Shown here: positions 1 to 64,000 of the stretch, in pieces
How the letters are laid out: each line of letters starts with the position of its first letter
Position numbering within the stretch: position 1 is the stretch's first letter
Source of the DNA: Microvirga ossetica
GTDB taxonomy: Bacteria; Pseudomonadota; Alphaproteobacteria; Rhizobiales; Beijerinckiaceae
NCBI RefSeq assembly: GCF_002741015.1
Contig: NZ_CP016616.1
Coordinates: forward strand, 355,501 to 419,500
Reading direction: 5' to 3'
Length of the DNA stretch: 64,000 bases
Position numbers and translations under genes: made by a program
The notes under the pieces: generated by a model
Database searches by the model: none
Told to the model about the DNA's origin: nothing
Seen by the model: the letters and a program-made list of their open reading frames with translations, nothing else

Positions 1-189
1 CTTATAGGCATCGAGACGCCACTGGAGCATCCACTCCGGCTCGCCCTTCTTGGCCGAGATGAAGCGGATCACATCCTCGGAGAGGCCCTTGGGCGCCTTC
101 TCCATCTCGACTTCGGTCTCGAAGCCGTACTTGTATTGATCGACATCGATCAGGCGAACCTGATCGATCGTTTCCTGCACTGCAGGCAT
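1..189 (-). CDS. sufB: Fe-S cluster assembly scaffold SufB, N-terminus (runs off window)
   Basis: Reading the minus strand from the ATG at 189 gives 63 codons open to the window edge. The protein starts MPAVQETIDQVR and contains LSEDVIRFISAKKGEPEWML, typical of the SufB N-terminus. SufB is the core of the SufBCD scaffold that assembles iron-sulfur clusters in the cytoplasm. A purine-rich ribosome site (GGGAGAG) lies just upstream of the ATG. The gene follows the cysteine desulfurase by 66 bases on the same strand, as in alphaproteobacterial suf operons. Only the first eighth or so of the gene is present; the call rests on recognising this segment. Confidence 0.92.
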   Translation of the reverse strand, partial: MPAVQETIDQVRLIDVDQYKYGFETEVEMEKAPKGLSEDVIRFISAKKGEPEWMLQWRLDAYK

Positions 190-255
190 TCGTCTCTCCC
201 ACCGCTCACGGCTTCAAGGGCCGCGGGTTGATGACAAGGAAATGCTCGCCGGCCG

Positions 256-1428
256 TCAGGCCGCGCTCGCCTTCCGCTTATATAAGGTGCCGACCACCGT
301 TTCGCACGCCTCCGCAAAGCGGATCACGTCCTCTTTCGTGGTCGACCACCCCAAACTCACACGCAAAACGCCCTCGGCCAGGGCGGGCTCCATGCCCATG
401 GCGTCGAGAACATGCGATCGCTTGACCTTTCCGGACGAGCAGGCCGAACCGGAGGACAGGGCCACCCCTGCCAGATCGAAGGCGATCAACGCCGTCTCGG
501 CTTTGAGGCCGGGTATGGCAAAGGCGAAGGTATTAGGCAACCGCTCAGCGCCGGAAGCCACAACAATGACATCGGGTGCGATCCGGCGAAGCTCGGCCTC
601 TGCCAGGTCGCGGAGACCCCGGAGTCTTGCGGATTCCTGCCCCAGCCCCGACAGGGCAAGCTCGGCCGCAGACCCGAAGCCGGCGATGGCCGCCACGTTC
701 TCGGTGCCGGCCCTGAAACCCTTTTCCTGCCCGCCGCCGCGGATCAGCCTGTCGGCGATCTCGAACTGGTCCGAGGCCAGGATCACGGTACCGATTCCCT
801 TCGGGCCGCCGATCTTATGGGCCGACAGGGTCAGTACATCGGCCTCAAGCTCGGCCATGTCGACCGGGATCCGACCTGCGGCCTGGACCGCATCGGTATG
901 CACCAGCCCGCCATGCTCGTGGATGATCCGGGCCGCCTCGGCGACCGGCTGGAGAACGCCCGTCTCGTTGTTGGCGAGCTGGATGGAGACCAGTATCCGC
1001 TCGTCTCCGGACCTTTCCAGGGCGGCCTTGAGCCAGGCCAGATCGAGGACTCCGTTCGAATCGACCGGGATGAGCTCGATGGCCTCGGCGGGGAACCGGT
1101 GGCCGTTGAGAACGCAGGGATGCTCGGCCGCTCCCAGGAGGAGCCGGGTCGTCCCCGGCTGCCCGAGGCGGCGGAAGCTTGGCGTCAGGACGAGATTCGC
1201 AGCCTCGGTCCCGCCGCTGGTGAAGACGACGTTCTTCACCCGGGCGCCGACGAGACGGGCCACTTTCTCGCGGGCGCTTTCGATTTCGGCCCGGGCGGCC
1301 CGGCCTTCGGCATGGACGGACGAGGCATTTCCGGGCAGCAGCAGCGCGCGGAGGACGACCTCGGCAGCCTCCGGCCGCAGGGGCGAAGTCGCATTATGGT
1401 CGAGATATATGCGCTGGCTGACCACCAT
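256..1428 (-). CDS. Cysteine desulfurase (NifS/IscS class)
   Basis: A PLP enzyme that takes sulfur from L-cysteine as an enzyme-bound persulfide, here presumably feeding the Suf scaffold. Visible motifs, in order: YLDHNATSPLRP at the N-terminus, TSGGTEAANL for cofactor phosphate binding, the PLP lysine in LSAHKIGGPKG, and the mobile-loop active cysteine in SGSACSSGK. I chose the ATG at 1428 (390 residues, start MVVSQRIYLDHN) because family members begin there; the frame stays open to 1497 but the extra residues look untranslated. It is the first suf gene in the window and is followed by sufB. A more exact name (IscS or SufS type) is not safe from sequence alone. Confidence 0.93.
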   Translation of the reverse strand: MVVSQRIYLDHNATSPLRPEAAEVVLRALLLPGNASSVHAEGRAARAEIESAREKVARLVGARVKNVVFTSGGTEAANLVLTPSFRRLGQPGTTRLLLGAAEHPCVLNGHRFPAEAIELIPVDSNGVLDLAWLKAALERSGDERILVSIQLANNETGVLQPVAEAARIIHEHGGLVHTDAVQAAGRIPVDMAELEADVLTLSAHKIGGPKGIGTVILASDQFEIADRLIRGGGQEKGFRAGTENVAAIAGFGSAAELALSGLGQESARLRGLRDLAEAELRRIAPDVIVVASGAERLPNTFAFAIPGLKAETALIAFDLAGVALSSGSACSSGKVKRSHVLDAMGMEPALAEGVLRVSLGWSTTKEDVIRFAEACETVVGTLYKRKASAA

Positions 1429-1663
1429 GGCTGCGTGAGGCCTCACGAAATTCTTGCAATCGACCCTGGTTGCCGTGCTAAAGCACCGCAACCACATCTG
1501 TCCGATGTTTTCCCCCGACGGTAATAGTCATCCGGGGCGAATGAAACAATGGAACACTTTAGAATAGTTCTAAGGGTTCTTTTACGAGGATCCGCGGCCT
1601 GAAGTCAAGGTCGTTCCGGATTTTCCCTCTCCCGACGGAGAGGTGATCAAGAGGTTCGCGTAT

Positions 1664-2320
1664 ATGCCTGAAGTCATCTTCACGGGTCCTGCCGGTCGCA
1701 TCGAAGGACGCTACCAGCCAGCCAAGGAAAAAGGCGCTCCCATCGCCATCATCCTGCACCCGCACCCGCAATTCGGCGGGACGATGAATAACCAGATCGT
1801 CTACAACCTGTACTACGACTTCGCGAAGCGCGGTTTCTCGGTGCTGCGTTTCAATTTCCGCGGCGTGGGCCGCAGCCAGGGCGCTTTCGACCATGGCCAG
1901 GGTGAGCTCTCCGATGCGGCCGCGGCCCTCGACTGGGCTCAGTCCATGAACCCGGATGCCCGCGCCTGCTGGATCGCCGGCGTGTCCTTCGGGTCCTGGA
2001 TCGGCATGCAGTTGCTCATGCGCCGCCCGGAGATCGAAGGCTTCATCTCGATTGCGGCCATGGCCAACCGCTACGATTTCTCCTTCCTCGCCCCCTGCCC
2101 GTCCTCGGGCCTCTTCGTGCACGGCTCGGAAGACCGCGTCGCGCCGGTCAGGGACGTGGTCAGCGTGATCGAGAAGGTGAAGACGCAGAAGGGCGTGAAG
2201 CTCGAGCACGCGGTAATCGACGGCGCCAACCACTTCTTCGACGGCAAAGTCGACGAGCTGATGGTGTCCGTGGACGAATACCTGAACAAGCGCCTGGGAA
2301 CGACCGAAGAGGCCGCCTGA
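1664..2320 (+). CDS. Alpha/beta hydrolase (COG2945-like)
   Basis: A 218-residue single-domain serine hydrolase. LHPHPQFGGTMNN near the N-terminus is the usual oxyanion-hole segment of this family, GVSFGSW holds the nucleophile serine, HGSEDRVAP supplies the acid residue and GANHFF the catalytic histidine. The substrate is unknown. I prefer the ATG at 1664 because AAGAGG lies at a good distance upstream and relatives start MPEVIFTGPAGR; an in-frame GTG at 1643 would add seven residues. The gene is divergent from the suf genes and followed by a strong terminator, so it is probably a single-gene transcript. Confidence 0.88.
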   Translation: MPEVIFTGPAGRIEGRYQPAKEKGAPIAIILHPHPQFGGTMNNQIVYNLYYDFAKRGFSVLRFNFRGVGRSQGAFDHGQGELSDAAAALDWAQSMNPDARACWIAGVSFGSWIGMQLLMRRPEIEGFISIAAMANRYDFSFLAPCPSSGLFVHGSEDRVAPVRDVVSVIEKVKTQKGVKLEHAVIDGANHFFDGKVDELMVSVDEYLNKRLGTTEEAA

Positions 2321-2367
2321 GCCGAGATCGGCACTGCGATCTCGCATCTTTCAAGTCATGAACTTCC

Positions 2368-2400
2368 GAAGCCGGCGTCCGAATACGCCGGCTTCTTCGT
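2368..2400 (+). terminator. Rho-independent terminator after the hydrolase gene
   Basis: A perfect 10-bp stem (GAAGCCGGCG with CGCCGGCTTC) and an 8-base loop, followed by TTCGTTTT, begins 48 bases past the hydrolase stop codon. Confidence 0.85.
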
Positions 2401-2419
2401 TTTCTGACAATCGCAAAAG

Positions 2420-2445
2420 CGAAGGCCGGCGATCGCCGGCCTTCG
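2420..2445 (-). terminator. Palindromic terminator for the RTX protease gene
   Basis: A perfect 26-base palindrome with half-site CGAAGGCCGGCGA. Read on the minus strand it is followed by CTTTT and sits 22 bases past the metalloprotease stop codon. With the terminator just to its left it separates two convergent transcripts. Confidence 0.75.
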
Positions 2446-2467
2446 TGCGTCTGTGTCTTCCGCAATC

Positions 2468-4987
2468 CTAGACCAGCAGGAAGTGATTGGTGCTCAGGTT
2501 ATGGCCGGCACCGATCACGGCGAACTTGGTCTGCCCTGCCGCCATGCCGGAACCGTCGGCATCGTAGAAGAGCTCGCCGGTCGCCTTGTTGTAGACGATG
2601 CGAAGGAAGCCCGTCGTCGCAGCGGGGCCGATGGTGAAAGCTGAGGCAGCGAGCGTATTTCCAGCTGGCAAATCGCCGAAGACGCTGCGGCTGAGCTGGA
2701 TCAAATCCTCGGCCACAGAGAAGTCCTCGACCGTGTCCACGTTTCCGGCGTGAGGCTTCGTGTCGAAGCGGAAATAATCGCGGCCGGCGCCGCCGACGAG
2801 ACAATCCATGCCATCGCCGCCCGACAGGGTATCGGAATGGTCGCCGCCATGCATCCAGTCGTTGCCGGAAAGCCCGAACAGCTGATCGCTGCCGCCGTTG
2901 CCATAGAGGGTGTTGCCGTTGCCATCGCCGGTGAGCGTGTCGGCATGGTTCGAGCCTTCCAGTCCCTCGATCGAGACGAAGACGTCTCCCGCCGCATCGC
3001 CCGCGGTGCCATAACCGGCCGAGAGGTTTGCAACCACGCCTGACGTGGCGCTCCAGTAAACCGCGTGGTCACGGCCATCGCCGCCGTCGAGCTGGTCGCC
3101 GCCGCCGCGGCCTTCGAGCCGGTCGTCACCGCCGCCGCCGTAGAAGCCGTCCCAGCCTGCCGTGCCGTAGAACTGGTCGGCGTGGACCGAACCGATCAGG
3201 CCCTCGATGGACACATACGCGTCACCGGTTGCCTCGCCGGTGTTGCGGCTCATGTTGAGGAGATCAACCAGCACGCCGGACGCGGCATCGGCATAGACGG
3301 CGAAATCGAAATCGGCACCGCCGTCGAGAAGGTCCGCTCCCTCGCAGCCGTAGAGATGATCGCCGCCGGCGCCGCCCGAGAGCGTGTCGGCACCACCGAA
3401 ACCCTTGAGCACATCGTGCCCGTTATAGCCCGAGAAGGTGTTGGCTGCGGTGCTGCCCTCGAGCGTGTCGCTGTGGAATGAACCTTCGATCACCTCGACG
3501 GCGACGTAGGTGTCGCCTGCGGCCTCGCCGGTGTTGCGCGAAGTATCCGAGAGGTAGACCCGCACGGCTCCCGAAGCCAGCGAATAGCTCACGGTATCGC
3601 GGCCGTTCCCGCCATTGAAGACGTCGGCATCGGCGCCGCCTTCGAGCCGATCGTTGCCGTCGCCGCCGGATAGCTGATCGTTGCCTGCGCCGCCTCTGAG
3701 GACATCATCGCCACCATCACCCCAGAAGGTGTTGGCATCACCGTTGCCTTCGATCGTGTCGTTGAAGCGCGATCCGTCGATGGCCTCGATGGAGACGAAG
3801 TGGTCGCCGACGGCTGCGCCGCCACTATGGAAGCCGGTTCCCCACAGGAAGACCTGCACGCCCGCCGACTCATCCCAGTAGCTCACCAGATCCTGGCCGT
3901 TGCCGCCGTCGAAGATATCGTATCCGGCTCCGCCATAGAACCGGTCGTCGCCATCCTCGCCGTAAAGATTGTCGTGGCCGCCATTCCCGTAGAGCTCATC
4001 GTTGCCCCGGCCGCCCTTGAGAATATTGTTGGCCTGATTGCCGATGATCTTGTCGTTGCCGCTTCCACTCTTGGCGTTCTCGATGAGAGAACGCACATTG
4101 CCCTGATACTGGAAGGCGTTGTAGACGTTTCCGTTGACGAAGGTCGTGTCGGTCTTTCGTGCGAGCCTGTCCTGGGAGAACCGCGAAAACCCTCCGGGCG
4201 TCAGATCGATCAGAGCATTGCCGGCGAAGTTCGATACGTCGTAGGTGTCGACGCCGCCGCCGTCCCAGATGGTCAGGAAGATCTTGTTGTCCGCCCGCCT
4301 GCCCTGACCGATGGGATATTGGTCAAGATACTCGTCCCTGACGAACATCTCTCCCGAGAACGCATCCCAGCTATAGACGGTATCGCCGTTATTCGTCGTG
4401 AAATCGGCACCGTACATCGCCTGCAAGGCAGCGATGTCGTACTGCATGAAGGTCGACGGCCTGTCCGTCGTGGTTTTATACGACATCACCGTGAATTCGG
4501 TCGAATCCCACGCAGCCGATACACTCGGGAGTCCGGGGACTGAGTCGTGAGTGTGTTTCAGGCCCAAGGCATGACCGAGCTCATGCAGAACCAGATAATA
4601 ATTTGACCCGCCTTTCGAGACATAGGGCGAGGATCCATATTCCAGCCAAGTCTCGCCGCCATAACCCGGCACGCCGGGATAATAGCCCGTGCTCGAATGG
4701 ATGATCGATCCGGCTTTAAAGCCGGCAACTTTGATCATCGCGTCGTTGCGACCTGCGTAGGAGACACCGACCTTGATGTAGCCGGCAACGGCAGCCATGG
4801 CCTCATGGACGACACTCTCCGACTGTGCCGACAGACGCTCGAACCCCGATGCGCTGGGATTAATCTGCACATAATCGCCACGGGCATCCGGAAGCGAGTA
4901 CGTGATCGCATCGCCCTTCCATTTCGAGCCTGACAGCAGCGCTGCGACGTCTGGATCCGGGGTGCGACGGCCTGAAATACTCGGCAT
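2468..4987 (-). CDS. Secreted serralysin-type (M10B) metalloprotease with RTX repeats
   Basis: The 839-residue protein has an N-terminal zinc protease domain: HELGHALGLKH (about residues 131-141) is the HExxHxxGxxH zinc site, and VMSYKT is the Met-turn. From about residue 310 to 730 come several blocks of glycine- and aspartate-rich nonapeptides (GGxGxDxLx) that bind calcium, then a serralysin-type C-terminal domain ending in NHFLLV. Such proteins leave the cell through a type I secretion system using a C-terminal signal; no transporter gene is seen nearby. The ATG at 4987 has its only SD-like bases almost touching it, and an in-frame TAG lies six bases upstream, so the true N-terminus is uncertain (see the 4860-5150 entry). 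Confidence 0.9.
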   Translation of the reverse strand: MPSISGRRTPDPDVAALLSGSKWKGDAITYSLPDARGDYVQINPSASGFERLSAQSESVVHEAMAAVAGYIKVGVSYAGRNDAMIKVAGFKAGSIIHSSTGYYPGVPGYGGETWLEYGSSPYVSKGGSNYYLVLHELGHALGLKHTHDSVPGLPSVSAAWDSTEFTVMSYKTTTDRPSTFMQYDIAALQAMYGADFTTNNGDTVYSWDAFSGEMFVRDEYLDQYPIGQGRRADNKIFLTIWDGGGVDTYDVSNFAGNALIDLTPGGFSRFSQDRLARKTDTTFVNGNVYNAFQYQGNVRSLIENAKSGSGNDKIIGNQANNILKGGRGNDELYGNGGHDNLYGEDGDDRFYGGAGYDIFDGGNGQDLVSYWDESAGVQVFLWGTGFHSGGAAVGDHFVSIEAIDGSRFNDTIEGNGDANTFWGDGGDDVLRGGAGNDQLSGGDGNDRLEGGADADVFNGGNGRDTVSYSLASGAVRVYLSDTSRNTGEAAGDTYVAVEVIEGSFHSDTLEGSTAANTFSGYNGHDVLKGFGGADTLSGGAGGDHLYGCEGADLLDGGADFDFAVYADAASGVLVDLLNMSRNTGEATGDAYVSIEGLIGSVHADQFYGTAGWDGFYGGGGDDRLEGRGGGDQLDGGDGRDHAVYWSATSGVVANLSAGYGTAGDAAGDVFVSIEGLEGSNHADTLTGDGNGNTLYGNGGSDQLFGLSGNDWMHGGDHSDTLSGGDGMDCLVGGAGRDYFRFDTKPHAGNVDTVEDFSVAEDLIQLSRSVFGDLPAGNTLAASAFTIGPAATTGFLRIVYNKATGELFYDADGSGMAAGQTKFAVIGAGHNLSTNHFLLV

Positions 4988-5150
4988 TCCCTATCGAGAG
5001 GCCGGGAAAGTAGCTCGCCATCAGGACGTTGAAGCGCAGCGGGAGGGTTAGGACGCCATCCACGACCCACTCGCCGATCCCTCTGAAAAAGTCGACCGCG
5101 TCTCGCGCTGCTCCTTCGAGCCAGTCCCACGCACCATCGAGCAAAGACAT
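4860..5150 (-). other. Small ORF overlapping the protease start, possibly its displaced N-terminus
   Basis: A 96-codon frame starts at an ATG preceded by AAGGATC at good spacing and by an AT-rich promoter-like stretch (about 5160-5190). Its first 50 residues (MSLLDGAWDWLEGAARDAVD onward) look like an amphipathic helix-rich peptide. It then runs 128 bases into the protease gene in another frame, where its translation becomes arginine-rich and meaningless. It may be a separate leader peptide or a protease N-terminus cut off by a one-base indel. The paralogous protease at 10875 has no such extension. Low confidence as an independent protein. Confidence 0.35.
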
Positions 5151-5364
5151 CGGGCTTGATCCTTAATGATATATTATCACTATACGTGAGGATCTCAACC
5201 TGGACAATATGTGAGCCGGCGCGCAAGCTCCGGTGGTTAATTCAATTACAAGTTGAGTGCACCAAGCGCGTCGAGAGCGCCCCTTGCGTCGAAACCGCGT
5301 GAAATCCCGGCGCGAAGCTGGTAGAGGGTCCGCACATTTGCGACAGGACCATGAGAGAGACGCG

Positions 5365-6627
5365 ATGAACGCGCCGAAATCCGAATTTCTGAAGGTGCTT
5401 ACCGAGCGGGGATTCATCCACCAGACCTCCGATTTCGAGGGCATCGATGCTGCGGCGCTGGAGCACCGGCTGACCACCTATGTGGGCTACGACTGCACGG
5501 GGCCCTCTCTCCATGTGGGACATCTGCTCTCCATCATGATGCTGCACTGGCTGCAGAAGACCGGCGCCGGCAAGCCGATCACCCTCATGGGCGGCGGCAC
5601 GACCCGAGTCGGTGATCCATCGGGCAAGGATGAGAGCCGCAAGCTTCTCACCGTGGAGCAGATCGAGGCCAACAAGGAGAGCATCAGGACGGTCTTCTCC
5701 CGCTTCATCTCCTTCGGCGACGGCAAGATCGATGCCATGATGGCCGACAATGCCGAATGGCTGACCAGGCTCAACTACATCGAGTTCCTGCGCGACGTCG
5801 GGCGCCATTTCTCGGTCAACCGCATGCTGTCCTTCGACAGCGTGAAGCTGCGCCTCGACCGGGAGCACGAGCTGTCGTTCCTGGAATTCAACTACATGAT
5901 CCTCCAGGCCTACGATTTCGTGGAGCTCAACAAGCGCTACGGCTGCGTGCTGCAGATGGGCGGCTCGGACCAGTGGGGCAACATCGTCAACGGCATCGAT
6001 CTCGGCCGCCGCCTCGGCACGCCGCAGCTCTATGCCGTCACCTGCCCGCTCCTGACCACAGCCTCCGGCGCCAAGATGGGCAAGACGGCCTCCGGCGCGG
6101 TCTGGCTCAACGCCGACATGTTGAGCCCCTACGATTACTGGCAGTTCTGGCGCAACACCGAGGATGCGGATGTTGGCCGCTTCCTGAAGCTCTTCACGAT
6201 CATGCCCATGGACGAGATCGCCCGGCTCGAGGCGCTGGAAGGCGCCGAGATCAACGAGGCGAAGAAGGTTCTCGCAACGGAAGCGACCGCCCTCCTCCAC
6301 GGCCACGAGGCGGCGGAGCTGGCCGCGGAAACCGCCCGCAAGACCTTCGAGCAGGGCACCCTGGCGGAAAGCCTGCCCACCATCGAGATCGCGTCGGATG
6401 TGCTGAAAGGCGGCCTCGGCGTGCTGGCGGCCTTCGGCCCCGACTACGCGAAGCTGGTGCCGTCATCGAGCGAGGCGCGCCGGCAGATCAAGAGCGGCGG
6501 GCTGAAGGTGAACGATCAGACCGTTTCGGACGAACGCGGCTCGTTGAGCCTGTCAGACGTCACGGCCGAAGGCGTGATCAAGCTGTCCTTCGGCAAGAAG
6601 AAGCACGTTCTGCTGCGGGCGATCTAA
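5365..6627 (+). CDS. tyrS: Tyrosyl-tRNA synthetase
   Basis: Charges tRNA-Tyr with tyrosine using ATP. The 420-residue protein has the class I signature [15 protein letters not shown] (HIGH equivalent HVGH at residues 50-53), the KMSKS equivalent KMGKT near residue 237, and a C-terminal S4 RNA-binding domain (about 355-415). The frame is open further upstream, but the ATG at 5365 follows GAGAGA and gives the expected start [12 protein letters not shown]. It is divergent from the protease gene and convergent with the AsmA-like gene, whose stop lies 14 bases away. Confidence 0.97.
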
Positions 6628-6640
6628 GGCTTCAAGAATC

Positions 6641-9600
6641 TCAGCGCTCGGGGACCGTCGGCAGCGACCCTGTCTGCGGATCCCCGGCGGCGCCGACGCC
6701 GAAAAGCTTGCGCAGAAAGCCGGGCGCGACCGCGGAGAGCGGGTTGACCGTCAGGGACGGCGAGCTCGCCTGCCCGTTCAGGCGGAAATTGACCGCGAAC
6801 AATCCCTCATACTGGCTTCCGCCCAAGAGCGGCCCGAACAGCGGCACCTGGGCGAACACGTTGTTGAGCCCGTAGGCCGGCACGAAGGTGCCCGTGATAT
6901 CGAGCCGGTCGCGCGCGTAGTCGATAAAGCCGCCAAGCGTGAACCCGATCTGGTTGCCCCAGATGGCGCCGTCCTTGAAGTCGAGCCGTCCGGCCGTGCG
7001 CGTGAATTCGAAGCGCGCCTTGGTGAACTGCACCTCGTTCACATCCACACGGACCATCTGAGGCTTGCCGAACTTGTCCTGCCCGGCGACGATCTGGGTC
7101 TGGGTCGGGATGATCCGGCGAAGAGCGGGCTCGTTGATGAGAGCGAAGGAGCGCAGGATCACATGCCCCTCCTGCGGCCCGTCGCCGGTGGCGAGTTGCA
7201 GGATGAGATCGCCGCGCGACATCCGCTTGTAGATGTCAGTGAAGCGCAGAAGCGCTCCGGCGTCGTCCGCCTGGATGACCACCACGGGGCGGCCGCCGGT
7301 ATCCTGCATGGTCTTGCCGAGAATGTCGGTGGCGCCGAGGCGTCCCTTCATGTCGAGCTGGCGCAGGTTGTCCTTGCGCATGGACGCTTTGATTGAGGCG
7401 TTGGTGATCGCCTCTTCGTTGAACCCGGTGAGAATGTTGAGGTTCAGGTCGAGATCGAAATCCTTGCTCTCCTTCGCGGCGGAGCCGCCGCGGCCGGAGG
7501 ATGCGGGTATCGTCGCTCCGCCCTTCACGAAAGGCCGCGCGTCGCCGACATTGCCGCGGATCGACACCTTGTAGACATTGTTGGCACGCTCGATCTGGGC
7601 CTTCATGTCATCGCCCGGCGAGAGCTTGAAGGTCGAAAGCTCCGCCTTCTCCAGGCTGCCTTCGCTGGAGAGCGTCGCATTTCCCCGCAGTTGAACCGGG
7701 CCGCTGTCGAGCTGAAGCTCACGGATTTCGTTCGCCGGGCCGTCCGCGAGGGTGAAACTGAGCTTGCCGGGCCTGCCGACCGGCTTCACCCAGCCCGGTA
7801 TGAGCTGGTCGATTCCGGCCCTGGCGAGGTCCGCCTCGACGAGAATGATGGAGGGTGCGGCCTCGCCGAGCGGCAGGCTGGCCTTGAGGCCGATGGTGCC
7901 TGTCAGCTGGGATCCGAAGGACAGCCCTCGCCTGTTGCGTGCAGCCTCGTCGACAGAAAACGCGACGCTGGCCTGCCCGCCCTGCCGGGTCTTGTGCAGG
8001 TCGATGGTGGCGGTGCTTCCGGCAAGCTTGCCGTCGCCCTTCACCGTGAGATCGCCCCTGTCATAAGCGATCGTCAGATTGGCGCCTTCCAGGCGGTCCT
8101 TGCCGAAGAACTTGTCGACGCCGAAATCGCTCACAGTGCCGCCGACCTTCAGCGGCAGGTCGACGAAGGCCGGAATGTTCTCGACCGGCAGGCCGATGCC
8201 GACGCGCAGATCCGTCTTTCCCTTCATGGTGGCGGGATCGATGTTGAAGCCTGCGATCTCCTTGATGCGCGGCTCGAGCAGCAGGGCGCCCAATCCGTCG
8301 GCGCCGCCTGTGAGGCGGAAATCGATGCGCGCGACCGCATTGTCGTCCCAGTAATTGTCCAGCACGAAGGTGCCGTCGGAGGCTCCGAGCGAGCGGTTGC
8401 CAGCCATCTGGACCAGGCCTGCGGGCGCGCGGAGGGAAACCTTCCTGCCGGTCACCTGGCCCGTGACATCCATGCCGGAAATCGGGGGAATGCCCGCATC
8501 GACCTGGAGCACACCCTTGGAAACGGCGAAGTCGATCTTGAGGGAATCGTCCGGCGTCGGACCGCCGGTGAGGGCCTTCTCGATGTCGGCACCCTTCATC
8601 GCCACCTTGAGATCGACGGATTCGAGCGTGCCCGCCTTCACGTTCGAGACCAGATACCGGCGCACCGGCGGAGCCACGGCCTCGGGCCAGATGCGCAGGG
8701 CCGACCGGACATCGGTCTTCTCAGCCTTGACGTCGAGCTTCAGCGCCTTCGGATCCGCGCTGGCTCCCAGGAGGCCGCTGATGCGGGCGGACAGGTCCGG
8801 CCCTTTGAGCGTCAAGCTGTTGATCGTGACCCCGTCGGGCCCCGACAGGTCGGCGGCGAACTCGCTCACCTGGACAGGCTTGTCGCCGGCGGCAGCCCCG
8901 GACCACACGGCGTCGCGGCCGCTGAGGGACATGCGCCAAGGGTTGCTTCCGTTGGGTGTCGACAGTCGGCCCTGCAGACGGAACTGCGTCTCGCCCCCCT
9001 TCACCTCCAGGGATTCGAGTTGAAGCGCCTTCCCGGCCTCGTCCCAATGGGCTTCGATCGTCGCGTGTTCGACGGGGAAAGGCGACGTATCTTTGTCGTC
9101 GATCTGGACCGTGCCCGCATTGCTCTCGAGCCGCGTCTTCAGCTCGGTGAGGCGCCCGTCGGCGAAGGCGATGTCGAAGCGTCCGGAGAATTCCACATCC
9201 GTCGTTGCCGGCAGGTCGGACGACCCGGTCAGCAGCAGAATGTCCTTGATCGGCGCGGCCTCGGCCGTGACGCTCGCCCGGTAGGAGGCCTTGCCCTGCG
9301 CGGTGACGTCGCCATTCAGCTGCCAGGGGCCTTGGTCGCCCTCCACCGTCGCGGCAAACTCGCGACCGCCGTTTTCCGCCCAGTCGAAGGCGGCATCCAC
9401 GCGCTGGAACCGGGCCCGCTCGCGACCGTCGGCATCGATGAAGACGAGGCGCGCATTGGTCAGCTGAGCCTGACCGAGGGTGTTGAGGACGCTCGACGGA
9501 CCGACGATCAGTTCGAGCAGCGAGCCTATTGCGCCAGAGACCGGGGACGGCCCGTTGGCGTCGCGGGCGAGCGACGCCGCGGCTTCCTTGGAGGGCGCCG

Positions 9601-10111
9601 GCGCGACAGGCGGCGGAGCCGCATTCCCGGTCTCCGTCTCCGCCTGCACGGGCGAGAAGGTGAGCGAGCCATCCCTGTTGACGAGAACGCGCAACTGCAG
9701 GTCCCGTACCTCGATGGCCTTGGGCTGCAGATTGGCGGTCAGCAGAGACATCAGGTCGACGCTGAGGATCGCGTAAGGCGCCCGCAGGACGAGGTCGCCC
9801 CCCGGGGCCCGGATGTCGAGGCCGTTCGCGCGCAGGGCCGGCGAGCCGTCATGGAGCTCGATGGCAGTATTCCGCAGCGTCACGTTCCAGCCGGGCCCGA
9901 TCCGCTCGGCCAGCGCCTCGGCAACCCGCTCGGGCAGGCGCCCGAAGCTCATCGGGGCGGCGGACAGGCGCAGATAGAACAGCCCGAGCGCCACAGCCAG
10001 GAAGACCAAAAGGCCAAGCTTCACATAGAGGGTGCCACGCAGCACGCGCTTGAGGCGGCTCCGCTTGACCGGTTCTTGCCGGGACAACGTGGTGCGAAAT
10101 GGCAGCTTCAT
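6641..10111 (-). CDS. AsmA-like / DUF3971 large envelope protein
   Basis: The 1,156-residue protein has a basic N-terminus, one membrane helix at about residues 33-50 (LGLLVFLAVALGLFYLRL), then a very long periplasmic part of repeating beta-rich segments. It shows the DUF3971/AsmA-C layout of YhdP and TamB-like proteins, which are thought to bridge inner and outer membranes and move phospholipid. The C-terminal motif around YARDRLDITGTFVPAYGLN is typical of the AsmA-like C-terminal domain. The alanine- and proline-rich stretch near residues 155-185 is probably a linker. The function in this organism is not shown by the sequence. Confidence 0.85.
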   Translation of the reverse strand: MKLPFRTTLSRQEPVKRSRLKRVLRGTLYVKLGLLVFLAVALGLFYLRLSAAPMSFGRLPERVAEALAERIGPGWNVTLRNTAIELHDGSPALRANGLDIRAPGGDLVLRAPYAILSVDLMSLLTANLQPKAIEVRDLQLRVLVNRDGSLTFSPVQAETETGNAAPPPVAPAPSKEAAASLARDANGPSPVSGAIGSLLELIVGPSSVLNTLGQAQLTNARLVFIDADGRERARFQRVDAAFDWAENGGREFAATVEGDQGPWQLNGDVTAQGKASYRASVTAEAAPIKDILLLTGSSDLPATTDVEFSGRFDIAFADGRLTELKTRLESNAGTVQIDDKDTSPFPVEHATIEAHWDEAGKALQLESLEVKGGETQFRLQGRLSTPNGSNPWRMSLSGRDAVWSGAAAGDKPVQVSEFAADLSGPDGVTINSLTLKGPDLSARISGLLGASADPKALKLDVKAEKTDVRSALRIWPEAVAPPVRRYLVSNVKAGTLESVDLKVAMKGADIEKALTGGPTPDDSLKIDFAVSKGVLQVDAGIPPISGMDVTGQVTGRKVSLRAPAGLVQMAGNRSLGASDGTFVLDNYWDDNAVARIDFRLTGGADGLGALLLEPRIKEIAGFNIDPATMKGKTDLRVGIGLPVENIPAFVDLPLKVGGTVSDFGVDKFFGKDRLEGANLTIAYDRGDLTVKGDGKLAGSTATIDLHKTRQGGQASVAFSVDEAARNRRGLSFGSQLTGTIGLKASLPLGEAAPSIILVEADLARAGIDQLIPGWVKPVGRPGKLSFTLADGPANEIRELQLDSGPVQLRGNATLSSEGSLEKAELSTFKLSPGDDMKAQIERANNVYKVSIRGNVGDARPFVKGGATIPASSGRGGSAAKESKDFDLDLNLNILTGFNEEAITNASIKASMRKDNLRQLDMKGRLGATDILGKTMQDTGGRPVVVIQADDAGALLRFTDIYKRMSRGDLILQLATGDGPQEGHVILRSFALINEPALRRIIPTQTQIVAGQDKFGKPQMVRVDVNEVQFTKARFEFTRTAGRLDFKDGAIWGNQIGFTLGGFIDYARDRLDITGTFVPAYGLNNVFAQVPLFGPLLGGSQYEGLFAVNFRLNGQASSPSLTVNPLSAVAPGFLRKLFGVGAAGDPQTGSLPTVPER

Positions 10112-10317
10112 ACTGTGACGTTAGGCAATCCGGTTCTTGCGCTTCCAGCGCCAATCGGGAATCAATCGAGAGACCTTAGCTGTGTCCGTCGCCTCTCGCG
10201 ACTGATCCCGCTGCGATCGTGCACATTAGCGCATCGTGCGAAAAAGAGATCTCCGCATTTTGGGCCCGATGCTTTAGAGGTTCCAAACAATACATTCCGC
10301 CGAAAGGAAGGCGACTC

Positions 10318-10785
10318 ATGTCACTTACCATCGGAAGCCCCGCTCCGGCCTTCTCCCTGCCTGCGACAGATGGTCGGGAGATCGGTCTCGCCGCCCTCGA
10401 GGGCCGCAAGATCGTGCTCTATTTCTACCCCAAGGACGACACCAGCGGCTGCACCCTCGAGGCCCAGGCCTTCCAGTCCTTGAAGAAAGACTTCGCGGCG
10501 GCCGATACGGAAATCGTCGGCGTGTCCCCCGACAGCCTCAAGAGCCACGACAAGTTCCGGGCGAAATACCGCCTGGATTTCGCTCTCGCCTCCGACGAGG
10601 AGACCCGGATGCTGCAGAATTATGGCGTCTGGGTGGAAAAGAGCATGTACGGCCGGAAATACATGGGCGTTGAACGCACCACAGTCCTGATCGACCGCGA
10701 CGGCACCATCGCCCGGGTCTGGAACAAGGTGAAGGTCGAGGGCCACGCGGAGGAGGTGCTGACTGCGGCGAAGGCTCTGCCCTGA
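10318..10785 (+). CDS. bcp: Thioredoxin-dependent thiol peroxidase (Bcp-type peroxiredoxin)
   Basis: Reduces hydrogen peroxide and organic peroxides in the cytoplasm. The 155-residue protein has the peroxiredoxin core FYPKDDTSGCTLEAQAF with the peroxidatic cysteine at residue 45. The resolving cysteine found five residues later in E. coli Bcp is replaced (TLEAQ), and there is no other cysteine, so this is a one-cysteine form needing an external thiol. The ATG at 10318 follows AAAGGAAGG; the open frame upstream is not coding. It is transcribed alone, divergent from the AsmA-like gene. Confidence 0.94.
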   Translation: MSLTIGSPAPAFSLPATDGREIGLAALEGRKIVLYFYPKDDTSGCTLEAQAFQSLKKDFAAADTEIVGVSPDSLKSHDKFRAKYRLDFALASDEETRMLQNYGVWVEKSMYGRKYMGVERTTVLIDRDGTIARVWNKVKVEGHAEEVLTAAKALP

Positions 10786-11441
10786 TAGCCGAATGAGCTA
10801 TTGCGACTGGGCTCCGTAACGTTTTATGGTTTCTGCCCGCTGCGTAACCTTCTATTGAACCAGAACTCGGATGGATGCCGGATTACAAAGCCATTCTCTC
10901 CGGCCAGAGCTGGAACGCGCTGCCCACCCTCGGCAGCACGAAGAAGCCGGTTTTTCTCACCTACACGTTCAATCCGCCCCCGCTCGACTCGTTATGGGAC
11001 TGGTCGCGGTTCGGCAGCGCCGACAGGGAGGTCGCGCGCAAGGCGCTGCAGATGTGGGGAGATGCCAGCGGCATCCGGTTCATCGAGGTCAAGGGGCAGG
11101 AAGCCGAGCTGAAATTCCAGTGGCAGGAAACCTGGTCATCGACCATCGCCTGGGCGGAGTTTCCGGCATTGAACCGCGACCGCTTCGGCAACCCGGGCGA
11201 CCGGATTCGGGATCCGGCGGGCGGGAATGTCTATCTGAACAGACTCAATCGCAGCGAGATCGGAGAGAATCCTCACTACAAGCTCTACGTGCTTCTGCAC
11301 GAGATCGGACACGCGCTCGGGCTCAAGCATCCCTTTCACAAGATGGACCACAACAAGCAGCTGCTGGCGTCGGATCTCGACAAGGTCGAGTACACCGTGA
11401 TGAGCTACACGGGTGGCGATCCCGAGATGGGGCCGGTGAGC

Positions 11442-11459
11442 CTAGCACTACAGTTGCAC
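11442..11459 (+). repeat. Left IS end: target duplication plus terminal inverted repeat
   Basis: CTAG (11442-11445) is the duplicated target; CACTACAGTTGCAC (11446-11459) is the left end of the IS. Confidence 0.93.
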
Positions 11460-12855
11460 CTTTCGTTTGCGATGTGAGGCTTGCGCCATGGCCTGATGCG
11501 CTCGTCGCCACGCGGACCAGGCGATCACGAAGGCAGGCTCGATCCGGCGCTGCTGGAGACGTGTGGCGACCCGGCGGATTTCCTGGACAGACCAGCATAC
11601 CAGCGCTGCAGTCGGGCTTCGTCGTTTCTTTTTTGGGGTGAGGTAAGGCGGTTGGCGTGCTCACGCACCACCGTCATCATGGCAAACGCCAGCATCACCA
11701 GCGACACATGCCGATGCCAACCGTGCCACGAACGCGTCTCATTGTGCGTCAGCCCCAACTCCGTCTTCGCGGTCTCGAACGCATCCTCAATCGCCCAGCG
11801 CTGGCCCTCCACCCGCACCAGGGTCTCCATCGGTGTGCCGGCCGGGCACCAGGTCGAGAAGAACGCCAGATCCTGATCGCTGATGCTGCGCCGGATCAGC
11901 AGGCCGCGCGTCCACAGGCCGGTCAGCGCCTCGTTGAATTCCTCGGCCTCGAGATCGGCCAACGCGACATAGGCCCAATCATACAGGCGCGGCCCCTTGG
12001 TGCCGATCCCGGCCGACAGACGCTGCCAGGTCTTGGGAGCAAGCCCCTGTGCAATCGTCGCGGCCGTGCCGGCCACCGGCGGGCTCTTGTCCCAGGAATT
12101 GAAGCGGTCTGTGGCTTGAACGCCCAGCACGTAACCCTTGCCAGCTCGGCGCAGCTGCATGGCCAGGGCCCCATAGATGGTGTCGGTGGCCACCCACTCA
12201 AACGGTACGCCGGCCGCCAGGGCCCGCTCGATCATCGCGGCGGCGATCTGCGGCTTGGTGACGAAGCGGATCGCATCGGGCACGTGAGCCGTGGCCAGGC
12301 GCTCGGGCTTCGTCGTCCAGTCCTTGGGCAGATAGAGCTGGCGGTCGATCAAGGCGCAGCCCTTGTCCGACGCGTAAGCGGCAAACACGCCGATCTGGCA
12401 GCTGGCAATCTTGCCGGCTGACCCAGTGTACTGGCGTCCCACCCCGCACGAGTTCTGCCCCTGCTTGAGAAAGCCGGTCTCATCGATCACCAGTACCGCT
12501 CCGGGAGAGGCGAGCGTCTCGAGCGCATAGTCGCGCACCATGTCCCGCAAAGCATCCGCGTCCCAGTGGCTGCGCCCGAGCACCGCCTGCTGGCGCCATG
12601 GTCCCGGATCACCGGCGGCTTCCGCCCGCATCCAGCCGGTCTTGCGCCGCTCCGGCCCGAGCAGACCGTCGAGGAAGGCGGCCGCAGAGGCCGCGACACT
12701 GGGATGAGCAAACTGGAGTTTGAGATCAGCTTTGACCTGACGCAACTCCACACACCAGAGTTCGAGCATCTGCTCGATGGCCACGCCTGACATGGCAGCC
12801 TCCTGTATCAGATCAGGAGGTAATTAGGGCGCCTGTGCAGCGTGCAACTGTAGTG
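11446..12855 (-). mobile_element. IS701-family insertion sequence (1,410 bp)
   Basis: A complete element. Both ends carry the same 14-bp inverted repeat (CACTACAGTTGCAC), and it is flanked by a CTAG duplication, which fits the 4-bp YTAR-like targets of the IS701 family. It holds one transposase gene opposite in direction to the protease it interrupts. Intact ends, intact target duplication and an open transposase frame suggest a recent insertion. Confidence 0.93.
11525..12793 (-). CDS. IS701-family DDE transposase
   Basis: The 422-residue protein cuts and joins the IS ends. Family marks include ERRKTGWMRAEAAGD and PWRQQAVLGRSHWDADALRD, the first catalytic Asp in VLVIDETGFLKQG, the second in VATDTIYG, and a Glu in RWAIEDAFETAKTELGL. 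The ATG at 12793 follows a good AGGAGG site. The frame is intact, so the element may still be mobile. Confidence 0.93.
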   Translation of the reverse strand: MSGVAIEQMLELWCVELRQVKADLKLQFAHPSVAASAAAFLDGLLGPERRKTGWMRAEAAGDPGPWRQQAVLGRSHWDADALRDMVRDYALETLASPGAVLVIDETGFLKQGQNSCGVGRQYTGSAGKIASCQIGVFAAYASDKGCALIDRQLYLPKDWTTKPERLATAHVPDAIRFVTKPQIAAAMIERALAAGVPFEWVATDTIYGALAMQLRRAGKGYVLGVQATDRFNSWDKSPPVAGTAATIAQGLAPKTWQRLSAGIGTKGPRLYDWAYVALADLEAEEFNEALTGLWTRGLLIRRSISDQDLAFFSTWCPAGTPMETLVRVEGQRWAIEDAFETAKTELGLTHNETRSWHGWHRHVSLVMLAFAMMTVVREHANRLTSPQKRNDEARLQRWYAGLSRKSAGSPHVSSSAGSSLPS

Positions 12856-12859
12856 CTAG
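12842..12859 (+). repeat. Right IS end: terminal inverted repeat plus target duplication
   Basis: GTGCAACTGTAGTG (12842-12855) is the exact reverse complement of the left end; CTAG (12856-12859) is the second target copy. Confidence 0.93.
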
Positions 12860-13486
12860 GACCACTCGACATTCAGGCCATCCGGGTTCTTTACGGCGAT
12901 CCCTCGCAGGACGGGCGCCAGGTGTCCAAATGGCACTGGAACCAGTCGAAGCAGATCCTGTCGCAGACCGGCAAGAGCAAGGCCGACACGATCTACGGGG
13001 TCGCGGTCAAGGACGTGATCAAGGGCGACGCCGGCAACGACAGGCTCCACGGCTTCGGCGGCGACGACATCCTGTATGGAGGCACAGGCCGCGATGTGCT
13101 GAGCGGCGGTGACGGCAACGACCGGTTCACGTTCGACACCTGGCTCAAAGCCGGCACAAATTTCGACAGGATCCTGGACTTTGGCAACGAGGTGGACACG
13201 GACAAGATCGTCCTGTCATCGAAGATCTTCGGCATGATCGCGAAGGGCCAGCTCAGCGATGCAATGTTCGTCGACGGGGCGGCTGCCGCCGATTCCAACG
13301 ACAGGATCCTCTTCGACAACGATGGCGAGCGGGCCGCCTATTACGACCCGGACGGCTCGGGCCCGGTGGCGGCCGTCTGCTTCGTGAAGATCCCGGGCAC
13401 CGTCACGATCGGCGCATCCGACTTCTTCGTCATATAGGGACGGGAGCGATGCACGCCTCTCCGGCGCGCAGCGCTCGTTTGATCGA

Positions 13487-14615
13487 TCAGTCGATATCCT
13501 CGACCTCGTCGGCGCCGCCATAGACGCGCTGGGCGAGCGAGGCTTCCATGAAGGGGTCGAGATCGCCGTCGAGCACGTCCTGCGGGCTCGTCGACTGGGC
13601 GCCGGTGCGCAGGTCCTTCACCATCTGGTAGGGCTGCAGCACATAGGAGCGGATCTGGTGGCCCCAGCCGATATCCGTCTTGGCTGCGGCCTCGGCACTG
13701 GCCTTCTCCTCGCGCTTCTTCAGCTCGGCCTCGTAGAGGCGGGCGCGCAGCATGTTCCAGGCGGTGGCCCGGTTCTTGTGCTGCGAACGCTCCTGCTGAC
13801 AGGCCACGACGATGCCGCTCGGGATATGGGTGATGCGCACGGCCGAGTCCGTGGTGTTCACGTGCTGGCCGCCGGCGCCCGACGAGCGGAACGTGTCGAT
13901 CCGGCAGTCCGATTCCTTGATCTCAATGTTGATGCGATCGTCCACCACCGGATAGACCCACACCGAGGCGAAGCTTGTATGGCGGCGGGCGTTCGAGTCA
14001 TAGGGCGAGATGCGCACGAGGCGATGCACGCCGGACTCGGTCTTAAGCCAGCCATAGGCGTTGAGGCCCTTGATCAGGAGCGTGGCGCTCTTGATGCCGG
14101 CCTCTTCGCCGTCGGTGATCTCGAGCAACTCGACCTTGTATTTCCGGCGCTCGGCCCAGCGGGCATACATGCGCTGGAGCATGTTGGCCCAGTCCTGGCT
14201 CTCGGTGCCGCCGGCCCCCGAATGCACTTCCACATAGGTGTCGTTGGCATCGGCCTCGCCCGAGAGCAGCGTCTCGACCTGGCGGCGCGCGGACTCGGCC
14301 TGAAGGCTGCGGATGGTCTCCTCGCCTTCCTTGACCGTTCCCTCATCTTCTTCGGCTTCGCCGAGCTCGATCAGGGTAATCGCATCCTCGAGCTCCTGCT
14401 CGAGGCGCTTCACGGCCGAGATCTGGTCTTCGAGCGAAGTGCGCTCGCGCATGATCTTCTGCGCGGCCTCCGCATCGTTCCAGAGGTTGGGATCTTCGGC
14501 CTGGGCGTTCAGTTCCGCGAGGCGTCGCTGGGCGGTATCCCAGTCAAAGATGCCTCCTCAGCAGCCCGACTGACTGCTTGGTCTCTTCTACGAGATGTTG
14601 GATTTCGGCGCGCAT
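13487..14615 (-). CDS. prfB: Peptide chain release factor 2 (programmed +1 frameshift)
   Basis: Recognises UGA and UAA and releases the finished peptide. It is made from two frames: 23 codons from the ATG at 14615 to a CTT at 14547, then a +1 slip over the T at 14546 into a frame read from 14545 to the stop at 13487, giving 375 residues. The GGQ peptidyl-hydrolysis motif is in [18 protein letters not shown]; the release factor core is [18 protein letters not shown]. The gene itself ends with TGA, so RF2 reads both its internal and terminal stop. It lies downstream of the amidase and PBP1A genes on the same strand, a conserved neighbourhood in this order. Confidence 0.97.
14543..14558 (-). promoter_or_regulatory. 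prfB: prfB autoregulatory frameshift site
   Basis: Reads AGGAGG CAT CTT TGA C on the minus strand. The internal Shine-Dalgarno sequence (AGGAGG) is three bases upstream of the slippery CTT, and the in-frame TGA (14546-14544) stops translation when RF2 is plentiful. When RF2 is scarce the ribosome slips +1 and reads GAC. This is the classical RF2 feedback element. Confidence 0.97.
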
Positions 14616-14665
14616 TGTATCCGCTGCTGTCCGTATGTGTGATTGCGGCGTCTTAGAACATTGGG

Positions 14666-14690
14666 CCCAAAAGCGGAATGCACTTTTGGG
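14666..14690. repeat. Short inverted repeat between PBP1A and prfB
   Basis: CCCAAAAG and CTTTTGGG are separated by nine bases, inside the 253-base gap between the PBP1A stop and the prfB start. It resembles dispersed intergenic palindromes common in Hyphomicrobiales genomes. It could also act as an mRNA hairpin within a co-transcript. Confidence 0.5.
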
Positions 14691-14868
14691 AATGATCCGA
14701 TGTTCAATTCATGAATTGGCGTATCGTTCGGAGCGGACCCAGAGGGTGCACCGCGCGATGTAAAGAAGCTCTCGCATCAAACCCAACGAATTGTCCCCGA
14801 CCGAGCAGTCGAGGAACAACCCGTTTTCCGTTGTGCGAGAAGCGTTTTCGCTATGGGACCGGAGCCGA

Positions 14869-17319
14869 TCAATACAATCCGCTCGGTCCTACGCCTACGG
14901 CCCGCTGCGCTCCCGGAGGAGGAGCCGGCGAGTACTCGGCCTGCGGGCCTTCGTCTGCAGGCTCTGGCGGCACGTATTCCGGCGGCGCCTGGCCGGGCTT
15001 GAAGGCTTCGAGGATCGTGCCCCCGCCCTCGCCGCCGGCGCGGGTGCCGGAAGAGGCACTGACGCGGATCAGCTTGATGCCGGCCGGCACGCGGAACGGT
15101 GTCGCGGGCTTGTCCTTGAGCGCCATCTGCATGAAGTCGCGGAAGACCGGCGCGGCGTACTGGCCGGCGGTCGCGGCGTTGCCCAGCGACTTCGGCTGGT
15201 CGTAGCCGAGGAACACGCCGACCGCGAGATCGGGCGAGAAGCCGACGAACCACACGTCCTTGGCGTCGTTCGTGGTGCCGGTCTTGCCGGCGAGCGGCTT
15301 GCCGACGGCCTTGACCGACTGGGCCGTGCCGCGCTGGACCACGCCCTCGAGGATCGAGGTCATCTGGTAGGCGGTCAGCGGGTCGAGCACCTGCTCCCGG
15401 TTCTCGGTGAGCTTGGGCGCAGCACCGCCGTCCCACTTCTCCGCGTCGCAAGAGGTGCATTTGCGGTCGTCGTGGCGGTAGATGGTGCGGCCGTTGCGGT
15501 CCTGGATCTGGTCGATCAGGGTCGGCTTGATCCGGCGTCCGCCATTGGCGAACATCGAATAGGCCGCCGTCATGCGCATCACCGTGGTCTCGCCTGCACC
15601 GAGCGACATGGAGAGGAGCGGCAGCAGGTCGTCATAGACGCCGAAGCGGCGGGCATACTCGGAGATCGCCGGCATGCCGACCTCGTTGGCGAGGCGGACC
15701 GTCATCAGGTTCTTGGAATGCTCGACGCCGTAGCGCAGGGTGCGCAGGCCGCCGGACTTGCCGTCGTAGTTCGACGGCGCCCAGGCGGCCTGGCCCGGGC
15801 CCATATCGAGCACGAAGGGGGCATCCATGATCGTGCTCGAGGGCGTATAGCCGTTGTCGAGCGCCGTCGCATAGACGATCGGCTTGAACGAGGAGCCCGG
15901 CTGGCGCATGGCCTGGATCGCCCGGTTGAACTCGCTCTGGTCGTAGGAGAACCCGCCGACCATGGCGTGGACGCGGCCCGTATTCGGGTCCATGGCGACG
16001 ATGGCGCCCGAGATCTCCGGAATCTGGCGCAGGCGGAACTGGCCCGGCTTGTCGGCCAGCGGCTCGACGAAGACCACGTCGCCCACGGCAACGGCGCGCT
16101 CGACCGGGCGGCGGGTCCATTTCACGCCATCGGCGGTCACCGTGCCGGTCTCGCGGTCCTTGACCATCTGACCGGAGGCTTCCCTCCTCGGCTGCAGACC
16201 CACCTTGGCCTGTCCGCGCGCAACCTCCAGGACGACGGCCAGGCGCCAGGGCTGCACGTCGCCCATCGCCGGCACTTCCGCCAGGGCCACACCCCATTCG
16301 CGTCCGGCGAGATCGATTTTCTGATGCGCTCCGCGCCAGCCGCGCGCCTCGTCGAAGCGCACGAGACCGTCCACGAGGGCCTTGCGAGCCATGGCCTGCA
16401 TCTTCGGATCGAGGGTCGAGCGGATCAGCAGGCCGCCCTCGTAGAGGGATTCCTCGCCGTAGCGCTCGGCGATGTCGCGGCGGACGCCCTCGGCGAAATA
16501 GCCCGAGGCGATGCTGTTCGGCGAAACCATGCGCGGCTTGACGTTGAGCGGCTCCTTCTGGGCGGCCGTCGCGTCCTCGTTCGAGATATAGCCGTTGGCG
16601 GCCATGCGCTCGATCACCCAGTTCCGGCGCTCGACGGCGGCCTTGCGCTGGCGGAAGGGGTGGTAGTTGTTCGGGCCCTTGGGCAGGGCGGCGATGTAAG
16701 CGGCCTCGGCGATGGTCAATTCGTGGATCGACTTGCCGAAATAGTCGAGCGCCGCGGCGGCGATGCCGTGCAGGTTGCGGCCGGGCGTCAGGGTGCCGAG
16801 GAAGATCTCGTTGAGATAGAGCTCGAGGATCTTGTCCTTGGAGAAGGTCGATTCCATCCGCAGCGCGATCAGCGCCTCGCGGATCTTGCGCTCGTAGCTG
16901 CGCTCGTTGCCGACGAGGAAGTTCTTGGCGACCTGCTGCGTGATCGTCGAGGCGCCCTGCTCGCGGGAACCGCCGGAGCGGAGATTGACCACGACGGCGC
17001 GCACCAGACCCTCGGGATCGATGCCCGGATGCCGGTAGAAATTCTTGTCCTCGGCGGAGAGGAATGCCTCGATCACGAGCTTGGGCACGGCCTGGATCGG
17101 CACGTAGAGCCGGCGCTCGCGGGCATATTCGGCGATCAGGCTGCCGTCCGAGGCGTGGATGCGGGTCATCACCGGGGGCTCGTAATTGGCGAGCTGGGCG
17201 TGATCCGGCAGATCCTTCGAATAGAACCAGAATCCATAGGCCAGCCCCACGGCGCCGATCAGGAAGAAGATCGCTCCGACGCTGAAGAGGAAGCCGAAAA
17301 ATCTCAGGACAAAGCGCAT
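14869..17319 (-). CDS. mrcA: Penicillin-binding protein 1A (class A, bifunctional)
   Basis: Polymerises and cross-links peptidoglycan in the periplasm. One N-terminal membrane helix (residues 8-35) is followed by the glycosyltransferase domain with SAEDKNFYRHPGID and GASTITQQVAKN. An OB-like insert precedes the transpeptidase domain with SSFK (in PGSSFKPIVY, near residue 475), SKN (in EHSKNLMT) and KTGTT (near residue 678). The tail is proline-rich. I chose the ATG at 17319 (816 residues, MRFVLRFFGFLF); an in-frame ATG at 17334 adds MEHLR and cannot be excluded. It lies 110 bases after the amidase gene, pairing synthesis with hydrolysis. Confidence 0.95.
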   Translation of the reverse strand: MRFVLRFFGFLFSVGAIFFLIGAVGLAYGFWFYSKDLPDHAQLANYEPPVMTRIHASDGSLIAEYARERRLYVPIQAVPKLVIEAFLSAEDKNFYRHPGIDPEGLVRAVVVNLRSGGSREQGASTITQQVAKNFLVGNERSYERKIREALIALRMESTFSKDKILELYLNEIFLGTLTPGRNLHGIAAAALDYFGKSIHELTIAEAAYIAALPKGPNNYHPFRQRKAAVERRNWVIERMAANGYISNEDATAAQKEPLNVKPRMVSPNSIASGYFAEGVRRDIAERYGEESLYEGGLLIRSTLDPKMQAMARKALVDGLVRFDEARGWRGAHQKIDLAGREWGVALAEVPAMGDVQPWRLAVVLEVARGQAKVGLQPRREASGQMVKDRETGTVTADGVKWTRRPVERAVAVGDVVFVEPLADKPGQFRLRQIPEISGAIVAMDPNTGRVHAMVGGFSYDQSEFNRAIQAMRQPGSSFKPIVYATALDNGYTPSSTIMDAPFVLDMGPGQAAWAPSNYDGKSGGLRTLRYGVEHSKNLMTVRLANEVGMPAISEYARRFGVYDDLLPLLSMSLGAGETTVMRMTAAYSMFANGGRRIKPTLIDQIQDRNGRTIYRHDDRKCTSCDAEKWDGGAAPKLTENREQVLDPLTAYQMTSILEGVVQRGTAQSVKAVGKPLAGKTGTTNDAKDVWFVGFSPDLAVGVFLGYDQPKSLGNAATAGQYAAPVFRDFMQMALKDKPATPFRVPAGIKLIRVSASSGTRAGGEGGGTILEAFKPGQAPPEYVPPEPADEGPQAEYSPAPPPGAQRAVGVGPSGLY

Positions 17320-17428
17320 CCGAAGGTGTTCCATGACGGCGCCTACGGCGCCCGTTTATGCAGATCTTGAAACGCGGACCCTCGTTACCCGATGAATCGC
17401 GCCCCCGCTACGGGTATCCACACTCTAT

Positions 17429-18670
17429 CTATGGTAAAACTGCGGCGGTGCCCCTGCGGGCAAACCGCGCGGAGAAGAACCGGTCCACGGCAACCGACAT
17501 CGCCGAGACCATCCTGGCCCGCCATTCCTCGGACATCAACAGGTCGAGGTCCTTCTGGCTCGAGAGATAGCCAAGCTCGACCAGCACGGACGGTACGTCG
17601 TGCGCCCGCAGCACCTGGAAGCGCGCCTGCCGGTGGGGATTCTTGTTGAGGCGGGCCACGGAATCGAACTCCCCGACGAGGCGGCTGGCGAAGCCGTGGG
17701 AAAAGCCGCGCGTTTCCCGGAGCGTCAGCTCCATGAGGATGTCGGACACGTCGTCGGGCATGTCGCCCGATTCGACGCCGGCCACCGCATCGGCCTTGTT
17801 CTCGCGGTCGGCAAGCCTGGCGGAATCGGCGTCGGAGGCCCGCTCGGAGCCGGTATAGACTGTCAGCCCCCTCACTTCCTGCCCGCCGGAGATCGAATCG
17901 GCATGGATGGAGATGAAGAGATCGGCCTGTGTCGTGCGTGCGGCACGGATCCGGTCGCCGAGGGAGACGAACACGTCGTGGTCGCGGGTCATCACGATCT
18001 TGTAGCGGCCGCTTTCCTCGAGCTTTTTCTTCAGCCGCTGGGCGAAGGAGAGCACGAGGTCCTTCTCGACCACATTGCCGGAGCCCGCCGCGCCCGGATC
18101 GATGCCGCCATGGCCGGCATCGATCATGATCACCGGCCTCGCATCCTTGGTCTCCTGGACCGTCGGCGCCGTCGAGGCTTCCTTCGTGGCGGCCGAGCTT
18201 TCCACAGCCGCCTTGCGGAAATCCTCGCGCTCGGTGCGGGAGAGCTCGATGGTCAGGATCGTGGCGGCGCCCGTCGCGTCGGGCGCCGTGGTCATGCCGG
18301 AGACGACGGCCGGATGCGTGAGCTCCATCACCACCCGGGAGCGGCCCGGCGCGAAAAGGCCGTAGCGATAGGAGGCGATCAGCCCTTCCTTGCTGCGTCC
18401 GGCCTCGGCCGGCAGGTGGAAGGCGACCTCCGGAAGGTCGATGATGACCCGGTCCGGGCGCTCCATGACGGAAACCTGCGCCGTCACCGCCTTCGACAGG
18501 GTCACCTTGAAGCGTGTCTTCCCGCCATCCGCCTCGACCGTTGCGGCCGCGGCGATGGTGGGCGTTCCGGGCTTTGTCCCCTCCGCCGCCCAGGCGCGTT
18601 CGCCCCCTGCGGCCACGACGATGGCCACGAGGCAGGCGCCGATGAGGCGTATGATGAAGGGGAAAGGCAT
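17429..18670 (-). CDS. amiC: N-acetylmuramoyl-L-alanine amidase with AMIN domain
   Basis: Cleaves stem peptides from glycan strands during cell separation. The 413-residue protein starts with a signal peptide (about residues 1-28, ending AWA), then an AMIN localisation domain (about 45-145), an alanine/threonine linker, and a zinc-dependent Amidase_3 domain (about 180-400) with IDAGHGGIDPGA, HADS in LFISIHADS, and VELGYLSSQKD. It is first in the gene order amidase-PBP1A-prfB and divergent from rne, as in many relatives. The symbol is by family resemblance to AmiA/B/C. Confidence 0.92.
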   Translation of the reverse strand: MPFPFIIRLIGACLVAIVVAAGGERAWAAEGTKPGTPTIAAAATVEADGGKTRFKVTLSKAVTAQVSVMERPDRVIIDLPEVAFHLPAEAGRSKEGLIASYRYGLFAPGRSRVVMELTHPAVVSGMTTAPDATGAATILTIELSRTEREDFRKAAVESSAATKEASTAPTVQETKDARPVIMIDAGHGGIDPGAAGSGNVVEKDLVLSFAQRLKKKLEESGRYKIVMTRDHDVFVSLGDRIRAARTTQADLFISIHADSISGGQEVRGLTVYTGSERASDADSARLADRENKADAVAGVESGDMPDDVSDILMELTLRETRGFSHGFASRLVGEFDSVARLNKNPHRQARFQVLRAHDVPSVLVELGYLSSQKDLDLLMSEEWRARMVSAMSVAVDRFFSARFARRGTAAVLP

Positions 18671-19275
18671 CGCAGATCGCCGGGGGTTCGAGCGTCCTTC
18701 CTATACCCATAAACGGAGCTTGGTTAACGGAACCTCACGCCGCGGGCCAGTTTACTGAGACTCTGTTGCATTCATGGCACAGTGACACAAGATCTTGCCA
18801 AATGCCCCAATCGATCTGTAATGATCTTGATCCCGTCCGGTATGGCCGAATCTGACGGCGGATCCGAGGAGACGGTTGTGTTGACCGATCCTCACGGAAC
18901 CCGTCACCCCGACAGGCCCGCGGACAGGACCATATGGCGACGCTTGTCGCCACTCGCCGATGGCCGGTTTCGCCGGCTCATCGATATCTACGAAAGGGCC
19001 GTCTTGAATGGTTGCGCACGCGAAGTCAGCTTTGACCTTCGTTTCTGCACCGTTCGAATCGCGCGTTTCTCTTCGCGCACGCCCTGACACCACCCTTTCC
19101 GGCCCTCGGCCGGCCCAATTCAACCCAGAATGCGCCCCTTTGCGGCGCATGACGGCGATCGACAGCACCCCGAACGCAATTTCAGCCCGTCGCCTTCGCT
19201 TGCGGCGTGCCAATCCGCCCACAATGCGGCCGCTGCCTCAGGTCCTGCCCTCGATCGCCATGTCGAGAGTTCAAC
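18671..19275 (+). promoter_or_regulatory. rne: Long leader and divergent promoter region of rne
   Basis: 605 bases with no convincing gene separate the divergent amidase and rne starts. Near the rne end is a hairpin CCGGCC-CTC-GGCCGG (19099-19113) with no T-run. RNase E genes are commonly autoregulated through a long 5' UTR; whether this leader does that is inference. A 101-codon plus-strand frame (18782-19087) shows no family resemblance, and I do not call it. Confidence 0.45.
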
Positions 19276-22029
19276 ATGGCAAACAAGATGCTCATCGATG
19301 CCTCACACCCGGAAGAAACCCGGGTCGTGGTGGTGCGTGGTCAGAAGGTCGAAGAATTCGACTTCGAATCCGCTAACCGGAAGCAGCTGCGCGGGAATAT
19401 CTATCTCGCGAAGGTCACCCGGGTCGAACCGTCGCTCCAGGCGGCCTTCGTGGAATACGGCGGAAACCGCCACGGGTTCCTCGCCTTCAGCGAAATCCAT
19501 CCCGATTACTATCAGATCCCGGTCGCCGACCGTCAGGCTCTGCTCGAGGCCGAGGCCGAAGCCCAGCGCGAGGAGGAGCAGGAAGAGGAGCGCCGCAGCC
19601 GCGGCCGCGGCCGCCGCCGTTCCTCGCAGCGCCGGACGGAGAGCGACGAGACCGTCGTCTCCACCGAGGCCGAAGCCGGCACGGAAGAGAATGCGGAAGC
19701 GGATCCCGAGAGCGAAACCTCCTATGCGTCCGAGAGCGCCGGCGAAGATCGCGACACGTCGGCATCGGACGCGGCGGAAGCCGTCGCCCTGGTGATGGCC
19801 GAGGACCCAGCTTCCGGCGAGACCGCCGAAGAGGCTGCCGTCGAGGCGGTCGAAGCCTCGGCCCACATCGAGACTGCACAGGATGCCGAGACCGCGCCGG
19901 GCGAAGAGGCAGTGGAAGCAACCGAGGACCGCACGCCCGAAGGCGACACGGAAGCCGACGAGGACGAGGGCGAAGAAGAGGACGAAGACGATCACGACGT
20001 GGAAGAGCACGAGATCGTCGAGCAGCTCGGCGGCGACGACGCGATCGAGGATCTTCCCCAGCGCCGGCGCACCCCGCGCAAGCAGTACAAGATTCAGGAA
20101 GTCATCAAGCGCCGCCAGATCCTGCTGGTCCAGGTCGTCAAGGAAGAGCGCGGCAACAAGGGCGCAGCTCTCACCACCTATCTGTCGCTCGCCGGGCGCT
20201 ATTCGGTGCTCATGCCCAATACGGGCCGTGGCGGCGGCATCTCGCGCAAGATCACCAATGCGGCCGACCGCAAGCGCCTGAAGGAAATCGCCCAGGAGCT
20301 GGAGGTGCCCGAGGGAATGGGCATCATCCTGCGCACGGCCGGCGCCTCGCGCACCAAGCCCGAGATCAAGCGCGACTACGAATACCTGATGCGCCTCTGG
20401 GAGAGCGTGCGCGAGCTGACTCTCAGCTCCGCGGCTCCTGCTCTCGTCTACGAGGAAGGCTCCCTCATCAAGCGGGCCATCCGCGACCTCTACAACAAGG
20501 ACATCGACGACGTGATGGTCGCCGGTGAGGACGGCTACCGCGAGGCCAAGGACTTCATGCGCATGCTCATGCCGAGCCATGCCAAGCTGGTCCAGCCCTA
20601 CCGGGAGCCGCAGCCGCTCTTCGCGAAATACGGCATAGAGGCCCAGCTCGATGCCATGTTCTCGAACGTGGTCACCCTGAAATCCGGCGGCTATCTCGTC
20701 ATCAACCCGACGGAAGCTCTCGTCTCCATCGACGTGAACTCGGGACGATCGACCCGCGAGCACAACATCGAGGACACGGCGCTTCGCACGAACCTCGAAG
20801 CGTCGGAGGAAATCGCCCGCCAGCTGCGCCTGCGCGATCTTGCCGGCCTCATCGTCATCGACTTCATCGACATGGAGGAGAAGCGGAACAACCGCTCCGT
20901 CGAGAAGAAGCTGAACGAGTGCCTGAAGAACGACCGCGCCCGCATCCAGGTCGGCCGCATCTCGCCCTTCGGCCTGCTGGAGATGTCGCGCCAGCGCATC
21001 CGTACCGGCGTGCTCGAATCCTCCTCGATCCCCTGCCCGCACTGCGCCGGCACCGGCTTCGTGCGCTCGACGCCGTCGGTGGCGCTGCAGGTTCTGCGCT
21101 CGATCGAGGAAACCCTCATCAAGAATGCCAGCTACAACCTCGTCGTCCGCACGCGGATGGAGGCGGCGTTCTACATCCTGAACCAGAAGCGCGTGCATCT
21201 GCGCGAATTGGAGAGCCGCTTCGGCGTCTCGATCTCCATCGTCGCCGACGAAAGCATGCACGGCACCACGACCTATGCCATCGAGCGCGGCGATCCCGCC
21301 CTCAAGCTGGAGCACAAGTCGGCCGCCACCGGCATCCAGATCGATGCCATCGCCCCCGTCGACGAGCCCGTCGAGGAGGATGAGGTCGAGATCGAGGCCG
21401 AGGCCGAAGAGGAAACCGCTGAGGAAGCTCAGGCTCGCGAAGAGCGTGGCGAGGAAGGCGAAGGCGGCGGACGTCGTCGTCGCCGCCGCCGCCGCCGCCG
21501 CGGTCGCGACCGCGACTCGTTCGCGGGCGGCGACCAGGCCGAGGATGGCGCCGAGGCCGGAGAGACCGAGGGCGAATCCGACGAGGAGGATGTCGAGGTC
21601 GAGGCCACCGGCGAGGAAGCAGCTCCCGTCGAGGCCGGCGAGTCGTCCGACGAGGACGCCCGTGGACGTCGCCGCCGCCGTGGACGCCGCGGCGGTCGTG
21701 GACGCGGTCGTGACGAGACGGTCGAGTTCGCCATGGAGGAAGGCTTCGTCGCTCCCGATCAGGCCGAGTCCGAGGCGGTGTCCGACGAGGCGGCTCCCGC
21801 TCAGGAGGCCGGCATCGCGGCCGCGGCCGAGGAGTCTCAGCCAACGGTCACCGTGGAAGATCCCATCGTCGCTCCCGCGCGTCCCGTGGCCGAAGCGCCG
21901 GTTCCGCCGCCCGCTCCCGTGGTTCCCGAGCCTGAGCCGGTCGCCGTCGTCCTGACCCCGCCCGACCCGGAACGCCCGAAGCGCGCCGGCTGGTGGTCCA
22001 AGGCCAAGTCGGTCCTGAGCGGATCGTAA
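19276..22029 (+). CDS. rne: Ribonuclease E
   Basis: The main endonuclease for mRNA decay and rRNA/tRNA processing, acting at the inner membrane as a degradosome scaffold. In the 917-residue protein the S1 RNA-binding domain is interrupted by an acidic and arginine-rich insert (about residues 85-270), an alphaproteobacterial trait. The catalytic core has DVNSGRSTREHN (Asp near 485) and IDFIDM (Asp near 528), then the zinc-link CPHCAGTGF (near 586). The C-terminal third is disordered, alternating acidic blocks with arginine runs (RRRRRRRRRRGRDRD) that probably bind RNA. The ATG at 19276 follows GAGAG; relatives start MANKMLIDASHPEETRV. Confidence 0.97.
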   Translation: MANKMLIDASHPEETRVVVVRGQKVEEFDFESANRKQLRGNIYLAKVTRVEPSLQAAFVEYGGNRHGFLAFSEIHPDYYQIPVADRQALLEAEAEAQREEEQEEERRSRGRGRRRSSQRRTESDETVVSTEAEAGTEENAEADPESETSYASESAGEDRDTSASDAAEAVALVMAEDPASGETAEEAAVEAVEASAHIETAQDAETAPGEEAVEATEDRTPEGDTEADEDEGEEEDEDDHDVEEHEIVEQLGGDDAIEDLPQRRRTPRKQYKIQEVIKRRQILLVQVVKEERGNKGAALTTYLSLAGRYSVLMPNTGRGGGISRKITNAADRKRLKEIAQELEVPEGMGIILRTAGASRTKPEIKRDYEYLMRLWESVRELTLSSAAPALVYEEGSLIKRAIRDLYNKDIDDVMVAGEDGYREAKDFMRMLMPSHAKLVQPYREPQPLFAKYGIEAQLDAMFSNVVTLKSGGYLVINPTEALVSIDVNSGRSTREHNIEDTALRTNLEASEEIARQLRLRDLAGLIVIDFIDMEEKRNNRSVEKKLNECLKNDRARIQVGRISPFGLLEMSRQRIRTGVLESSSIPCPHCAGTGFVRSTPSVALQVLRSIEETLIKNASYNLVVRTRMEAAFYILNQKRVHLRELESRFGVSISIVADESMHGTTTYAIERGDPALKLEHKSAATGIQIDAIAPVDEPVEEDEVEIEAEAEEETAEEAQAREERGEEGEGGGRRRRRRRRRRGRDRDSFAGGDQAEDGAEAGETEGESDEEDVEVEATGEEAAPVEAGESSDEDARGRRRRRGRRGGRGRGRDETVEFAMEEGFVAPDQAESEAVSDEAAPAQEAGIAAAAEESQPTVTVEDPIVAPARPVAEAPVPPPAPVVPEPEPVAVVLTPPDPERPKRAGWWSKAKSVLSGS

Positions 22030-22040
22030 GGTTCACAAGG

Positions 22041-22069
22041 AAATGCCCGGCTCCAAGCCGGGCATTTTT
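22041..22069 (+). terminator. Rho-independent terminator of rne
   Basis: An 11-bp perfect stem (AAATGCCCGGC with GCCGGGCATTT), 5-base loop and T-run start 12 bases after the rne stop codon. Confidence 0.9.
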
Positions 22070-22138
22070 CGTTTAACGACCACTGCCACGCCGTCATGCC
22101 CGCACGTGTTGCGGGCAACTATGTCTTAGGAAACGCAG

Positions 22139-22240
22139 CCTCATCCTGAGGAGCCGCTGCAAGCGGCGTCTCGAAGGAGGATCCAGCGCGAACTGGAACC
22201 TCCTTCGAGACGGTCGCTCCGCGCCCTCCTCAGGATGAGG
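22139..22240. repeat. Intergenic palindromic repeat unit
   Basis: Nested inverted repeats: an outer 15-bp pair (CCTCATCCTGAGGAG, 22139-22153, with 22226-22240) and an inner 13-bp pair (GTCTCGAAGGAGG, 22168-22180, with 22199-22211). The outer arm is itself nearly palindromic. It resembles dispersed intergenic repeats of Hyphomicrobiales; copy number cannot be judged from one window. Confidence 0.7.
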
Positions 22241-22263
22241 TCTCTGGATTGGAGATCGATAAA

Positions 22264-22291
22264 ACGGGGATCACCGGCAAAGGCCGGTGAT
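22264..22291 (-). terminator. Possible terminator of the aminotransferase gene
   Basis: A 9-bp stem (ATCACCGGC with GCCGGTGAT) and 4-base loop, followed on the minus strand by CCCCGTTTTA, 12 bases past the stop codon. The T-run is short. Confidence 0.5.
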
Positions 22292-22303
22292 GACTTGGGA
22301 GGA

Positions 22304-23485
22304 CTACCTCAACCAGCCCTTCAGCCGTGCCACCGTCTCGCGGCAATCGCTCTCCGAGCCGGCGAAGGACAGGCGCAGGTAATGCGAACCTTCGATGGGA
22401 TCGAAGTCGAGCCCCGGCGTCGCAGCGATGCCTGCCTCCTCCAGCATGCGCTTCGAGAAGCCGATGGAATCGTTCGTGAAGCGGGCGATGTCGGCGTAGA
22501 TGTAGAAGGCCCCGTCCACGGGGTGCATCTCCGAGATGCCGACCTTCGGCAGCTCCTCCAGTAGATAGGCGCGGTTCCTGGCGTATCCCGCCTTCACCGC
22601 CTCGAATTCTTCCGCCGCGTCGAAGGCCGCGAGCGCGGCGACCTGCGAGAGATAGGGCGGCGAGATGTAAAGGTTTTGCGCCAGCCGTTCGATGGGCCGC
22701 ACGAGACGCTCCGGCACGACGATCCAGCCGATGCGCCAGCCGGTCATGCAGTAATATTTCGAGAACGAGTTGATCACGACCGCATCGTCGTCGGACGCCA
22801 AAGCCGTCGAGGCCGCCTCGCTGTAGGTCAGGCCATGATAGATCTCGTCCGAAACGAACCAGAGCCCCAGGCGGCGGCAGGTCTCGCCCAATTCCGCCAG
22901 CGCCTTGCGGCCGATCATGGTGCCGGATGGGTTGGCGGGGCTCATGGCAAGAATGCCGTGCAAGGGCTTCTCCGCATGAGCTTTTTCGATGGCCTCGGCC
23001 GTCATGATCCAGCCGTCGGCCTTGGTGAGCGGGATCGTCACCGGCTCGATGCCGAGCGCCTCCAGGATGTTGCGATAGGCCGGATAGCCCGGTGCCGTGA
23101 TCGCCACCCGCTGCCCGTGATCGAACAGGCTCAGGAACGCCAGCACGAAGCCGGCCGAGGAGCCGGTGGTCACCACCACCCGCTCCGGAGCGATGCTCAC
23201 GCCGTAGGTATCGCGATAGTGCCGGGCGATCCGCTCGCGCAGGGCCGAGATGCCGAGCGCCTCGGTATAGCCGATGCGGCCGAGATCGAGAGCGGCCTTC
23301 GCCGCCTCCCGGGCCGCGCGCGGCGCCGGCGCGGAAGGCTGGCCGACCTCCATGTGGATGACGGTATCGCCCCGCCGCTCCTTGGCCGCGGCCGCGCTCA
23401 GCACGTCCATGGCAAGAAAGGACGACACGCGCTCCATACGGCGCGCAATGAGGGGTGAGCGAAGATCGGCGGATGATTTGGTCAT
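22304..23485 (-). CDS. Class I/II PLP-dependent aminotransferase
   Basis: A fold type I aminotransferase of 393 residues. GQPSAPAPRAA (N-terminal substrate region), the SSAGF motif, SPANPSGT, the YHGLTY segment, the PLP lysine in SFSKYYCMTGWRIGW, and the arginine in HYLRLSFAGS that binds the substrate carboxylate are all present. The substrate is probably an amino acid such as aspartate or an aromatic; the sequence does not fix it. I start at the ATG at 23485 (MTKSSADLRSPL); an open frame continues upstream into a repeat region. It is flanked on both sides by intergenic repeats and likely transcribed alone. Confidence 0.88.
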   Translation of the reverse strand: MTKSSADLRSPLIARRMERVSSFLAMDVLSAAAAKERRGDTVIHMEVGQPSAPAPRAAREAAKAALDLGRIGYTEALGISALRERIARHYRDTYGVSIAPERVVVTTGSSAGFVLAFLSLFDHGQRVAITAPGYPAYRNILEALGIEPVTIPLTKADGWIMTAEAIEKAHAEKPLHGILAMSPANPSGTMIGRKALAELGETCRRLGLWFVSDEIYHGLTYSEAASTALASDDDAVVINSFSKYYCMTGWRIGWIVVPERLVRPIERLAQNLYISPPYLSQVAALAAFDAAEEFEAVKAGYARNRAYLLEELPKVGISEMHPVDGAFYIYADIARFTNDSIGFSKRMLEEAGIAATPGLDFDPIEGSHYLRLSFAGSESDCRETVARLKGWLR

Positions 23486-23536
23486 GAACAGGCTCGTATC
23501 CCGTTGCAGGTGCAGCCTCAAGACGGTTCTTCACGG

Positions 23537-23636
23537 TGTCATTCCCGGCCGGAGCGCAGCGGAGGGGAAGGGAATCCATAGCAGTGAGCGCGGAAGTGGA
23601 TCCCCTGCCCGGTCCTGCGGATCGCCGGGGATGACA
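23537..23636. repeat. Intergenic palindromic repeat unit
   Basis: TGTCATTCCCGGC (23537-23549) pairs with GCCGGGGATGACA (23624-23636), one mismatch, flanking GGAATCCATAG-like sequence. It belongs to the same general class as the repeat at 24584-24717. It fills most of the 303-base gap between the aminotransferase and the DsbA-family gene; I see no gene there. Confidence 0.65.
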
Positions 23637-23788
23637 CCGGGGCGTTTCATCGCGTGCAATACGAACCCGTGATTTGACGGCGCACCGCTCAAGCCGCTAA
23701 CTCGCAAGAGTACGGACGAGTCTCAACTCTGCCTTGAACCATGGTTATGGCGCGGACTTGTCTTGAAGAATTCCTCAAAGGACCGGAT

Positions 23789-24568
23789 ATGCGCGTTTCG
23801 CTTCTCAAACTCGGCCAGGCCGTGGCTCTCATCGGCACGCTGGGCCTCGCTCCCGCCGCGATGGCGCAGAATGCGGCCTTCACGGACCAGCAGAAGCAGG
23901 CCATCGGCGAGATCGTGAAGGATTATCTCCTGAAGAACCCCGAGGTTCTCACCGAGGTGATCGGCGAGCTGGAGAAGCGCCAGGCCGAGGCGCAGCAGGT
24001 GGCGCAGGCCGGCGCCGTGAAGGAAACGAAGCAGTCGCTCCTGAACGCCTCCCATTCCTACGTGGTCGGCAACCCGTCAGGAGACGTCACCCTGGTGGAG
24101 TTCTTCGATTACAATTGCGGCTACTGCAAGAAGGCGCTCGCCGACGTCCAGACCCTGATGAAGAGCGACTCCAAGCTGCGCGTCGTGCTGAAGGACTTCC
24201 CCGTCCTGGGGCCCGACTCCGTCGAGGCGAGCCGTGTCGCACTCGCTGTCAAGAACCAGCTCCAGGGCCCAAAACTGTTCGACTACCACGTGAAGGTCAT
24301 GGACAGCCGCGGCCGCGTCAACGGCGACCGCGCCATGTCGGTCGCCAAGGACATGGGCCTCGACATGGCCCGCCTGCAGAAGGACATGGAGAGCGCCGAG
24401 ATCCGCGGTGCCCTTCAGGAGAACATGGCGCTCGGCGACAAGCTGAACCTGACGGGAACCCCTGCCTTCATCGTCGGCGAGACCGTCATCCCGGGCGCCG
24501 TCGGCCTCGACCCGCTGAAGCAGCTCGTGGATAACGTGCGCCAGTGCGGCAAGGCGAGTTGCGGGTAG
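23789..24568 (+). CDS. DsbA/ScsC-family periplasmic thiol oxidoreductase
   Basis: The 259-residue exported thioredoxin-fold protein has a signal peptide (about 1-25, ending AMA-QN). A helical N-terminal region follows (QQKQAIGEIVKDYLLKNPEV), like the ScsC_N trimerisation segment, and then a DsbA-like domain with the active site CGYC (about residues 110-113) and a cis-proline in TGTPAF. Proteins with this layout act as disulfide isomerases or oxidases in the periplasm. A C-terminal cysteine pair (CGKASCG) is an extra feature. I start at the ATG at 23789 after AAAGGACCGG, which places the signal peptide at the very N-terminus. Confidence 0.9.
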   Translation: MRVSLLKLGQAVALIGTLGLAPAAMAQNAAFTDQQKQAIGEIVKDYLLKNPEVLTEVIGELEKRQAEAQQVAQAGAVKETKQSLLNASHSYVVGNPSGDVTLVEFFDYNCGYCKKALADVQTLMKSDSKLRVVLKDFPVLGPDSVEASRVALAVKNQLQGPKLFDYHVKVMDSRGRVNGDRAMSVAKDMGLDMARLQKDMESAEIRGALQENMALGDKLNLTGTPAFIVGETVIPGAVGLDPLKQLVDNVRQCGKASCG

Positions 24569-24583
24569 TCCACCTTCCGCTGG

Positions 24584-24717
24584 CATTCCGGGGCCGCGCA
24601 GCGGAGCCCGGAATCCATAACCGCTGACACTGCAGGGTAGGCAATATCCACTTTGCAGCATTTTCTGAGACGTCGTGTTTATGGATTCCGGGCTCGACCT
24701 ATGGTCGCCCCGGAATG
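24584..24717. repeat. Intergenic palindromic repeat unit
   Basis: Nested inverted repeats: CATTCCGGGG (24584-24593) with CCCCGGAATG (24708-24717), and GCCCGGAATCCATAA (24606-24620) with TTATGGATTCCGGGC (24679-24693). It lies in the 311-base gap before aroQ; the rest of the gap holds no gene I can see and may carry the aroQ operon promoter. Confidence 0.75.
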
Positions 24718-24879
24718 ACAGTGAAGCATGCCCCCGGGCCTCGACCACCCCTTCTGCCCTTGAGGAAACCCCGCCAAGCTTGGGAAAGCCTTGGTTTTCC
24801 CCTTCCCCCCTGCCCGCCTTTTGGCTAAGAGGGCGTTTCTGCTCCGCGAGACGGGGCTCCAGGGAACGCTCCTTTCGCG

Positions 24880-25347
24880 ATGACCACTGTCTTCGTCCTC
24901 AACGGACCCAACCTCAACCAGCTTGGCCGCAGAGAGCCTCAGGTCTATGGCAGCACCACGCTGCAGGACATCGAGAAGCTCGTGCGCGACAAGGGCGAGG
25001 CCCTGGGGGCAGCGATCACCTTCCGCCAGTCGAACCATGAAGGACATCTGGTCGACTGGATCCAGGAAGCGGGAGCCCAGGGAGCCGGCATCGTCATCAA
25101 CGCCGGAGCCTATACCCACACCTCGATCGCGCTGCGCGACGCCATCTCCGGCAGCGGCGCTCCGACGGTCGAGATTCACCTTTCGAACGTTCATGCTCGC
25201 GAGGGCTTTCGCCATCGCTCGCTCATAGCGCCCGTCTCCGTCGGCGTGATCTGTGGTTTCGGGCCCATGAGCTACCTGCTCGGCCTGGAAGCGGTTCACC
25301 GGGTGATGGCCGAGCGGGCCCGTCAGGCGAAACCCTCGCAGCACTAG
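24880..25347 (+). CDS. aroQ: 3-dehydroquinate dehydratase, type II
   Basis: Converts 3-dehydroquinate to 3-dehydroshikimate, third step of the shikimate pathway. The 155-residue protein has [14 protein letters not shown] with the lid tyrosine in [49 protein letters not shown] and GVICGFG, all classic for the type II dodecameric enzyme. It heads a tight run aroQ (23-base gap) accB (8-base gap) accC, almost certainly one transcript, as in many alphaproteobacteria. Confidence 0.97.
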
Positions 25348-25370
25348 ATCCTCAGGAAATAGAGGTAGCC

Positions 25371-25832
25371 ATGGCCAAGGAAAACCCTTTCGATCCCGAT
25401 CTCGTCCGTGAATTGGCGAATCTGATCGCCGACACGGGTCTCAGCGAGATCGAAGTGGAGAAGGGCGACCTTCGCATCCGCGTGGCGCGCACGATCACCG
25501 CCGCCGTCACCGTGGCGGCTCCGGCCGCTCTCGCGCCCGCCCCGGTCGTCGCCCCGCCTCCGGCTTCGGCCGAGCCTGCGAAGCCGGGCGCGCCTCATCC
25601 GGGCGCCGTTCTCTCGCCGATGGTCGGCACCGCCTACCGCAAGCCCTCCCCGGACGCGAGAGACTTCGTCGAAGTCGGCTCCAAGGTCCAGGCCGGCGAG
25701 AAGGTTCTGCTCGTCGAGGCCATGAAGACCTTCAACGAGATCGTGGCGCCCCGCGCCGGCACGGTAACCGCCATCTATGTCGAAGACGGAACTCCTGTTG
25801 AATACGGCGAACCCCTCCTCGTCATCGAGTAA
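25371..25832 (+). CDS. accB: Acetyl-CoA carboxylase biotin carboxyl carrier protein
   Basis: Carries biotin between the carboxylase and transferase of acetyl-CoA carboxylase, the first step of fatty acid synthesis. The 153-residue protein has an N-terminal domain with [20 protein letters not shown], an alanine/proline-rich mobile linker (about residues 45-75), and a C-terminal biotinyl domain with the biotinylated lysine in [10 protein letters not shown] near residue 118. Its partner accC starts eight bases downstream. Confidence 0.97.
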
Positions 25833-25840
25833 GGCGCGAC

Positions 25841-27205
25841 ATGTTCGATAAGATCCTCATTGCCAACCGAGGCGAGATCGCCCTGCGAATCCTGCGCGCG
25901 GCGAAGGAGCTCGGCATCGCCACCGTGGCGGTCCATTCCACCGCCGATGCGGATGCCATGCATGTGCGCCTCGCCGACGAGAGCGTGTGCATCGGCCCTC
26001 CGGCCGCCCGCGACAGCTATCTCAACATCCCGGCCCTGATCGCCGCCTGCGAGATCACTGGCGCGGATGCAATCCATCCCGGCTACGGCTTCTTGTCCGA
26101 GAACGCGCGCTTCGCGGAGGTGCTCGAGCATCACCGCATCGCCTTCATCGGCCCGAAGGCGGAGCATATCCGCATCATGGGCGACAAGATCGAAGCCAAG
26201 CGCACGGCCAAGCGCCTCGGCATCCCCTGCGTGCCCGGCTCCGAGGGCGGCATTTCCGACGAGGCCGAGGCCAGGAAGGTCGCCAGGGACATCGGCTATC
26301 CGGTCATCATCAAGGCGGCTGCCGGCGGCGGCGGACGCGGCATGAAGGTGGCGCGCAACGAGGACGATCTCCTCCACGCGCTCCAGACCGCCAAGACCGA
26401 GGCCAAGGCTGCTTTCGGCGACGACGCGGTCTATATCGAGAAATATCTCGAGAAGCCGCGCCACATCGAGATCCAGGTGCTCGGCGACGGCAAGGGCAAC
26501 GCGATCCATCTCGGCGAGCGCGACTGCTCCCTGCAGCGCCGCCACCAGAAGGTCTGGGAGGAAGGGCCCTCGCCGGCTCTCAACCTCGAGATGCGGGAGC
26601 GCATCGGCGGCGTCGTGGCCAAGGCCATGCAGGACCTGCACTATGCCGGCGCCGGCACGATCGAGTTCCTCTACGAGGACGGCGAGTTCTACTTCATCGA
26701 GATGAACACGCGTATTCAGGTGGAGCATCCGGTGACCGAGATGATCACCGGCATCGATCTGGTCAACGAGCAGATCCGCATCGCAGCCGGCGCGCCACTC
26801 TCTTTCAAGCAGAGCGACGTCAAGATCGAAGGCCATGCCATCGAGTGCCGCGTGAATGCCGAGCATCCCTCGACCTTCCGCCCCTCGCCCGGCCTGATCA
26901 GCTACTTCCACCCGCCCGGCGGCCTCGGCGTACGCGTCGATTCGGCGGCCTACCAGGGCTACCGCATCCCGCCGCATTACGACTCGCTCGTGGGCAAGCT
27001 CATCGTCCATGGCCGCACCCGCAACGAGTGCCTCATGCGCCTGCGTCGGGCCCTGGACGAGTTCGTCGTCGACGGCATCGACACCACGCTGCCGCTCTTC
27101 CGCACCCTGGTGCGCAACCCGGACATCCAGAACGGCCAGTACGACATCCACTGGCTCGAGAACTTCCTGAAGACCGGGGGCCTCGGCGAGGACCAGGCGT
27201 CGTAG
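25841..27205 (+). CDS. accC: Biotin carboxylase subunit of acetyl-CoA carboxylase
   Basis: ATP-dependent carboxylation of biotin on AccB. The 454-residue protein has the N-terminal [20 protein letters not shown], the ATP-grasp glycine loop [36 protein letters not shown], the [18 protein letters not shown] metal/biotin site, and the C-terminal RVNAEHP domain. Length and motifs are normal. It is coupled to accB by an 8-base gap. Confidence 0.98.
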
Positions 27206-27289
27206 CCTTGTTATAAAATATCAGGCCCTCTATTGTCGCGCGAGTGCAAGAGAGGGCCTCGCAATCGAAGGCGAGGCCATGGAAAGACC

Positions 27290-27892
27290 ATGCCTCGCTT
27301 TCTTCATGTCGGCTGCGGCCCGAAGCGCAAGAACCGGACCGTCAAAGCCTTCGCAGCGCCGGAATGGGAAGAGGTGTCCCTCGACATCGACGAGAGCGTC
27401 AAACCCGACATCGTCGACAAGCTGCCGGACCTGTCCCGCGTGAAGTCGAGCAGCTTCGATGCGGTGTACTCGGCGCACAACATCGAGCATCTCTATCCGC
27501 ATGAAGTGCCGGTCGCCCTGAAGGCGATGCGTCGGGTTCTCAGGAGCGACGGGTTCGTCATCCTGACCTGCCCGGACCTCCAGATGGTGGGCGAGAGACT
27601 GGCTGCGGGCGATATCGAGAAGCCGCTCTACACAAGCAGCAGCGGCCCCATCTCGCCGCTCGACATGCTCTATGGCTTCCGGCCGGCTATGAAGGACGGG
27701 AACCTCTACATGGCCCACCATACCGGCTTCACGCTGAAATCCCTCGGCGATGCCTGCGTGAAGGCCGGCTTTGCCAAGTTCTTCGGGTTCCGCCGCCCGC
27801 ACCGGCACGACCTCTGGGGGATTGCAACGAAACGTGCGATGACGGATGACGAGATTCAGGACCTCGGCAAAATCTACCTGAAACCGATCTGA
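27290..27892 (+). CDS. SAM-dependent methyltransferase-like protein
   Basis: A 200-residue Rossmann-fold protein of the Methyltransf_11 type. The SAM loop is LHVGCGPKRKN at the extreme N-terminus, an acidic end of strand 2 is SLDIDES, SFDAVYSAHNIEHL forms motif III/IV, and LRSDGFVILTCPDLQ the post-I strand. The substrate is unknown. I use the ATG at 27290, preceded by GGAAAG; the open frame upstream includes an inverted repeat (GGCCTCGC…GCGAGGCC) and is not protein-like. It sits between accC and aat on the same strand and may be co-transcribed. Confidence 0.8.
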   Translation: MPRFLHVGCGPKRKNRTVKAFAAPEWEEVSLDIDESVKPDIVDKLPDLSRVKSSSFDAVYSAHNIEHLYPHEVPVALKAMRRVLRSDGFVILTCPDLQMVGERLAAGDIEKPLYTSSSGPISPLDMLYGFRPAMKDGNLYMAHHTGFTLKSLGDACVKAGFAKFFGFRRPHRHDLWGIATKRAMTDDEIQDLGKIYLKPI

Positions 27893-27951
27893 CTTCACAT
27901 CGCGGTTATCCTATCTTAGACGAGCAGCCGAACGATCGGATATGTTGGTGA

Positions 27952-28623
27952 ATGACCCGGTCTCCCGACCACGCGATTGAAATCACGCCCGAGATTCTGC
28001 TGAAGGCCTATGCGGCCGGCATCTTCCCCATGGCTGAGGATGCGGACGATCCGTCCCTGTTCTGGGTCGAGCCGCGCGAGCGCGGGATCATTCCTCTCGA
28101 TACCTTTCACATCTCCAAGCGCCTGGCCCGCACGGTGCGCTCGGACCTTTTCGAGATCCACGTCGACCGGGACTTCTATGGGGTGATCGCCGGCTGCGCC
28201 GCGCCGGGCCTCGACCGGGAGAAGACCTGGATCAGCCGGCGGATCCGCGAGCTTTACGGCGAGCTCTTCGATTCCGGCTTCTGCCACACGGTGGAGGTCT
28301 ACCGCGACGAACGGCTCGTGGGCGGGCTCTACGGCGTGCGCCTCAACGGGGCGTTCTTCGGCGAGAGCATGTTCCACAAGGAGCGCGATGCATCGAAGAT
28401 CGCCCTCGTCCATCTCGTGGCGCGCCTGCGGCGGGGCGGCTTCTCGCTTCTGGATACCCAGTTCGTCACCTCGCACCTGGCGCAGTTCGGCGCCGTCGAG
28501 GTTCCCCGGCGCACCTACAAGCAGATGCTGCGCCATGCGATGGAGCATGGGGCGAACTGGGATTCCTGGCCCAGGGGCAGCGTCGTCCGCGGCGAGGAAG
28601 CCCTCGCCGCCATCGGCGCCTGA
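27952..28623 (+). CDS. aat: Leucyl/phenylalanyl-tRNA-protein transferase
   Basis: Adds Leu or Phe to N-terminal Arg/Lys of proteins, marking them for ClpAP degradation by the N-end rule. The 223-residue protein carries the family marks [45 protein letters not shown] and [21 protein letters not shown]. It stands close to accC and next to the DUF2155 gene, a conserved neighbourhood in alphaproteobacteria, though their joint function is unclear. Its stop is two bases from the convergent DUF2155 stop. Confidence 0.96.
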
Positions 28624-28625
28624 AC

Positions 28626-29240
28626 TCAGCGATCCGTGTTGATGATCGGAGCGGCGGGAGCCCGCTGGGGCTGACGCTGCGGCGCCGGCTGGCGCAGCGG
28701 CGCGGTCTCGACAGCCGGCGGGCGCGGCGCGGTGGTGCCCGTGGGCGCCATGATGTCTCCGGGCCGCCCGGTGGTCGCCGGGGCGGTCGGGCGGGCGGCG
28801 TCCTGCTGGATCGGCGGCGGCTCCTCCGGCATCTCCTTGGGCTCGGCGATCACCTCGGTGCCGCCTTTGCAGTCGACGAGCCAGATATCGTAGACCGGGT
28901 GCTCCAGGCCGTGCAGGCCGGGGCTCGCGGCGAAGAGCCAGCCCGAAAAGACCCGCTTGGCCTTTCCGTCGGGGCCGGGCTCGTCCACCTCGATGAAGGA
29001 GGTGGTGTTGGGCGTTTCCGTCGGCGGCTTGGTGAAGCAGACCCGCGTCGTCAGCTGCAGGGCGCCGAACTGCACCGTTTCGTCGACCCCGACCTCGAAC
29101 GAGACGATCCGCCCGGTGATCTTGTCCAGGCCGGAAAAGACGGCGGTGGGATTCTTGATCCTGTCCGCGTGAGCCGCGCCGAAGCTGCCGAGTACCGATG
29201 CGAGCACAAGGGCAGCCCGCGTCCATCCGAATGTCATCAT
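28626..29240 (-). CDS. DUF2155 domain exported protein
   Basis: A 204-residue protein: signal peptide (about 1-25, ending AHA-DR), then a DUF2155 core with NPTAVFSGLDKITGRI, VQFGALQLTTRVCF, FSGWLFAASPGLHGLEHPVY and DIWLVDCKGG. Two cysteines could form a disulfide. The last 70 residues are proline-, alanine- and glutamine-rich and probably disordered. The role is unknown; the family is almost confined to alphaproteobacteria and usually lies beside NDUFA12-like and aat genes. Two adjacent ATGs (29240 and 29237) could start it. The open frame further upstream is non-coding. Confidence 0.85.
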   Translation of the reverse strand: MMTFGWTRAALVLASVLGSFGAAHADRIKNPTAVFSGLDKITGRIVSFEVGVDETVQFGALQLTTRVCFTKPPTETPNTTSFIEVDEPGPDGKAKRVFSGWLFAASPGLHGLEHPVYDIWLVDCKGGTEVIAEPKEMPEEPPPIQQDAARPTAPATTGRPGDIMAPTGTTAPRPPAVETAPLRQPAPQRQPQRAPAAPIINTDR

Positions 29241-29486
29241 ACCGTCCAAGTCGATCCTTCCGGCCGGGGGCCGGCGTGGAAGCTGTTGCGGCAACGCGAT
29301 AACACGCGAACCAAGATGGAAAAAGGGCAAGCCGGAAAAGATGGCGCTTGGAACGGGATACGCTGTGGCCGACGGCGCAGCGCTCCCCCAAAAATGAGGG
29401 TCAGATGAATCCCGAACCGGGAGTCCATTTTCGGATCCCATGCTCTAGGCTGGCCGCCAACGTGTTCGGAGAGGAACGGGGCGCCT

Positions 29487-30110
29487 ATGAACGAAAGCGA
29501 AAAGCTGGCCGATGAGGCTCGCCAACGGCTCGGCTTTCTGTCCCGGGCGGAAACGGCGGCGCTTGCCCAACGCGGAATCCTGCTGCCGGTCCCCGATTCC
29601 GTACTGATTTCGCCGGAGGTGCGGGTCGAGGAGGGTGCGATCCTGTGGCCTGGTGTCATCCTCCAGGCGCTCGAGGGCGGCGGCATCGTCATCGGCGGCG
29701 AGACGCAGCTTTTCCCCGGCACCCGGATCGTAGCCTCCGGCGCTGCGGTGAGAATCGGGGCGCGGGCCGAGATCGGCGAGGAAGGCGGCTTCACCATCGA
29801 GGCGGGCCTCGGCGAGACCATCGAGATCGGGGACGATGCGCGCCTTCTTGGCGGCGGATCGCTGAGCCGCCCGAACCGAATCGGCCGCGGTGCCCAGGTC
29901 CTGGGACCCATCCGCTGTCAGAACTGCACCCTCGGCGACGGCGGCAGCTACCGCGATCCGGACCCGGACGGGCGCGGCGGCGTGCTGAAGGGATCGGGAA
30001 TCGCTCGCAACATCGATGTTCCGACCGGCTCCGTGATCCAGGCCTTCGGGCTGTTCTCGGAAGGGACGCTGCGGCCCCAATCCCATTTCCATCCCAAATC
30101 GGGCAGGTAA
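29487..30110 (+). CDS. Left-handed beta-helix (hexapeptide repeat) protein
   Basis: The 207-residue protein has a short helical N-terminus and a long run of hexapeptide-like coils (ISPEVRVEEGAILWPGVIL, IVIGGETQLFPGTRIVA, VRIGARAEIGEEGGFTI, IEIGDDARLLGGG). That is the fold of GlmU C-terminal and LpxA-type acyltransferases. No clear catalytic histidine is visible, so it may be a non-catalytic or sugar-nucleotide binding member. The stop is five bases before the aldo/keto reductase start, so the two are an operon. Function unknown. Confidence 0.7.
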   Translation: MNESEKLADEARQRLGFLSRAETAALAQRGILLPVPDSVLISPEVRVEEGAILWPGVILQALEGGGIVIGGETQLFPGTRIVASGAAVRIGARAEIGEEGGFTIEAGLGETIEIGDDARLLGGGSLSRPNRIGRGAQVLGPIRCQNCTLGDGGSYRDPDPDGRGGVLKGSGIARNIDVPTGSVIQAFGLFSEGTLRPQSHFHPKSGR

Positions 30111-30115
30111 CTCCT

Positions 30116-30916
30116 ATGCAGCTGAAACTCACCGGCCCAGGCCTCAGGCTCGGCCTCGGACTGGTCTCCATCGGTCGTGTGTGGGGCGTTCGCCAAAGCG
30201 CGCCCCCCGATGCGTCTGAGGCGCAAAAGCTGCTCTCCAGAGCGGTGGAGCTCGGCATCACCATCTTCGATACGGCGCCGGCCTATGCGGAGAGCGAGGC
30301 GCGGCTCGGCCGTTTCCTTGCCGACCTCGAGCCGTCGCGCAGGCGGGCTCTCACCATCATGACGAAGATGGGGGAGCATTGGGATTTCGAGCGCGGCACC
30401 AGCTATGTCGATCACAGTCGCGATGCGCTGATTCGAAGCATCGACCGGAGCCTGGCGCTTCTCGGCTCCATCGAGGTCGTGCAGATCCATAAGGCGACGA
30501 GCGATATGGTCGCCCATCCCGATGTCGTCGCCGCGATGGTTTATGCGAGAAGCTGCGGCGTGACAGCCTTCGGTGCCAGCGTCAGCGATGTGGAAGCAGG
30601 ACAGCGCGCACTGGACAGCGGATTGTACGACGCGCTGCAATTCCCTCTGAACCTGTCGAGTGCGGGCATGGCCCCGTTGCTGCCCGCCCTGCGGGCGAGC
30701 GGCCGCACGGCCATCGTCAATCGCCCCTTCGCCATGGGCGGTTTGGTTATCGAACAGCCCTTCGAGGCGGCCGCATCGGCCGCGTTCCGCCACATCGAGA
30801 ATGCGCTGCCGAACGCCGTGATCCTCACCGGGACCGGAAAGGTCGCGCATCTTGAGCAGAATGTCGGGGCGTTTCACGAGCGGCAGGTTTTGTCGCCGCA
30901 GCAGCGGCGGTCCTGA
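30116..30916 (+). CDS. Aldo/keto reductase family protein
   Basis: A 266-residue TIM-barrel oxidoreductase that would use NADPH. The catalytic tetrad can be assigned: Asp and Tyr in FDTAPAYAESEARLG, Lys in MTKMG, and His in VQIHKA. The ATG at 30116 follows directly on the upstream gene. The natural substrate is unknown; some members of this clade handle sugar or keto-acid substrates. It converges on the DUF4239 gene. Confidence 0.88.
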   Translation: MQLKLTGPGLRLGLGLVSIGRVWGVRQSAPPDASEAQKLLSRAVELGITIFDTAPAYAESEARLGRFLADLEPSRRRALTIMTKMGEHWDFERGTSYVDHSRDALIRSIDRSLALLGSIEVVQIHKATSDMVAHPDVVAAMVYARSCGVTAFGASVSDVEAGQRALDSGLYDALQFPLNLSSAGMAPLLPALRASGRTAIVNRPFAMGGLVIEQPFEAAASAAFRHIENALPNAVILTGTGKVAHLEQNVGAFHERQVLSPQQRRS

Positions 30917-30983
30917 CCGAGTCGGAGGCTATGCCGGGCTCAAGGACGCCCAAGACCAAGCGGGCTCGACTTGAGCGGTTGCA

Positions 30984-31772
30984 CTACGGTGTAGACAGCC
31001 TCGCAGCCTTCACCAGCGAAGCCGGTGAGACGCTCGTTTCTCCCCTGAACGGTGAATCCATCACCAGGATCAAAGCGGCAACCAACCCGATCGCCCCCAT
31101 ATGGAAGGCAATCAGCGTCATTCCGAAGGCGTCCAGTTTATGGCGCCCGTTCATGATCATTGCGCCGACGACGAAGACGGCCATCACCCACCAGAACACC
31201 GGAGGCACACTCTTTGTGGCCAACTCGAGACGGCTCTGGCGCAGATCTTCCAGCTTATCCAGGTAAGCTCGTAAGGAGTTGGCGGCTGCCGGATTGTCCG
31301 CCGCCACCTTGTTGACCTGCGCGACGAGCGACGCCAAGGCACGATCTGTTTCCTCCGCAAGTGAGGGATTATGCTGGGCGAGCATCTCCCACTCTGCGGA
31401 GACCGCCGACCTGACATAATCCTTGACGCGCTCATTCGCGATTGACGCCTCCTCGGTCCCCAAAGTCTGGAGGTCTCGAACAAGCCGCGCGATGACCGAA
31501 GCCTCCCGAAGCTCCGCGTCATCAGCCTTCCCGAGATTCGAGCGGACTTCCGTCAGCACCAGAGCAAGAACGAAAACGGAGAACGCCAGGAGGCTTCCAT
31601 GGACCACATCGGCCAGTTTGCTGTGGCTCTCGAATGCCTCGTCGTGGGGTGAAAAGAGAAGCCGCCGCGAGATGAGGGCGAGAACAAGGGCGAGAACGGC
31701 GGTGCAGACCACTCCCCCAACGAGAAGGGCCGCATCACTGCTATCAGCGATCAACTTGTATAGCCACTCCAT
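30984..31772 (-). CDS. DUF4239 (bestrophin-like) membrane protein
   Basis: The 262-residue protein has four predicted membrane helices: two near the N-terminus (LLVGGVVCTAVLALVLALIS and VVHGSLLAFSVFVLALVL) and two near the C-terminus (FWWVMAVFVVGAMIM and FHMGAIGLVAALILVMD). Between them is a long soluble helical region (about residues 95-195). This is the DUF4239 layout, distantly like bestrophin anion channels. I chose the ATG at 31772, which has GGAGGCGG upstream; an in-frame GTG at 31790 is less likely. Function unknown. Confidence 0.8.
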   Translation of the reverse strand: MEWLYKLIADSSDAALLVGGVVCTAVLALVLALISRRLLFSPHDEAFESHSKLADVVHGSLLAFSVFVLALVLTEVRSNLGKADDAELREASVIARLVRDLQTLGTEEASIANERVKDYVRSAVSAEWEMLAQHNPSLAEETDRALASLVAQVNKVAADNPAAANSLRAYLDKLEDLRQSRLELATKSVPPVFWWVMAVFVVGAMIMNGRHKLDAFGMTLIAFHMGAIGLVAALILVMDSPFRGETSVSPASLVKAARLSTP

Positions 31773-32423
31773 GGTCTCCGCCGCCTCCACAACCAGTAGG
31801 GGATGGGGTGCACATCGCGCCCGGTATCGTCACCCGGATGGGTTGCACGTCATGCTCGCCGCCGAGGGATGCAACCTCAAGAACCCGGCATTCGTGCCAG
31901 CCATGTTGATGGTGGCCAACGGGCGAATCAAGCCGTCGTCGCGGTAATCGTTTCTGACCAGCTATAGCGGCGTGCGGTGAAAGCGGATCTTCATACCGCG
32001 ACTATGTTCAGCCCCACACACCGTTCAAACGGTATAGGGCTGCCGAGTATGGACTCGTCTGAACATCCATTGCTCTAGCTGTTTGATCCCAGGGTTTGAT
32101 GGTGCATTCTTATCGCCGGAATGGAGGGATGCGCTTCTCTATTCGGCCCCTCCAAGTCAAGCGCTTTTAAGGCATCGGCCATCCCACCTCCAGGCAGTCG
32201 TCTCTCGCAGGGCCTTGCTTCTCTCCGGGATCGGCACATTTGCCCTCCCACCATGGGATTCGTAGGATGAGGTGGCTCAATCTATGGGGCGTTCTGGCCG
32301 CGGCAGCGCGGCCGATACAAGCGCATCCACGAGCTCGCCTGATCCATCGTCCTGCGAAGGACGTCTTTCTTCCGCCTTCTGGCGGAATTCGAGTTATCTC
32401 ATTGCCCGTTCCGGTATGGCATC
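31773..32423. other. Gene-free region upstream of the IS pair
   Basis: 651 bases between the DUF4239 gene and the IS110 transposase. A plus-strand open stretch ending at 31947 (…GCNLKNPAFVPAMLMVANG…) looks somewhat protein-like but has no start of its own and could be the tail of a deleted gene. The rest is lower in coding character and probably includes IS110 flank. No terminal repeats could be defined. Confidence 0.4.
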
Positions 32424-33464
32424 TTAGACAGCTGCGGGTATGCTTTCCCTCGTCCAGCGGAATACGGTGCCATCGCTCCAGATGCGGTGCATGATCACGC
32501 CCAGACGCCGGGCCAGCGCAACAATGGCTTTTCGCCCACCACGCCGTTTGGCGATATTCATCGCCCATGCTTTCAACCACGACCACTTCACGTGAACATT
32601 CGTCAGCATGACTTGAGCGGCTTCGTACAACAGCGTTCGCATCATGCCATCCCCGCAGAGGGAGACGCGGCCGATCCGGTTGCTCTCACCCGACTGATGA
32701 AGCACCGGCGTTAACCCCAGGGAGGCACCCACGGCTTTGGAGTTCCGGAAGCGAGCCGGAACGTCGATAGTACTGGCATAGGCTAAAGCGACAACGGGAC
32801 CGACCCCTGGAATGGTCATCAGGCGTCGACAAACACCGTCGTCGCGGACAATCGACAGCAGCTTTCGATGAAGACGCTCGAACTCCTCTCGAAGCTTTCG
32901 CCGGCTGGCCAGCAGCGGCTCTATGATCTCTGCCAGGTCAGGCAGACAGTCAAGGAGTTCGCGAATGCGGATGTCGAATTTGGCTGCGCCAACGATGCCG
33001 ACTTTGAGGCCGAAGTTGCGCAGCAGGCCGCGAATATCATTCTCAAATGCAATCGCCTTCTCCTGCAGCAACTTGCGGGCGGTCAGGAGGGCGCGCCGCT
33101 TTTGGCTGGTCAGGGTTTTTACATGAACCGGTCGGAACAGATTCACCCGCATCATCTGCGCAATGCCACGTGCGTCGTTGCGGTCACTCTTGTTCACCTG
33201 TGCCTTGAGGAATGCCTTCGTATGGCGGGTCTCGATGCAGACGATAGGCAGACCGGCTTCTGCAAGCCCACTGAACAGCCATTGCGACAAAGGGCCAGCC
33301 TCAAGGCCGATCCGCTCGAGCCGCCAAGCAGGATCGTGGAGGACTTGCGCGAGATCGTCTGGGTGGCTCGGCACCTTTGTCTCGCGACAGATCCTACCCG
33401 TTTCATCCACAACGCACACCGACGTCTCTTTCACCGAGACGTCCAGTCCAGCATAGTGCTTCAT
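32424..33464 (-). CDS. IS110-family transposase (DEDD type)
   Basis: The 346-residue protein has an N-terminal RuvC-like DEDD domain (GLDVSVKETSVCV, NKSDRNDARGIAQMM) and a C-terminal transposase_20 domain with the helix-hairpin segment MTIPGVGPVVALAYAS and the catalytic serine region LHQSGESNRIGRVS. IS110 elements have no or very short inverted repeats, so the element ends cannot be fixed here. The frame is intact. It lies head to head with the IS481 gene only 116 bases away, so one probably inserted next to the other. Confidence 0.93.
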   Translation of the reverse strand: MKHYAGLDVSVKETSVCVVDETGRICRETKVPSHPDDLAQVLHDPAWRLERIGLEAGPLSQWLFSGLAEAGLPIVCIETRHTKAFLKAQVNKSDRNDARGIAQMMRVNLFRPVHVKTLTSQKRRALLTARKLLQEKAIAFENDIRGLLRNFGLKVGIVGAAKFDIRIRELLDCLPDLAEIIEPLLASRRKLREEFERLHRKLLSIVRDDGVCRRLMTIPGVGPVVALAYASTIDVPARFRNSKAVGASLGLTPVLHQSGESNRIGRVSLCGDGMMRTLLYEAAQVMLTNVHVKWSWLKAWAMNIAKRRGGRKAIVALARRLGVIMHRIWSDGTVFRWTRESIPAAV

Positions 33465-33580
33465 GCTAGGCTTCCTTTCCTGATGCTTGTGCTTGATCCA
33501 ACAGACCAGGTTTCATCATCGTCCCGCGGCGCGCGCCTTTCTAGCCCAAGCCATGGGATGGCAGGCCGAATACTCCATCT

Positions 33581-34573
33581 ATGGGCCAGGTTCTCCATGG
33601 GAGCGCCACAACGCTCGATCCAGTCCGTCGAGCAATACAAAATAGTCAAGCGAGCCTGAGGGCCCTGGCCGAGCGCCATGGCATCAACCCGAAGACGGTC
33701 GCCAAATGGAAGAAGCGGGATACCACCGCAGATCGCCCGACGGGGCCGAGAGCACCGCATTCCACGGTGCTCTCGGTCCAGGAAGAGGCGATCGTCGTCG
33801 CCTTCCGCAAGCACACCCTGCTGCCGTTGGACGATTGCCTTTACGCCCTTCAGCCCACCATCCCGCACCTGACGCGCTCATCCCTGCATCGCTGTCTGCA
33901 GCGGCATGGTATCAGCCGCTTGCCAGAGGTGACCGGTGACAAGCCCGCCAAGAAGAAGTTCAAGAGCTACCCGATCGGCTACTTCCACATCGACATCGCC
34001 GAGGTGCACACGGAAGAAGGCCGGCTTTATCTGTTCGTGGCCATTGATCGCACGTCTAAATTCGCCTTTGCCCAACTGCATGAGAAAGCCACAAGGCGCG
34101 TGGCGGGTGACTTCCTGCGGGCGCTGATCGCGGCCGTGCCTTACAAGATCCACACGGTTCTCACCGACAACGGCACTCACTTCACCACACCCGGCAACAC
34201 CAGTTCGGCTGCCCCTCTGATCAAAGAGGCGATGGCCCACGGCGAGATCTTCCGGGCCCATTCGTTCGAGCTCGCCTGTGCGCAGAACGACATCGAGCAC
34301 CGCCTGACCAAACCACGCCATCCCTGGACGAACGGACAGGTTGAGCGCATGAACCGGACCCTCAAGGACGCGACCGTCAGGCGCTACTACTACGACACCC
34401 ACGACCAGCTGCAGGGGCACCTGGGCGACTTCCTCGCCGCCTACAACTTCGCCCGAAGGCTCAAGACCCTGCGCGGCCTCACGCCCTACGAGTACATCTG
34501 CAAGATCTGGACAAGCGAGCCTCAACGCTTCAGGCTCGACCCGCTCCACCAAATGCCGGGACTAAACATCTAG
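33581..34573 (+). CDS. IS481-family transposase
   Basis: The 330-residue protein has an N-terminal helix-turn-helix (LRALAERHGINPKTVAKWKK) and an rve integrase core: first Asp in GYFHIDIAEVH, second in VLTDNGTHF, Glu in NGQVERMNRTLKDATV. I could not find clean terminal inverted repeats; the left end may have been damaged by the IS110 insertion. The frame is intact. Confidence 0.93.
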   Translation: MGQVLHGSATTLDPVRRAIQNSQASLRALAERHGINPKTVAKWKKRDTTADRPTGPRAPHSTVLSVQEEAIVVAFRKHTLLPLDDCLYALQPTIPHLTRSSLHRCLQRHGISRLPEVTGDKPAKKKFKSYPIGYFHIDIAEVHTEEGRLYLFVAIDRTSKFAFAQLHEKATRRVAGDFLRALIAAVPYKIHTVLTDNGTHFTTPGNTSSAAPLIKEAMAHGEIFRAHSFELACAQNDIEHRLTKPRHPWTNGQVERMNRTLKDATVRRYYYDTHDQLQGHLGDFLAAYNFARRLKTLRGLTPYEYICKIWTSEPQRFRLDPLHQMPGLNI

Positions 34574-34670
34574 GTTCCGATTTTGCGCCCAATCCCTACT
34601 CCCCGCCGCAAGGACGAGGGGATAAGCGACGGAGAGTCTTATCAGCCAGAGGATCTGTTGAGTCCCGGCC

Positions 34671-34892
34671 TCAATCCTGCTCGAGCGGGTTCGGCGCAGG
34701 CTCCCTCATCGGATCCCCCTCCTCCACGCGCCGCTCGAAATGGGCCATGGAGCAGGCGTGGGAGCACAGGAGGCCCCGGTCGGACCAATAGGACGGGCCG
34801 TTCTCGATGCGGCCGTAATGGTAGCCGAAATCGGGATGTCCGTAGGGACGTCCGCATTCGATGCAGGCACGGGCTTGGGGTTTCTGCAGCAT
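34671..34892 (-). CDS. Small zinc-ribbon-like conserved protein
   Basis: The 73-residue protein has two cysteine pairs, CIECGRPYGH near the N-terminus and LLCSHACSMAHFE in the middle, spaced as in a small treble-clef or zinc ribbon. It begins 21 bases after the NDUFA12-like gene on the same strand, so it is probably co-transcribed. The composition (aromatic- and glycine-rich between the pairs, acidic tail) is protein-like. I do not recognise a named family; a zinc-binding role is inference. Confidence 0.6.
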   Translation of the reverse strand: MLQKPQARACIECGRPYGHPDFGYHYGRIENGPSYWSDRGLLCSHACSMAHFERRVEEGDPMREPAPNPLEQD

Positions 34893-34913
34893 GGATGAAG
34901 GCCGGTCTTAAGC

Positions 34914-35327
34914 CTACTCTCCCGGCGTCCAGGGCACGTAGTCGCCGGTTGCGGACGGGCGCTGACCGGAGGCAAGCACCGAGCCCTGCGGGCGATAGGC
35001 CTGGGTCGTCCCGGTCAGGTTGGGCAGGAAGGGCTTTTCCCAGGCATGGGCCTTGTAGGTCTCTTCGCTGGGAGCGAGGTCGCCGTTGTGGCACAGCCAG
35101 GCGCGCCAGCCGGGCGGCACCTTCGAGGCGTCGGCATAGCCGTTGTAGACGACCCAGCGGCGCTCGGCGCCCACATTCGAGTCGATCGGAATGGGTTGGG
35201 TGTAGCGGTAGTATTTGTTGCCGAACTCGTCCTCGCCCACGAACTGCCCCTTGCGCCAGGTGAAGTAGCGCGTGCCGAGGGTCTGTCCGTTCCACCAGGT
35301 GAAGAACTGGGTCCAAAACTGTTTCAT
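34914..35327 (-). CDS. NDUFA12-like NADH:ubiquinone oxidoreductase subunit
   Basis: A 137-residue homologue of the B17.2/NDUFA12 accessory subunit of complex I, found in alphaproteobacteria and mitochondria. It begins MKQFWTQFFTWWNGQTLGT and contains GEDEFGNKYYR, RRWVVYNGYADASKVPPGW and the HAWEKPFLPNLTGT segment, all typical. I use the ATG at 35327; the frame is open upstream but not protein-like. It probably sits on the matrix-side equivalent of complex I. IS elements and extra genes separate it from DUF2155, its usual neighbour. Confidence 0.93.
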   Translation of the reverse strand: MKQFWTQFFTWWNGQTLGTRYFTWRKGQFVGEDEFGNKYYRYTQPIPIDSNVGAERRWVVYNGYADASKVPPGWRAWLCHNGDLAPSEETYKAHAWEKPFLPNLTGTTQAYRPQGSVLASGQRPSATGDYVPWTPGE

Positions 35328-35639
35328 GCTGCCGCCGCCGGAGGGGTTCGTGAAGTTGCGCGGAATATGGCGGCAAGGGGGAGCGAAGTCCAGCCTTGCG
35401 AGTCGCCAAAAGCCCGCAACTGATTCTCGGATTCGGCCCTTCCGGAAGGCGGGCGGAGGAATTTCCCGCATTCGGGCCATTTTGGGGCCCGAAACGGCCC
35501 CTCGGGAGGCTTCCACAGGAAGCATGTGAATTGATGCGCCGGCACAACATATCGGGCCTTCGCGCGGCGACCCGGAGCCGGCGAAATTCGGGCGCCGTCA
35601 AAGTGCGGAACGGATTCTCAAAGGAGTCTCTGTTACTTA

Positions 35640-35993
35640 GCCAGTTTTCCACATTCTTAACAATCTTCCACTATATATAGTTGGAACAGAGAGCCACGAC
35701 ACTAGTTCTTGACGTAAGGCTCGCAACACGACTAGCTTGCCGGGGTACCGATCAGAGACCGGCAACCGACCCGAAAGGGACGGTTGGAACCTCCCCAGAG
35801 TAAGCGTCAGAGCTCCGTGGCAACGAGATTGCCGCGCGACCTGTGGCGTCTGCAGGAGGCCGTAACTCGGCGGTTACGTGTGGCGATCCGAAAGAACGGG
35901 TCGTTGGGGCGTCGAACAATAATTTGGGCTGATGAGCTGCGGGGCAAATCGCGGCCACGGAGACGTTTGTCTCCGATACTTAGGAATGTGACA
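35640..35993 (+). promoter_or_regulatory. nrdJ: Long structured leader of nrdJ (candidate cis-regulatory RNA)
   Basis: About 350 bases before the nrdJ start contain no gene but several strong hairpins in a row: CAACCG-A-CCC-GAAA-GGG-A-CGGTTG (35763-35786), CGTAAC/GTTACG (35861-35878), CGATCCG/CGGGTCG (35884-35903, one G-U pair) and CGGAGAC/GTCTCCG (35958-35975) just before the ribosome site TAGGAA. An AT-rich promoter-like stretch lies at about 35640-35685. The layout suggests a structured RNA that controls translation. I could not match the conserved B12-box of adenosylcobalamin riboswitches. Confidence 0.55.
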
Positions 35994-38900
35994 ATGCGGA
36001 TCGAGCGGCGTTATACCAAAACCGGACAATCGCCTTATTCCTCCCTCGCCTTCCGGCTCGCCACGAGCGAGATCCGCAATCCGGATGGCTCGGTCGTCTT
36101 CAAGCTCGAGAACATCGAGGTGCCGGAGACCTGGAGCCAGGTGGCCTCCGACGTGCTGGCCCAGAAGTATTTCCGCAAGGCCGGCGTCCCGGCCCGCCTG
36201 AAGAAGGTCGAGGAAAACGACGTCCCCTCCTGGCTGTGGCGCTCCGTGCCCGACGAGGCGGCGCTCGCATCCCTCCCCGAGGACCAGCGCCTCGGCTCCG
36301 AGATCTCCTCCAAGCAGGTCTTCGACCGCTTGGCCGGCTGCTGGACCTATTGGGGCTGGAAGGGCGGCTACTTCTCCTCCGAGGAGGATGCCCAGGCCTT
36401 TTATGACGAGCTGCGCTTCATGCTCGCCAACCAGATGGTCGCGCCGAACTCGCCGCAATGGTTCAACACCGGCCTGCACTGGGCCTACGGCATCGACGGC
36501 CCCGGCCAGGGCCACTATTACGTGGATTACAAGACCGGCAAGCTGACCAAGTCCAAGTCGTCCTACGAACACCCGCAGCCGCATGCCTGCTTCATCCAGG
36601 GCGTCGAGGACGACCTGGTGAACGACGGCGGCATCATGGACCTGTGGGTGCGCGAGGCGCGCCTGTTCAAGTACGGCTCCGGCACCGGCTCCAACTTCTC
36701 CAAGCTGCGCGGCGAGGGCGAGAAGCTCTCCGGCGGCGGGCGCTCGTCGGGCCTCATGAGCTTCCTCAAGATCGGCGACCGGGCCGCCGGCGCGATCAAG
36801 TCGGGCGGCACCACGCGCCGCGCGGCGAAGATGGTCGTGGTCGACGTCGATCACCCGGATATCGAGAGCTATATCGACTGGAAGGTGAAGGAAGAGCAGA
36901 AGGTCGCGGCGCTCGTCACCGGCTCCAAGCTCGCCGCCAAGCACCTCAAGGCCATCATGAAGGCCTGCGTGAATTGCGAGGCCGAGGGCGATGCCTGCTT
37001 CGATCCGGAGAAGAACCCGGCTCTGAAGAAAGAGATCAGACAAGCCCGCCGGGTCATGATCCCGGACAATTCCATCAAGCGCGTCATCCAGTTCGCCAAG
37101 CAAGGCTACACCGAGATCGACTTCCCCGTTTACGACACGGATTGGGACTCGGAAGCCTACCTCACGGTCTCAGGCCAGAACTCCAACAACTCCGTCTCGC
37201 TCACCGACGACTTCCTCCGGGCCGTCGAGAGCGATGCCGATTGGCACCTCACCGCCCGCAAGGACGGCAAGGTCGTGAAGACCCTCAAGGCCCGCGACCT
37301 GTGGGAGCAGATCGGCCATGCCGCCTGGGCCTCGGCGGATCCGGGCCTGCACTTCAACACCACCATGAACGACTGGCACACCAGCCCCGCCGGCGGACGC
37401 ATCCGGGCGTCGAACCCCTGCTCGGAATACATGTTCCTGGACGACACGGCGTGCAATCTGGCATCGGCCAACCTGCTGCAGTTCTTCGACCGGCAGAACC
37501 ACAAGTTCGACGCCGAGTCCTTCGAGCATGCCTGCCGCCTGTGGACGGTGGTGCTCGAAATCTCGGTGATGATGGCGCAGTTCCCATCGAAGGAGATCGC
37601 GCAGCTTTCCTACGAGTACCGCACGCTGGGCCTCGGCTTCGCGAACATCGGCGGCCTGCTCATGACCATGGGCCTGCCCTACGATTCCGACGCCGGCCGT
37701 GCCCTCGGCGGCGCGCTCACCGCGATCATGACCGGCGTGTCCTATGCCACCTCCGCCGAGATGGCGGGCGAGCTCGGGCCCTTCCCGAACTACAAGGCCA
37801 ACGCCAAGCACATGCTGCGCGTGATCCGCAACCATCGCCGCGCGGCGCATGGCCTGTCGGATGGCTATGAGGGCCTCGCCGTCAACCCGGTGCCGCTCGA
37901 TCACGCCTCCTGCCCCGATCAGGATCTCGTCGTCCATGCCAAGTCCGTCTGGGACCGCGCCCTGGAACTCGGCGAAAAGAACGGCTACCGCAACGCGCAA
38001 TCCACCGTCATCGCGCCCACCGGCACGATCGGCCTCGTGATGGATTGCGACACCACCGGCATCGAGCCCGACTTCGCGCTCGTGAAATTCAAGAAGCTCG
38101 CCGGCGGCGGCTACTTCAAGATCATCAACCGGGCCGTGCCCGATGCGCTGCGCGCGCTCGGCTACCGCGAATCCGAAATCGCCGAGATCGAGGCCTACGC
38201 GGTCGGCCACGGCTCCATGAAGCAGGCTCCCGCCGTCAACCCCGGCTCGCTTCGCTCCAAGGGTTTCTCGGACGAGAAGATCGACGCGGTGGAGAAGGGC
38301 CTGAAATCGGCCTTCGACATCAAGTTCGTCTTCAACCGCTGGACTCTCGGCGAGGATTTTCTGACCGGCACGCTCAAAGTCCCGGCGGAAAAACTCAACG
38401 ATCCGTCCTTCGACCTGCTCACCTTCCTCGGCTACTCGAAGGCCGACATCGAGGCCGCGAACATCCACATCTGCGGAGCGATGACTCTTGAGGGAGCACC
38501 CTTCCTCAAGACCGAGCATTACGCGGTGTTCGATTGCGCCAACCCGTGCGGCAAGATCGGCAAGCGCTATCTCTCGGTCGAGAGCCACATCCGCATGATG
38601 GCGGCCTCGCAGCCCTTCATCTCGGGTGCGATCTCCAAGACCATCAACATGCCCAACGACGCCACCGTCGAGGATTGCAAGAACGCCTACATGCTGTCCT
38701 GGAAGCTGGCGCTCAAGGCGAACGCCCTCTACCGCGACGGCTCCAAGCTCTCGCAGCCGCTGAACTCCGCCCTCATCGCCGATGAGGACGAGGATGCGGA
38801 GGATGCCGCCGAGACCCTGGCCGCCCTCCCCGCCGCGGCAAAAGCGGCCCACGTGTCGGAGAAGATCGTCGAAAAGATCGTCGAGCGCGTGGTCGCCATG

Positions 38901-39701
38901 CGCGACCGCGAAAAGATGCCCGACCGCCGCAAGGGCTACACCCAGAAGGCCGTCGTCGGCGGCCACAAGGTGTACCTGCGCACCGGCGAATACGACGACG
39001 GACGCCTCGGCGAGATCTTCATCGACATGCACAAGGAAGGCGCCGCCTTCCGTGCGATGATGAACAACTTCGCCATCGCCATCTCGCTCGGCCTGCAATA
39101 CGGCGTGCCGCTCGAGGAATACGTGGAGGCCTTCACCTTCACGCGCTTCGAGCCGGCGGGCTTCGTCCAGGGCAACGAGCGCATCAAGAGCGCGACCTCG
39201 ATCCTCGACTACGTGTTCCGCGAGCTCGCGGTCTCGTATCTCTCCCGCAACGACCTCGCCCATGTCGATCCGTCGGAAGCAGGCCCCACCACCATCGGCT
39301 CGGGCGAAGCCCAGTCGAAGGCGCCGGAGCCGGCGCCTGCCACGGCCATCGTCTCCCGCGGCTTCGTGCGCGGCAATTCCGACCGCCTCATGCTGATCCC
39401 CGGCGGTGGTGGCAGCGCCACTGGCATTGGTCAGCGCTCACCCGGTCTGACGGTCGGCGCGAACGCGCTCAAGGGCGAGCTCGCCCCGGCCGCCGCAGCC
39501 GTCGAGGAGACGGTGGGCGAAGCCGAGATGTCCAAGCTCGCCTTCGCCGCCCCGGCCCCGTCCATGGCCGACAAGCGCGCCGAGGCCAAGATGAAAGGCT
39601 ATGTCGGCGAATCCTGCCCCGAATGCGCCAACTTCACGCTGGTGCGAAACGGGACGTGCTTGAAGTGCGATACGTGCGGTGGGACAACCGGGTGCTCTTG
39701 A
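35994..39701 (+). CDS. nrdJ: Vitamin B12-dependent (class II) ribonucleotide reductase
   Basis: Makes deoxyribonucleotides using adenosylcobalamin, with or without oxygen. The 1,235-residue protein begins [17 protein letters not shown]. The core has [40 protein letters not shown], the active-site region [35 protein letters not shown], and a C-terminal zinc ribbon with redox cysteines ([10 protein letters not shown]…[14 protein letters not shown]). The ATG at 35994 with TAGGAA upstream fits; the ORF is open 70 codons further up but only through the structured leader. It is the last core gene before the accessory island. Confidence 0.97.
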
Positions 39702-40019
39702 TTATTCCGAGTGTTTGTCTGTTGTGACGTGACCCAAAGTTTGTCCGCTGCGAGCGACAGTGCGTCCGCAAATCGACGCATAGTTCGCCCGCAGCGGGTG
39801 AACGCCGGAACACCCTTGCAATAGGCTGTCCGGGTTCCGTCCGAGCCTCTCAACAATTCTTCTGGGCGGCGTTCGTGCCTACGATGCCGCCCCCTCCCCA
39901 AGCTATGAACCACCAGGGCTGATGGGCGCTCTTGGCGCGCGTCAACTGGTTACTCGAACAAACGATGAACAGCCTGGCCGTTAGGACGAGGTCCCGGCCG
40001 GGCTTGAAGGATTCGGCAA
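39702..40019. other. Junction between core genome and accessory island
   Basis: 318 bases with no gene, tRNA or recognisable attachment repeat. The last bases give AAGGATT, a usable ribosome site for the first island gene. The promoter of the four-gene operon should lie here. Confidence 0.5.
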
Positions 40020-41156
40020 ATGACAGTGACTTTGACCTTCCACCCGCTCAACAACGCTGACTCGACGCGCATCGACCTGAAGGATGGCCGCAAGCTTCTC
40101 GTCGATTACGCCGACATGCGTAACCCGAACGACGCCGCGGATCCCTGTATCGATCTTCCCACCGCCCTTCGGAACGACCTCCGGGCCAAAGCGCGCGACT
40201 ACTTCGACGTCGTCCTCTTCACCCATCTGGACGCGGACCACACGATGGGCGCCGGCGACTTCTTTCATTTCGAGCGGTGGACCAGCTACCAGGGTAACGG
40301 CCGCATCAAGATGAAAGAGCTCTGGGTTCCGGCGGCTGCCCTCACTGAGGAAGGATGCGAAGGCGATGCCAAAATCATCCGGCAGGAGGCTCGTCATCGC
40401 TTCATCCAGGGCAAGGGCATCCGTGTGTTTTCCCGACCAGGGCGCCTGCGCAAATTCTGTGAGGACAATGGTATCCGCCTCGAAGGTCGTCTCCATCTGA
40501 TCACGGACGCCGGCAAGCTAGTGCCTGGCTTTGACGACCTCAACGCCGCTGGGGGTGTTGAGATCTTCATTCACAACCCTCTGGCATGGCGTCTCAATGA
40601 CCGTGAAGTCGAGGAGAGGAACGAGGATGCCGTCGTCTTTCAGGCCGTATTCCGCGAGGGCATGACCGACACCAAAGTCCTGTTCGCCTCCGACGTCAAT
40701 GCGGACACACTGAGCCACATCGTGCAGACCTCAAAGCGGCATAAGAACGAGGATCGTCTCCGCTGGCATGTTTTCAAGATCCCGCATCACTGCAGCTACA
40801 AGTCGTTGAACTGCAACGACAAGGGCGTCGATAAGACCACCCCTATTGAGGATGTGCGCTGGCTGTGTGAGGAGCAGGCGGAGCCCCGCGGGATCATGGT
40901 TTCCACGAGCGAGATCAATCCCGGAAAGGGTTCTGAGCGCGACAAGAACGTCCGTCCCCCACACCGACAGGCCGCTGCCTATTACGAAGACGTCGCGGCC
41001 GAGGTGGACGGCCAGTTCGAGGTCACGATGCATCACTCCCCGCGTCGTAATCCGAAGCCCTGCCAGGTGTCCATTACGACCGCTGGCGCGTCGTTTGTCG
41101 CCACCGCGGCGCTCCCGTCTGACTACGTAGCGGCCACTCCGATGAGGGCTGGTTGA
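40020..41156 (+). CDS. MBL-fold (ComEC-like) hydrolase, first gene of the E2-E1-JAB operon
   Basis: A 378-residue metallo-beta-lactamase-fold protein. The metal motif LFTHLDADHTMG gives H69-x-D71-x-D73-H74, the HxDxDH form common in ComEC/Rec2-like members; ASDVN (Asp near 225) and IPHHCSYKSL (His near 256) fit the later metal ligands. There is no signal peptide, so it should act in the cytoplasm. Its TGA overlaps the next gene's ATG by one base. Operons joining MBL-fold proteins to E1/E2/JAB proteins have been predicted before from comparative genomics; the substrate is not known. Confidence 0.82.
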   Translation: MTVTLTFHPLNNADSTRIDLKDGRKLLVDYADMRNPNDAADPCIDLPTALRNDLRAKARDYFDVVLFTHLDADHTMGAGDFFHFERWTSYQGNGRIKMKELWVPAAALTEEGCEGDAKIIRQEARHRFIQGKGIRVFSRPGRLRKFCEDNGIRLEGRLHLITDAGKLVPGFDDLNAAGGVEIFIHNPLAWRLNDREVEERNEDAVVFQAVFREGMTDTKVLFASDVNADTLSHIVQTSKRHKNEDRLRWHVFKIPHHCSYKSLNCNDKGVDKTTPIEDVRWLCEEQAEPRGIMVSTSEINPGKGSERDKNVRPPHRQAAAYYEDVAAEVDGQFEVTMHHSPRRNPKPCQVSITTAGASFVATAALPSDYVAATPMRAG

Positions 41157-43444
41157 TGGCACCTCAATCTCTCGACGACGTTTTCGGCCCCCCTCTCGAA
41201 ATCGATGCGCTGTCGCATCCCCGCGCGATTGCGGTCGCGCGGCTGCTCCGTGATGGTGACACACAGGGGTATCGTCTGATCGAGGCTCGGCGCGCTCTTG
41301 GGGGCGCTGAGGCTCTCATTGTCAGGGTGCATGTCGACCGGCCGCAGCAGTTCGTTCATCCCCTCAAGGCTGTCGAGCCTTTGGCGCTTCGCTTCGAGGC
41401 CCAGGACCTGCCTGGCGTGTTCTCGATCCGCGAGGATTTTCCGCCTGCGCCCCACTCGTGCACTGGCTCGCCGTCCGATCCACTGTACCTCTGCATTGAT
41501 GACCGACCCTGGAGCGAAGCTCGGCTGAGTTGGACGCCAAGCGACTTCCTGGTTCGGATCCAGAATTGGCTCGCCATGACCGCGCGGGGCCAATTGCATG
41601 GACAGGATCGCGCTCCGTATCCGCTTTTTGCCAGTCTCGGCCCCATTGTTGTGCTTCCGCGCAGTGTGTTGGCGCGCGTCTCGGAGGAGCCGGTCGGGCT
41701 CTCCCTCTACCGGGTTGAAGCGGAGGCGCAGCGTGAGGTTCTCCTCGCGACCACAGGCCCAGTGCCGAAGGGCTTCAACCGGGTTCCCATGATGGTGCTT
41801 GGATTGGGTGTTCCCCCGCAGCATCAAGGGCAGATCAGGTTTCCACCCCGGACCTTGGGCGAGCTCGTCGACCTGCTCTCTCCGCTTGGGGTGGACCTCA
41901 TCTCTGAACTCCGGAAACGGATCTGGGCCGAGATGGGGCAGGCACGGGATAGCGCTCCCATCAGCGATAGGCCTCTGAGTGCCAGGCTCGGCGTGATCGT
42001 CGCGTTCCCAATGCAGGACGAGGCGGGATCGACAACGGCTGGCACAGACCTCCGGGGCTTCTTCTCGCGCTCTACCGTCGCGGAAATCGGCGAAAGCATC
42101 GGCTGCTTGGAAAAATCACCTGACGGCGTTTATGGGCGGCTTCTCTTCTCCAGCTCGACCGGCCCGCTGGACCATGATCTGATCCCGGGCGAGCTGCACA
42201 TCGGCTACGACCGCGAATTGGCGACCATCGTCTCAGGTCGAGAGAGCATTGACCAACGCGCCGTGGTGATGGTTGGCGCGGGCGCCGTCGGCTCGCACGT
42301 TGCCAGCTTCCTCGCGCGAGAGGGGATGTTCTCCTGGACCGTGATCGACGACGATCACTTCCTCCCCCACAACGCCGTGCGCCACGTCCTTTACCCAGAG
42401 GCCGTCGGAATTTCGAAGGCTCGGGCTCTTGCATCGACCCTCGACGAGATCCTCGCCGTCACCGACACCCGTTACGTCGTAGCTAACGCGCTGGGCAACG
42501 GGCCGAGGCATGAGGAGGTTCAAGCGGCGCTCGCCTCCTCCGAACTGATCTTCGATGCTTCCGCATCAATAACTGTCAGCCGGCATCTCTCTGCAGGCGC
42601 TCCATCTGCCGTTCGCCGCATGTCGTTCTTTTTCAACCCGGATGGGACCGACGCCGTCCTCCTTGTGGAGCCCGCTGATCGCCAATCCACCCTGCGCGAC
42701 TTGGAAGCCCAGCACTATGGAATGGTCGTGCAGGATCCGCACCTCATCAGTCACTTGCGGATGACGGAGGAGCGCATCGCCTATTCCGGAGCGTGCCGAC
42801 AAGCCACGAACCGGATGCCCGAGACGCGTGTCGCAGCGCTCTCGGCAGCAATCGCCATGGGGGTCAAGGAAGCCCTCGACGGCGACGATGGGGCCGTCAC
42901 AGTCTGGCGCCTTGCGGACGGCGGGATGCATTGCATCCGAGCTCACGCCGTCAAGTGGCATCGGTTCGATGTGGGAGGTTGGAGCCTGTCGCTTTCCTAT
43001 GACCTGAAGGCCGTGCTCGAAAGCCGTCGGCAGCAAGCGCTCCCGGCCGAAACCGGGGGCGTCCTGCTTGGTGTCGTCGACATGGAGGCCCGCACGATCC
43101 ACGTGTGCTCGGCACTGGACGCCCCCGAGGACAGCAAGGGAGACCCGGCCGCATTCGAGCGCGGCATCGCCGGCCTTCGCGAGAAGATCGGCCACGCCTC
43201 TGCGGAAACCGGAGGTCAGCTCACTTATGTGGGCGAGTGGCACTCCCACCCCGCAGGTCACCCCACAACCCCAAGCCTGACGGACCTCTCCCAACTTGGT
43301 GAACTGGCCCGCGTTCTCGACATGAACGGGCTGCCCGGCGTCATGGCCATCGTCGGAGACGACGGTATCCGGATCCATACGGCCGGCCTGCTCGGTGGCG
43401 ACGAGCCCTTGGTCATCATCAATGCCACCGGAGCAGTGCAATGA
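41156..43444 (+). CDS. E2-like / E1-like (ThiF) / JAB peptidase fusion protein
   Basis: The 762-residue protein joins three steps of ubiquitin-type chemistry. Residues about 1-155 look like a prokaryotic E2: SIREDFPPAPH then LYLCIDD with the probable catalytic Cys113, followed by a helix ending NWLAMTARGQLH. Residues about 360-600 are an E1/ThiF adenylation domain: VMVGAGAVGSH (GxGxxG at 374-379), VIDDDHFLPHNAVRH, and a likely thioester Cys547 in YSGACRQATNR. Residues about 612-750 are a JAB/JAMM protease: Glu632, HSHP (696-699), Ser707 and Asp710. Residues 160-360 are unassigned. Type II CBASS splits these roles between Cap2 (E2-E1) and Cap3 (JAB). I use the ATG at 41156. Confidence 0.85.
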   Translation: MAPQSLDDVFGPPLEIDALSHPRAIAVARLLRDGDTQGYRLIEARRALGGAEALIVRVHVDRPQQFVHPLKAVEPLALRFEAQDLPGVFSIREDFPPAPHSCTGSPSDPLYLCIDDRPWSEARLSWTPSDFLVRIQNWLAMTARGQLHGQDRAPYPLFASLGPIVVLPRSVLARVSEEPVGLSLYRVEAEAQREVLLATTGPVPKGFNRVPMMVLGLGVPPQHQGQIRFPPRTLGELVDLLSPLGVDLISELRKRIWAEMGQARDSAPISDRPLSARLGVIVAFPMQDEAGSTTAGTDLRGFFSRSTVAEIGESIGCLEKSPDGVYGRLLFSSSTGPLDHDLIPGELHIGYDRELATIVSGRESIDQRAVVMVGAGAVGSHVASFLAREGMFSWTVIDDDHFLPHNAVRHVLYPEAVGISKARALASTLDEILAVTDTRYVVANALGNGPRHEEVQAALASSELIFDASASITVSRHLSAGAPSAVRRMSFFFNPDGTDAVLLVEPADRQSTLRDLEAQHYGMVVQDPHLISHLRMTEERIAYSGACRQATNRMPETRVAALSAAIAMGVKEALDGDDGAVTVWRLADGGMHCIRAHAVKWHRFDVGGWSLSLSYDLKAVLESRRQQALPAETGGVLLGVVDMEARTIHVCSALDAPEDSKGDPAAFERGIAGLREKIGHASAETGGQLTYVGEWHSHPAGHPTTPSLTDLSQLGELARVLDMNGLPGVMAIVGDDGIRIHTAGLLGGDEPLVIINATGAVQ

Positions 43445-44604
43445 ACCTTCCGATCCCTAACCCGCGTCCGAAGTTGGGTTTGGCCCTCTCAGGTGGCGGT
43501 ATCAGAGCTGCGGTGTTTCATCTGGGGGTCCTCCGTCGATTGGCGGAGGAAAACCTGCTGGAAAGCGTTTCTCATCTCTCGACTGTCTCAGGCGGGAGCC
43601 TCGTGACGGCGGCTATCTTCGCGCACTCCGAGTGGGTGTGGCCAGCGTCTGTGGCCTATCGCTCTGAAGTCTATCCAAAACTCCGAGACCTCCTGACCTC
43701 TCGGGACCTATTCAGCTTTGCGGCCGTTGGCTGGCTCGGCGCGGTCCGACACAGTCACCGCGTCGCCTTCAATCGCGCCGATCTGCTTGCAAGGCTCCTC
43801 GAAAGCAGTTGGGGGATCACTGCGATGCTTTCGGACCTTCCGGTCCACCCGATCTGGGCGATTAACACGACCTGCATCGAGACAGGCAAAAATTGGAGGT
43901 TCTCCCAGCGAGAGATGGGTGACTGGACCTTTGGGAGGCACTACAACCCTTCCTACAAGGTCGCCGCGGCTGCTGCGGCTTCGGCAGCCGTGCCCTACGC
44001 CATTGGCGCTCTTGCGTTCGATCTCCCATCGGAGGGCTGGCACCGGACTGATCCGGCCACGAGGACCCCACTCGCGAAAACAACTCCTGCAATGCCGCGG
44101 GTACGCTTGTGGGACGGAGGGGCTTACGAGAACCTGGGGCTGGAGTTCCTCTATAAGCCGGGCGCACAACTGAAGGAGTGCGACCTGTTGATCTGCAGCG
44201 ATGCGTCGGGGCCCCTACGTCCGCCGGTTGGATTGCTGCAAAGACTTCGCCCAGAAGGGCTCTCGTCCCCCAGGCTGTTTAATATTGCCAGCGATCAAAT
44301 CCGCGCGCTGCGGTCTCGGATGCTGGTCCGAGACTTCGAGGCCGGAACCATTCGAGGGGCGCTCATCAAAATGGGCAACTCGGTGCGCGATATCGACATC
44401 CAGGTCAAACGCGGCCGCGACGACTACGACCTTTACCTCTCGGACGAGGAAAGCCGGCTCGCGCTCACGCATCCCACCGATCTGAAGGCTCCCTCAAAGG
44501 ATCTCTTCGACCGGATCGCCCGTCATGGCTTTGAGGCTGCCGATGCGACCCTTTCGGTCCGCCTTCCTACCGAGTTCCCCCAACCCTATGCCTGGTCAGC
44601 CTGA
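43441..44604 (+). CDS. Patatin-like phospholipase
   Basis: The 387-residue protein has the patatin oxyanion loop SGGGIRAAVFHLGVL (GGGxR at 18-22), the nucleophile elbow STVSGGS (Ser50; the first G of GxSxG is Thr), and the catalytic Asp in WDGGAYENLGLE (DGG at 225-227). Patatin-like enzymes release fatty acids from membrane lipids and serve as cell-killing effectors in CBASS (CapV). Here the gene follows the E2-E1-JAB gene with an ATGA overlap, which suggests an effector role. No signal peptide is seen. Confidence 0.9.
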   Translation: MNLPIPNPRPKLGLALSGGGIRAAVFHLGVLRRLAEENLLESVSHLSTVSGGSLVTAAIFAHSEWVWPASVAYRSEVYPKLRDLLTSRDLFSFAAVGWLGAVRHSHRVAFNRADLLARLLESSWGITAMLSDLPVHPIWAINTTCIETGKNWRFSQREMGDWTFGRHYNPSYKVAAAAAASAAVPYAIGALAFDLPSEGWHRTDPATRTPLAKTTPAMPRVRLWDGGAYENLGLEFLYKPGAQLKECDLLICSDASGPLRPPVGLLQRLRPEGLSSPRLFNIASDQIRALRSRMLVRDFEAGTIRGALIKMGNSVRDIDIQVKRGRDDYDLYLSDEESRLALTHPTDLKAPSKDLFDRIARHGFEAADATLSVRLPTEFPQPYAWSA

Positions 44605-45560
44605 TGAGAAGCATCACAACCCGTTTCCGTGCGTATCAGTTGGGATGCTCGGGTTCGTCGTTCTCCTTCTTCGCGGGGGGACATTTCACCGTTTTGGAGG
44701 CACGCCTGACAGCGCAGAGCCGACCATCTCTCGTCTATGAGATGCAACGTTGCGGGTTGGACGGTGCCGATACATTGCATATAACGAGCTGGGACACCGA
44801 CCACTGCAACCATTGTGAGCTTGAGGATCTCCTCAACCTCATCCACCCAGCCAAGATCGAGTGTCCCGGCTACGAACCCTACTCGGAGTCCGCCAAGAAG
44901 TCCTTGAAGACCATTGAAAACTACCGCATCAGCCGGCGCTTCTCCAATCGCGGGACAGAGATCCGCGCTATCACCCCGGCGTACATCTCAAGCCTCTCAA
45001 AGGCCGAAGAACTCGCCTTCCGGGATACCTTCTACAATCCGAAATGGATCGACCTGAATTGTGCGAACAACAACTCGACGGTGAAGCATTTTCGGGGAGG
45101 AAGCTTCAACGTTCTGAGCCTGGGCGATGTTGAGGATCACCGGATCTCAGCCCGTCTCAGACGGGGGCGGATCCTGAAAGAACAAACCGATGTAATGATC
45201 TTGGCCCACCACGGGGCCGACAATGGGTTTACCAATAAAGATTTCATAGCCCGGCTTCGTCCGAAGCTGGCTATCTGTTCCGCTGACTATGCCAATCAAT
45301 ATGACCACCCGCGTCAAGAGATACGGGATCTTCTCTTTGATTACGGCGTCCGTCTGATGACTACAAAGACCGGGGACATTATTGTTAAATCCATTGGTGA
45401 CCACACAGGACACTACCGAGCCATCAATCTCAAAGGAAACTCGAAGGAAATTTCCTCAAGCTGTGATTTTAGATCAAAGAAGGCACAGCTCCTTTCTTTT
45501 AACGAGGATACCATCCGACAGAGGATGATGCCGCGACCTCACTATCTGAATCTCCGGTAG
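44604..45560 (+). CDS. Second MBL-fold protein of the operon
   Basis: A 318-residue MBL-fold protein, starting on the last base of the patatin stop codon. The metal motif reads ITSWDTDHCNH, so the usual first histidine is Ser62, followed by Asp64, Asp66 and His67. LGDVED and LAHHGADNGF supply the later ligands. The fold resembles the first gene's product but the sequences differ widely. The missing histidine could mean a one-metal site, altered chemistry or a non-catalytic partner. The lower-GC 3' end and loose C-terminus differ from the upstream genes. Confidence 0.75.
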   Translation: MRSITTRFRAYQLGCSGSSFSFFAGGHFTVLEARLTAQSRPSLVYEMQRCGLDGADTLHITSWDTDHCNHCELEDLLNLIHPAKIECPGYEPYSESAKKSLKTIENYRISRRFSNRGTEIRAITPAYISSLSKAEELAFRDTFYNPKWIDLNCANNNSTVKHFRGGSFNVLSLGDVEDHRISARLRRGRILKEQTDVMILAHHGADNGFTNKDFIARLRPKLAICSADYANQYDHPRQEIRDLLFDYGVRLMTTKTGDIIVKSIGDHTGHYRAINLKGNSKEISSSCDFRSKKAQLLSFNEDTIRQRMMPRPHYLNLR

Positions 45561-45638
45561 AAGGAGCGCAGTACGAACGAGAAAGCCCAGGCTCCGGGGC
45601 GAACGGGCGGGGTGCTGCCGCACCTCCTGCCTCGCGCA

Positions 45639-45857
45639 CTACGGGCCTGGGCTGATTGGGGTCCAGACGGGCGCCTGCATCGTCAGGCAAGCGCAGGAAC
45701 AGGCCGCGCCGGAGTACATCTGTCCTGGCACGGCCTCATCGAGGCAGGTGGTGACGCCCGCCGCTTCGTAGTCCACATACGATGTCACTGGGGTAAACCT
45801 GATATGGGGATTGAAACACAATCCGCAAGAGGCGGCACCTGAAGGTCCGCAGCCCAT
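45639..45857 (-). CDS. Hypothetical small cysteine-rich ORF
   Basis: A 72-codon frame between the two convergent operons. It reads MGCGPSGAASCGLCFNPHI at the start and GQMYSGAACSCACLTMQAPV near the end, with eight cysteines. The ribosome site is weak (GGGT). It could be a real small metal-binding or precursor-type peptide, or chance. No family recognised. The surrounding 45561-45967 gap also holds an inverted repeat pair (AGCCCAGGC…GCCTGGGCT) just past the operon end. Confidence 0.3.
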   Translation of the reverse strand: MGCGPSGAASCGLCFNPHIRFTPVTSYVDYEAAGVTTCLDEAVPGQMYSGAACSCACLTMQAPVWTPISPGP

Positions 45858-45901
45858 ATTACCCGGTCATGCGTGCATTCTCGGCGGGCGGAAGGCCGAT
45901 G

Positions 45902-45968
45902 CCCACGGCCGAGGGTAGAAACTCGTGTGTCGCCGAACACTGGAGCTGGCCGTGGGATAATCTACCCT
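45902..45968 (-). other. Possible H-type pseudoknot at the 3' end of the HNH operon
   Basis: Two crossing complementary pairs: CCCACGGCC (45902-45910) with GGCCGTGGG (45948-45956), 9 bp, and AGGGTAGA (45912-45919) with TCTACCCT (45961-45968), 8 bp. The order A-B-A'-B' allows a pseudoknot or two alternative hairpins. The last pair touches the HNH gene's TAA. It could be a 3' stability element or terminator. Confidence 0.4.
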
Positions 45969-46897
45969 TACAAGCAGTGCTTTGCCCGGTGCTTCGCCAG
46001 GAAATACGGGTCGGGGTGAAGAGCTCGATCCTGCGGCAAGAGAATCTGTCTCTCCCGCTCACCGATCAGGCCGCGAAGCTCCGGCGGCACCTTGTTATGT
46101 GAAAGGATCAACGAATAGTCGGCTCGAATGCCGATCAGGCCCCGGTCGAACATCCAGTGGAAGGTTTGGCTTAGGGCAATGCCGTTCTGGACCATGTCCG
46201 GCCCACCGTCCTCCACCGCCCAGATGTGAGCGGCATGTACCTCGGGACGACCACCGCCGTTCCGGATCTCCAGCCCTGTGACGGCGCACCGATAACCATA
46301 GGCTTCCCGCACATTCAGGCGGAACATAGCGTCTCGCACCGAGCGATTGATGAGGTACTGCTCAACGCGTCGCTCGCGCTCGCCAGGAGCAAGGCGTAGG
46401 AGTTCTCCTGTCTCCGGATCCCGCAGGGCGTCGTCCAGATCATGCAGTGCCACCTTGGACTGGTCAAAGAGCTCGCCGAGACCTGCAATCACAATGTGGG
46501 CGAAATCCTGAGCCGGTAGGCCTCGAATTGAGTTCTGCAGCAGTCCCTTGGCGCTGGACGGGTGCTTAATCCGACTCTCCCAGTAAGTGCCATCGGGGCG
46601 CCGGAGTGGCACTGGGCGCTGGAACGGCAGGAATTGGTCAACGAGCGCGAAGTAGTGGTCTGAGAGTCCGGTCTCGTCGTCTGGGACAACCTTCAGCACC
46701 CGAGCTGTGGCAAAGTAAATATTGCGGCCACGGCCTTTGTCGGCACGCCGGGGCTCGTAATAGACAATCCGCTTGCCCACTGACATCCGGGCGGGTTTCA
46801 GGAGCTGCTCGGAGAAATGATACCGCTCCTCGATTCGATCCTTGTAAGATGTGCCCCGCGACGCATTGAAGGCTGCGTAGGGATAATCCGCCTCCAC
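45968..46897 (-). CDS. HNH endonuclease (HNH_2 type)
   Basis: A 309-residue nuclease. The C-terminal HNH domain is clear: YRCAVTGLEIR, then VHAAHIWAVEDGGPD and NGIALSQTFHWMFDRGLI. The N-terminal half (GKRIVYYEPRR…YFATARVLKVVPD…HYFALVDQF) has the strand pattern of a PUA/EVE/ASCH-like reader domain; this is inference. Enzymes joining such readers to HNH cut modified DNA. The likely start is a GTG at 46897 after GGGGGAG. It is the last gene of a three-gene operon with the helicase and the SEC-C protein. Confidence 0.82.
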   Translation of the reverse strand: MEADYPYAAFNASRGTSYKDRIEERYHFSEQLLKPARMSVGKRIVYYEPRRADKGRGRNIYFATARVLKVVPDDETGLSDHYFALVDQFLPFQRPVPLRRPDGTYWESRIKHPSSAKGLLQNSIRGLPAQDFAHIVIAGLGELFDQSKVALHDLDDALRDPETGELLRLAPGERERRVEQYLINRSVRDAMFRLNVREAYGYRCAVTGLEIRNGGGRPEVHAAHIWAVEDGGPDMVQNGIALSQTFHWMFDRGLIGIRADYSLILSHNKVPPELRGLIGERERQILLPQDRALHPDPYFLAKHRAKHCL

Positions 46898-46946
46898 TTT
46901 CTCCCCCGATCTTTGCCCAAGGAGCCCGAACTCCGTTAGAGGGGCA

Positions 46947-49127
46947 TCAACGGACGCCCTCTTTCAACAGATGGCATCTCTTGTATTTGAGTCGGCTGCC
47001 ACAATAGCAGGGATCGTTGCGCCCTATCTTGCGCTTTCTCGCCCCACTAATGGATTTCAAGATGTCCTCTATTGGTTTTGGCGTCGCCATCTTCGCTGTG
47101 GCTGCATCCATTGCGGCATCATGCTGCCAGGGATAATTGAGCATCAGACCGAAGCGGACGGCTCCATCACCCGGTCGGATAACAAGTCCAGACCAAGTGC
47201 TTGCCTTGACGCTGTACTTGCGGCGTTCGCAATGGCGTTTGAGTTGTGGCCCTGCGGTCTCGTCAGGCATCGCATTGCAATGGACCGTAATCCCACTGCC
47301 TTCTTCTCCGTAGGTTATGGAGGCGTCGTGGTTCTTCCCATCTCTGGTGGCGTCAGTCACGATTTTGTCGATCAACCGGCTCAATGTATTCGCGCTATCG
47401 CCGCTGAGCTTAAGGAGTTCGAGGCCGATGCCGATTGCTCCAGGGTCGGAGCGATTTTCGATCTCCTCGATGAGGCGACCGATGGCTGTACCCTTTAGTT
47501 CCGTCATAATCCCAGGAGGGTCCTTTTCGCCGGGAATACCCTGACGCCGGGCCGCCATCGCTATGTCCAGATCAGCGGAAATGTCATCTTGCAACGCTAT
47601 GAAGTCGTACTCACCGAGCCAAAGGTTTTGCTTGAGGTGGAAACCCAGAGCCACGATCTCATGGCTGAGACTGACATTGTTGGCGGCTTTCGCCCGCAAT
47701 TCGAGATAGCTGAGAAGGCGAAGCGGTGTTTCCAGAAACTCGGTCACGACGTCGATAAAGAACACGTCGCATACGAGCGGCTGCTCGATGTGGTCGACCG
47801 GATGGAAGGAAAGGAATTGCTGGGCTTGGAAGCTCAAGGCCGGGTAATGGTCGGAGACGACGCAAACGGGATGGATCTTTCTCAGAACCCCGGCGAGCTT
47901 GACCTCGCCGCCTGAACGCTCAGCAAGGAACGAGGTTCCCGCGAGCAGATGCTGACTGCAAAGGACCGCCTGGTCGCATGCCTCTTGGACGGCAGCCTTG
48001 AAATCCTTCTTCAGTTGGAGATCATTACCTTTGCGGGCTTCCAGCGTCAGTTTCTTCGACTTGGCCTGGACGACAATGGCACGGTCACCAAACAACACCA
48101 ACGCATCAATTTCACCAAGCTTCTTCTTGCGCGCGCTGGTCTCCCAGAGATCGACATTAAGTAAAACCTTGTCGGCACCGAACACGCGTTGCAGGCGCGC
48201 CGCGGTGAACTCTTCGGTGAAACCACCTCGATTCTCCGTTGCGATGCTCGCGTAAGTTTTGTCGCGGATCATCCAGTAGAATGGCGTGTCGTACAGGGCC
48301 TCTGCCAAGCTCACATAAAGAAACAGGATGCGGTTATTACCGTCGGCTTTAAGGATGGGGTACCCGTTGACGGCATTGAACTCATTGAACGATGTGAAGG
48401 TCGGGTTGCCATCTTCCGGGCATGTAAACGCATCGACAACGGCACTGACCGTTGCTTCCGGCAAGCCTGATTTTGCCGTGAGATCATTGATGGTAAATTG
48501 GAATCCCGGAAGGAAGATCCACGTTTCCGGCCAGATCTTGTTCATGCCCTGCAATGTCTTGGCTAGATTGTCGTTCAGGAAGTCCTCAAGCGCAGAAACA
48601 ATTTTTCGTGCTTCATCTGGTGTAAAGCCTTTGTTTTCCCTGAACCACTCTTCGTCGCGAGCATACCTTTCGACGGACAGGTCGCGGTACTGAAAGCTAT
48701 ATGCAGACTCGGCACTGTAGAAGATCGACTCCCGTAGAACCTCTGCATTGGCAAATGGATTGAAATTCTCGGCACCACTGGGATCCGTAATCGCTTTCTG
48801 GAATTCAGCTTTGATGGGCTCTCCGAATGCCTCTTGTAGCTCCTTCAGGAGGGCTTCGGTGCGCTCGATATAATTTTCCAGCGTCTTCATACCGGGGACC
48901 GTCAGATCGCGCGGCGCGCGAACCATTAACCCGATGAGGGTTGTCATCTCGGTGCGAATAAGCCGCCCAGGTGAGAAGAGTTGCGCGTAATCATCGCCTT
49001 GGAGGGCTTCGCCATAGCCTACAACATGATCGCGGAAGCAGAGATAGGCTATTGCGTGCGCGTATCCCGGGCTGGCACATAGTTCAGCCAAGTCATTGAA
49101 GATCTCCTGTTCTGCACGCGCAGTCAT
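46947..49127 (-). CDS. SEC-C motif protein with a restriction-like (NERD/PD-(D/E)xK) core
   Basis: The 726-residue protein begins MTARAEQEIFNDLAEL at an ATG preceded by GGTGGAG. The middle (about residues 300-390) has GFTEEFTAARLQRVFG, GEIDALVLFGDRAIVVQAKSKKL and further helices. That E-x-D…QxK pattern is that of NERD and related PD-(D/E)xK nucleases. The C-terminus carries a SEC-C zinc motif, GRNDPCYCGSRLKYKRCH. The first 280 residues are helical and unrecognised. It lies 54 bases after the helicase and 49 before the HNH gene, so the three should be one operon. Nuclease activity is inferred. Confidence 0.75.
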   Translation of the reverse strand: MTARAEQEIFNDLAELCASPGYAHAIAYLCFRDHVVGYGEALQGDDYAQLFSPGRLIRTEMTTLIGLMVRAPRDLTVPGMKTLENYIERTEALLKELQEAFGEPIKAEFQKAITDPSGAENFNPFANAEVLRESIFYSAESAYSFQYRDLSVERYARDEEWFRENKGFTPDEARKIVSALEDFLNDNLAKTLQGMNKIWPETWIFLPGFQFTINDLTAKSGLPEATVSAVVDAFTCPEDGNPTFTSFNEFNAVNGYPILKADGNNRILFLYVSLAEALYDTPFYWMIRDKTYASIATENRGGFTEEFTAARLQRVFGADKVLLNVDLWETSARKKKLGEIDALVLFGDRAIVVQAKSKKLTLEARKGNDLQLKKDFKAAVQEACDQAVLCSQHLLAGTSFLAERSGGEVKLAGVLRKIHPVCVVSDHYPALSFQAQQFLSFHPVDHIEQPLVCDVFFIDVVTEFLETPLRLLSYLELRAKAANNVSLSHEIVALGFHLKQNLWLGEYDFIALQDDISADLDIAMAARRQGIPGEKDPPGIMTELKGTAIGRLIEEIENRSDPGAIGIGLELLKLSGDSANTLSRLIDKIVTDATRDGKNHDASITYGEEGSGITVHCNAMPDETAGPQLKRHCERRKYSVKASTWSGLVIRPGDGAVRFGLMLNYPWQHDAAMDAATAKMATPKPIEDILKSISGARKRKIGRNDPCYCGSRLKYKRCHLLKEGVR

Positions 49128-49181
49128 AATTATCTCCACCTTTCCGATGCACGCATAGCTTCGCTTAACGTGTGGAGGAAT

Positions 49182-52100
49182 TTAACGAGACTTGGATACT
49201 TGAGAGCGGGGCAGCAGCCGCGCCATCTCGCTGAAGTTCGGGATTCCCGACCAGGCGCCGTATGATCCGACCACATAGAGGTTCTGCTTCGCTCGCGTGA
49301 CGGCCACGTTGAGGATGTTGGGTCCCGAGCCGGCCCATCTCCTCGCGCCATGCTGGCCCGCGTTCGGAGCGCCGAGCAGGAGGATCACCGTCTCGGCCTC
49401 GCGGCCTTGGAAGGTGTGGATCGTGCCGACGCGATCGCGTGCCCACTCGTCGGGCTGTGCCTGAAACGTCGAGAAGATGTCCCGCTCTCGTTCGAGCCGC
49501 CGGCGCATCTCCTGCTCGACGATCTTGAACGGGGTGATCACGAAGATGTCCGGCGACGTGATGCCGGCTGCGGCGACCGCTCTCAGCATCCGGACGACGA
49601 TCTCGCCCTCGTCGGGACACCACTTGGTCTCCGCCGTCCCGTCGATGTCGAACCAGCAGGATTGGCCCAGCAGCCTGCCGACTGGCCCAGGATCCTTCGG
49701 TTTCGGGGCATGCACCATCTCGCCGGCATAGGCGATCTCGTTGGAGATCCTGAACATGGGATCCTGGCAGCGGCGATGCACCAGCAGCGGCACCCCGACA
49801 GTCCGCCTGCCCTGGTCCGAACTGAAAGACGCCTTCGTCTTGGAGGCCTTGTCCGCGAGCGTCTGGGCGGAGGCGATCGGCGCCGCCCATTCGGCCATGT
49901 CGACCTTGAAGAACGTGCATATCTCGGCGGTGAGGCGGTCGGGCAGCGAGACCACCGGCGGGATCTGGAGCGGATCTCCGACAACGATGGACCGCTTCGC
50001 CCGCATGATCGCCCCGATGGCAGCCTGCGGCAGCGCCTGACCGGCCTCGTCGATCAGAAGCCACCCCAGACTACCCGGCTTCAGGTCGCCGAGCATCCGG
50101 TCGACGGACGCGAACGTGGTCGACACGACCGGGATGACCATGAAGAGCGTAGACCACAGGTCGCCCAGCAGCGCCTTCTTCTCCTCCGGGAACGCACCTG
50201 CCGTGAAGGCGCTCATCAGGGCACCCAGGTTATGCTGCACCTTCTGGGCCGAGGCGTCGACGAACGCCTTCTGGACCTCCAGGGCAGCCATGAAGAGTTC
50301 CTCGCGCTTGCGCTGGAGGGCGTCAGGCAGCCACGGAGCCGTCAGGTGGATCTTCTCGTGATCGCCGCCGAAGAAGCCTTGGTCGATGAGCCTGTCCTCG
50401 ATCTCCGCCCGGCCCATGTCGACCGTCTGCCAGAGCCTGGATACGAGATCCCTCTGGCTTGCTAGGTCCTTCGCCGAGGCCGAGACTCTGCTGGCCAAGG
50501 CGTCGGAGACGGCTCGGGCGTCGGCCTTCGCCCTCTCTGCTGCTGCTGCCCTTGCCTGGGTTCCCTTCGTGCGATCGGCAAGTTCCTTCGCCTCCCTCGA
50601 CCACGCCTTCCAGCTGGCAGTGCCGAACAGGCGTGCGAAGAATCCAGGGCGCAACAGGGTATGGCTTGCCTGGGCGGTCTCCTGGCGCCTGACCTCATCG
50701 GCCAGCTTCGCGTGTTCGGAGGTGTGCGCATCGAGCACGCGTCTAGCATCCGCACCCTGCCGCTCAAGCGCTGCGTGCTGCTCCTCGAGCTTGGCAAGCC
50801 TGTCGCGCTCTCCGGGCAGACGTTGGCAGGTAGCCCGAAGCTCCTCCAGGCGCTTGAGCTGGGCCTCGATCTCCCGCTTCAGTGCCCTGAACCGGGATCT
50901 GGCCTTGCGCCAGCATGCAGCGGCCGCATCTCCGGATGCCGGCTGCTCCCGGACGACCACCTCGGGCGTGCGCCGTTCGATCACCCGGTCCGTGACGGGA
51001 TCCTTGATCTCGCGGACGGCGGACTCTCCCTTGGCGGCCTTGAGATAGACGCGGAAGCCGAACTCCTCGTCCCACCAGAACTTCTGCTGGAAGGCGGCCC
51101 GGTTCTTCGCGTTCCCGAGCACGGCGGCGATCAGACCCCAGGTTTCGACGGCCTTGATGTCGGAATCCACATCGTCGTCATCGAGCCCGACGGAGTTCGC
51201 GAGGCGGTTGCTGATCGAGCGGAAGTAGGTGACCTCGGTTGGCCGGCCGAACTCCTTCTTCAGGGGCAGCTCGCGGCTGACGTTCTCAACGGCCTTGTTG
51301 TTGCTCGACGCAACCAGGATCTCATGCCCCTTGAGGCTGGGATCAAGCCGGTAGAGGTGGAGGAAGGCGTTGCCTCCGACTGATAACTTCTGTCCCGAGC
51401 TGGTGAAGGCTGAAGCCGGATCATCGAACCGCACCATGGCGGCGGCACGGTCGACGACGCAGCTTGCGACCAGGTCGCGCAGCAGCGTGGTCTTTCCGGT
51501 TCCCGGCGGGCCGTTGACGCCCATGATGCCACCGCCGCCTCCAAGCTCGGACCGAGCCAGGTTCACGGCAGCCTGCTGGAGCAGCACGAGCGGGTGACCA
51601 CCCGGTGACGGCCAGCGCGACGGAGGCATCTGGGCCGGGGCGACCGCAGGCTCGATGAGCTTCAGGTCGGCGAGGACATCCTCGGTCTTGCCGGGATGCT
51701 CCATGCCGAGGTAGCGCCGCAGGCCCGGACCGGAGTTGCCGTTGCCTACGAGTTCGGACGCCCGGGCGAGGTCGGCCAGGAAGAAGGAGTTCAGGAGTGA
51801 GGCCTCCGGCGGCGTCTTGGACTTGTAGTAGTGATAGACCCGCAGGGCGAATGTCGGCTTCTCGACGAGGTGTGCGGGAAGCTGGAACTGGGCGACGAGC
51901 CAATCGTGCGCCCGCCGGACGGTGGCCAAGTCCAGCGGCAACGGCTTCCCGTCGGGATCCTTGCGCCGCACGATCTGGTCGACACGGTCGAGCAGGGTCC
52001 GTTCGACTCGCGGCCATGCACCGAGCCCCCCGAGATTGAGCTTCAGAGCATGCGGCAGGGCCCATACGAAGGAGGACACGGCGATGGCGTTGTCCTCAAG

Positions 52101-52838
52101 CACGAAGCCGTCCTTGTCCACCAGCACGGCTGCGATCGCCGCCTTCTCCCGCTCCCGTCGGCTGCGCTCCTCGTCGGTCCCGAAGGCCTTCATGAGCTCA
52201 TCGGTCGCCCGGTCCATCGCGATCGCCCCGAGGATCACCTGATAGTAGAGCTTCTTGTTGGGACGTGAGCGCTCGCCCGTACCCCACGGCACCTGGCCGG
52301 TAGTCAGTTCGGCAACGCACCGGCGATCCCCCGCAGCCAGATCCTCCGGCTTTCGGTAGGTTTGGGGAGACAGGGCTTCCAGAGCCGTCCATGCAGCGAG
52401 CAGGGCCCGTGGTTCGTTAGCGCCCCTGGGACTCGGAAACGTGGGCAGCGGCCCCAGGTCCTCTGTCGGAGGAGTTGCCTGTTGCCTCGGCGTCTCACGT
52501 GGTTCTGCCGGCTTGTGCGAGCGCAGTTCGCCGGCGGGTGGTTCAGGTGCCGAACGACGTGGAAAGGGCAGCAGGATTGCGCTCGGCGACGGCTCCGGTG
52601 CCGCCCTCCGGGGCGTCGAGTGCGGCGATCCTGCGGCTACTTCGGCCTGGACCTCGGCGCTCCTGAGATGCAACAAAGCGTCATCGACCTCGACCGCCAG
52701 ATCCCTGGCCTTAGGCACGTTGCGGTGCTCCAGCTCATCAACCAGTGCTTCCAGGACCGCACGATGTCCGCGGGAAGCCTCGAACAGCGCTTTGAGTTCA
52801 GTGATCTTCTTCTGGAAGTACGGTCGTTGCCCCGGCAT
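49182..52838 (-). CDS. Large SF1 (Upf1/Dna2-like) helicase
   Basis: The 1,218-residue protein has an unrecognised N-terminal third with a proline-rich linker (about residues 65-140). The helicase core is split: Walker A GVNGPPGTGKTTLLRD (near 440), a long coiled-coil insert (about 630-800, rich in Arg/Glu/Ala heptads), then Walker B LLIDEAGQALPQAAIGA (near 929), VGDPLQIPPVV, RVGTIHTFQGREAETVIL (near 1132) and NVAVTRAKQNLYVVG. This is the COG1112-like class that recurs in defence islands, where it usually accompanies nuclease genes, as here. It is the first gene of the operon. Confidence 0.9.
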   Translation of the reverse strand: MPGQRPYFQKKITELKALFEASRGHRAVLEALVDELEHRNVPKARDLAVEVDDALLHLRSAEVQAEVAAGSPHSTPRRAAPEPSPSAILLPFPRRSAPEPPAGELRSHKPAEPRETPRQQATPPTEDLGPLPTFPSPRGANEPRALLAAWTALEALSPQTYRKPEDLAAGDRRCVAELTTGQVPWGTGERSRPNKKLYYQVILGAIAMDRATDELMKAFGTDEERSRREREKAAIAAVLVDKDGFVLEDNAIAVSSFVWALPHALKLNLGGLGAWPRVERTLLDRVDQIVRRKDPDGKPLPLDLATVRRAHDWLVAQFQLPAHLVEKPTFALRVYHYYKSKTPPEASLLNSFFLADLARASELVGNGNSGPGLRRYLGMEHPGKTEDVLADLKLIEPAVAPAQMPPSRWPSPGGHPLVLLQQAAVNLARSELGGGGGIMGVNGPPGTGKTTLLRDLVASCVVDRAAAMVRFDDPASAFTSSGQKLSVGGNAFLHLYRLDPSLKGHEILVASSNNKAVENVSRELPLKKEFGRPTEVTYFRSISNRLANSVGLDDDDVDSDIKAVETWGLIAAVLGNAKNRAAFQQKFWWDEEFGFRVYLKAAKGESAVREIKDPVTDRVIERRTPEVVVREQPASGDAAAACWRKARSRFRALKREIEAQLKRLEELRATCQRLPGERDRLAKLEEQHAALERQGADARRVLDAHTSEHAKLADEVRRQETAQASHTLLRPGFFARLFGTASWKAWSREAKELADRTKGTQARAAAAERAKADARAVSDALASRVSASAKDLASQRDLVSRLWQTVDMGRAEIEDRLIDQGFFGGDHEKIHLTAPWLPDALQRKREELFMAALEVQKAFVDASAQKVQHNLGALMSAFTAGAFPEEKKALLGDLWSTLFMVIPVVSTTFASVDRMLGDLKPGSLGWLLIDEAGQALPQAAIGAIMRAKRSIVVGDPLQIPPVVSLPDRLTAEICTFFKVDMAEWAAPIASAQTLADKASKTKASFSSDQGRRTVGVPLLVHRRCQDPMFRISNEIAYAGEMVHAPKPKDPGPVGRLLGQSCWFDIDGTAETKWCPDEGEIVVRMLRAVAAAGITSPDIFVITPFKIVEQEMRRRLERERDIFSTFQAQPDEWARDRVGTIHTFQGREAETVILLLGAPNAGQHGARRWAGSGPNILNVAVTRAKQNLYVVGSYGAWSGIPNFSEMARLLPRSQVSKSR

Positions 52839-53013
52839 ACACTAACCACTCTTATTCAGCTCGTGTGAGAGCCGTTTCCTGAGATGTCAGCCGCGAAGCT
52901 CCGCGTGTCAATTCCGTTTTAGGTTTGGCCAGTCACTCGCCTGCAGATCGCCAGCGACTGATGCTGCCACGGATCTGGTCGTGAGCCCTTCGCCCTGTCC
53001 CCAGGCCGCATGT

Positions 53014-53256
53014 CTATTCCAGGCAGTGCACCGTGAAGTGCCCATCGGCCCGCGTCTGGAATTGGTCGACGAAGGCGGCCCTGACGACCGCGCCACCGCT
53101 CGCGACGAGGGCCGGCACCGCGTGGGCAGCAATTGTCTGCGGCTCGACCACCCCGAACCGGGATCCGATCCGAGGCAGCAGGCGCGCGTTTGCCGAGCCA
53201 CCTTCCTGAATAACCTCGCAAGCAGGTGCTTGGGCATAGTCGTTGCGCCAACCACC
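53014..53256 (-). pseudogene. C-terminal fragment of an unidentified gene
   Basis: A minus-strand frame of 80 codons, bounded by TAG codons at both ends and lacking a start. It has strongly protein-like sequence (RIGSRFGVVEPQTIAAHAVP, ALVASGGAVVRAAFVDQFQ, ending HFTVHCLE). Coding-like sequence appears to continue upstream in other frames (for example TLVKIVVHDPWCC near 53350-53400), suggesting frameshifts. It lies just upstream of the helicase gene in the same direction and may be a lost first gene of that operon. Confidence 0.4.
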
Positions 53257-54200
53257 CTAAGCTTAGCCTTGACTTGCGCGACCACGCCCCTAATATGTCG
53301 ATCGTTGCCATGTTTGCATCCCTTTAGCGAGGGGGCACAGGCACTTCGTCTGAGCAGCACCAGGGATCGTGGACGACGATCTTAACCAGGGTGCCACCGC
53401 TGGTAGGGCCATGCCATCGTACCAGTGACGCTCGAACACCCCTAGCCCGAGGCCGAATGGCCGCGCGAGCCATTGAGGCGAGCAGGGTGACGCCAGCGGG
53501 GATTGGCATGGCGCAGACTGAGGCGCGTCGGAATCTCCGATGCTGCGAAACTCGGTCTCCTCCACAACGAGGCAGCCATGCTCAAAAACGCGCGCGCGTT
53601 CTATCGCGTCACTACCTGTGGAACTTGCTCCGAAGAGGCGCGCACGATCTCTTCGTACCAAAGCCCGCCTCTGGCGCAGGCTGGTCCAAACCTGTTGGTG
53701 AAGACCAATGCTGGCGAGCCGCTATCGGCTCTCCGAATGGAAGTCTGGTCTCAAGATAGTAGAGCTGTTTTCTCTCACACTTCATTGGCGACGCAGGTTG
53801 GAAGCCTGCCACAAGATCTCGTTGATACTCGGTCCCTTCTACTGTTGCGCTCGAGCACAGTTCCGCACTGTGCAAAACCAAACGAGTACCCGCACTCATA
53901 TTCGCGATACTCTCTAGCCCGTCAGCGCTTGACCGGTAAAGTGGAAGAGCCCTATCCGGAACGATTTCAGTCCAGCCTTAAGCACCGCGCTCGACAAGCC
54001 GACGGTCTCCGGAAAACGATGCTCAGATGCATCACCGGCCGGAAAGCACCACTGCTCCTCTCAGATTCAAGAGAGGCTATGCCGATCAACAGTGATGCCG
54101 TGTTGTCCCATGGACCTTTAGCCAGACGACATCCGAGACATGCCTCGTACGGGACCGTGACAATACAATCAACATCTCAAGCGCTACAGGAAATGTTGCA

Positions 54201-54503
54201 ATGGGCGAATTCAAAGAAGCGAGATTACCCGTTCGTAAGCTTCAAAACAGACGTACAGATAAATTATCACCAGCGGACATACAGATGACTGAAGTCAAAA
54301 TAAACGATCGTCGCAAATTACATCGCTTGCGACAGATGGTTTCAAGACGCGTGACGGAAGCTCCCGTCCAACATGCCACTCTCGCGACGAACGCCAACCT
54401 GTTCGCACACAAGACACTGCAAATAACACTCCAATACATGGTTTCCGATGAAAGCACTGAGGAGTGTCGAACAATGCTCAACTGCATCAAATGCATTTCC
54501 TGA
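54201..54503 (+). pseudogene. Decayed tyrosine recombinase C-terminus
   Basis: The frame ends FAHKTLQITLQYMVSDESTE, which lines up with FGHRDLEMTLRYMLSDPEVA of the intact recombinase at 57896-59962. That is the segment carrying the GH box and the catalytic tyrosine. The upstream HxxR box is degraded (LHRLRQMVS). The remnant lies 42 bases upstream of the intact recombinase operon, as expected if an earlier copy of such an element sat at the same site. Confidence 0.6.
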
Positions 54504-54544
54504 ACTCATAAAACAAAAGAGCTGAACGCTGAGACTGCTCATCC

Positions 54545-55843
54545 ATGGCTTCTATCTTTTCCCCTGATAAAAAACGGATGATCGACGCGGGATTTGGATC
54601 AATTGCACACGTTCCTGTGGTCTTTGATTCAACTTCAAACTACTGTCGAGAAGTCAACAGGTATCTGCGTGAGCGGGCGACCCTTGATTGGGTTCCTCAG
54701 GGCGCTAAGAAAGTCGTGCTGCTTGCCGAGCGATCATTGGAGAACATTGCTCGCAACCTCGGCAATTTCATTGAATGGTGCAAAGCCTGTAACAGCGATG
54801 AACACCGCAAGAACCGGCCTGGATTCGACGATTGGAGGTCTCTCACCTACGAGGACGTTCTCCAGTATCAGAGAGACCAACGTAGTGGTGCATGGTCCAA
54901 AGATCGTCGTAAGTTAACGCCAGAAACGGCTAATGGTCGGGCTGACACGGCAACTGACTTTCTCCAATGGGCAGCACAACGAGGCTTGAGACCTCCATTC
55001 CAAGTTAAGCTCACCACTGTTCGCAACAAGGCCAATTCGGCGAAATTATCAAGGAGCCGCATTACTTCTCGGCACTTTCGCGTTGGCCGCGAAAAGGCAT
55101 CCCGATCGAAGGCACTTCAGACTGCACTCAGTCTACCGAGAGTCGACGAAGTTCGCGCTTGGCTAAGCGCGGTGCTACGCAAGCGCGGCAAAGCCAAGTT
55201 TTTAGCATGCCGTTTCATTCTTGAGGTCGGCGCTCGGAGAATGGAAGTTGCTGCTTTGACTGAAGATCAATGGCCAACTCAAGAAACCCTCATGTTGTTG
55301 CAGAAGCGCGGTGACCTCTTTGCCACTCTGGAGCTCATTGAAACCAAGGGCGATGTTCCGCGAGATGTAATGATCCCAATCGAGTACGCGTTTGAAGTAC
55401 GAGAATGGATAGACGGCCCCCGCCTTCGCCTCACCAAGGCATACTTCGGGCGGACGAAAGAAAGAACGAGCAGCCTCTTTCTCTCTGATTCTCGAGGTTA
55501 CGAAGGCACTCCGATTCAATCGCACACGATCTATGATTGCTTCCATGAAGTGAAGCCACGACCACCAGGGTGGGCTCCCCATTTCGGGCGGCACACGTTT
55601 GCGTGTTTCTTTGTTCTGCGAGCGCTTGAATCAGAAGCGAAGATCCTCGGAAAGGATCTCACCAAAATGGGAGCTGACTGGGTGATGGGCCGCGGAACTT
55701 GGTGGTTAAACCTGCTCCGACGACAGCTCGGCCACGCTGATGAGGAAACTACCGAGATCTACCTCCGGTGGCTGATGAGCGCAACGCAGGTAGCAACGGT
55801 CGCAAAAGGTTGGCACGAGTCGCTCAATATCGAGGATTTCTGA
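54545..55843 (+). CDS. Tyrosine recombinase, first of trio (GinA-like)
   Basis: A 432-residue site-specific recombinase. The catalytic residues are complete: Arg in EVGARRMEVAAL (near 230), HxxR in PHFGRHTFACF (near 346), and H and Tyr in QLGHADEETTEIYLRW (near 397-405). The N-terminal 200 residues are the SAM-like core-binding part, rich in basic residues. It opens a chain of six overlapping genes. Size, order and partners resemble ginA of GInt islands, from memory of that family. Its stop overlaps the next start (TGATG). Confidence 0.88.
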   Translation: MASIFSPDKKRMIDAGFGSIAHVPVVFDSTSNYCREVNRYLRERATLDWVPQGAKKVVLLAERSLENIARNLGNFIEWCKACNSDEHRKNRPGFDDWRSLTYEDVLQYQRDQRSGAWSKDRRKLTPETANGRADTATDFLQWAAQRGLRPPFQVKLTTVRNKANSAKLSRSRITSRHFRVGREKASRSKALQTALSLPRVDEVRAWLSAVLRKRGKAKFLACRFILEVGARRMEVAALTEDQWPTQETLMLLQKRGDLFATLELIETKGDVPRDVMIPIEYAFEVREWIDGPRLRLTKAYFGRTKERTSSLFLSDSRGYEGTPIQSHTIYDCFHEVKPRPPGWAPHFGRHTFACFFVLRALESEAKILGKDLTKMGADWVMGRGTWWLNLLRRQLGHADEETTEIYLRWLMSATQVATVAKGWHESLNIEDF

Positions 55844-57918
55844 TGACTGAGATTACGCTGGACCCAGCCCTTCGCGGGATTATCGACCTCTCAAACGTCG
55901 AGGACCTGCCGATAACGCCGCTTCGCTTCTGGACTGATCCTGGTGATGGGACCCTGCCCTATGAGGTCGATCTAAGAGAATTTGCAGGAGGTGGCAGGTT
56001 CGAAAACATTGCCCCACAGGCTCGCCACTCTTGGACTGGCGACTTTGCGGGACGTCCGAAGTTTGCAGCCCAGTTTGCAGAGATGCTCCGACTTCAAAGG
56101 CTGGCGGAGGATAGTGCGACTGCTTCACGGGCTGCAATGCGGGCTTTCTTTCGCTTCCTTGATAAGGTTGATCCACTCGGAGATGTTGCTGACGTTTCTG
56201 GAGTCAACGACCGGCACGGTAGCAATTTTCGGCAGTGGCTGGAAGATGGCAATGGCGCACGCTCATTTTATCGAGTCCTGAAAACGACCGTCGGCCGAAT
56301 GCGCGAGCTTCAGGCTCTGCCGCCTCTGTTTTGGCCCGCGCGCAACCGTGACGAGCCGACGGAGCAAGATGACATAGACCAAGTGGGAATGCGCCGGTTC
56401 TTTCATGCGTTGAAGGACGAAGGTCGTCAGATCAAGGCCATGTTTCGTCAGGGAGAGAGACTTGCTTGTGAGGGCGGTGATCCAAGGGCGCGGCGTACAG
56501 CTAGAGGTTTGATGCTTGCGTCTTGGGACGTTCGTGAAAATCACGCTTGGCTCGTTCGGTCGCTCACCCAAGAACGGCTATTGAGCAAGCGCGAGTTCCT
56601 AGCCGAGGGAGCTGCGGGACTTCATAATGCCAACGATGTCGAAACTCAGAAATTTGATGGCCCGGAATACTTGGCTCCCGGCATGACCTCGCGGGGCCGC
56701 GAGGGTATCGTTGGCAAATTGCGATGGTTTTACCCGAGCTATCACGATACCGCTATCTTTCTCTGGCTGTTTCTAATTGGAACAGGCTGGAACTTGGCCA
56801 CGGCGCTCGGTCTTGACGTGACTGAACCGGACCCGGACCTGGACAGGCCCGTAAGGCCGGAAATGAACTGGGCGGAAGACCACCCACAAAAGCCCGAATT
56901 CAAGGTACTTCACAGCTTCAAAGGGCGCGCGGACCGCCATGTTTTCGCGCTCTCCATGTGCGATCCGGAGTGGCATCCGTATCAGATCATCAAGTTTATG
57001 ATTTCGAGGACCGCAGTCCTCCGACAGACCGTTCAATATCAGTTGAAGCAAGCTCGGGAACGGCAGCGAGGCAATCCAACGCCGAAAATTCTAGCCGAGA
57101 TCGCCCGCCTTGAAGCGATGGCCAGGAGCCCTTGGCTTTACCACGTTGTCAACGAGGTTGGCCGCATCGGGGTGTTTACACATGACGATAGTGCGAAGCT
57201 CAACAAGATTGCGCGCCTCGCTGCGGTTCGTAAGCCGAATCTTATAGACCGCCACCCACAGATTCAAGAAATCACAACCTCCATTGCACGAGATGCATGG
57301 ATCGGGCATGCCTACGTTCAGAGCGGTTACCATGTCCTTCTGACCCGTCTAGCCAGTCAACATTCGACCTCGCGAACTCTGAAATTTTACCTGAACCGTC
57401 GTCGCTTTCGCGCTCATAGCGAACAGCAAACTCGTCTATGGCAGAAGGCCGTTTTCTCCGAAATCGAAAGCGGGCGTATCCTCGATCATACTCGCATCCG
57501 CATTTTAGTTACTAAGGGCGTAATTACACCTGAGCAGGAAATGAGGCTCCTGGATATACGGCAGAGGACTCGCTTAGGCATGGGCTGCCTCGATCCGACC
57601 GGTCCACCTCGGGAGGTTTCCCCTGATCATAAAGCCGGGGAACTGTGTCGAGTACAACGATGTACCGGTTGTCATCTCGGTGTGGTCTTCGAGGCAAGCC
57701 TACCCTATCTCGCGAGAGCATATGCAGAACTTCGCTTCCTGCAGGGGCAGCTGCCACATTCGAGCTGGCAGGGCTCAAGTTTCGAGGATGAGCTCGACTC
57801 ATTAGAGGAGACGTTGCGAGACTTCACAAAAGAACGGGTCGACGTCCTAGTTGAGGCGTGGACGACGAAACTGAAGAGTGGGGAGATTAGGGTACATGAC
57901 ACCTATCCAAGCTACTGA
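55843..57918 (+). CDS. Large recombinase-like protein, second of trio (GinB-like)
   Basis: The 691-residue protein has a recognisable but degenerate tyrosine recombinase domain. The first catalytic Arg is lost (FLIGTGWNLATALGL, Asn at the Arg position). The HxxR box reads TTSIARDAW with only the Arg kept. The His and Tyr remain in ASQHSTSRTLKFYLNRRR. A C-terminal cysteine cluster (ELCRVQRCTGCHLG) probably binds zinc. It likely works as a structural partner of the two complete recombinases. The ATG at 55843 shares a base with the upstream stop. Confidence 0.78.
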   Translation: MTEITLDPALRGIIDLSNVEDLPITPLRFWTDPGDGTLPYEVDLREFAGGGRFENIAPQARHSWTGDFAGRPKFAAQFAEMLRLQRLAEDSATASRAAMRAFFRFLDKVDPLGDVADVSGVNDRHGSNFRQWLEDGNGARSFYRVLKTTVGRMRELQALPPLFWPARNRDEPTEQDDIDQVGMRRFFHALKDEGRQIKAMFRQGERLACEGGDPRARRTARGLMLASWDVRENHAWLVRSLTQERLLSKREFLAEGAAGLHNANDVETQKFDGPEYLAPGMTSRGREGIVGKLRWFYPSYHDTAIFLWLFLIGTGWNLATALGLDVTEPDPDLDRPVRPEMNWAEDHPQKPEFKVLHSFKGRADRHVFALSMCDPEWHPYQIIKFMISRTAVLRQTVQYQLKQARERQRGNPTPKILAEIARLEAMARSPWLYHVVNEVGRIGVFTHDDSAKLNKIARLAAVRKPNLIDRHPQIQEITTSIARDAWIGHAYVQSGYHVLLTRLASQHSTSRTLKFYLNRRRFRAHSEQQTRLWQKAVFSEIESGRILDHTRIRILVTKGVITPEQEMRLLDIRQRTRLGMGCLDPTGPPREVSPDHKAGELCRVQRCTGCHLGVVFEASLPYLARAYAELRFLQGQLPHSSWQGSSFEDELDSLEETLRDFTKERVDVLVEAWTTKLKSGEIRVHDTYPSY

Positions 57919-59962
57919 AAGCCGATCCCCCAAGAGTGTCGCGATTGACGCATGTCGGCAGGCGATTGTTCAGGCTATTGGAGACTATTCGACCCTCGGC
58001 CAACGTCCGTGGATTGAAGTCCGAAGCATTGAGATTTTCCCAGGGGTGAGACTTGGCGACCCACTCCTAAAGCTTCCGAGAAAGTGGATGCCCAGTGGGG
58101 CAACGGAACGTGAATCTTACAGAACGTTCGATCCGACTCTGGGTGGAGCCCTTCTGGCTGGATCCCAGGAAGCAGTTCGATACAGGGACGAGAGCATTCG
58201 CCGAGCAATGCTGGCGCTTTGGCTCCCAAGGCGCACTAGCACAGGTATCCGATCCTATAAGCCAGTTTCGTGGGCCGGGGCAGTTCGGCTACTGCTCAAG
58301 GCAGTGGAATGGCAGATCAAAAACAAGCCATCTGAAGACGGCTGCGTCTGGTCTCATCTCAACGAGAACGACCTTCGAAGAATGCAGGAGATTTCAACCA
58401 ACCGGAAAACGCAGGAGGCCTTAGGAGCAATCGTCCGTTGGCTGATTGACGCCGGCGATCGGGGCTGTCTTGTAGATTATCCTCGCTTGCTACCGTCTGA
58501 TGACACGACATCTAACGCTACTCACGCGATTCCAGAGAAGGGAAGACGTGGCGAGAAAGCGCTAGAGCGTACCAAAAAGGTGAAGGAACGCAATTGGCAA
58601 CCGTTTCCCGATGAATTCGTATCTCAACTCATCTGGAGAGCGCTGTGGATGCAGGAGAACTTGGGACGGCCTTTACTAGATTGCTGGCGCGGTCTCAGGG
58701 AAATTGCGGACGTTCATGCTACTCGCGGCCGATCTTCCGGTCACCCTTCTGTTATCGCTGAACGTGACGCGTTCATCGCGTCCTTTGATTGGCGTGATGC
58801 GGACGGAACTGCGATCCAAGAACTTCCTTTTATGATCCACCAGCGTCTCGATGCCGGACACGGCCTATCATCGTCTTGGCCGCCAAGGGATACCAAGTCA
58901 TTAAATGTTGCCGTGGGCGTCCTTCAAGTATTGAATCTCAGCACCGTAGCCTTTTGTACAGGAGCACGGTCTAGTGAACTCGGGGATGCCACCGATAAGT
59001 CACTTGAGGCGTTGAGGGACGAGCGCTTCTCGGCTCGGACGTTTAAACTTGTTGAGGAAGAAACTGGAAAGCTACGGGATTGGCCATTGCACCCCCGTGC
59101 TGTTCAGGCCCTCAATCTCCAGTCACAACTATCCATCATATGTCGCCCAGCCGATGAAACCCACCTCTGGTGCACGGTCAGCCGAGGCGGTTCAAAATTG
59201 CTCAATCTCACAGAGCCAATGGTGGCCACGGTTGAGAACCTCGGTTTAACCGAGCTTGCCGGAGAGGACAGAGCGCATGTTCATCGTTGGCGACATACCG
59301 TCGCAAAATTGGTCGCATTGTCTGTCGTTGGTGCGCCTCAAGTCCTCCTCGATCTCTTCGGCCACCGGGATCTCGAGATGACGCTTAGGTACATGCTTTC
59401 TGACCCTGAGGTTGCTCAAGATGCCATGAAGGTTGCGAAGGAGGCGTCATACGCACTCGCAATTGAAGCCATTGAGGAAACTGTGAACAACAATACAGGC
59501 GGACCAGCAGCCACGCCTTTGAAGCAAGGACTTGAGAAGCTTCGGATGGAACGCGGTGAAGAGAAATACGGTGTCGAGACCATTCGCGAAGCGGCAGATA
59601 TTCTGACATTCAACGGACGACATTGGGAACTCGTCCGCCCGGGAATCCTGTGTACCAAAACCCTCGGACAGTTTGGACCTTGCACACAGGGACACGGAGA
59701 GCCTGATCCCGGAAGCTGCAGAACCGGTTGCGATCACCGCCTTGAGCTCGAGCGGTCCAAGAAACATGCCGAAGAGGCCATGCTCTGCCTGCTTGCGGAA
59801 CGGGCCGGAGCGGAAGCCGAAGGGCTTGACATGCTTGTCGCCAATCTCGATGGGCAAATCCTTGCGCACTTGAAGCGGTGGCCGGACATCCGAAACCGTA
59901 TTATCGCAGCCAACGACCTTGCACGCCAATTGTGGGAGGTATCTCTTGCCGAAGCGGCCTAA
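57896..59962 (+). CDS. Large tyrosine recombinase, third of trio (GinC-like)
   Basis: A 688-residue recombinase with a complete active site: Arg in CTGARSSELGDAT (near 356), HxxR in VHRWRHTVAKL (near 460), His and Tyr in LFGHRDLEMTLRYML (near 488-499). After the catalytic domain comes a cysteine-rich segment (CTKTLGQFGPCTQ, DPGSCRTGCDHR) and a helical tail. I start at the ATG at 57896 (MTPIQATESRSP), overlapping the upstream gene by 23 bases; a GTG at 57878 is also in frame. It matches ginC in position and size class. Confidence 0.85.
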   Translation: MTPIQATESRSPKSVAIDACRQAIVQAIGDYSTLGQRPWIEVRSIEIFPGVRLGDPLLKLPRKWMPSGATERESYRTFDPTLGGALLAGSQEAVRYRDESIRRAMLALWLPRRTSTGIRSYKPVSWAGAVRLLLKAVEWQIKNKPSEDGCVWSHLNENDLRRMQEISTNRKTQEALGAIVRWLIDAGDRGCLVDYPRLLPSDDTTSNATHAIPEKGRRGEKALERTKKVKERNWQPFPDEFVSQLIWRALWMQENLGRPLLDCWRGLREIADVHATRGRSSGHPSVIAERDAFIASFDWRDADGTAIQELPFMIHQRLDAGHGLSSSWPPRDTKSLNVAVGVLQVLNLSTVAFCTGARSSELGDATDKSLEALRDERFSARTFKLVEEETGKLRDWPLHPRAVQALNLQSQLSIICRPADETHLWCTVSRGGSKLLNLTEPMVATVENLGLTELAGEDRAHVHRWRHTVAKLVALSVVGAPQVLLDLFGHRDLEMTLRYMLSDPEVAQDAMKVAKEASYALAIEAIEETVNNNTGGPAATPLKQGLEKLRMERGEEKYGVETIREAADILTFNGRHWELVRPGILCTKTLGQFGPCTQGHGEPDPGSCRTGCDHRLELERSKKHAEEAMLCLLAERAGAEAEGLDMLVANLDGQILAHLKRWPDIRNRIIAANDLARQLWEVSLAEAA

Positions 59963-60497
59963 GGTTGAGAAAGCGCCCCAAAAGAAGTCGATTGCTGATC
60001 ACGGGCGGGAGGCGTCGAATCGTAAGAAGAAGTCGACACGCGACGCCTTGATTGATGCCATGCGTGAAATGGAGCGCGAGATAGAGAAAAACAACGGCCT
60101 CTATCCTTTCGCCGAAGATGGGTTCGTCAACACCCAAGAGGTCTTGCGGCGTGCCGGCAAGAGTTCAGCTCTTCTTGAAAAGTCGCATCATAAAGTTGCG
60201 GGCGGACTTAAGGAAGACGTTACGGACTGGGTCATGCGCGTCAACGGGAGGATCACCGGAGGTGTCCGGATTGTCCGGAAGCTCATCAGGCAGGAGGTGA
60301 ATGAGGCTGACGACCGCGTGGAGGCCATTAAGCAGGCATGGACGGAAGCCGAATTGGAGTACATCCAGGCCAGAGAAGATATTGTAGAGAAGGATAAGGA
60401 GATCACTGTCCTCAAATTGGAGATCTCGTATCTGAAGGCAAAGCTTGCCGGAGCGAACGTAGTTCAACTTCGTCCCACCGAGCGGGAGCCAAGCTGA
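59946..60497 (+). CDS. Small basic/coiled-coil protein of the recombinase operon (GinD-like)
   Basis: A 183-residue protein starting at TTG 59946, chosen because GGGAGG lies six bases upstream; no ATG fits. A lysine-rich N-terminus (KRPKVEKAPQKKS, NRKKKSTRDALIDAMREME) is followed by a possible DNA-binding region (DGFVNTQEVLRRAGKSSALL) and a C-terminal coiled coil (EIEYIQ-like heptads, KDKEITVLKLEISYLKAKL). It overlaps the recombinase gene by 17 bases. Position and size fit ginD, the fourth essential recombination gene of GInts; that assignment is inference. Confidence 0.65.
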   Translation: MPKRPKVEKAPQKKSIADHGREASNRKKKSTRDALIDAMREMEREIEKNNGLYPFAEDGFVNTQEVLRRAGKSSALLEKSHHKVAGGLKEDVTDWVMRVNGRITGGVRIVRKLIRQEVNEADDRVEAIKQAWTEAELEYIQAREDIVEKDKEITVLKLEISYLKAKLAGANVVQLRPTEREPS

Positions 60498-60967
60498 TGG
60501 TCCGCCCATCCGTTCTTCCCATTATCCTACCTGTGCTCGAGCCGTACCTCGAGGTGAAGCATCGGGAATTCCTCAACGCTGGTAGTAAAACCCCCACCCT
60601 GCCCGGCACGGCTGACGGCAAAGTGAACGTCCGCCATCTTGTCCGCGACCTGATGCGGTTAGATTCGGCGATCCTTGATAGCCATGAGCAGCACTTCTTC
60701 CGGAAAAAAGAGCTGTACGATCGAGTCGATAGAATTGCTGAGGAGCAAGGGCTGAAAGCAATTGGAAGCCGCTCCGACGACGAGGACCAGGATGCCGCCC
60801 GTAAGAGGATTAGTATGATCGGTCGGGAGACGTCTGACTTGCGCCAGAGCCTCGCGGAACGAGAGGCTCTAATCGAGAGCCTGCGGCGGGAGAATGCAGG
60901 CCTGAGGGAGCGGCTGGGCCTCGTCGAGGAGACTGGAATGATCTTTCGGACTGAGGATCCAACATGA
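60497..60967 (+). CDS. Small coiled-coil protein in the recombinase operon
   Basis: A 156-residue protein whose ATG overlaps the upstream TGA. The N-terminus reads VRPSVLPIILPVLEPYLEVK; the C-terminal half is a charged coiled coil (SLAEREALIESLRRENAGLR). Its stop overlaps the helicase start (ATGA). Family not recognised. Tight coupling suggests it forms a complex with the RecD-like helicase or the recombinases. Confidence 0.65.
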   Translation: MVRPSVLPIILPVLEPYLEVKHREFLNAGSKTPTLPGTADGKVNVRHLVRDLMRLDSAILDSHEQHFFRKKELYDRVDRIAEEQGLKAIGSRSDDEDQDAARKRISMIGRETSDLRQSLAEREALIESLRRENAGLRERLGLVEETGMIFRTEDPT

Positions 60968-63201
60968 CAGTCATTGTTATTGATCGCATCCTCTCGCGAA
61001 AACCCTTTGGCGTTATCTTTGCCGGCCGTGTGACCGAAGGCGGCCCTGAAGGCGTCAAGCGGCTTGTGGTAGTCGCTAAACGGGAAGCCATGTTCGGCGA
61101 TCCGGCCGAGGGTGAAGCCTGGCGTGTCGAGGGATCCTTCCGGCAAGGTCCGAACGGACCCCAGTTGGATGCGGCGCGGGCGGCCCGAGCTTTGCCGTCG
61201 GGGATTTTGATCAAGGACTACATCGCCCGAGAGATCTCAGGGATTGGATCTGACCGCGCCCGCCGGCTCTGGGAGGCCTATGGAACGCGGCTGCCGGAGG
61301 TCCTACTCGCTGGGGACGTTCCCGCGATTGCCGAGGCCATGGCTCCGGAAAGGCCGATCCTGGGTCCACGCCTTGCAGCCGCGTTGGTGCGAGCCTGGCG
61401 GGAATCCGATGCAGAGACCCGTCTGGTGGAGTGGTCACAGAGCCGCGGGATCGACGACGCTCGACTCGTGCGACGGATTTCCAGAATCTTGGGTGAGGAT
61501 GCAATCGAGCGCCTCGAACGGAATCCCTGGTGCTTGGTCTCCTTCCTACCATGGCAGAAGGTGGACGGCCTTGGCCTGCGGGTCGCCCGCGAGGACGGTA
61601 TTGTCGAACCTGAAGATGAGTTGAACCGCCTCGTTGGTGCCGTCGACGCCGCCGTGAAGGACTTGATCGAGACGGGGGCGACCGCAAGCACTGATCGCGA
61701 TATGCGGGCCCGCGTGGCCGCCAAACTAAACGTATCCCGCGATCACCGGCGCCTTGAAGCAGCGATGTCAGCGGGCGTCCGAAACGGCGCCATCGTTGCC
61801 GGAGAATACGGCCAGTGGCGTGCTCCGGGATGCGCCATGATGGAAGACGCAATCTTGGCGCGTCTTCGGCAGCTGTCGAAGATACCGCCCTCCCGCGGAA
61901 ATGACCAGCCGACAGACCTGGAGGCCGCGCTCGCCGGCTATGAGCGCTCGGCAGGGCCATTGCATCCAGAGCAGAGAGCGGCGGTTATGAAGGTTCTTTG
62001 CTACCGCTTCGCCTGCCTTCAGGGTGGTGCTGGTGTCGGCAAGACGCACACCACAAAAGCGATCTGTGCCGTTTGGGAAGCCACCGGAGGTAAGGTCCTG
62101 TTGGCGGCCCTCGCTGGCAAAGCAGCCCTGCGCCTAAACCAATCGACAGGCCGCCTGGCCCGAACCCTTTTCCGAACAATCCAGGAGCTGGATGAGCGAG
62201 CTAGCATCCTTGAGCGCCAGTCGGATCCGGATATGGATCCCAACGAATACGCGGCCCTGGAGCTTCGGCTCCTTCGCCTCCCTGAGATCACGCCTCAAAC
62301 CCTGGTGCTGGTCGACGAAGCCTCAATGGTTGACATCTCTACCTTGCATGCCCTTCTCCGTCGGATGCCGCTGGGCGCTCGCCTCCTCATGGTTGGTGAT
62401 GACCGCCAGCTTCCTCCAGTTTCCTTCGGGCTGACCTTCCACAGCGTCGTTGCCGATCCTGAGATCACAGCCCGCCTGACGGTCGTCCATCGGCAGACCG
62501 GGGAAACCGGCATTCCAAGTTTCTCAGAAGCCCTACGCAACCGCAAAATGCCACCCGTGCCCCTCTACGCCGGCATTGCTCAGGACGGTGTATTCCTGCT
62601 ACCGGCCTCTTCACCGAACGAGATCTCGGACGGTGTTGCCCGAGCCTTCCAGGAACTCGCGCAGGACGAGGTGGTGGTTGTATCCCCAATGAACGAGGGA
62701 ACGGCCGGCGTAAGAAGCCTGAATAAGAATCTGCATCGACTTCATCTTGAGGCCAACGATGGCTTGGAAATATCAAGCCCCCTCGGCGAGTGGTTCTCTG
62801 TCGGCGAGCCGATCGTCCATCGACGCAACGATTACCAGCGCGGCCTCTACAACGGGAGCCTTGGTGTCGTGAAAAGCATTGACCCCAACACCAAGTCGCT
62901 CGTGGCGACCTTCGATGGCGACGAAGAAGGCGAACATGTTTTCAACTCCGGGGAGACAATCGATCTTTCCCTTGCCTACGCCCTCACTTGCCATCGTGCC
63001 CAAGGATCCCAAGCTAGACGGATTGTTATTGCTTTGATGCCTTCCCGCCTCCTGGATCCATCTTGGCTCTACACAGCCGTAACGCGTGCTGAGAACCAAG
63101 TCGTAATCGTCGGTAGTGTCGACACGATCGCCGACGCGCTCAAGGTTCCATGGGCCGCAGAGCGGCGACGGGTCGGGCTTCGCTGGCTGGAGGGCGTATA
63201 G
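60964..63201 (+). CDS. RecD-like SF1 DNA helicase
   Basis: A 745-residue ATPase of the RecD/RecD2 class. An N-terminal OB-like part and helix-hairpin-helix (IKDYIAREISGIGSDRARRL) are followed by Walker A CLQGGAGVGKTHTTKA (near 354), Walker B LVLVDEASMVDISTL (near 452), GDDRQLPPVSFG, and the C-terminal ALTCHRAQGSQARRIVIAL and WLYTAVTRAENQVVIVG. This is the stand-alone RecD2 layout, not the RecBCD subunit. It ends the six-gene overlapping chain, suggesting a role in processing DNA during island excision or integration, though it may be cargo. Confidence 0.88.
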   Translation: MTVIVIDRILSRKPFGVIFAGRVTEGGPEGVKRLVVVAKREAMFGDPAEGEAWRVEGSFRQGPNGPQLDAARAARALPSGILIKDYIAREISGIGSDRARRLWEAYGTRLPEVLLAGDVPAIAEAMAPERPILGPRLAAALVRAWRESDAETRLVEWSQSRGIDDARLVRRISRILGEDAIERLERNPWCLVSFLPWQKVDGLGLRVAREDGIVEPEDELNRLVGAVDAAVKDLIETGATASTDRDMRARVAAKLNVSRDHRRLEAAMSAGVRNGAIVAGEYGQWRAPGCAMMEDAILARLRQLSKIPPSRGNDQPTDLEAALAGYERSAGPLHPEQRAAVMKVLCYRFACLQGGAGVGKTHTTKAICAVWEATGGKVLLAALAGKAALRLNQSTGRLARTLFRTIQELDERASILERQSDPDMDPNEYAALELRLLRLPEITPQTLVLVDEASMVDISTLHALLRRMPLGARLLMVGDDRQLPPVSFGLTFHSVVADPEITARLTVVHRQTGETGIPSFSEALRNRKMPPVPLYAGIAQDGVFLLPASSPNEISDGVARAFQELAQDEVVVVSPMNEGTAGVRSLNKNLHRLHLEANDGLEISSPLGEWFSVGEPIVHRRNDYQRGLYNGSLGVVKSIDPNTKSLVATFDGDEEGEHVFNSGETIDLSLAYALTCHRAQGSQARRIVIALMPSRLLDPSWLYTAVTRAENQVVIVGSVDTIADALKVPWAAERRRVGLRWLEGV

Positions 63202-63465
63202 AACTCGCTTACGCCTGGGTCGTTCAGAGTTCGCGAGCATAGATCTTTCCATAACGTGCTTAGTCGTCCATGGCCGACGACAGCACCATCACAAATCGCG
63301 AGCCCATGGCCCGAGCCTGTCGCAAGATTGTCACGACAGCAACGCAGTCGATTGTTGGAGACGTTTTAGATTTAGGCAATGGGGTTATCATTCCATAGCG
63401 ATGAGAGTCCCACAAAACATCTTTCATCTACAATTGCACAATTTAACTTGATAAGGGACTATTCA

Positions 63466-63827
63466 ATGCAGTTTGCTGTGACATCTATCAAACGCCCCAA
63501 GCTCGAGGCCAAGCTGTTAAAGCGCTTTTTAGCTGCTTTGGGATATGAGGTTCGTCTTGGAACCTGTCAGCAACAGTCGCTCGAATGTTGGGCTACCGAG
63601 ACTATCGCGAACTTAGTCGCCTTGCGGACACGCTGCCATTAGCGGACGGTGACGCCTCTGTTGACGAGGAGACGCGCGAAATGCGACGTCGGTGGCAGAT
63701 CAGCGTACTCATTGACGACGGCTTCGGACTAGAGCACGCGGCAGCCGCGGTCGACGAAATCCAACCGACAGGCTACGGGCCACGACCCGACTCTGCTCCT
63801 AAAAACCGAAACAAATTTGGGGCATGA
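63466..63827 (+). pseudogene. Frameshifted small conserved protein
   Basis: The first frame reads MQFAVTSIKRPKLEAKLLKR and LGYEVRLGTCQQQSLE; the second frame resumes at LGYRDYRELSRLADTLPLAD and runs through DEETREMRRRWQ to EIQPTGYG. Together they match a short protein type I associate with Methylobacteriaceae plasmids and islands (some annotated as glyoxalase-superfamily). A single-base indel near 63575-63590 breaks the frame. It could be a true pseudogene or a base error. Confidence 0.55.
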
Positions 63828-63952
63828 GTGGGGACTGCGAGGCGTAAACCGATCCCGTACTGTCGAGGTCAGAAGTCAAGTTGGCGCGCGTTCAATGAGC
63901 TGGTTTGGACACAACAGAACCTCATAATTGAACGATCTCCTGTATTTAAGGG

Positions 63953-63978
63953 CGATGTGCATCGCAAGATGCACATCG
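63953..63978. repeat. Perfect inverted repeat
   Basis: CGATGTGCATC (63953-63963), a four-base GCAA loop, then GATGCACATCG (63968-63978). There is no T-run on either side, so it is not a simple terminator. It could be an operator, an attachment-type site, or a hairpin in a transcript that continues past the window. Confidence 0.6.
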
Positions 63979-64000
63979 AATATCAGGCGGCGCTTGGAAA

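Follow-up and report, generated by a model that had tools for sequence, protein, structure and literature searches.

Four open reading frames on the forward strand fill the operon in the window, by which the whole stretch of 64,000 nucleotides that was analysed is meant (Table 1). The gene for the first protein, MBL1, shares 1 base with the fusion gene behind it (4 bases if the TTG start is used), the fusion gene shares 4 bases with the patatin gene, and the patatin gene shares 1 base with the gene for MBL2. This agrees with the original prediction that four genes overlapping by 1-4 bases form one operon. Scans of the whole window for tRNAs and Rfam families were empty.

Table 1. Genes and features at the locus, in positions of the window
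Feature	Position	Strand	Remarks
nrdJ-like ribonucleotide reductase, core gene	35784..39701	+	just 5' of the operon; its 3' side is the slot holding the operon
MBL1 (6A-MBL enzyme)	40020..41156	+	378 aa, ComEC-like metallo-beta-lactamase fold, C-terminal tail ends Arg-Ala-Gly
MBL1 flexible tail, residues 363-378	41106..41153	+	last codon Gly directly before the stop; proposed conjugation tail
E2-E1-JAB fusion	41156..43444 from ATG (41153 from TTG)	+	762 aa (763 from TTG)
Patatin-like phospholipase	43441..44604	+	387 aa, catalytic Ser50/Asp225, proposed membrane-damaging effector
MBL2, ComEC-like MBL protein, incomplete metal site	44604..45560	+	318 aa, accessory gene

The second gene encodes a single polypeptide with Pfam matches to Prok-E2_A, ThiF and Prok-JAB above the gathering scores, in this order at residues 61-159, 352-479 and 625-735. 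The PADLOC models for E1-E2 and JAB also matched. Residues 18-598 correspond to Cap2 and residues 599-761 to Cap3 of type II CBASS (VIA comparison), and BubCD structures were among the weaker structural matches. The E2, E1 and JAB folds expected of the 762-residue protein were thus found to be real by Pfam and by the match to Cap2/Cap3. The residues that had been named as catalytic were all present and were invariant across 49 aligned homologues: the E2 cysteine Cys113, glycines G374, G376 and G379 in the E1 adenylation site (374-379), the E1 cysteine Cys547, and E632, H696-S697-H698-P699, S707 and D710, which include the JAB site Glu632/His696/His698/Asp710. Residues D398, D400, R409, K421 and D467 were invariant in the same 49 rows. 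By structure prediction, the fusion is Cap2 joined to Cap3 in one chain with the catalytic residues kept.

Both of the first two proteins scored far above the cut-offs of NCBIfam models for a named system. The fusion reached 602.9 bits with NF058523, "anti-phage 6A-MBL system cap2_3 protein" (cut-off 320), and MBL1 reached 378.1 bits with NF058524, "anti-phage 6A-MBL system MBL-fold protein" (cut-off 220). We take PMC1779556 to be the work of Iyer and colleagues from 2006. Operon type 6a in that source is a triple module of E2, E1 and JAB that almost always stands beside a metallo-beta-lactamase, usually as two genes (PMC1779556, Table 1, row 6a). The window shares with it the one-chain E2-E1-JAB protein beside a specialised MBL, and on the sequence evidence the first two genes are the known 6A-MBL core, for which the NCBIfam model names predict an anti-phage role. 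The kinship with predicted defence operons that had been proposed for the locus was therefore confirmed. In contrast to the window, type 6a is given as usually two genes, and the word patatin is absent from the main text of PMC1779556. The patatin and MBL2 of the window exceeded no NCBIfam cut-off, and the same was true of all related patatins, 4-TM proteins (described below) and MBL2 proteins tested. No experimental paper on this operon was found in the literature that could be reached, outside which most subscription journals and preprints lie, and neither "lactamase" nor "MBL" is used in the main text of PMC10449767, PMC11354881, PMC9122588 and PMC11153139.

MBL1 gave only sub-threshold lactamase matches in Pfam. 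Its metal ligands H69, D71, D73, H74, D225 and H257 were kept in all 38 aligned rows, and its C-terminal tail was disordered in the structure model. Taken together, sequence and model describe MBL1 as a ComEC-like predicted hydrolase with metal ligands and a free, disordered tail that ends in a conserved Gly. This conserved tail was absent from the original prediction. The pattern [RK]xG with no more than 10 residues after it was found in 75 of 75 counted MBL1 tails (77 loci, 2 dropped), Gly being the last residue in 60 of them, and in 118 of 119 database relatives of MBL1 among the matches listed. Other proteins of these loci carried the same pattern in 6 of 79 cases for the fusion, 6 of 55 for the patatin, 1 of 12 for the 4-TM protein and 4 of 12 for MBL2, which as a control is a small set (n = 12).

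The pattern was written after the tails had been seen, so fresh samples of tails matter, and the clade with xHG tails, which keeps the Gly only, serves as such a test. A family sample provided 17 operons other than that of the window. Sixteen of their MBL1 tails end in Gly, 4 of them as RAG or RQG and 12 as xHG; the odd one out, L181, has a broken frame. Because L175, L176, L181 and L183 of this sample look like genomes L010, L023, L022 and L025 of the first set, about 13 of the 17 are new. A further 18 MBL1 loci were taken from plasmids, viral contigs and other genomes, two of which (L112 and L134) are also among the 17. RAG or HG was present near the end in 15 of the 18, with 0-5 residues following RAG in 11 tails and 0-7 residues following HG in 4. 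Two distant loci, L123 and L137, encode an MBL1 without the motif, in which a Gly stands 1-2 residues from the end. The Gly is thus kept while its neighbours change, as predicted for a conjugation tail, and on these alignments the conserved Gly points to MBL1 as the conjugated protein. Residues beyond the Gly could be removed by the JAB domain.

Individual loci depart from the usual form of the core. L131 (2823-4639), the remaining one of the 18 loci, comes from a plasmid of Roseomonas; there MBL1 is cut short by an overlapping gene for an IS5-type transposase, and the usual tail is lost. At L026 (8735-12217), MBL1 and E2-E1-JAB form one ORF of 1160 residues with RRG near the junction. This is possibly a natural fusion or an assembly error, and the one-ORF reading would hide the MBL1 tail. 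At L137 (2153-9198, reverse strand), the fusion profile matched two separate ORFs (6651-8138 and 3321-4241), the second of which is followed by a patatin gene. From its sequence, this locus, whose MBL1 lacks RAG or HG, reads as a split or decayed form. An extra JAB-like gene, which matched the JAB part of NF058523 at 44.8 bits, below the cut-off, and an extra MBL gene precede the core at L039 (6883-9953).

The closest comparison is with type II CBASS, where the conjugated protein was a surprise in being the cyclase itself and not of the ubiquitin fold (PMC10097602). At its C-terminus this cyclase carries a conserved Gly or Ala, and a phospholipase, CapV, serves as effector (PMC10097602). The operon in the window shares with this system an E2-E1 part that aligns along most of Cap2, a JAB part that aligns along Cap3, a partner enzyme with a conserved C-terminal Gly (here MBL1, as a prediction), and a phospholipase effector as in one CBASS version. 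It differs in that the partner is an MBL hydrolase and not a cyclase, that Cap2 and Cap3 are one chain, and that its patatin had no match among the PADLOC models up to E 0.1. None of the four proteins had an NTase match in Pfam, and the whole genome (G000) contained no match to the SMODS family or to PDLC00770; since a cyclase is lacking in these searches, the operon is not a member of type II CBASS. That the patatin might be fed by a CBASS cyclase encoded at another site in the genome was also considered; the SMODS search lent this no support.

Conjugation of E1/E2/JAB type is also found in Bub and Bil. Bub has a separate beta-grasp Ubl protein. Bil has one as well (PMC11354881). In the window, the four ORFs fill 40020-45560, and none of them has a match to a Ubl family in Pfam. 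An alternative use of the Cap2-like domains was weighed against this background. The MBL1 tail might be only a substrate of the JAB domain or an assembly signal, the Cap2-like domains conjugating a protein encoded by the host and MBL1 acting alone as sensor or effector. Tails that need cutting beyond the Gly, such as that of E. coli SE11 with four residues to remove, fit proteolytic activation as well as they fit conjugation, and the lack of the motif at L123 and L137 also counts in favour of this alternative. Most tails, however, end in Gly both in the first set and in the family sample, which leaves nothing to cut. The missing beta-grasp match and the related Cap2, which conjugates an enzyme of its own operon (PMC10097602), also speak against this alternative. 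We regard this alternative as unlikely, and conjugation of MBL1 itself is the reading followed below.

The third gene matched the patatin family PF01734 at 58.8 bits (cut-off 27.7). Among 33 aligned rows, D225-G226-G227 was invariant, and S50, the serine of the GxSxG motif, was conserved in 90% or more. Its place in the operon was compared among the nearest 80 of 247 loci, a choice by which the effector shares lean towards close relatives. A patatin gene adjoins the core in 53 of the 80 loci (directly downstream in 43, directly upstream in 8, and downstream on the other strand in 2), in line with the suggestion that it is a likely effector, and lies farther off in L048 and L075. When the longest ORF is taken, the patatin gene shares exactly 4 bases with the fusion gene in 20 of the 43 downstream cases. 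A second family occupies the slot in 14 loci. These are small homologous proteins with up to four predicted transmembrane segments (4-TM), two of the matches being weak (L062, and L057 on the other strand). The profiles found neither patatin nor 4-TM in 13 loci, five of which (L067, L076, L077, L078 and L079) have other transmembrane proteins nearby. Three Hymenobacter loci (L048, L056 and L075) have no effector in the operon and carry a convergent gene of about 790-830 residues behind the core, which in L056 has matches to SMC/ABC-type ATPases.

In a phylogeny of 80 fusion proteins, made up of that of the window and those of 79 loci after L064 was set aside, the patatin label required 15 changes, at least 9 of them forced by well-supported branches, compared with 22.2 in shuffles. 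The label is therefore clustered and yet switches often, which indicates that, as in CBASS, the slot is exchangeable. Among the 17 operons of the family sample, ten had the 4-TM protein (in L172 on the other strand) and five a patatin; of the other two, L134 carries a gene of 211 residues with two predicted transmembrane segments, and L178 is truncated where its contig stops. In the phylum sample, which has 7 members with the window counted, a patatin occurs in the window and L137, the 4-TM protein in L132, L133 and L135, and other transmembrane proteins in L134 and L136. On plasmid pGOX1 of Gluconobacter oxydans, the patatin gene overlaps the fusion gene. The "Goxy" among the organisms of the type 6a source is presumably the same species. 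As far as our searches show, the effector slot is widespread and is undescribed in the literature searched, and the patatin of the window is, from its sequence and position, the likely effector in it. That 4-TM can stand in for patatin suggests that both act by damaging the membrane.

The patatin and MBL2 might instead be a separate two-gene module that stands beside the 6A-MBL core by chance. At L037 the patatin-MBL2 pair lies on the strand opposite to the core, so the two genes may travel together, and the patatin gene precedes MBL1 in 8 of the 80 loci. A chance neighbour is difficult to reconcile with the 53 loci in which the patatin adjoins the core as against only 2 in which it is more distant, with the recurrent overlap of exactly 4 bases, and with an unrelated family, 4-TM, in the same place. 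A module joined by chance is thus distinctly unlikely, and we retain the patatin as the candidate effector of the core.

MBL2 is less tightly bound to the system. Its closest solved relatives are the MBL domains of ComEC (profile match, E 1.7e-29), and no Pfam match was obtained up to E 0.1. Its HxDxDH metal motif is incomplete in the window, where S62 replaces the first His, while D64, D66, H67, D175 and H203 were invariant in 18 rows. The claim that two MBL-fold proteins bracket the set accordingly stands in that both are ComEC-like, and must be qualified for MBL2 with its missing His and its lack of a Pfam match. Compared with the MBL nuclease domain of ComEC, both proteins lack the channel domain; MBL1 has in addition the Gly tail, and MBL2 lacks one metal ligand. 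A second MBL protein lies near 14 of the 80 cores; in the phylum sample, 4 of the 7 cores have one close by (window, L132, L133 and L135). As it is near only these 14 cores and in varying orders, MBL2 is an accessory and does not define the system, and a role as a required component was rejected.

These counts also bear on the novelty that the original prediction had seen in the set. The MBL and E2-E1-JAB core is already described and carries an NCBIfam anti-phage name, and its pairing with a patatin proved to be the commonest arrangement; what holds is that the full order MBL-E2/E1/JAB-patatin-MBL is rarer than the patatin pairing among the 80 loci. The search for this order in other genomes found it in L002 and L074, with MBL2 homologues in the last place; in L066 the patatin is followed by a second MBL that is more distantly related. 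L011, L013, L037, L039, L051 and L065 also hold both a patatin and an additional MBL, but in other orders.

The gene just 5' of the operon is, from its sequence, presumably nrdJ. A match to it was found in all 48 genomes of the genus that were searched, and DNA identity with all five relatives fetched ends at its stop codon. In one of these, G016, a SAVED-HNH effector and a CD-NTase (CBASS) directly follow the nrdJ-like gene; no such effector-cyclase pair was found in the other four, in each of which two genes were scanned. In G031 a cyclase lies 1.8 kb beyond the nrdJ-like gene. The 6A-MBL operon follows the nrdJ-like gene directly, or with a patatin between, in 5 of 18 operons of the family sample (window, L134, L174, L178 and L181). 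The same holds for 4 of the 62 first-set loci whose upstream sequence was long enough (L022, L028, L038 and L060), L022 and L181 looking like the same genome. Sites of the slot are 39701-40020 in the window, those in L134, L174, L178 and L181, and L152 1292-4050. From these arrangements, the 3' side of the nrdJ-like gene is a predicted slot for immune operons (6A-MBL and CBASS) in the window and some relatives, and a place to look for more of them in this bacterial group.

Presence of the system was patchy. The fusion exceeded the NF058523 cut-off in 2 of 48 genomes of the genus, and MBL1 exceeded the NF058524 cut-off in 18 of 397 genomes of the family and in 7 of 398 of the phylum. The only other genome of the genus above the cut-off (G005, locus L112) has an MBL1 tail with HG at its end and a 4-TM protein as effector; its operon belongs to a distant clade and is not a close copy of that in the window. 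A fusion relative was found in 198 plasmid records, 117 of them conjugative, and many Klebsiella and Escherichia plasmids were among the carriers. Spread by phages was not indicated by 50,697 phage records, which gave 0 matches up to E 1e-10, and only 4 loci, all distant, came from viral contigs. A WYL regulator is divergent to MBL1 in 10 of the 80 loci, and the same kind of regulator lies beside E. coli and Bradyrhizobium plasmid copies. In E. coli SE11 (L124, plasmid pSE11-2, 2033-6959), the core has two genes; the WYL regulator stands divergent to it, and past that regulator lies a small membrane protein. On this side of MBL1 the window has the nrdJ-like gene. The WYL proteins of the relatives received no NCBIfam name, so the term "CapW-like" rests on their position and WYL annotation.

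The operon could in principle serve housekeeping or stress repair and not immunity, MBL1 acting in nucleic acid repair and the patatin in lipid turnover. The resemblance of MBL1 and MBL2 to ComEC and RNase-type hydrolases would allow this, as would the WYL regulator that may occupy the control region in relatives, since the WYL family has links to DNA damage and also to defence against phages. The patchy presence, the variable slot shared with CBASS, the relatives on conjugative plasmids and the NCBIfam anti-phage name all speak against such a function, which we consider very improbable.

The best full explanation, to which we assign a probability of roughly 0.6 on the strength of sequence, structural models and analogy, is that the operon is a 6A-MBL immune system on the type II CBASS plan, in which an MBL-fold enzyme replaces the nucleotide cyclase. 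In this scheme, the E1 domain would adenylate the C-terminal Gly of MBL1, which would pass via Cys547 and Cys113 and then be joined to target proteins. The JAB domain would trim precursors that carry residues beyond the Gly and reverse the bond. Conjugation would prime MBL1, which may then sense or cut phage nucleic acid, or make or destroy a phosphodiester signal. The activated complex would switch on the patatin, and the resulting breakdown of membrane lipids would kill or arrest the infected cell. Of all the steps, the role of MBL2 is the least certain; it probably modulates or supports the action of the patatin. The wider proposal describes 6A-MBL as a sister of type II CBASS that has no cyclase. 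Here a ComEC-like MBL hydrolase would itself be the ubiquitin-like modifier, attached to targets by its C-terminal Gly ("MBL-ylation"), and would control effectors that attack the membrane and can replace one another (patatin or 4-TM), sometimes with a second ComEC-like MBL; we give this proposal slightly better than even odds. If it is true, the rule "conjugate the signalling enzyme itself" holds beyond cyclases, for an enzyme of unrelated fold. The tail evidence suggests that an enzyme of quite another fold may fill the role of the cyclase with the same Cap2/Cap3 machinery. What is real at this locus is an immune core that already has a name, a widespread effector slot and a conserved tail through which the mechanism can be tested. 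With donor, residue and effector named, direct tests become possible for a system known mainly from the arrangement of its genes.

Further genes of possible interest lie downstream in the window. Three possible defence genes occupy 45968-52838 on the reverse strand: an HNH protein whose match to phosphorothioate-DNA restriction enzymes is below cut-off, a NERD/SEC-C protein (NERD below cut-off), and an SF1 helicase of 1218 residues related to PADLOC MkoC. They are followed at 54545-59962 on the forward strand by three consecutive large ORFs, two of them with weak tyrosine-recombinase matches below cut-off, which resemble a recombinase trio. A RecD-like helicase at 60964-63201 comes after the recombinase-like ORFs.
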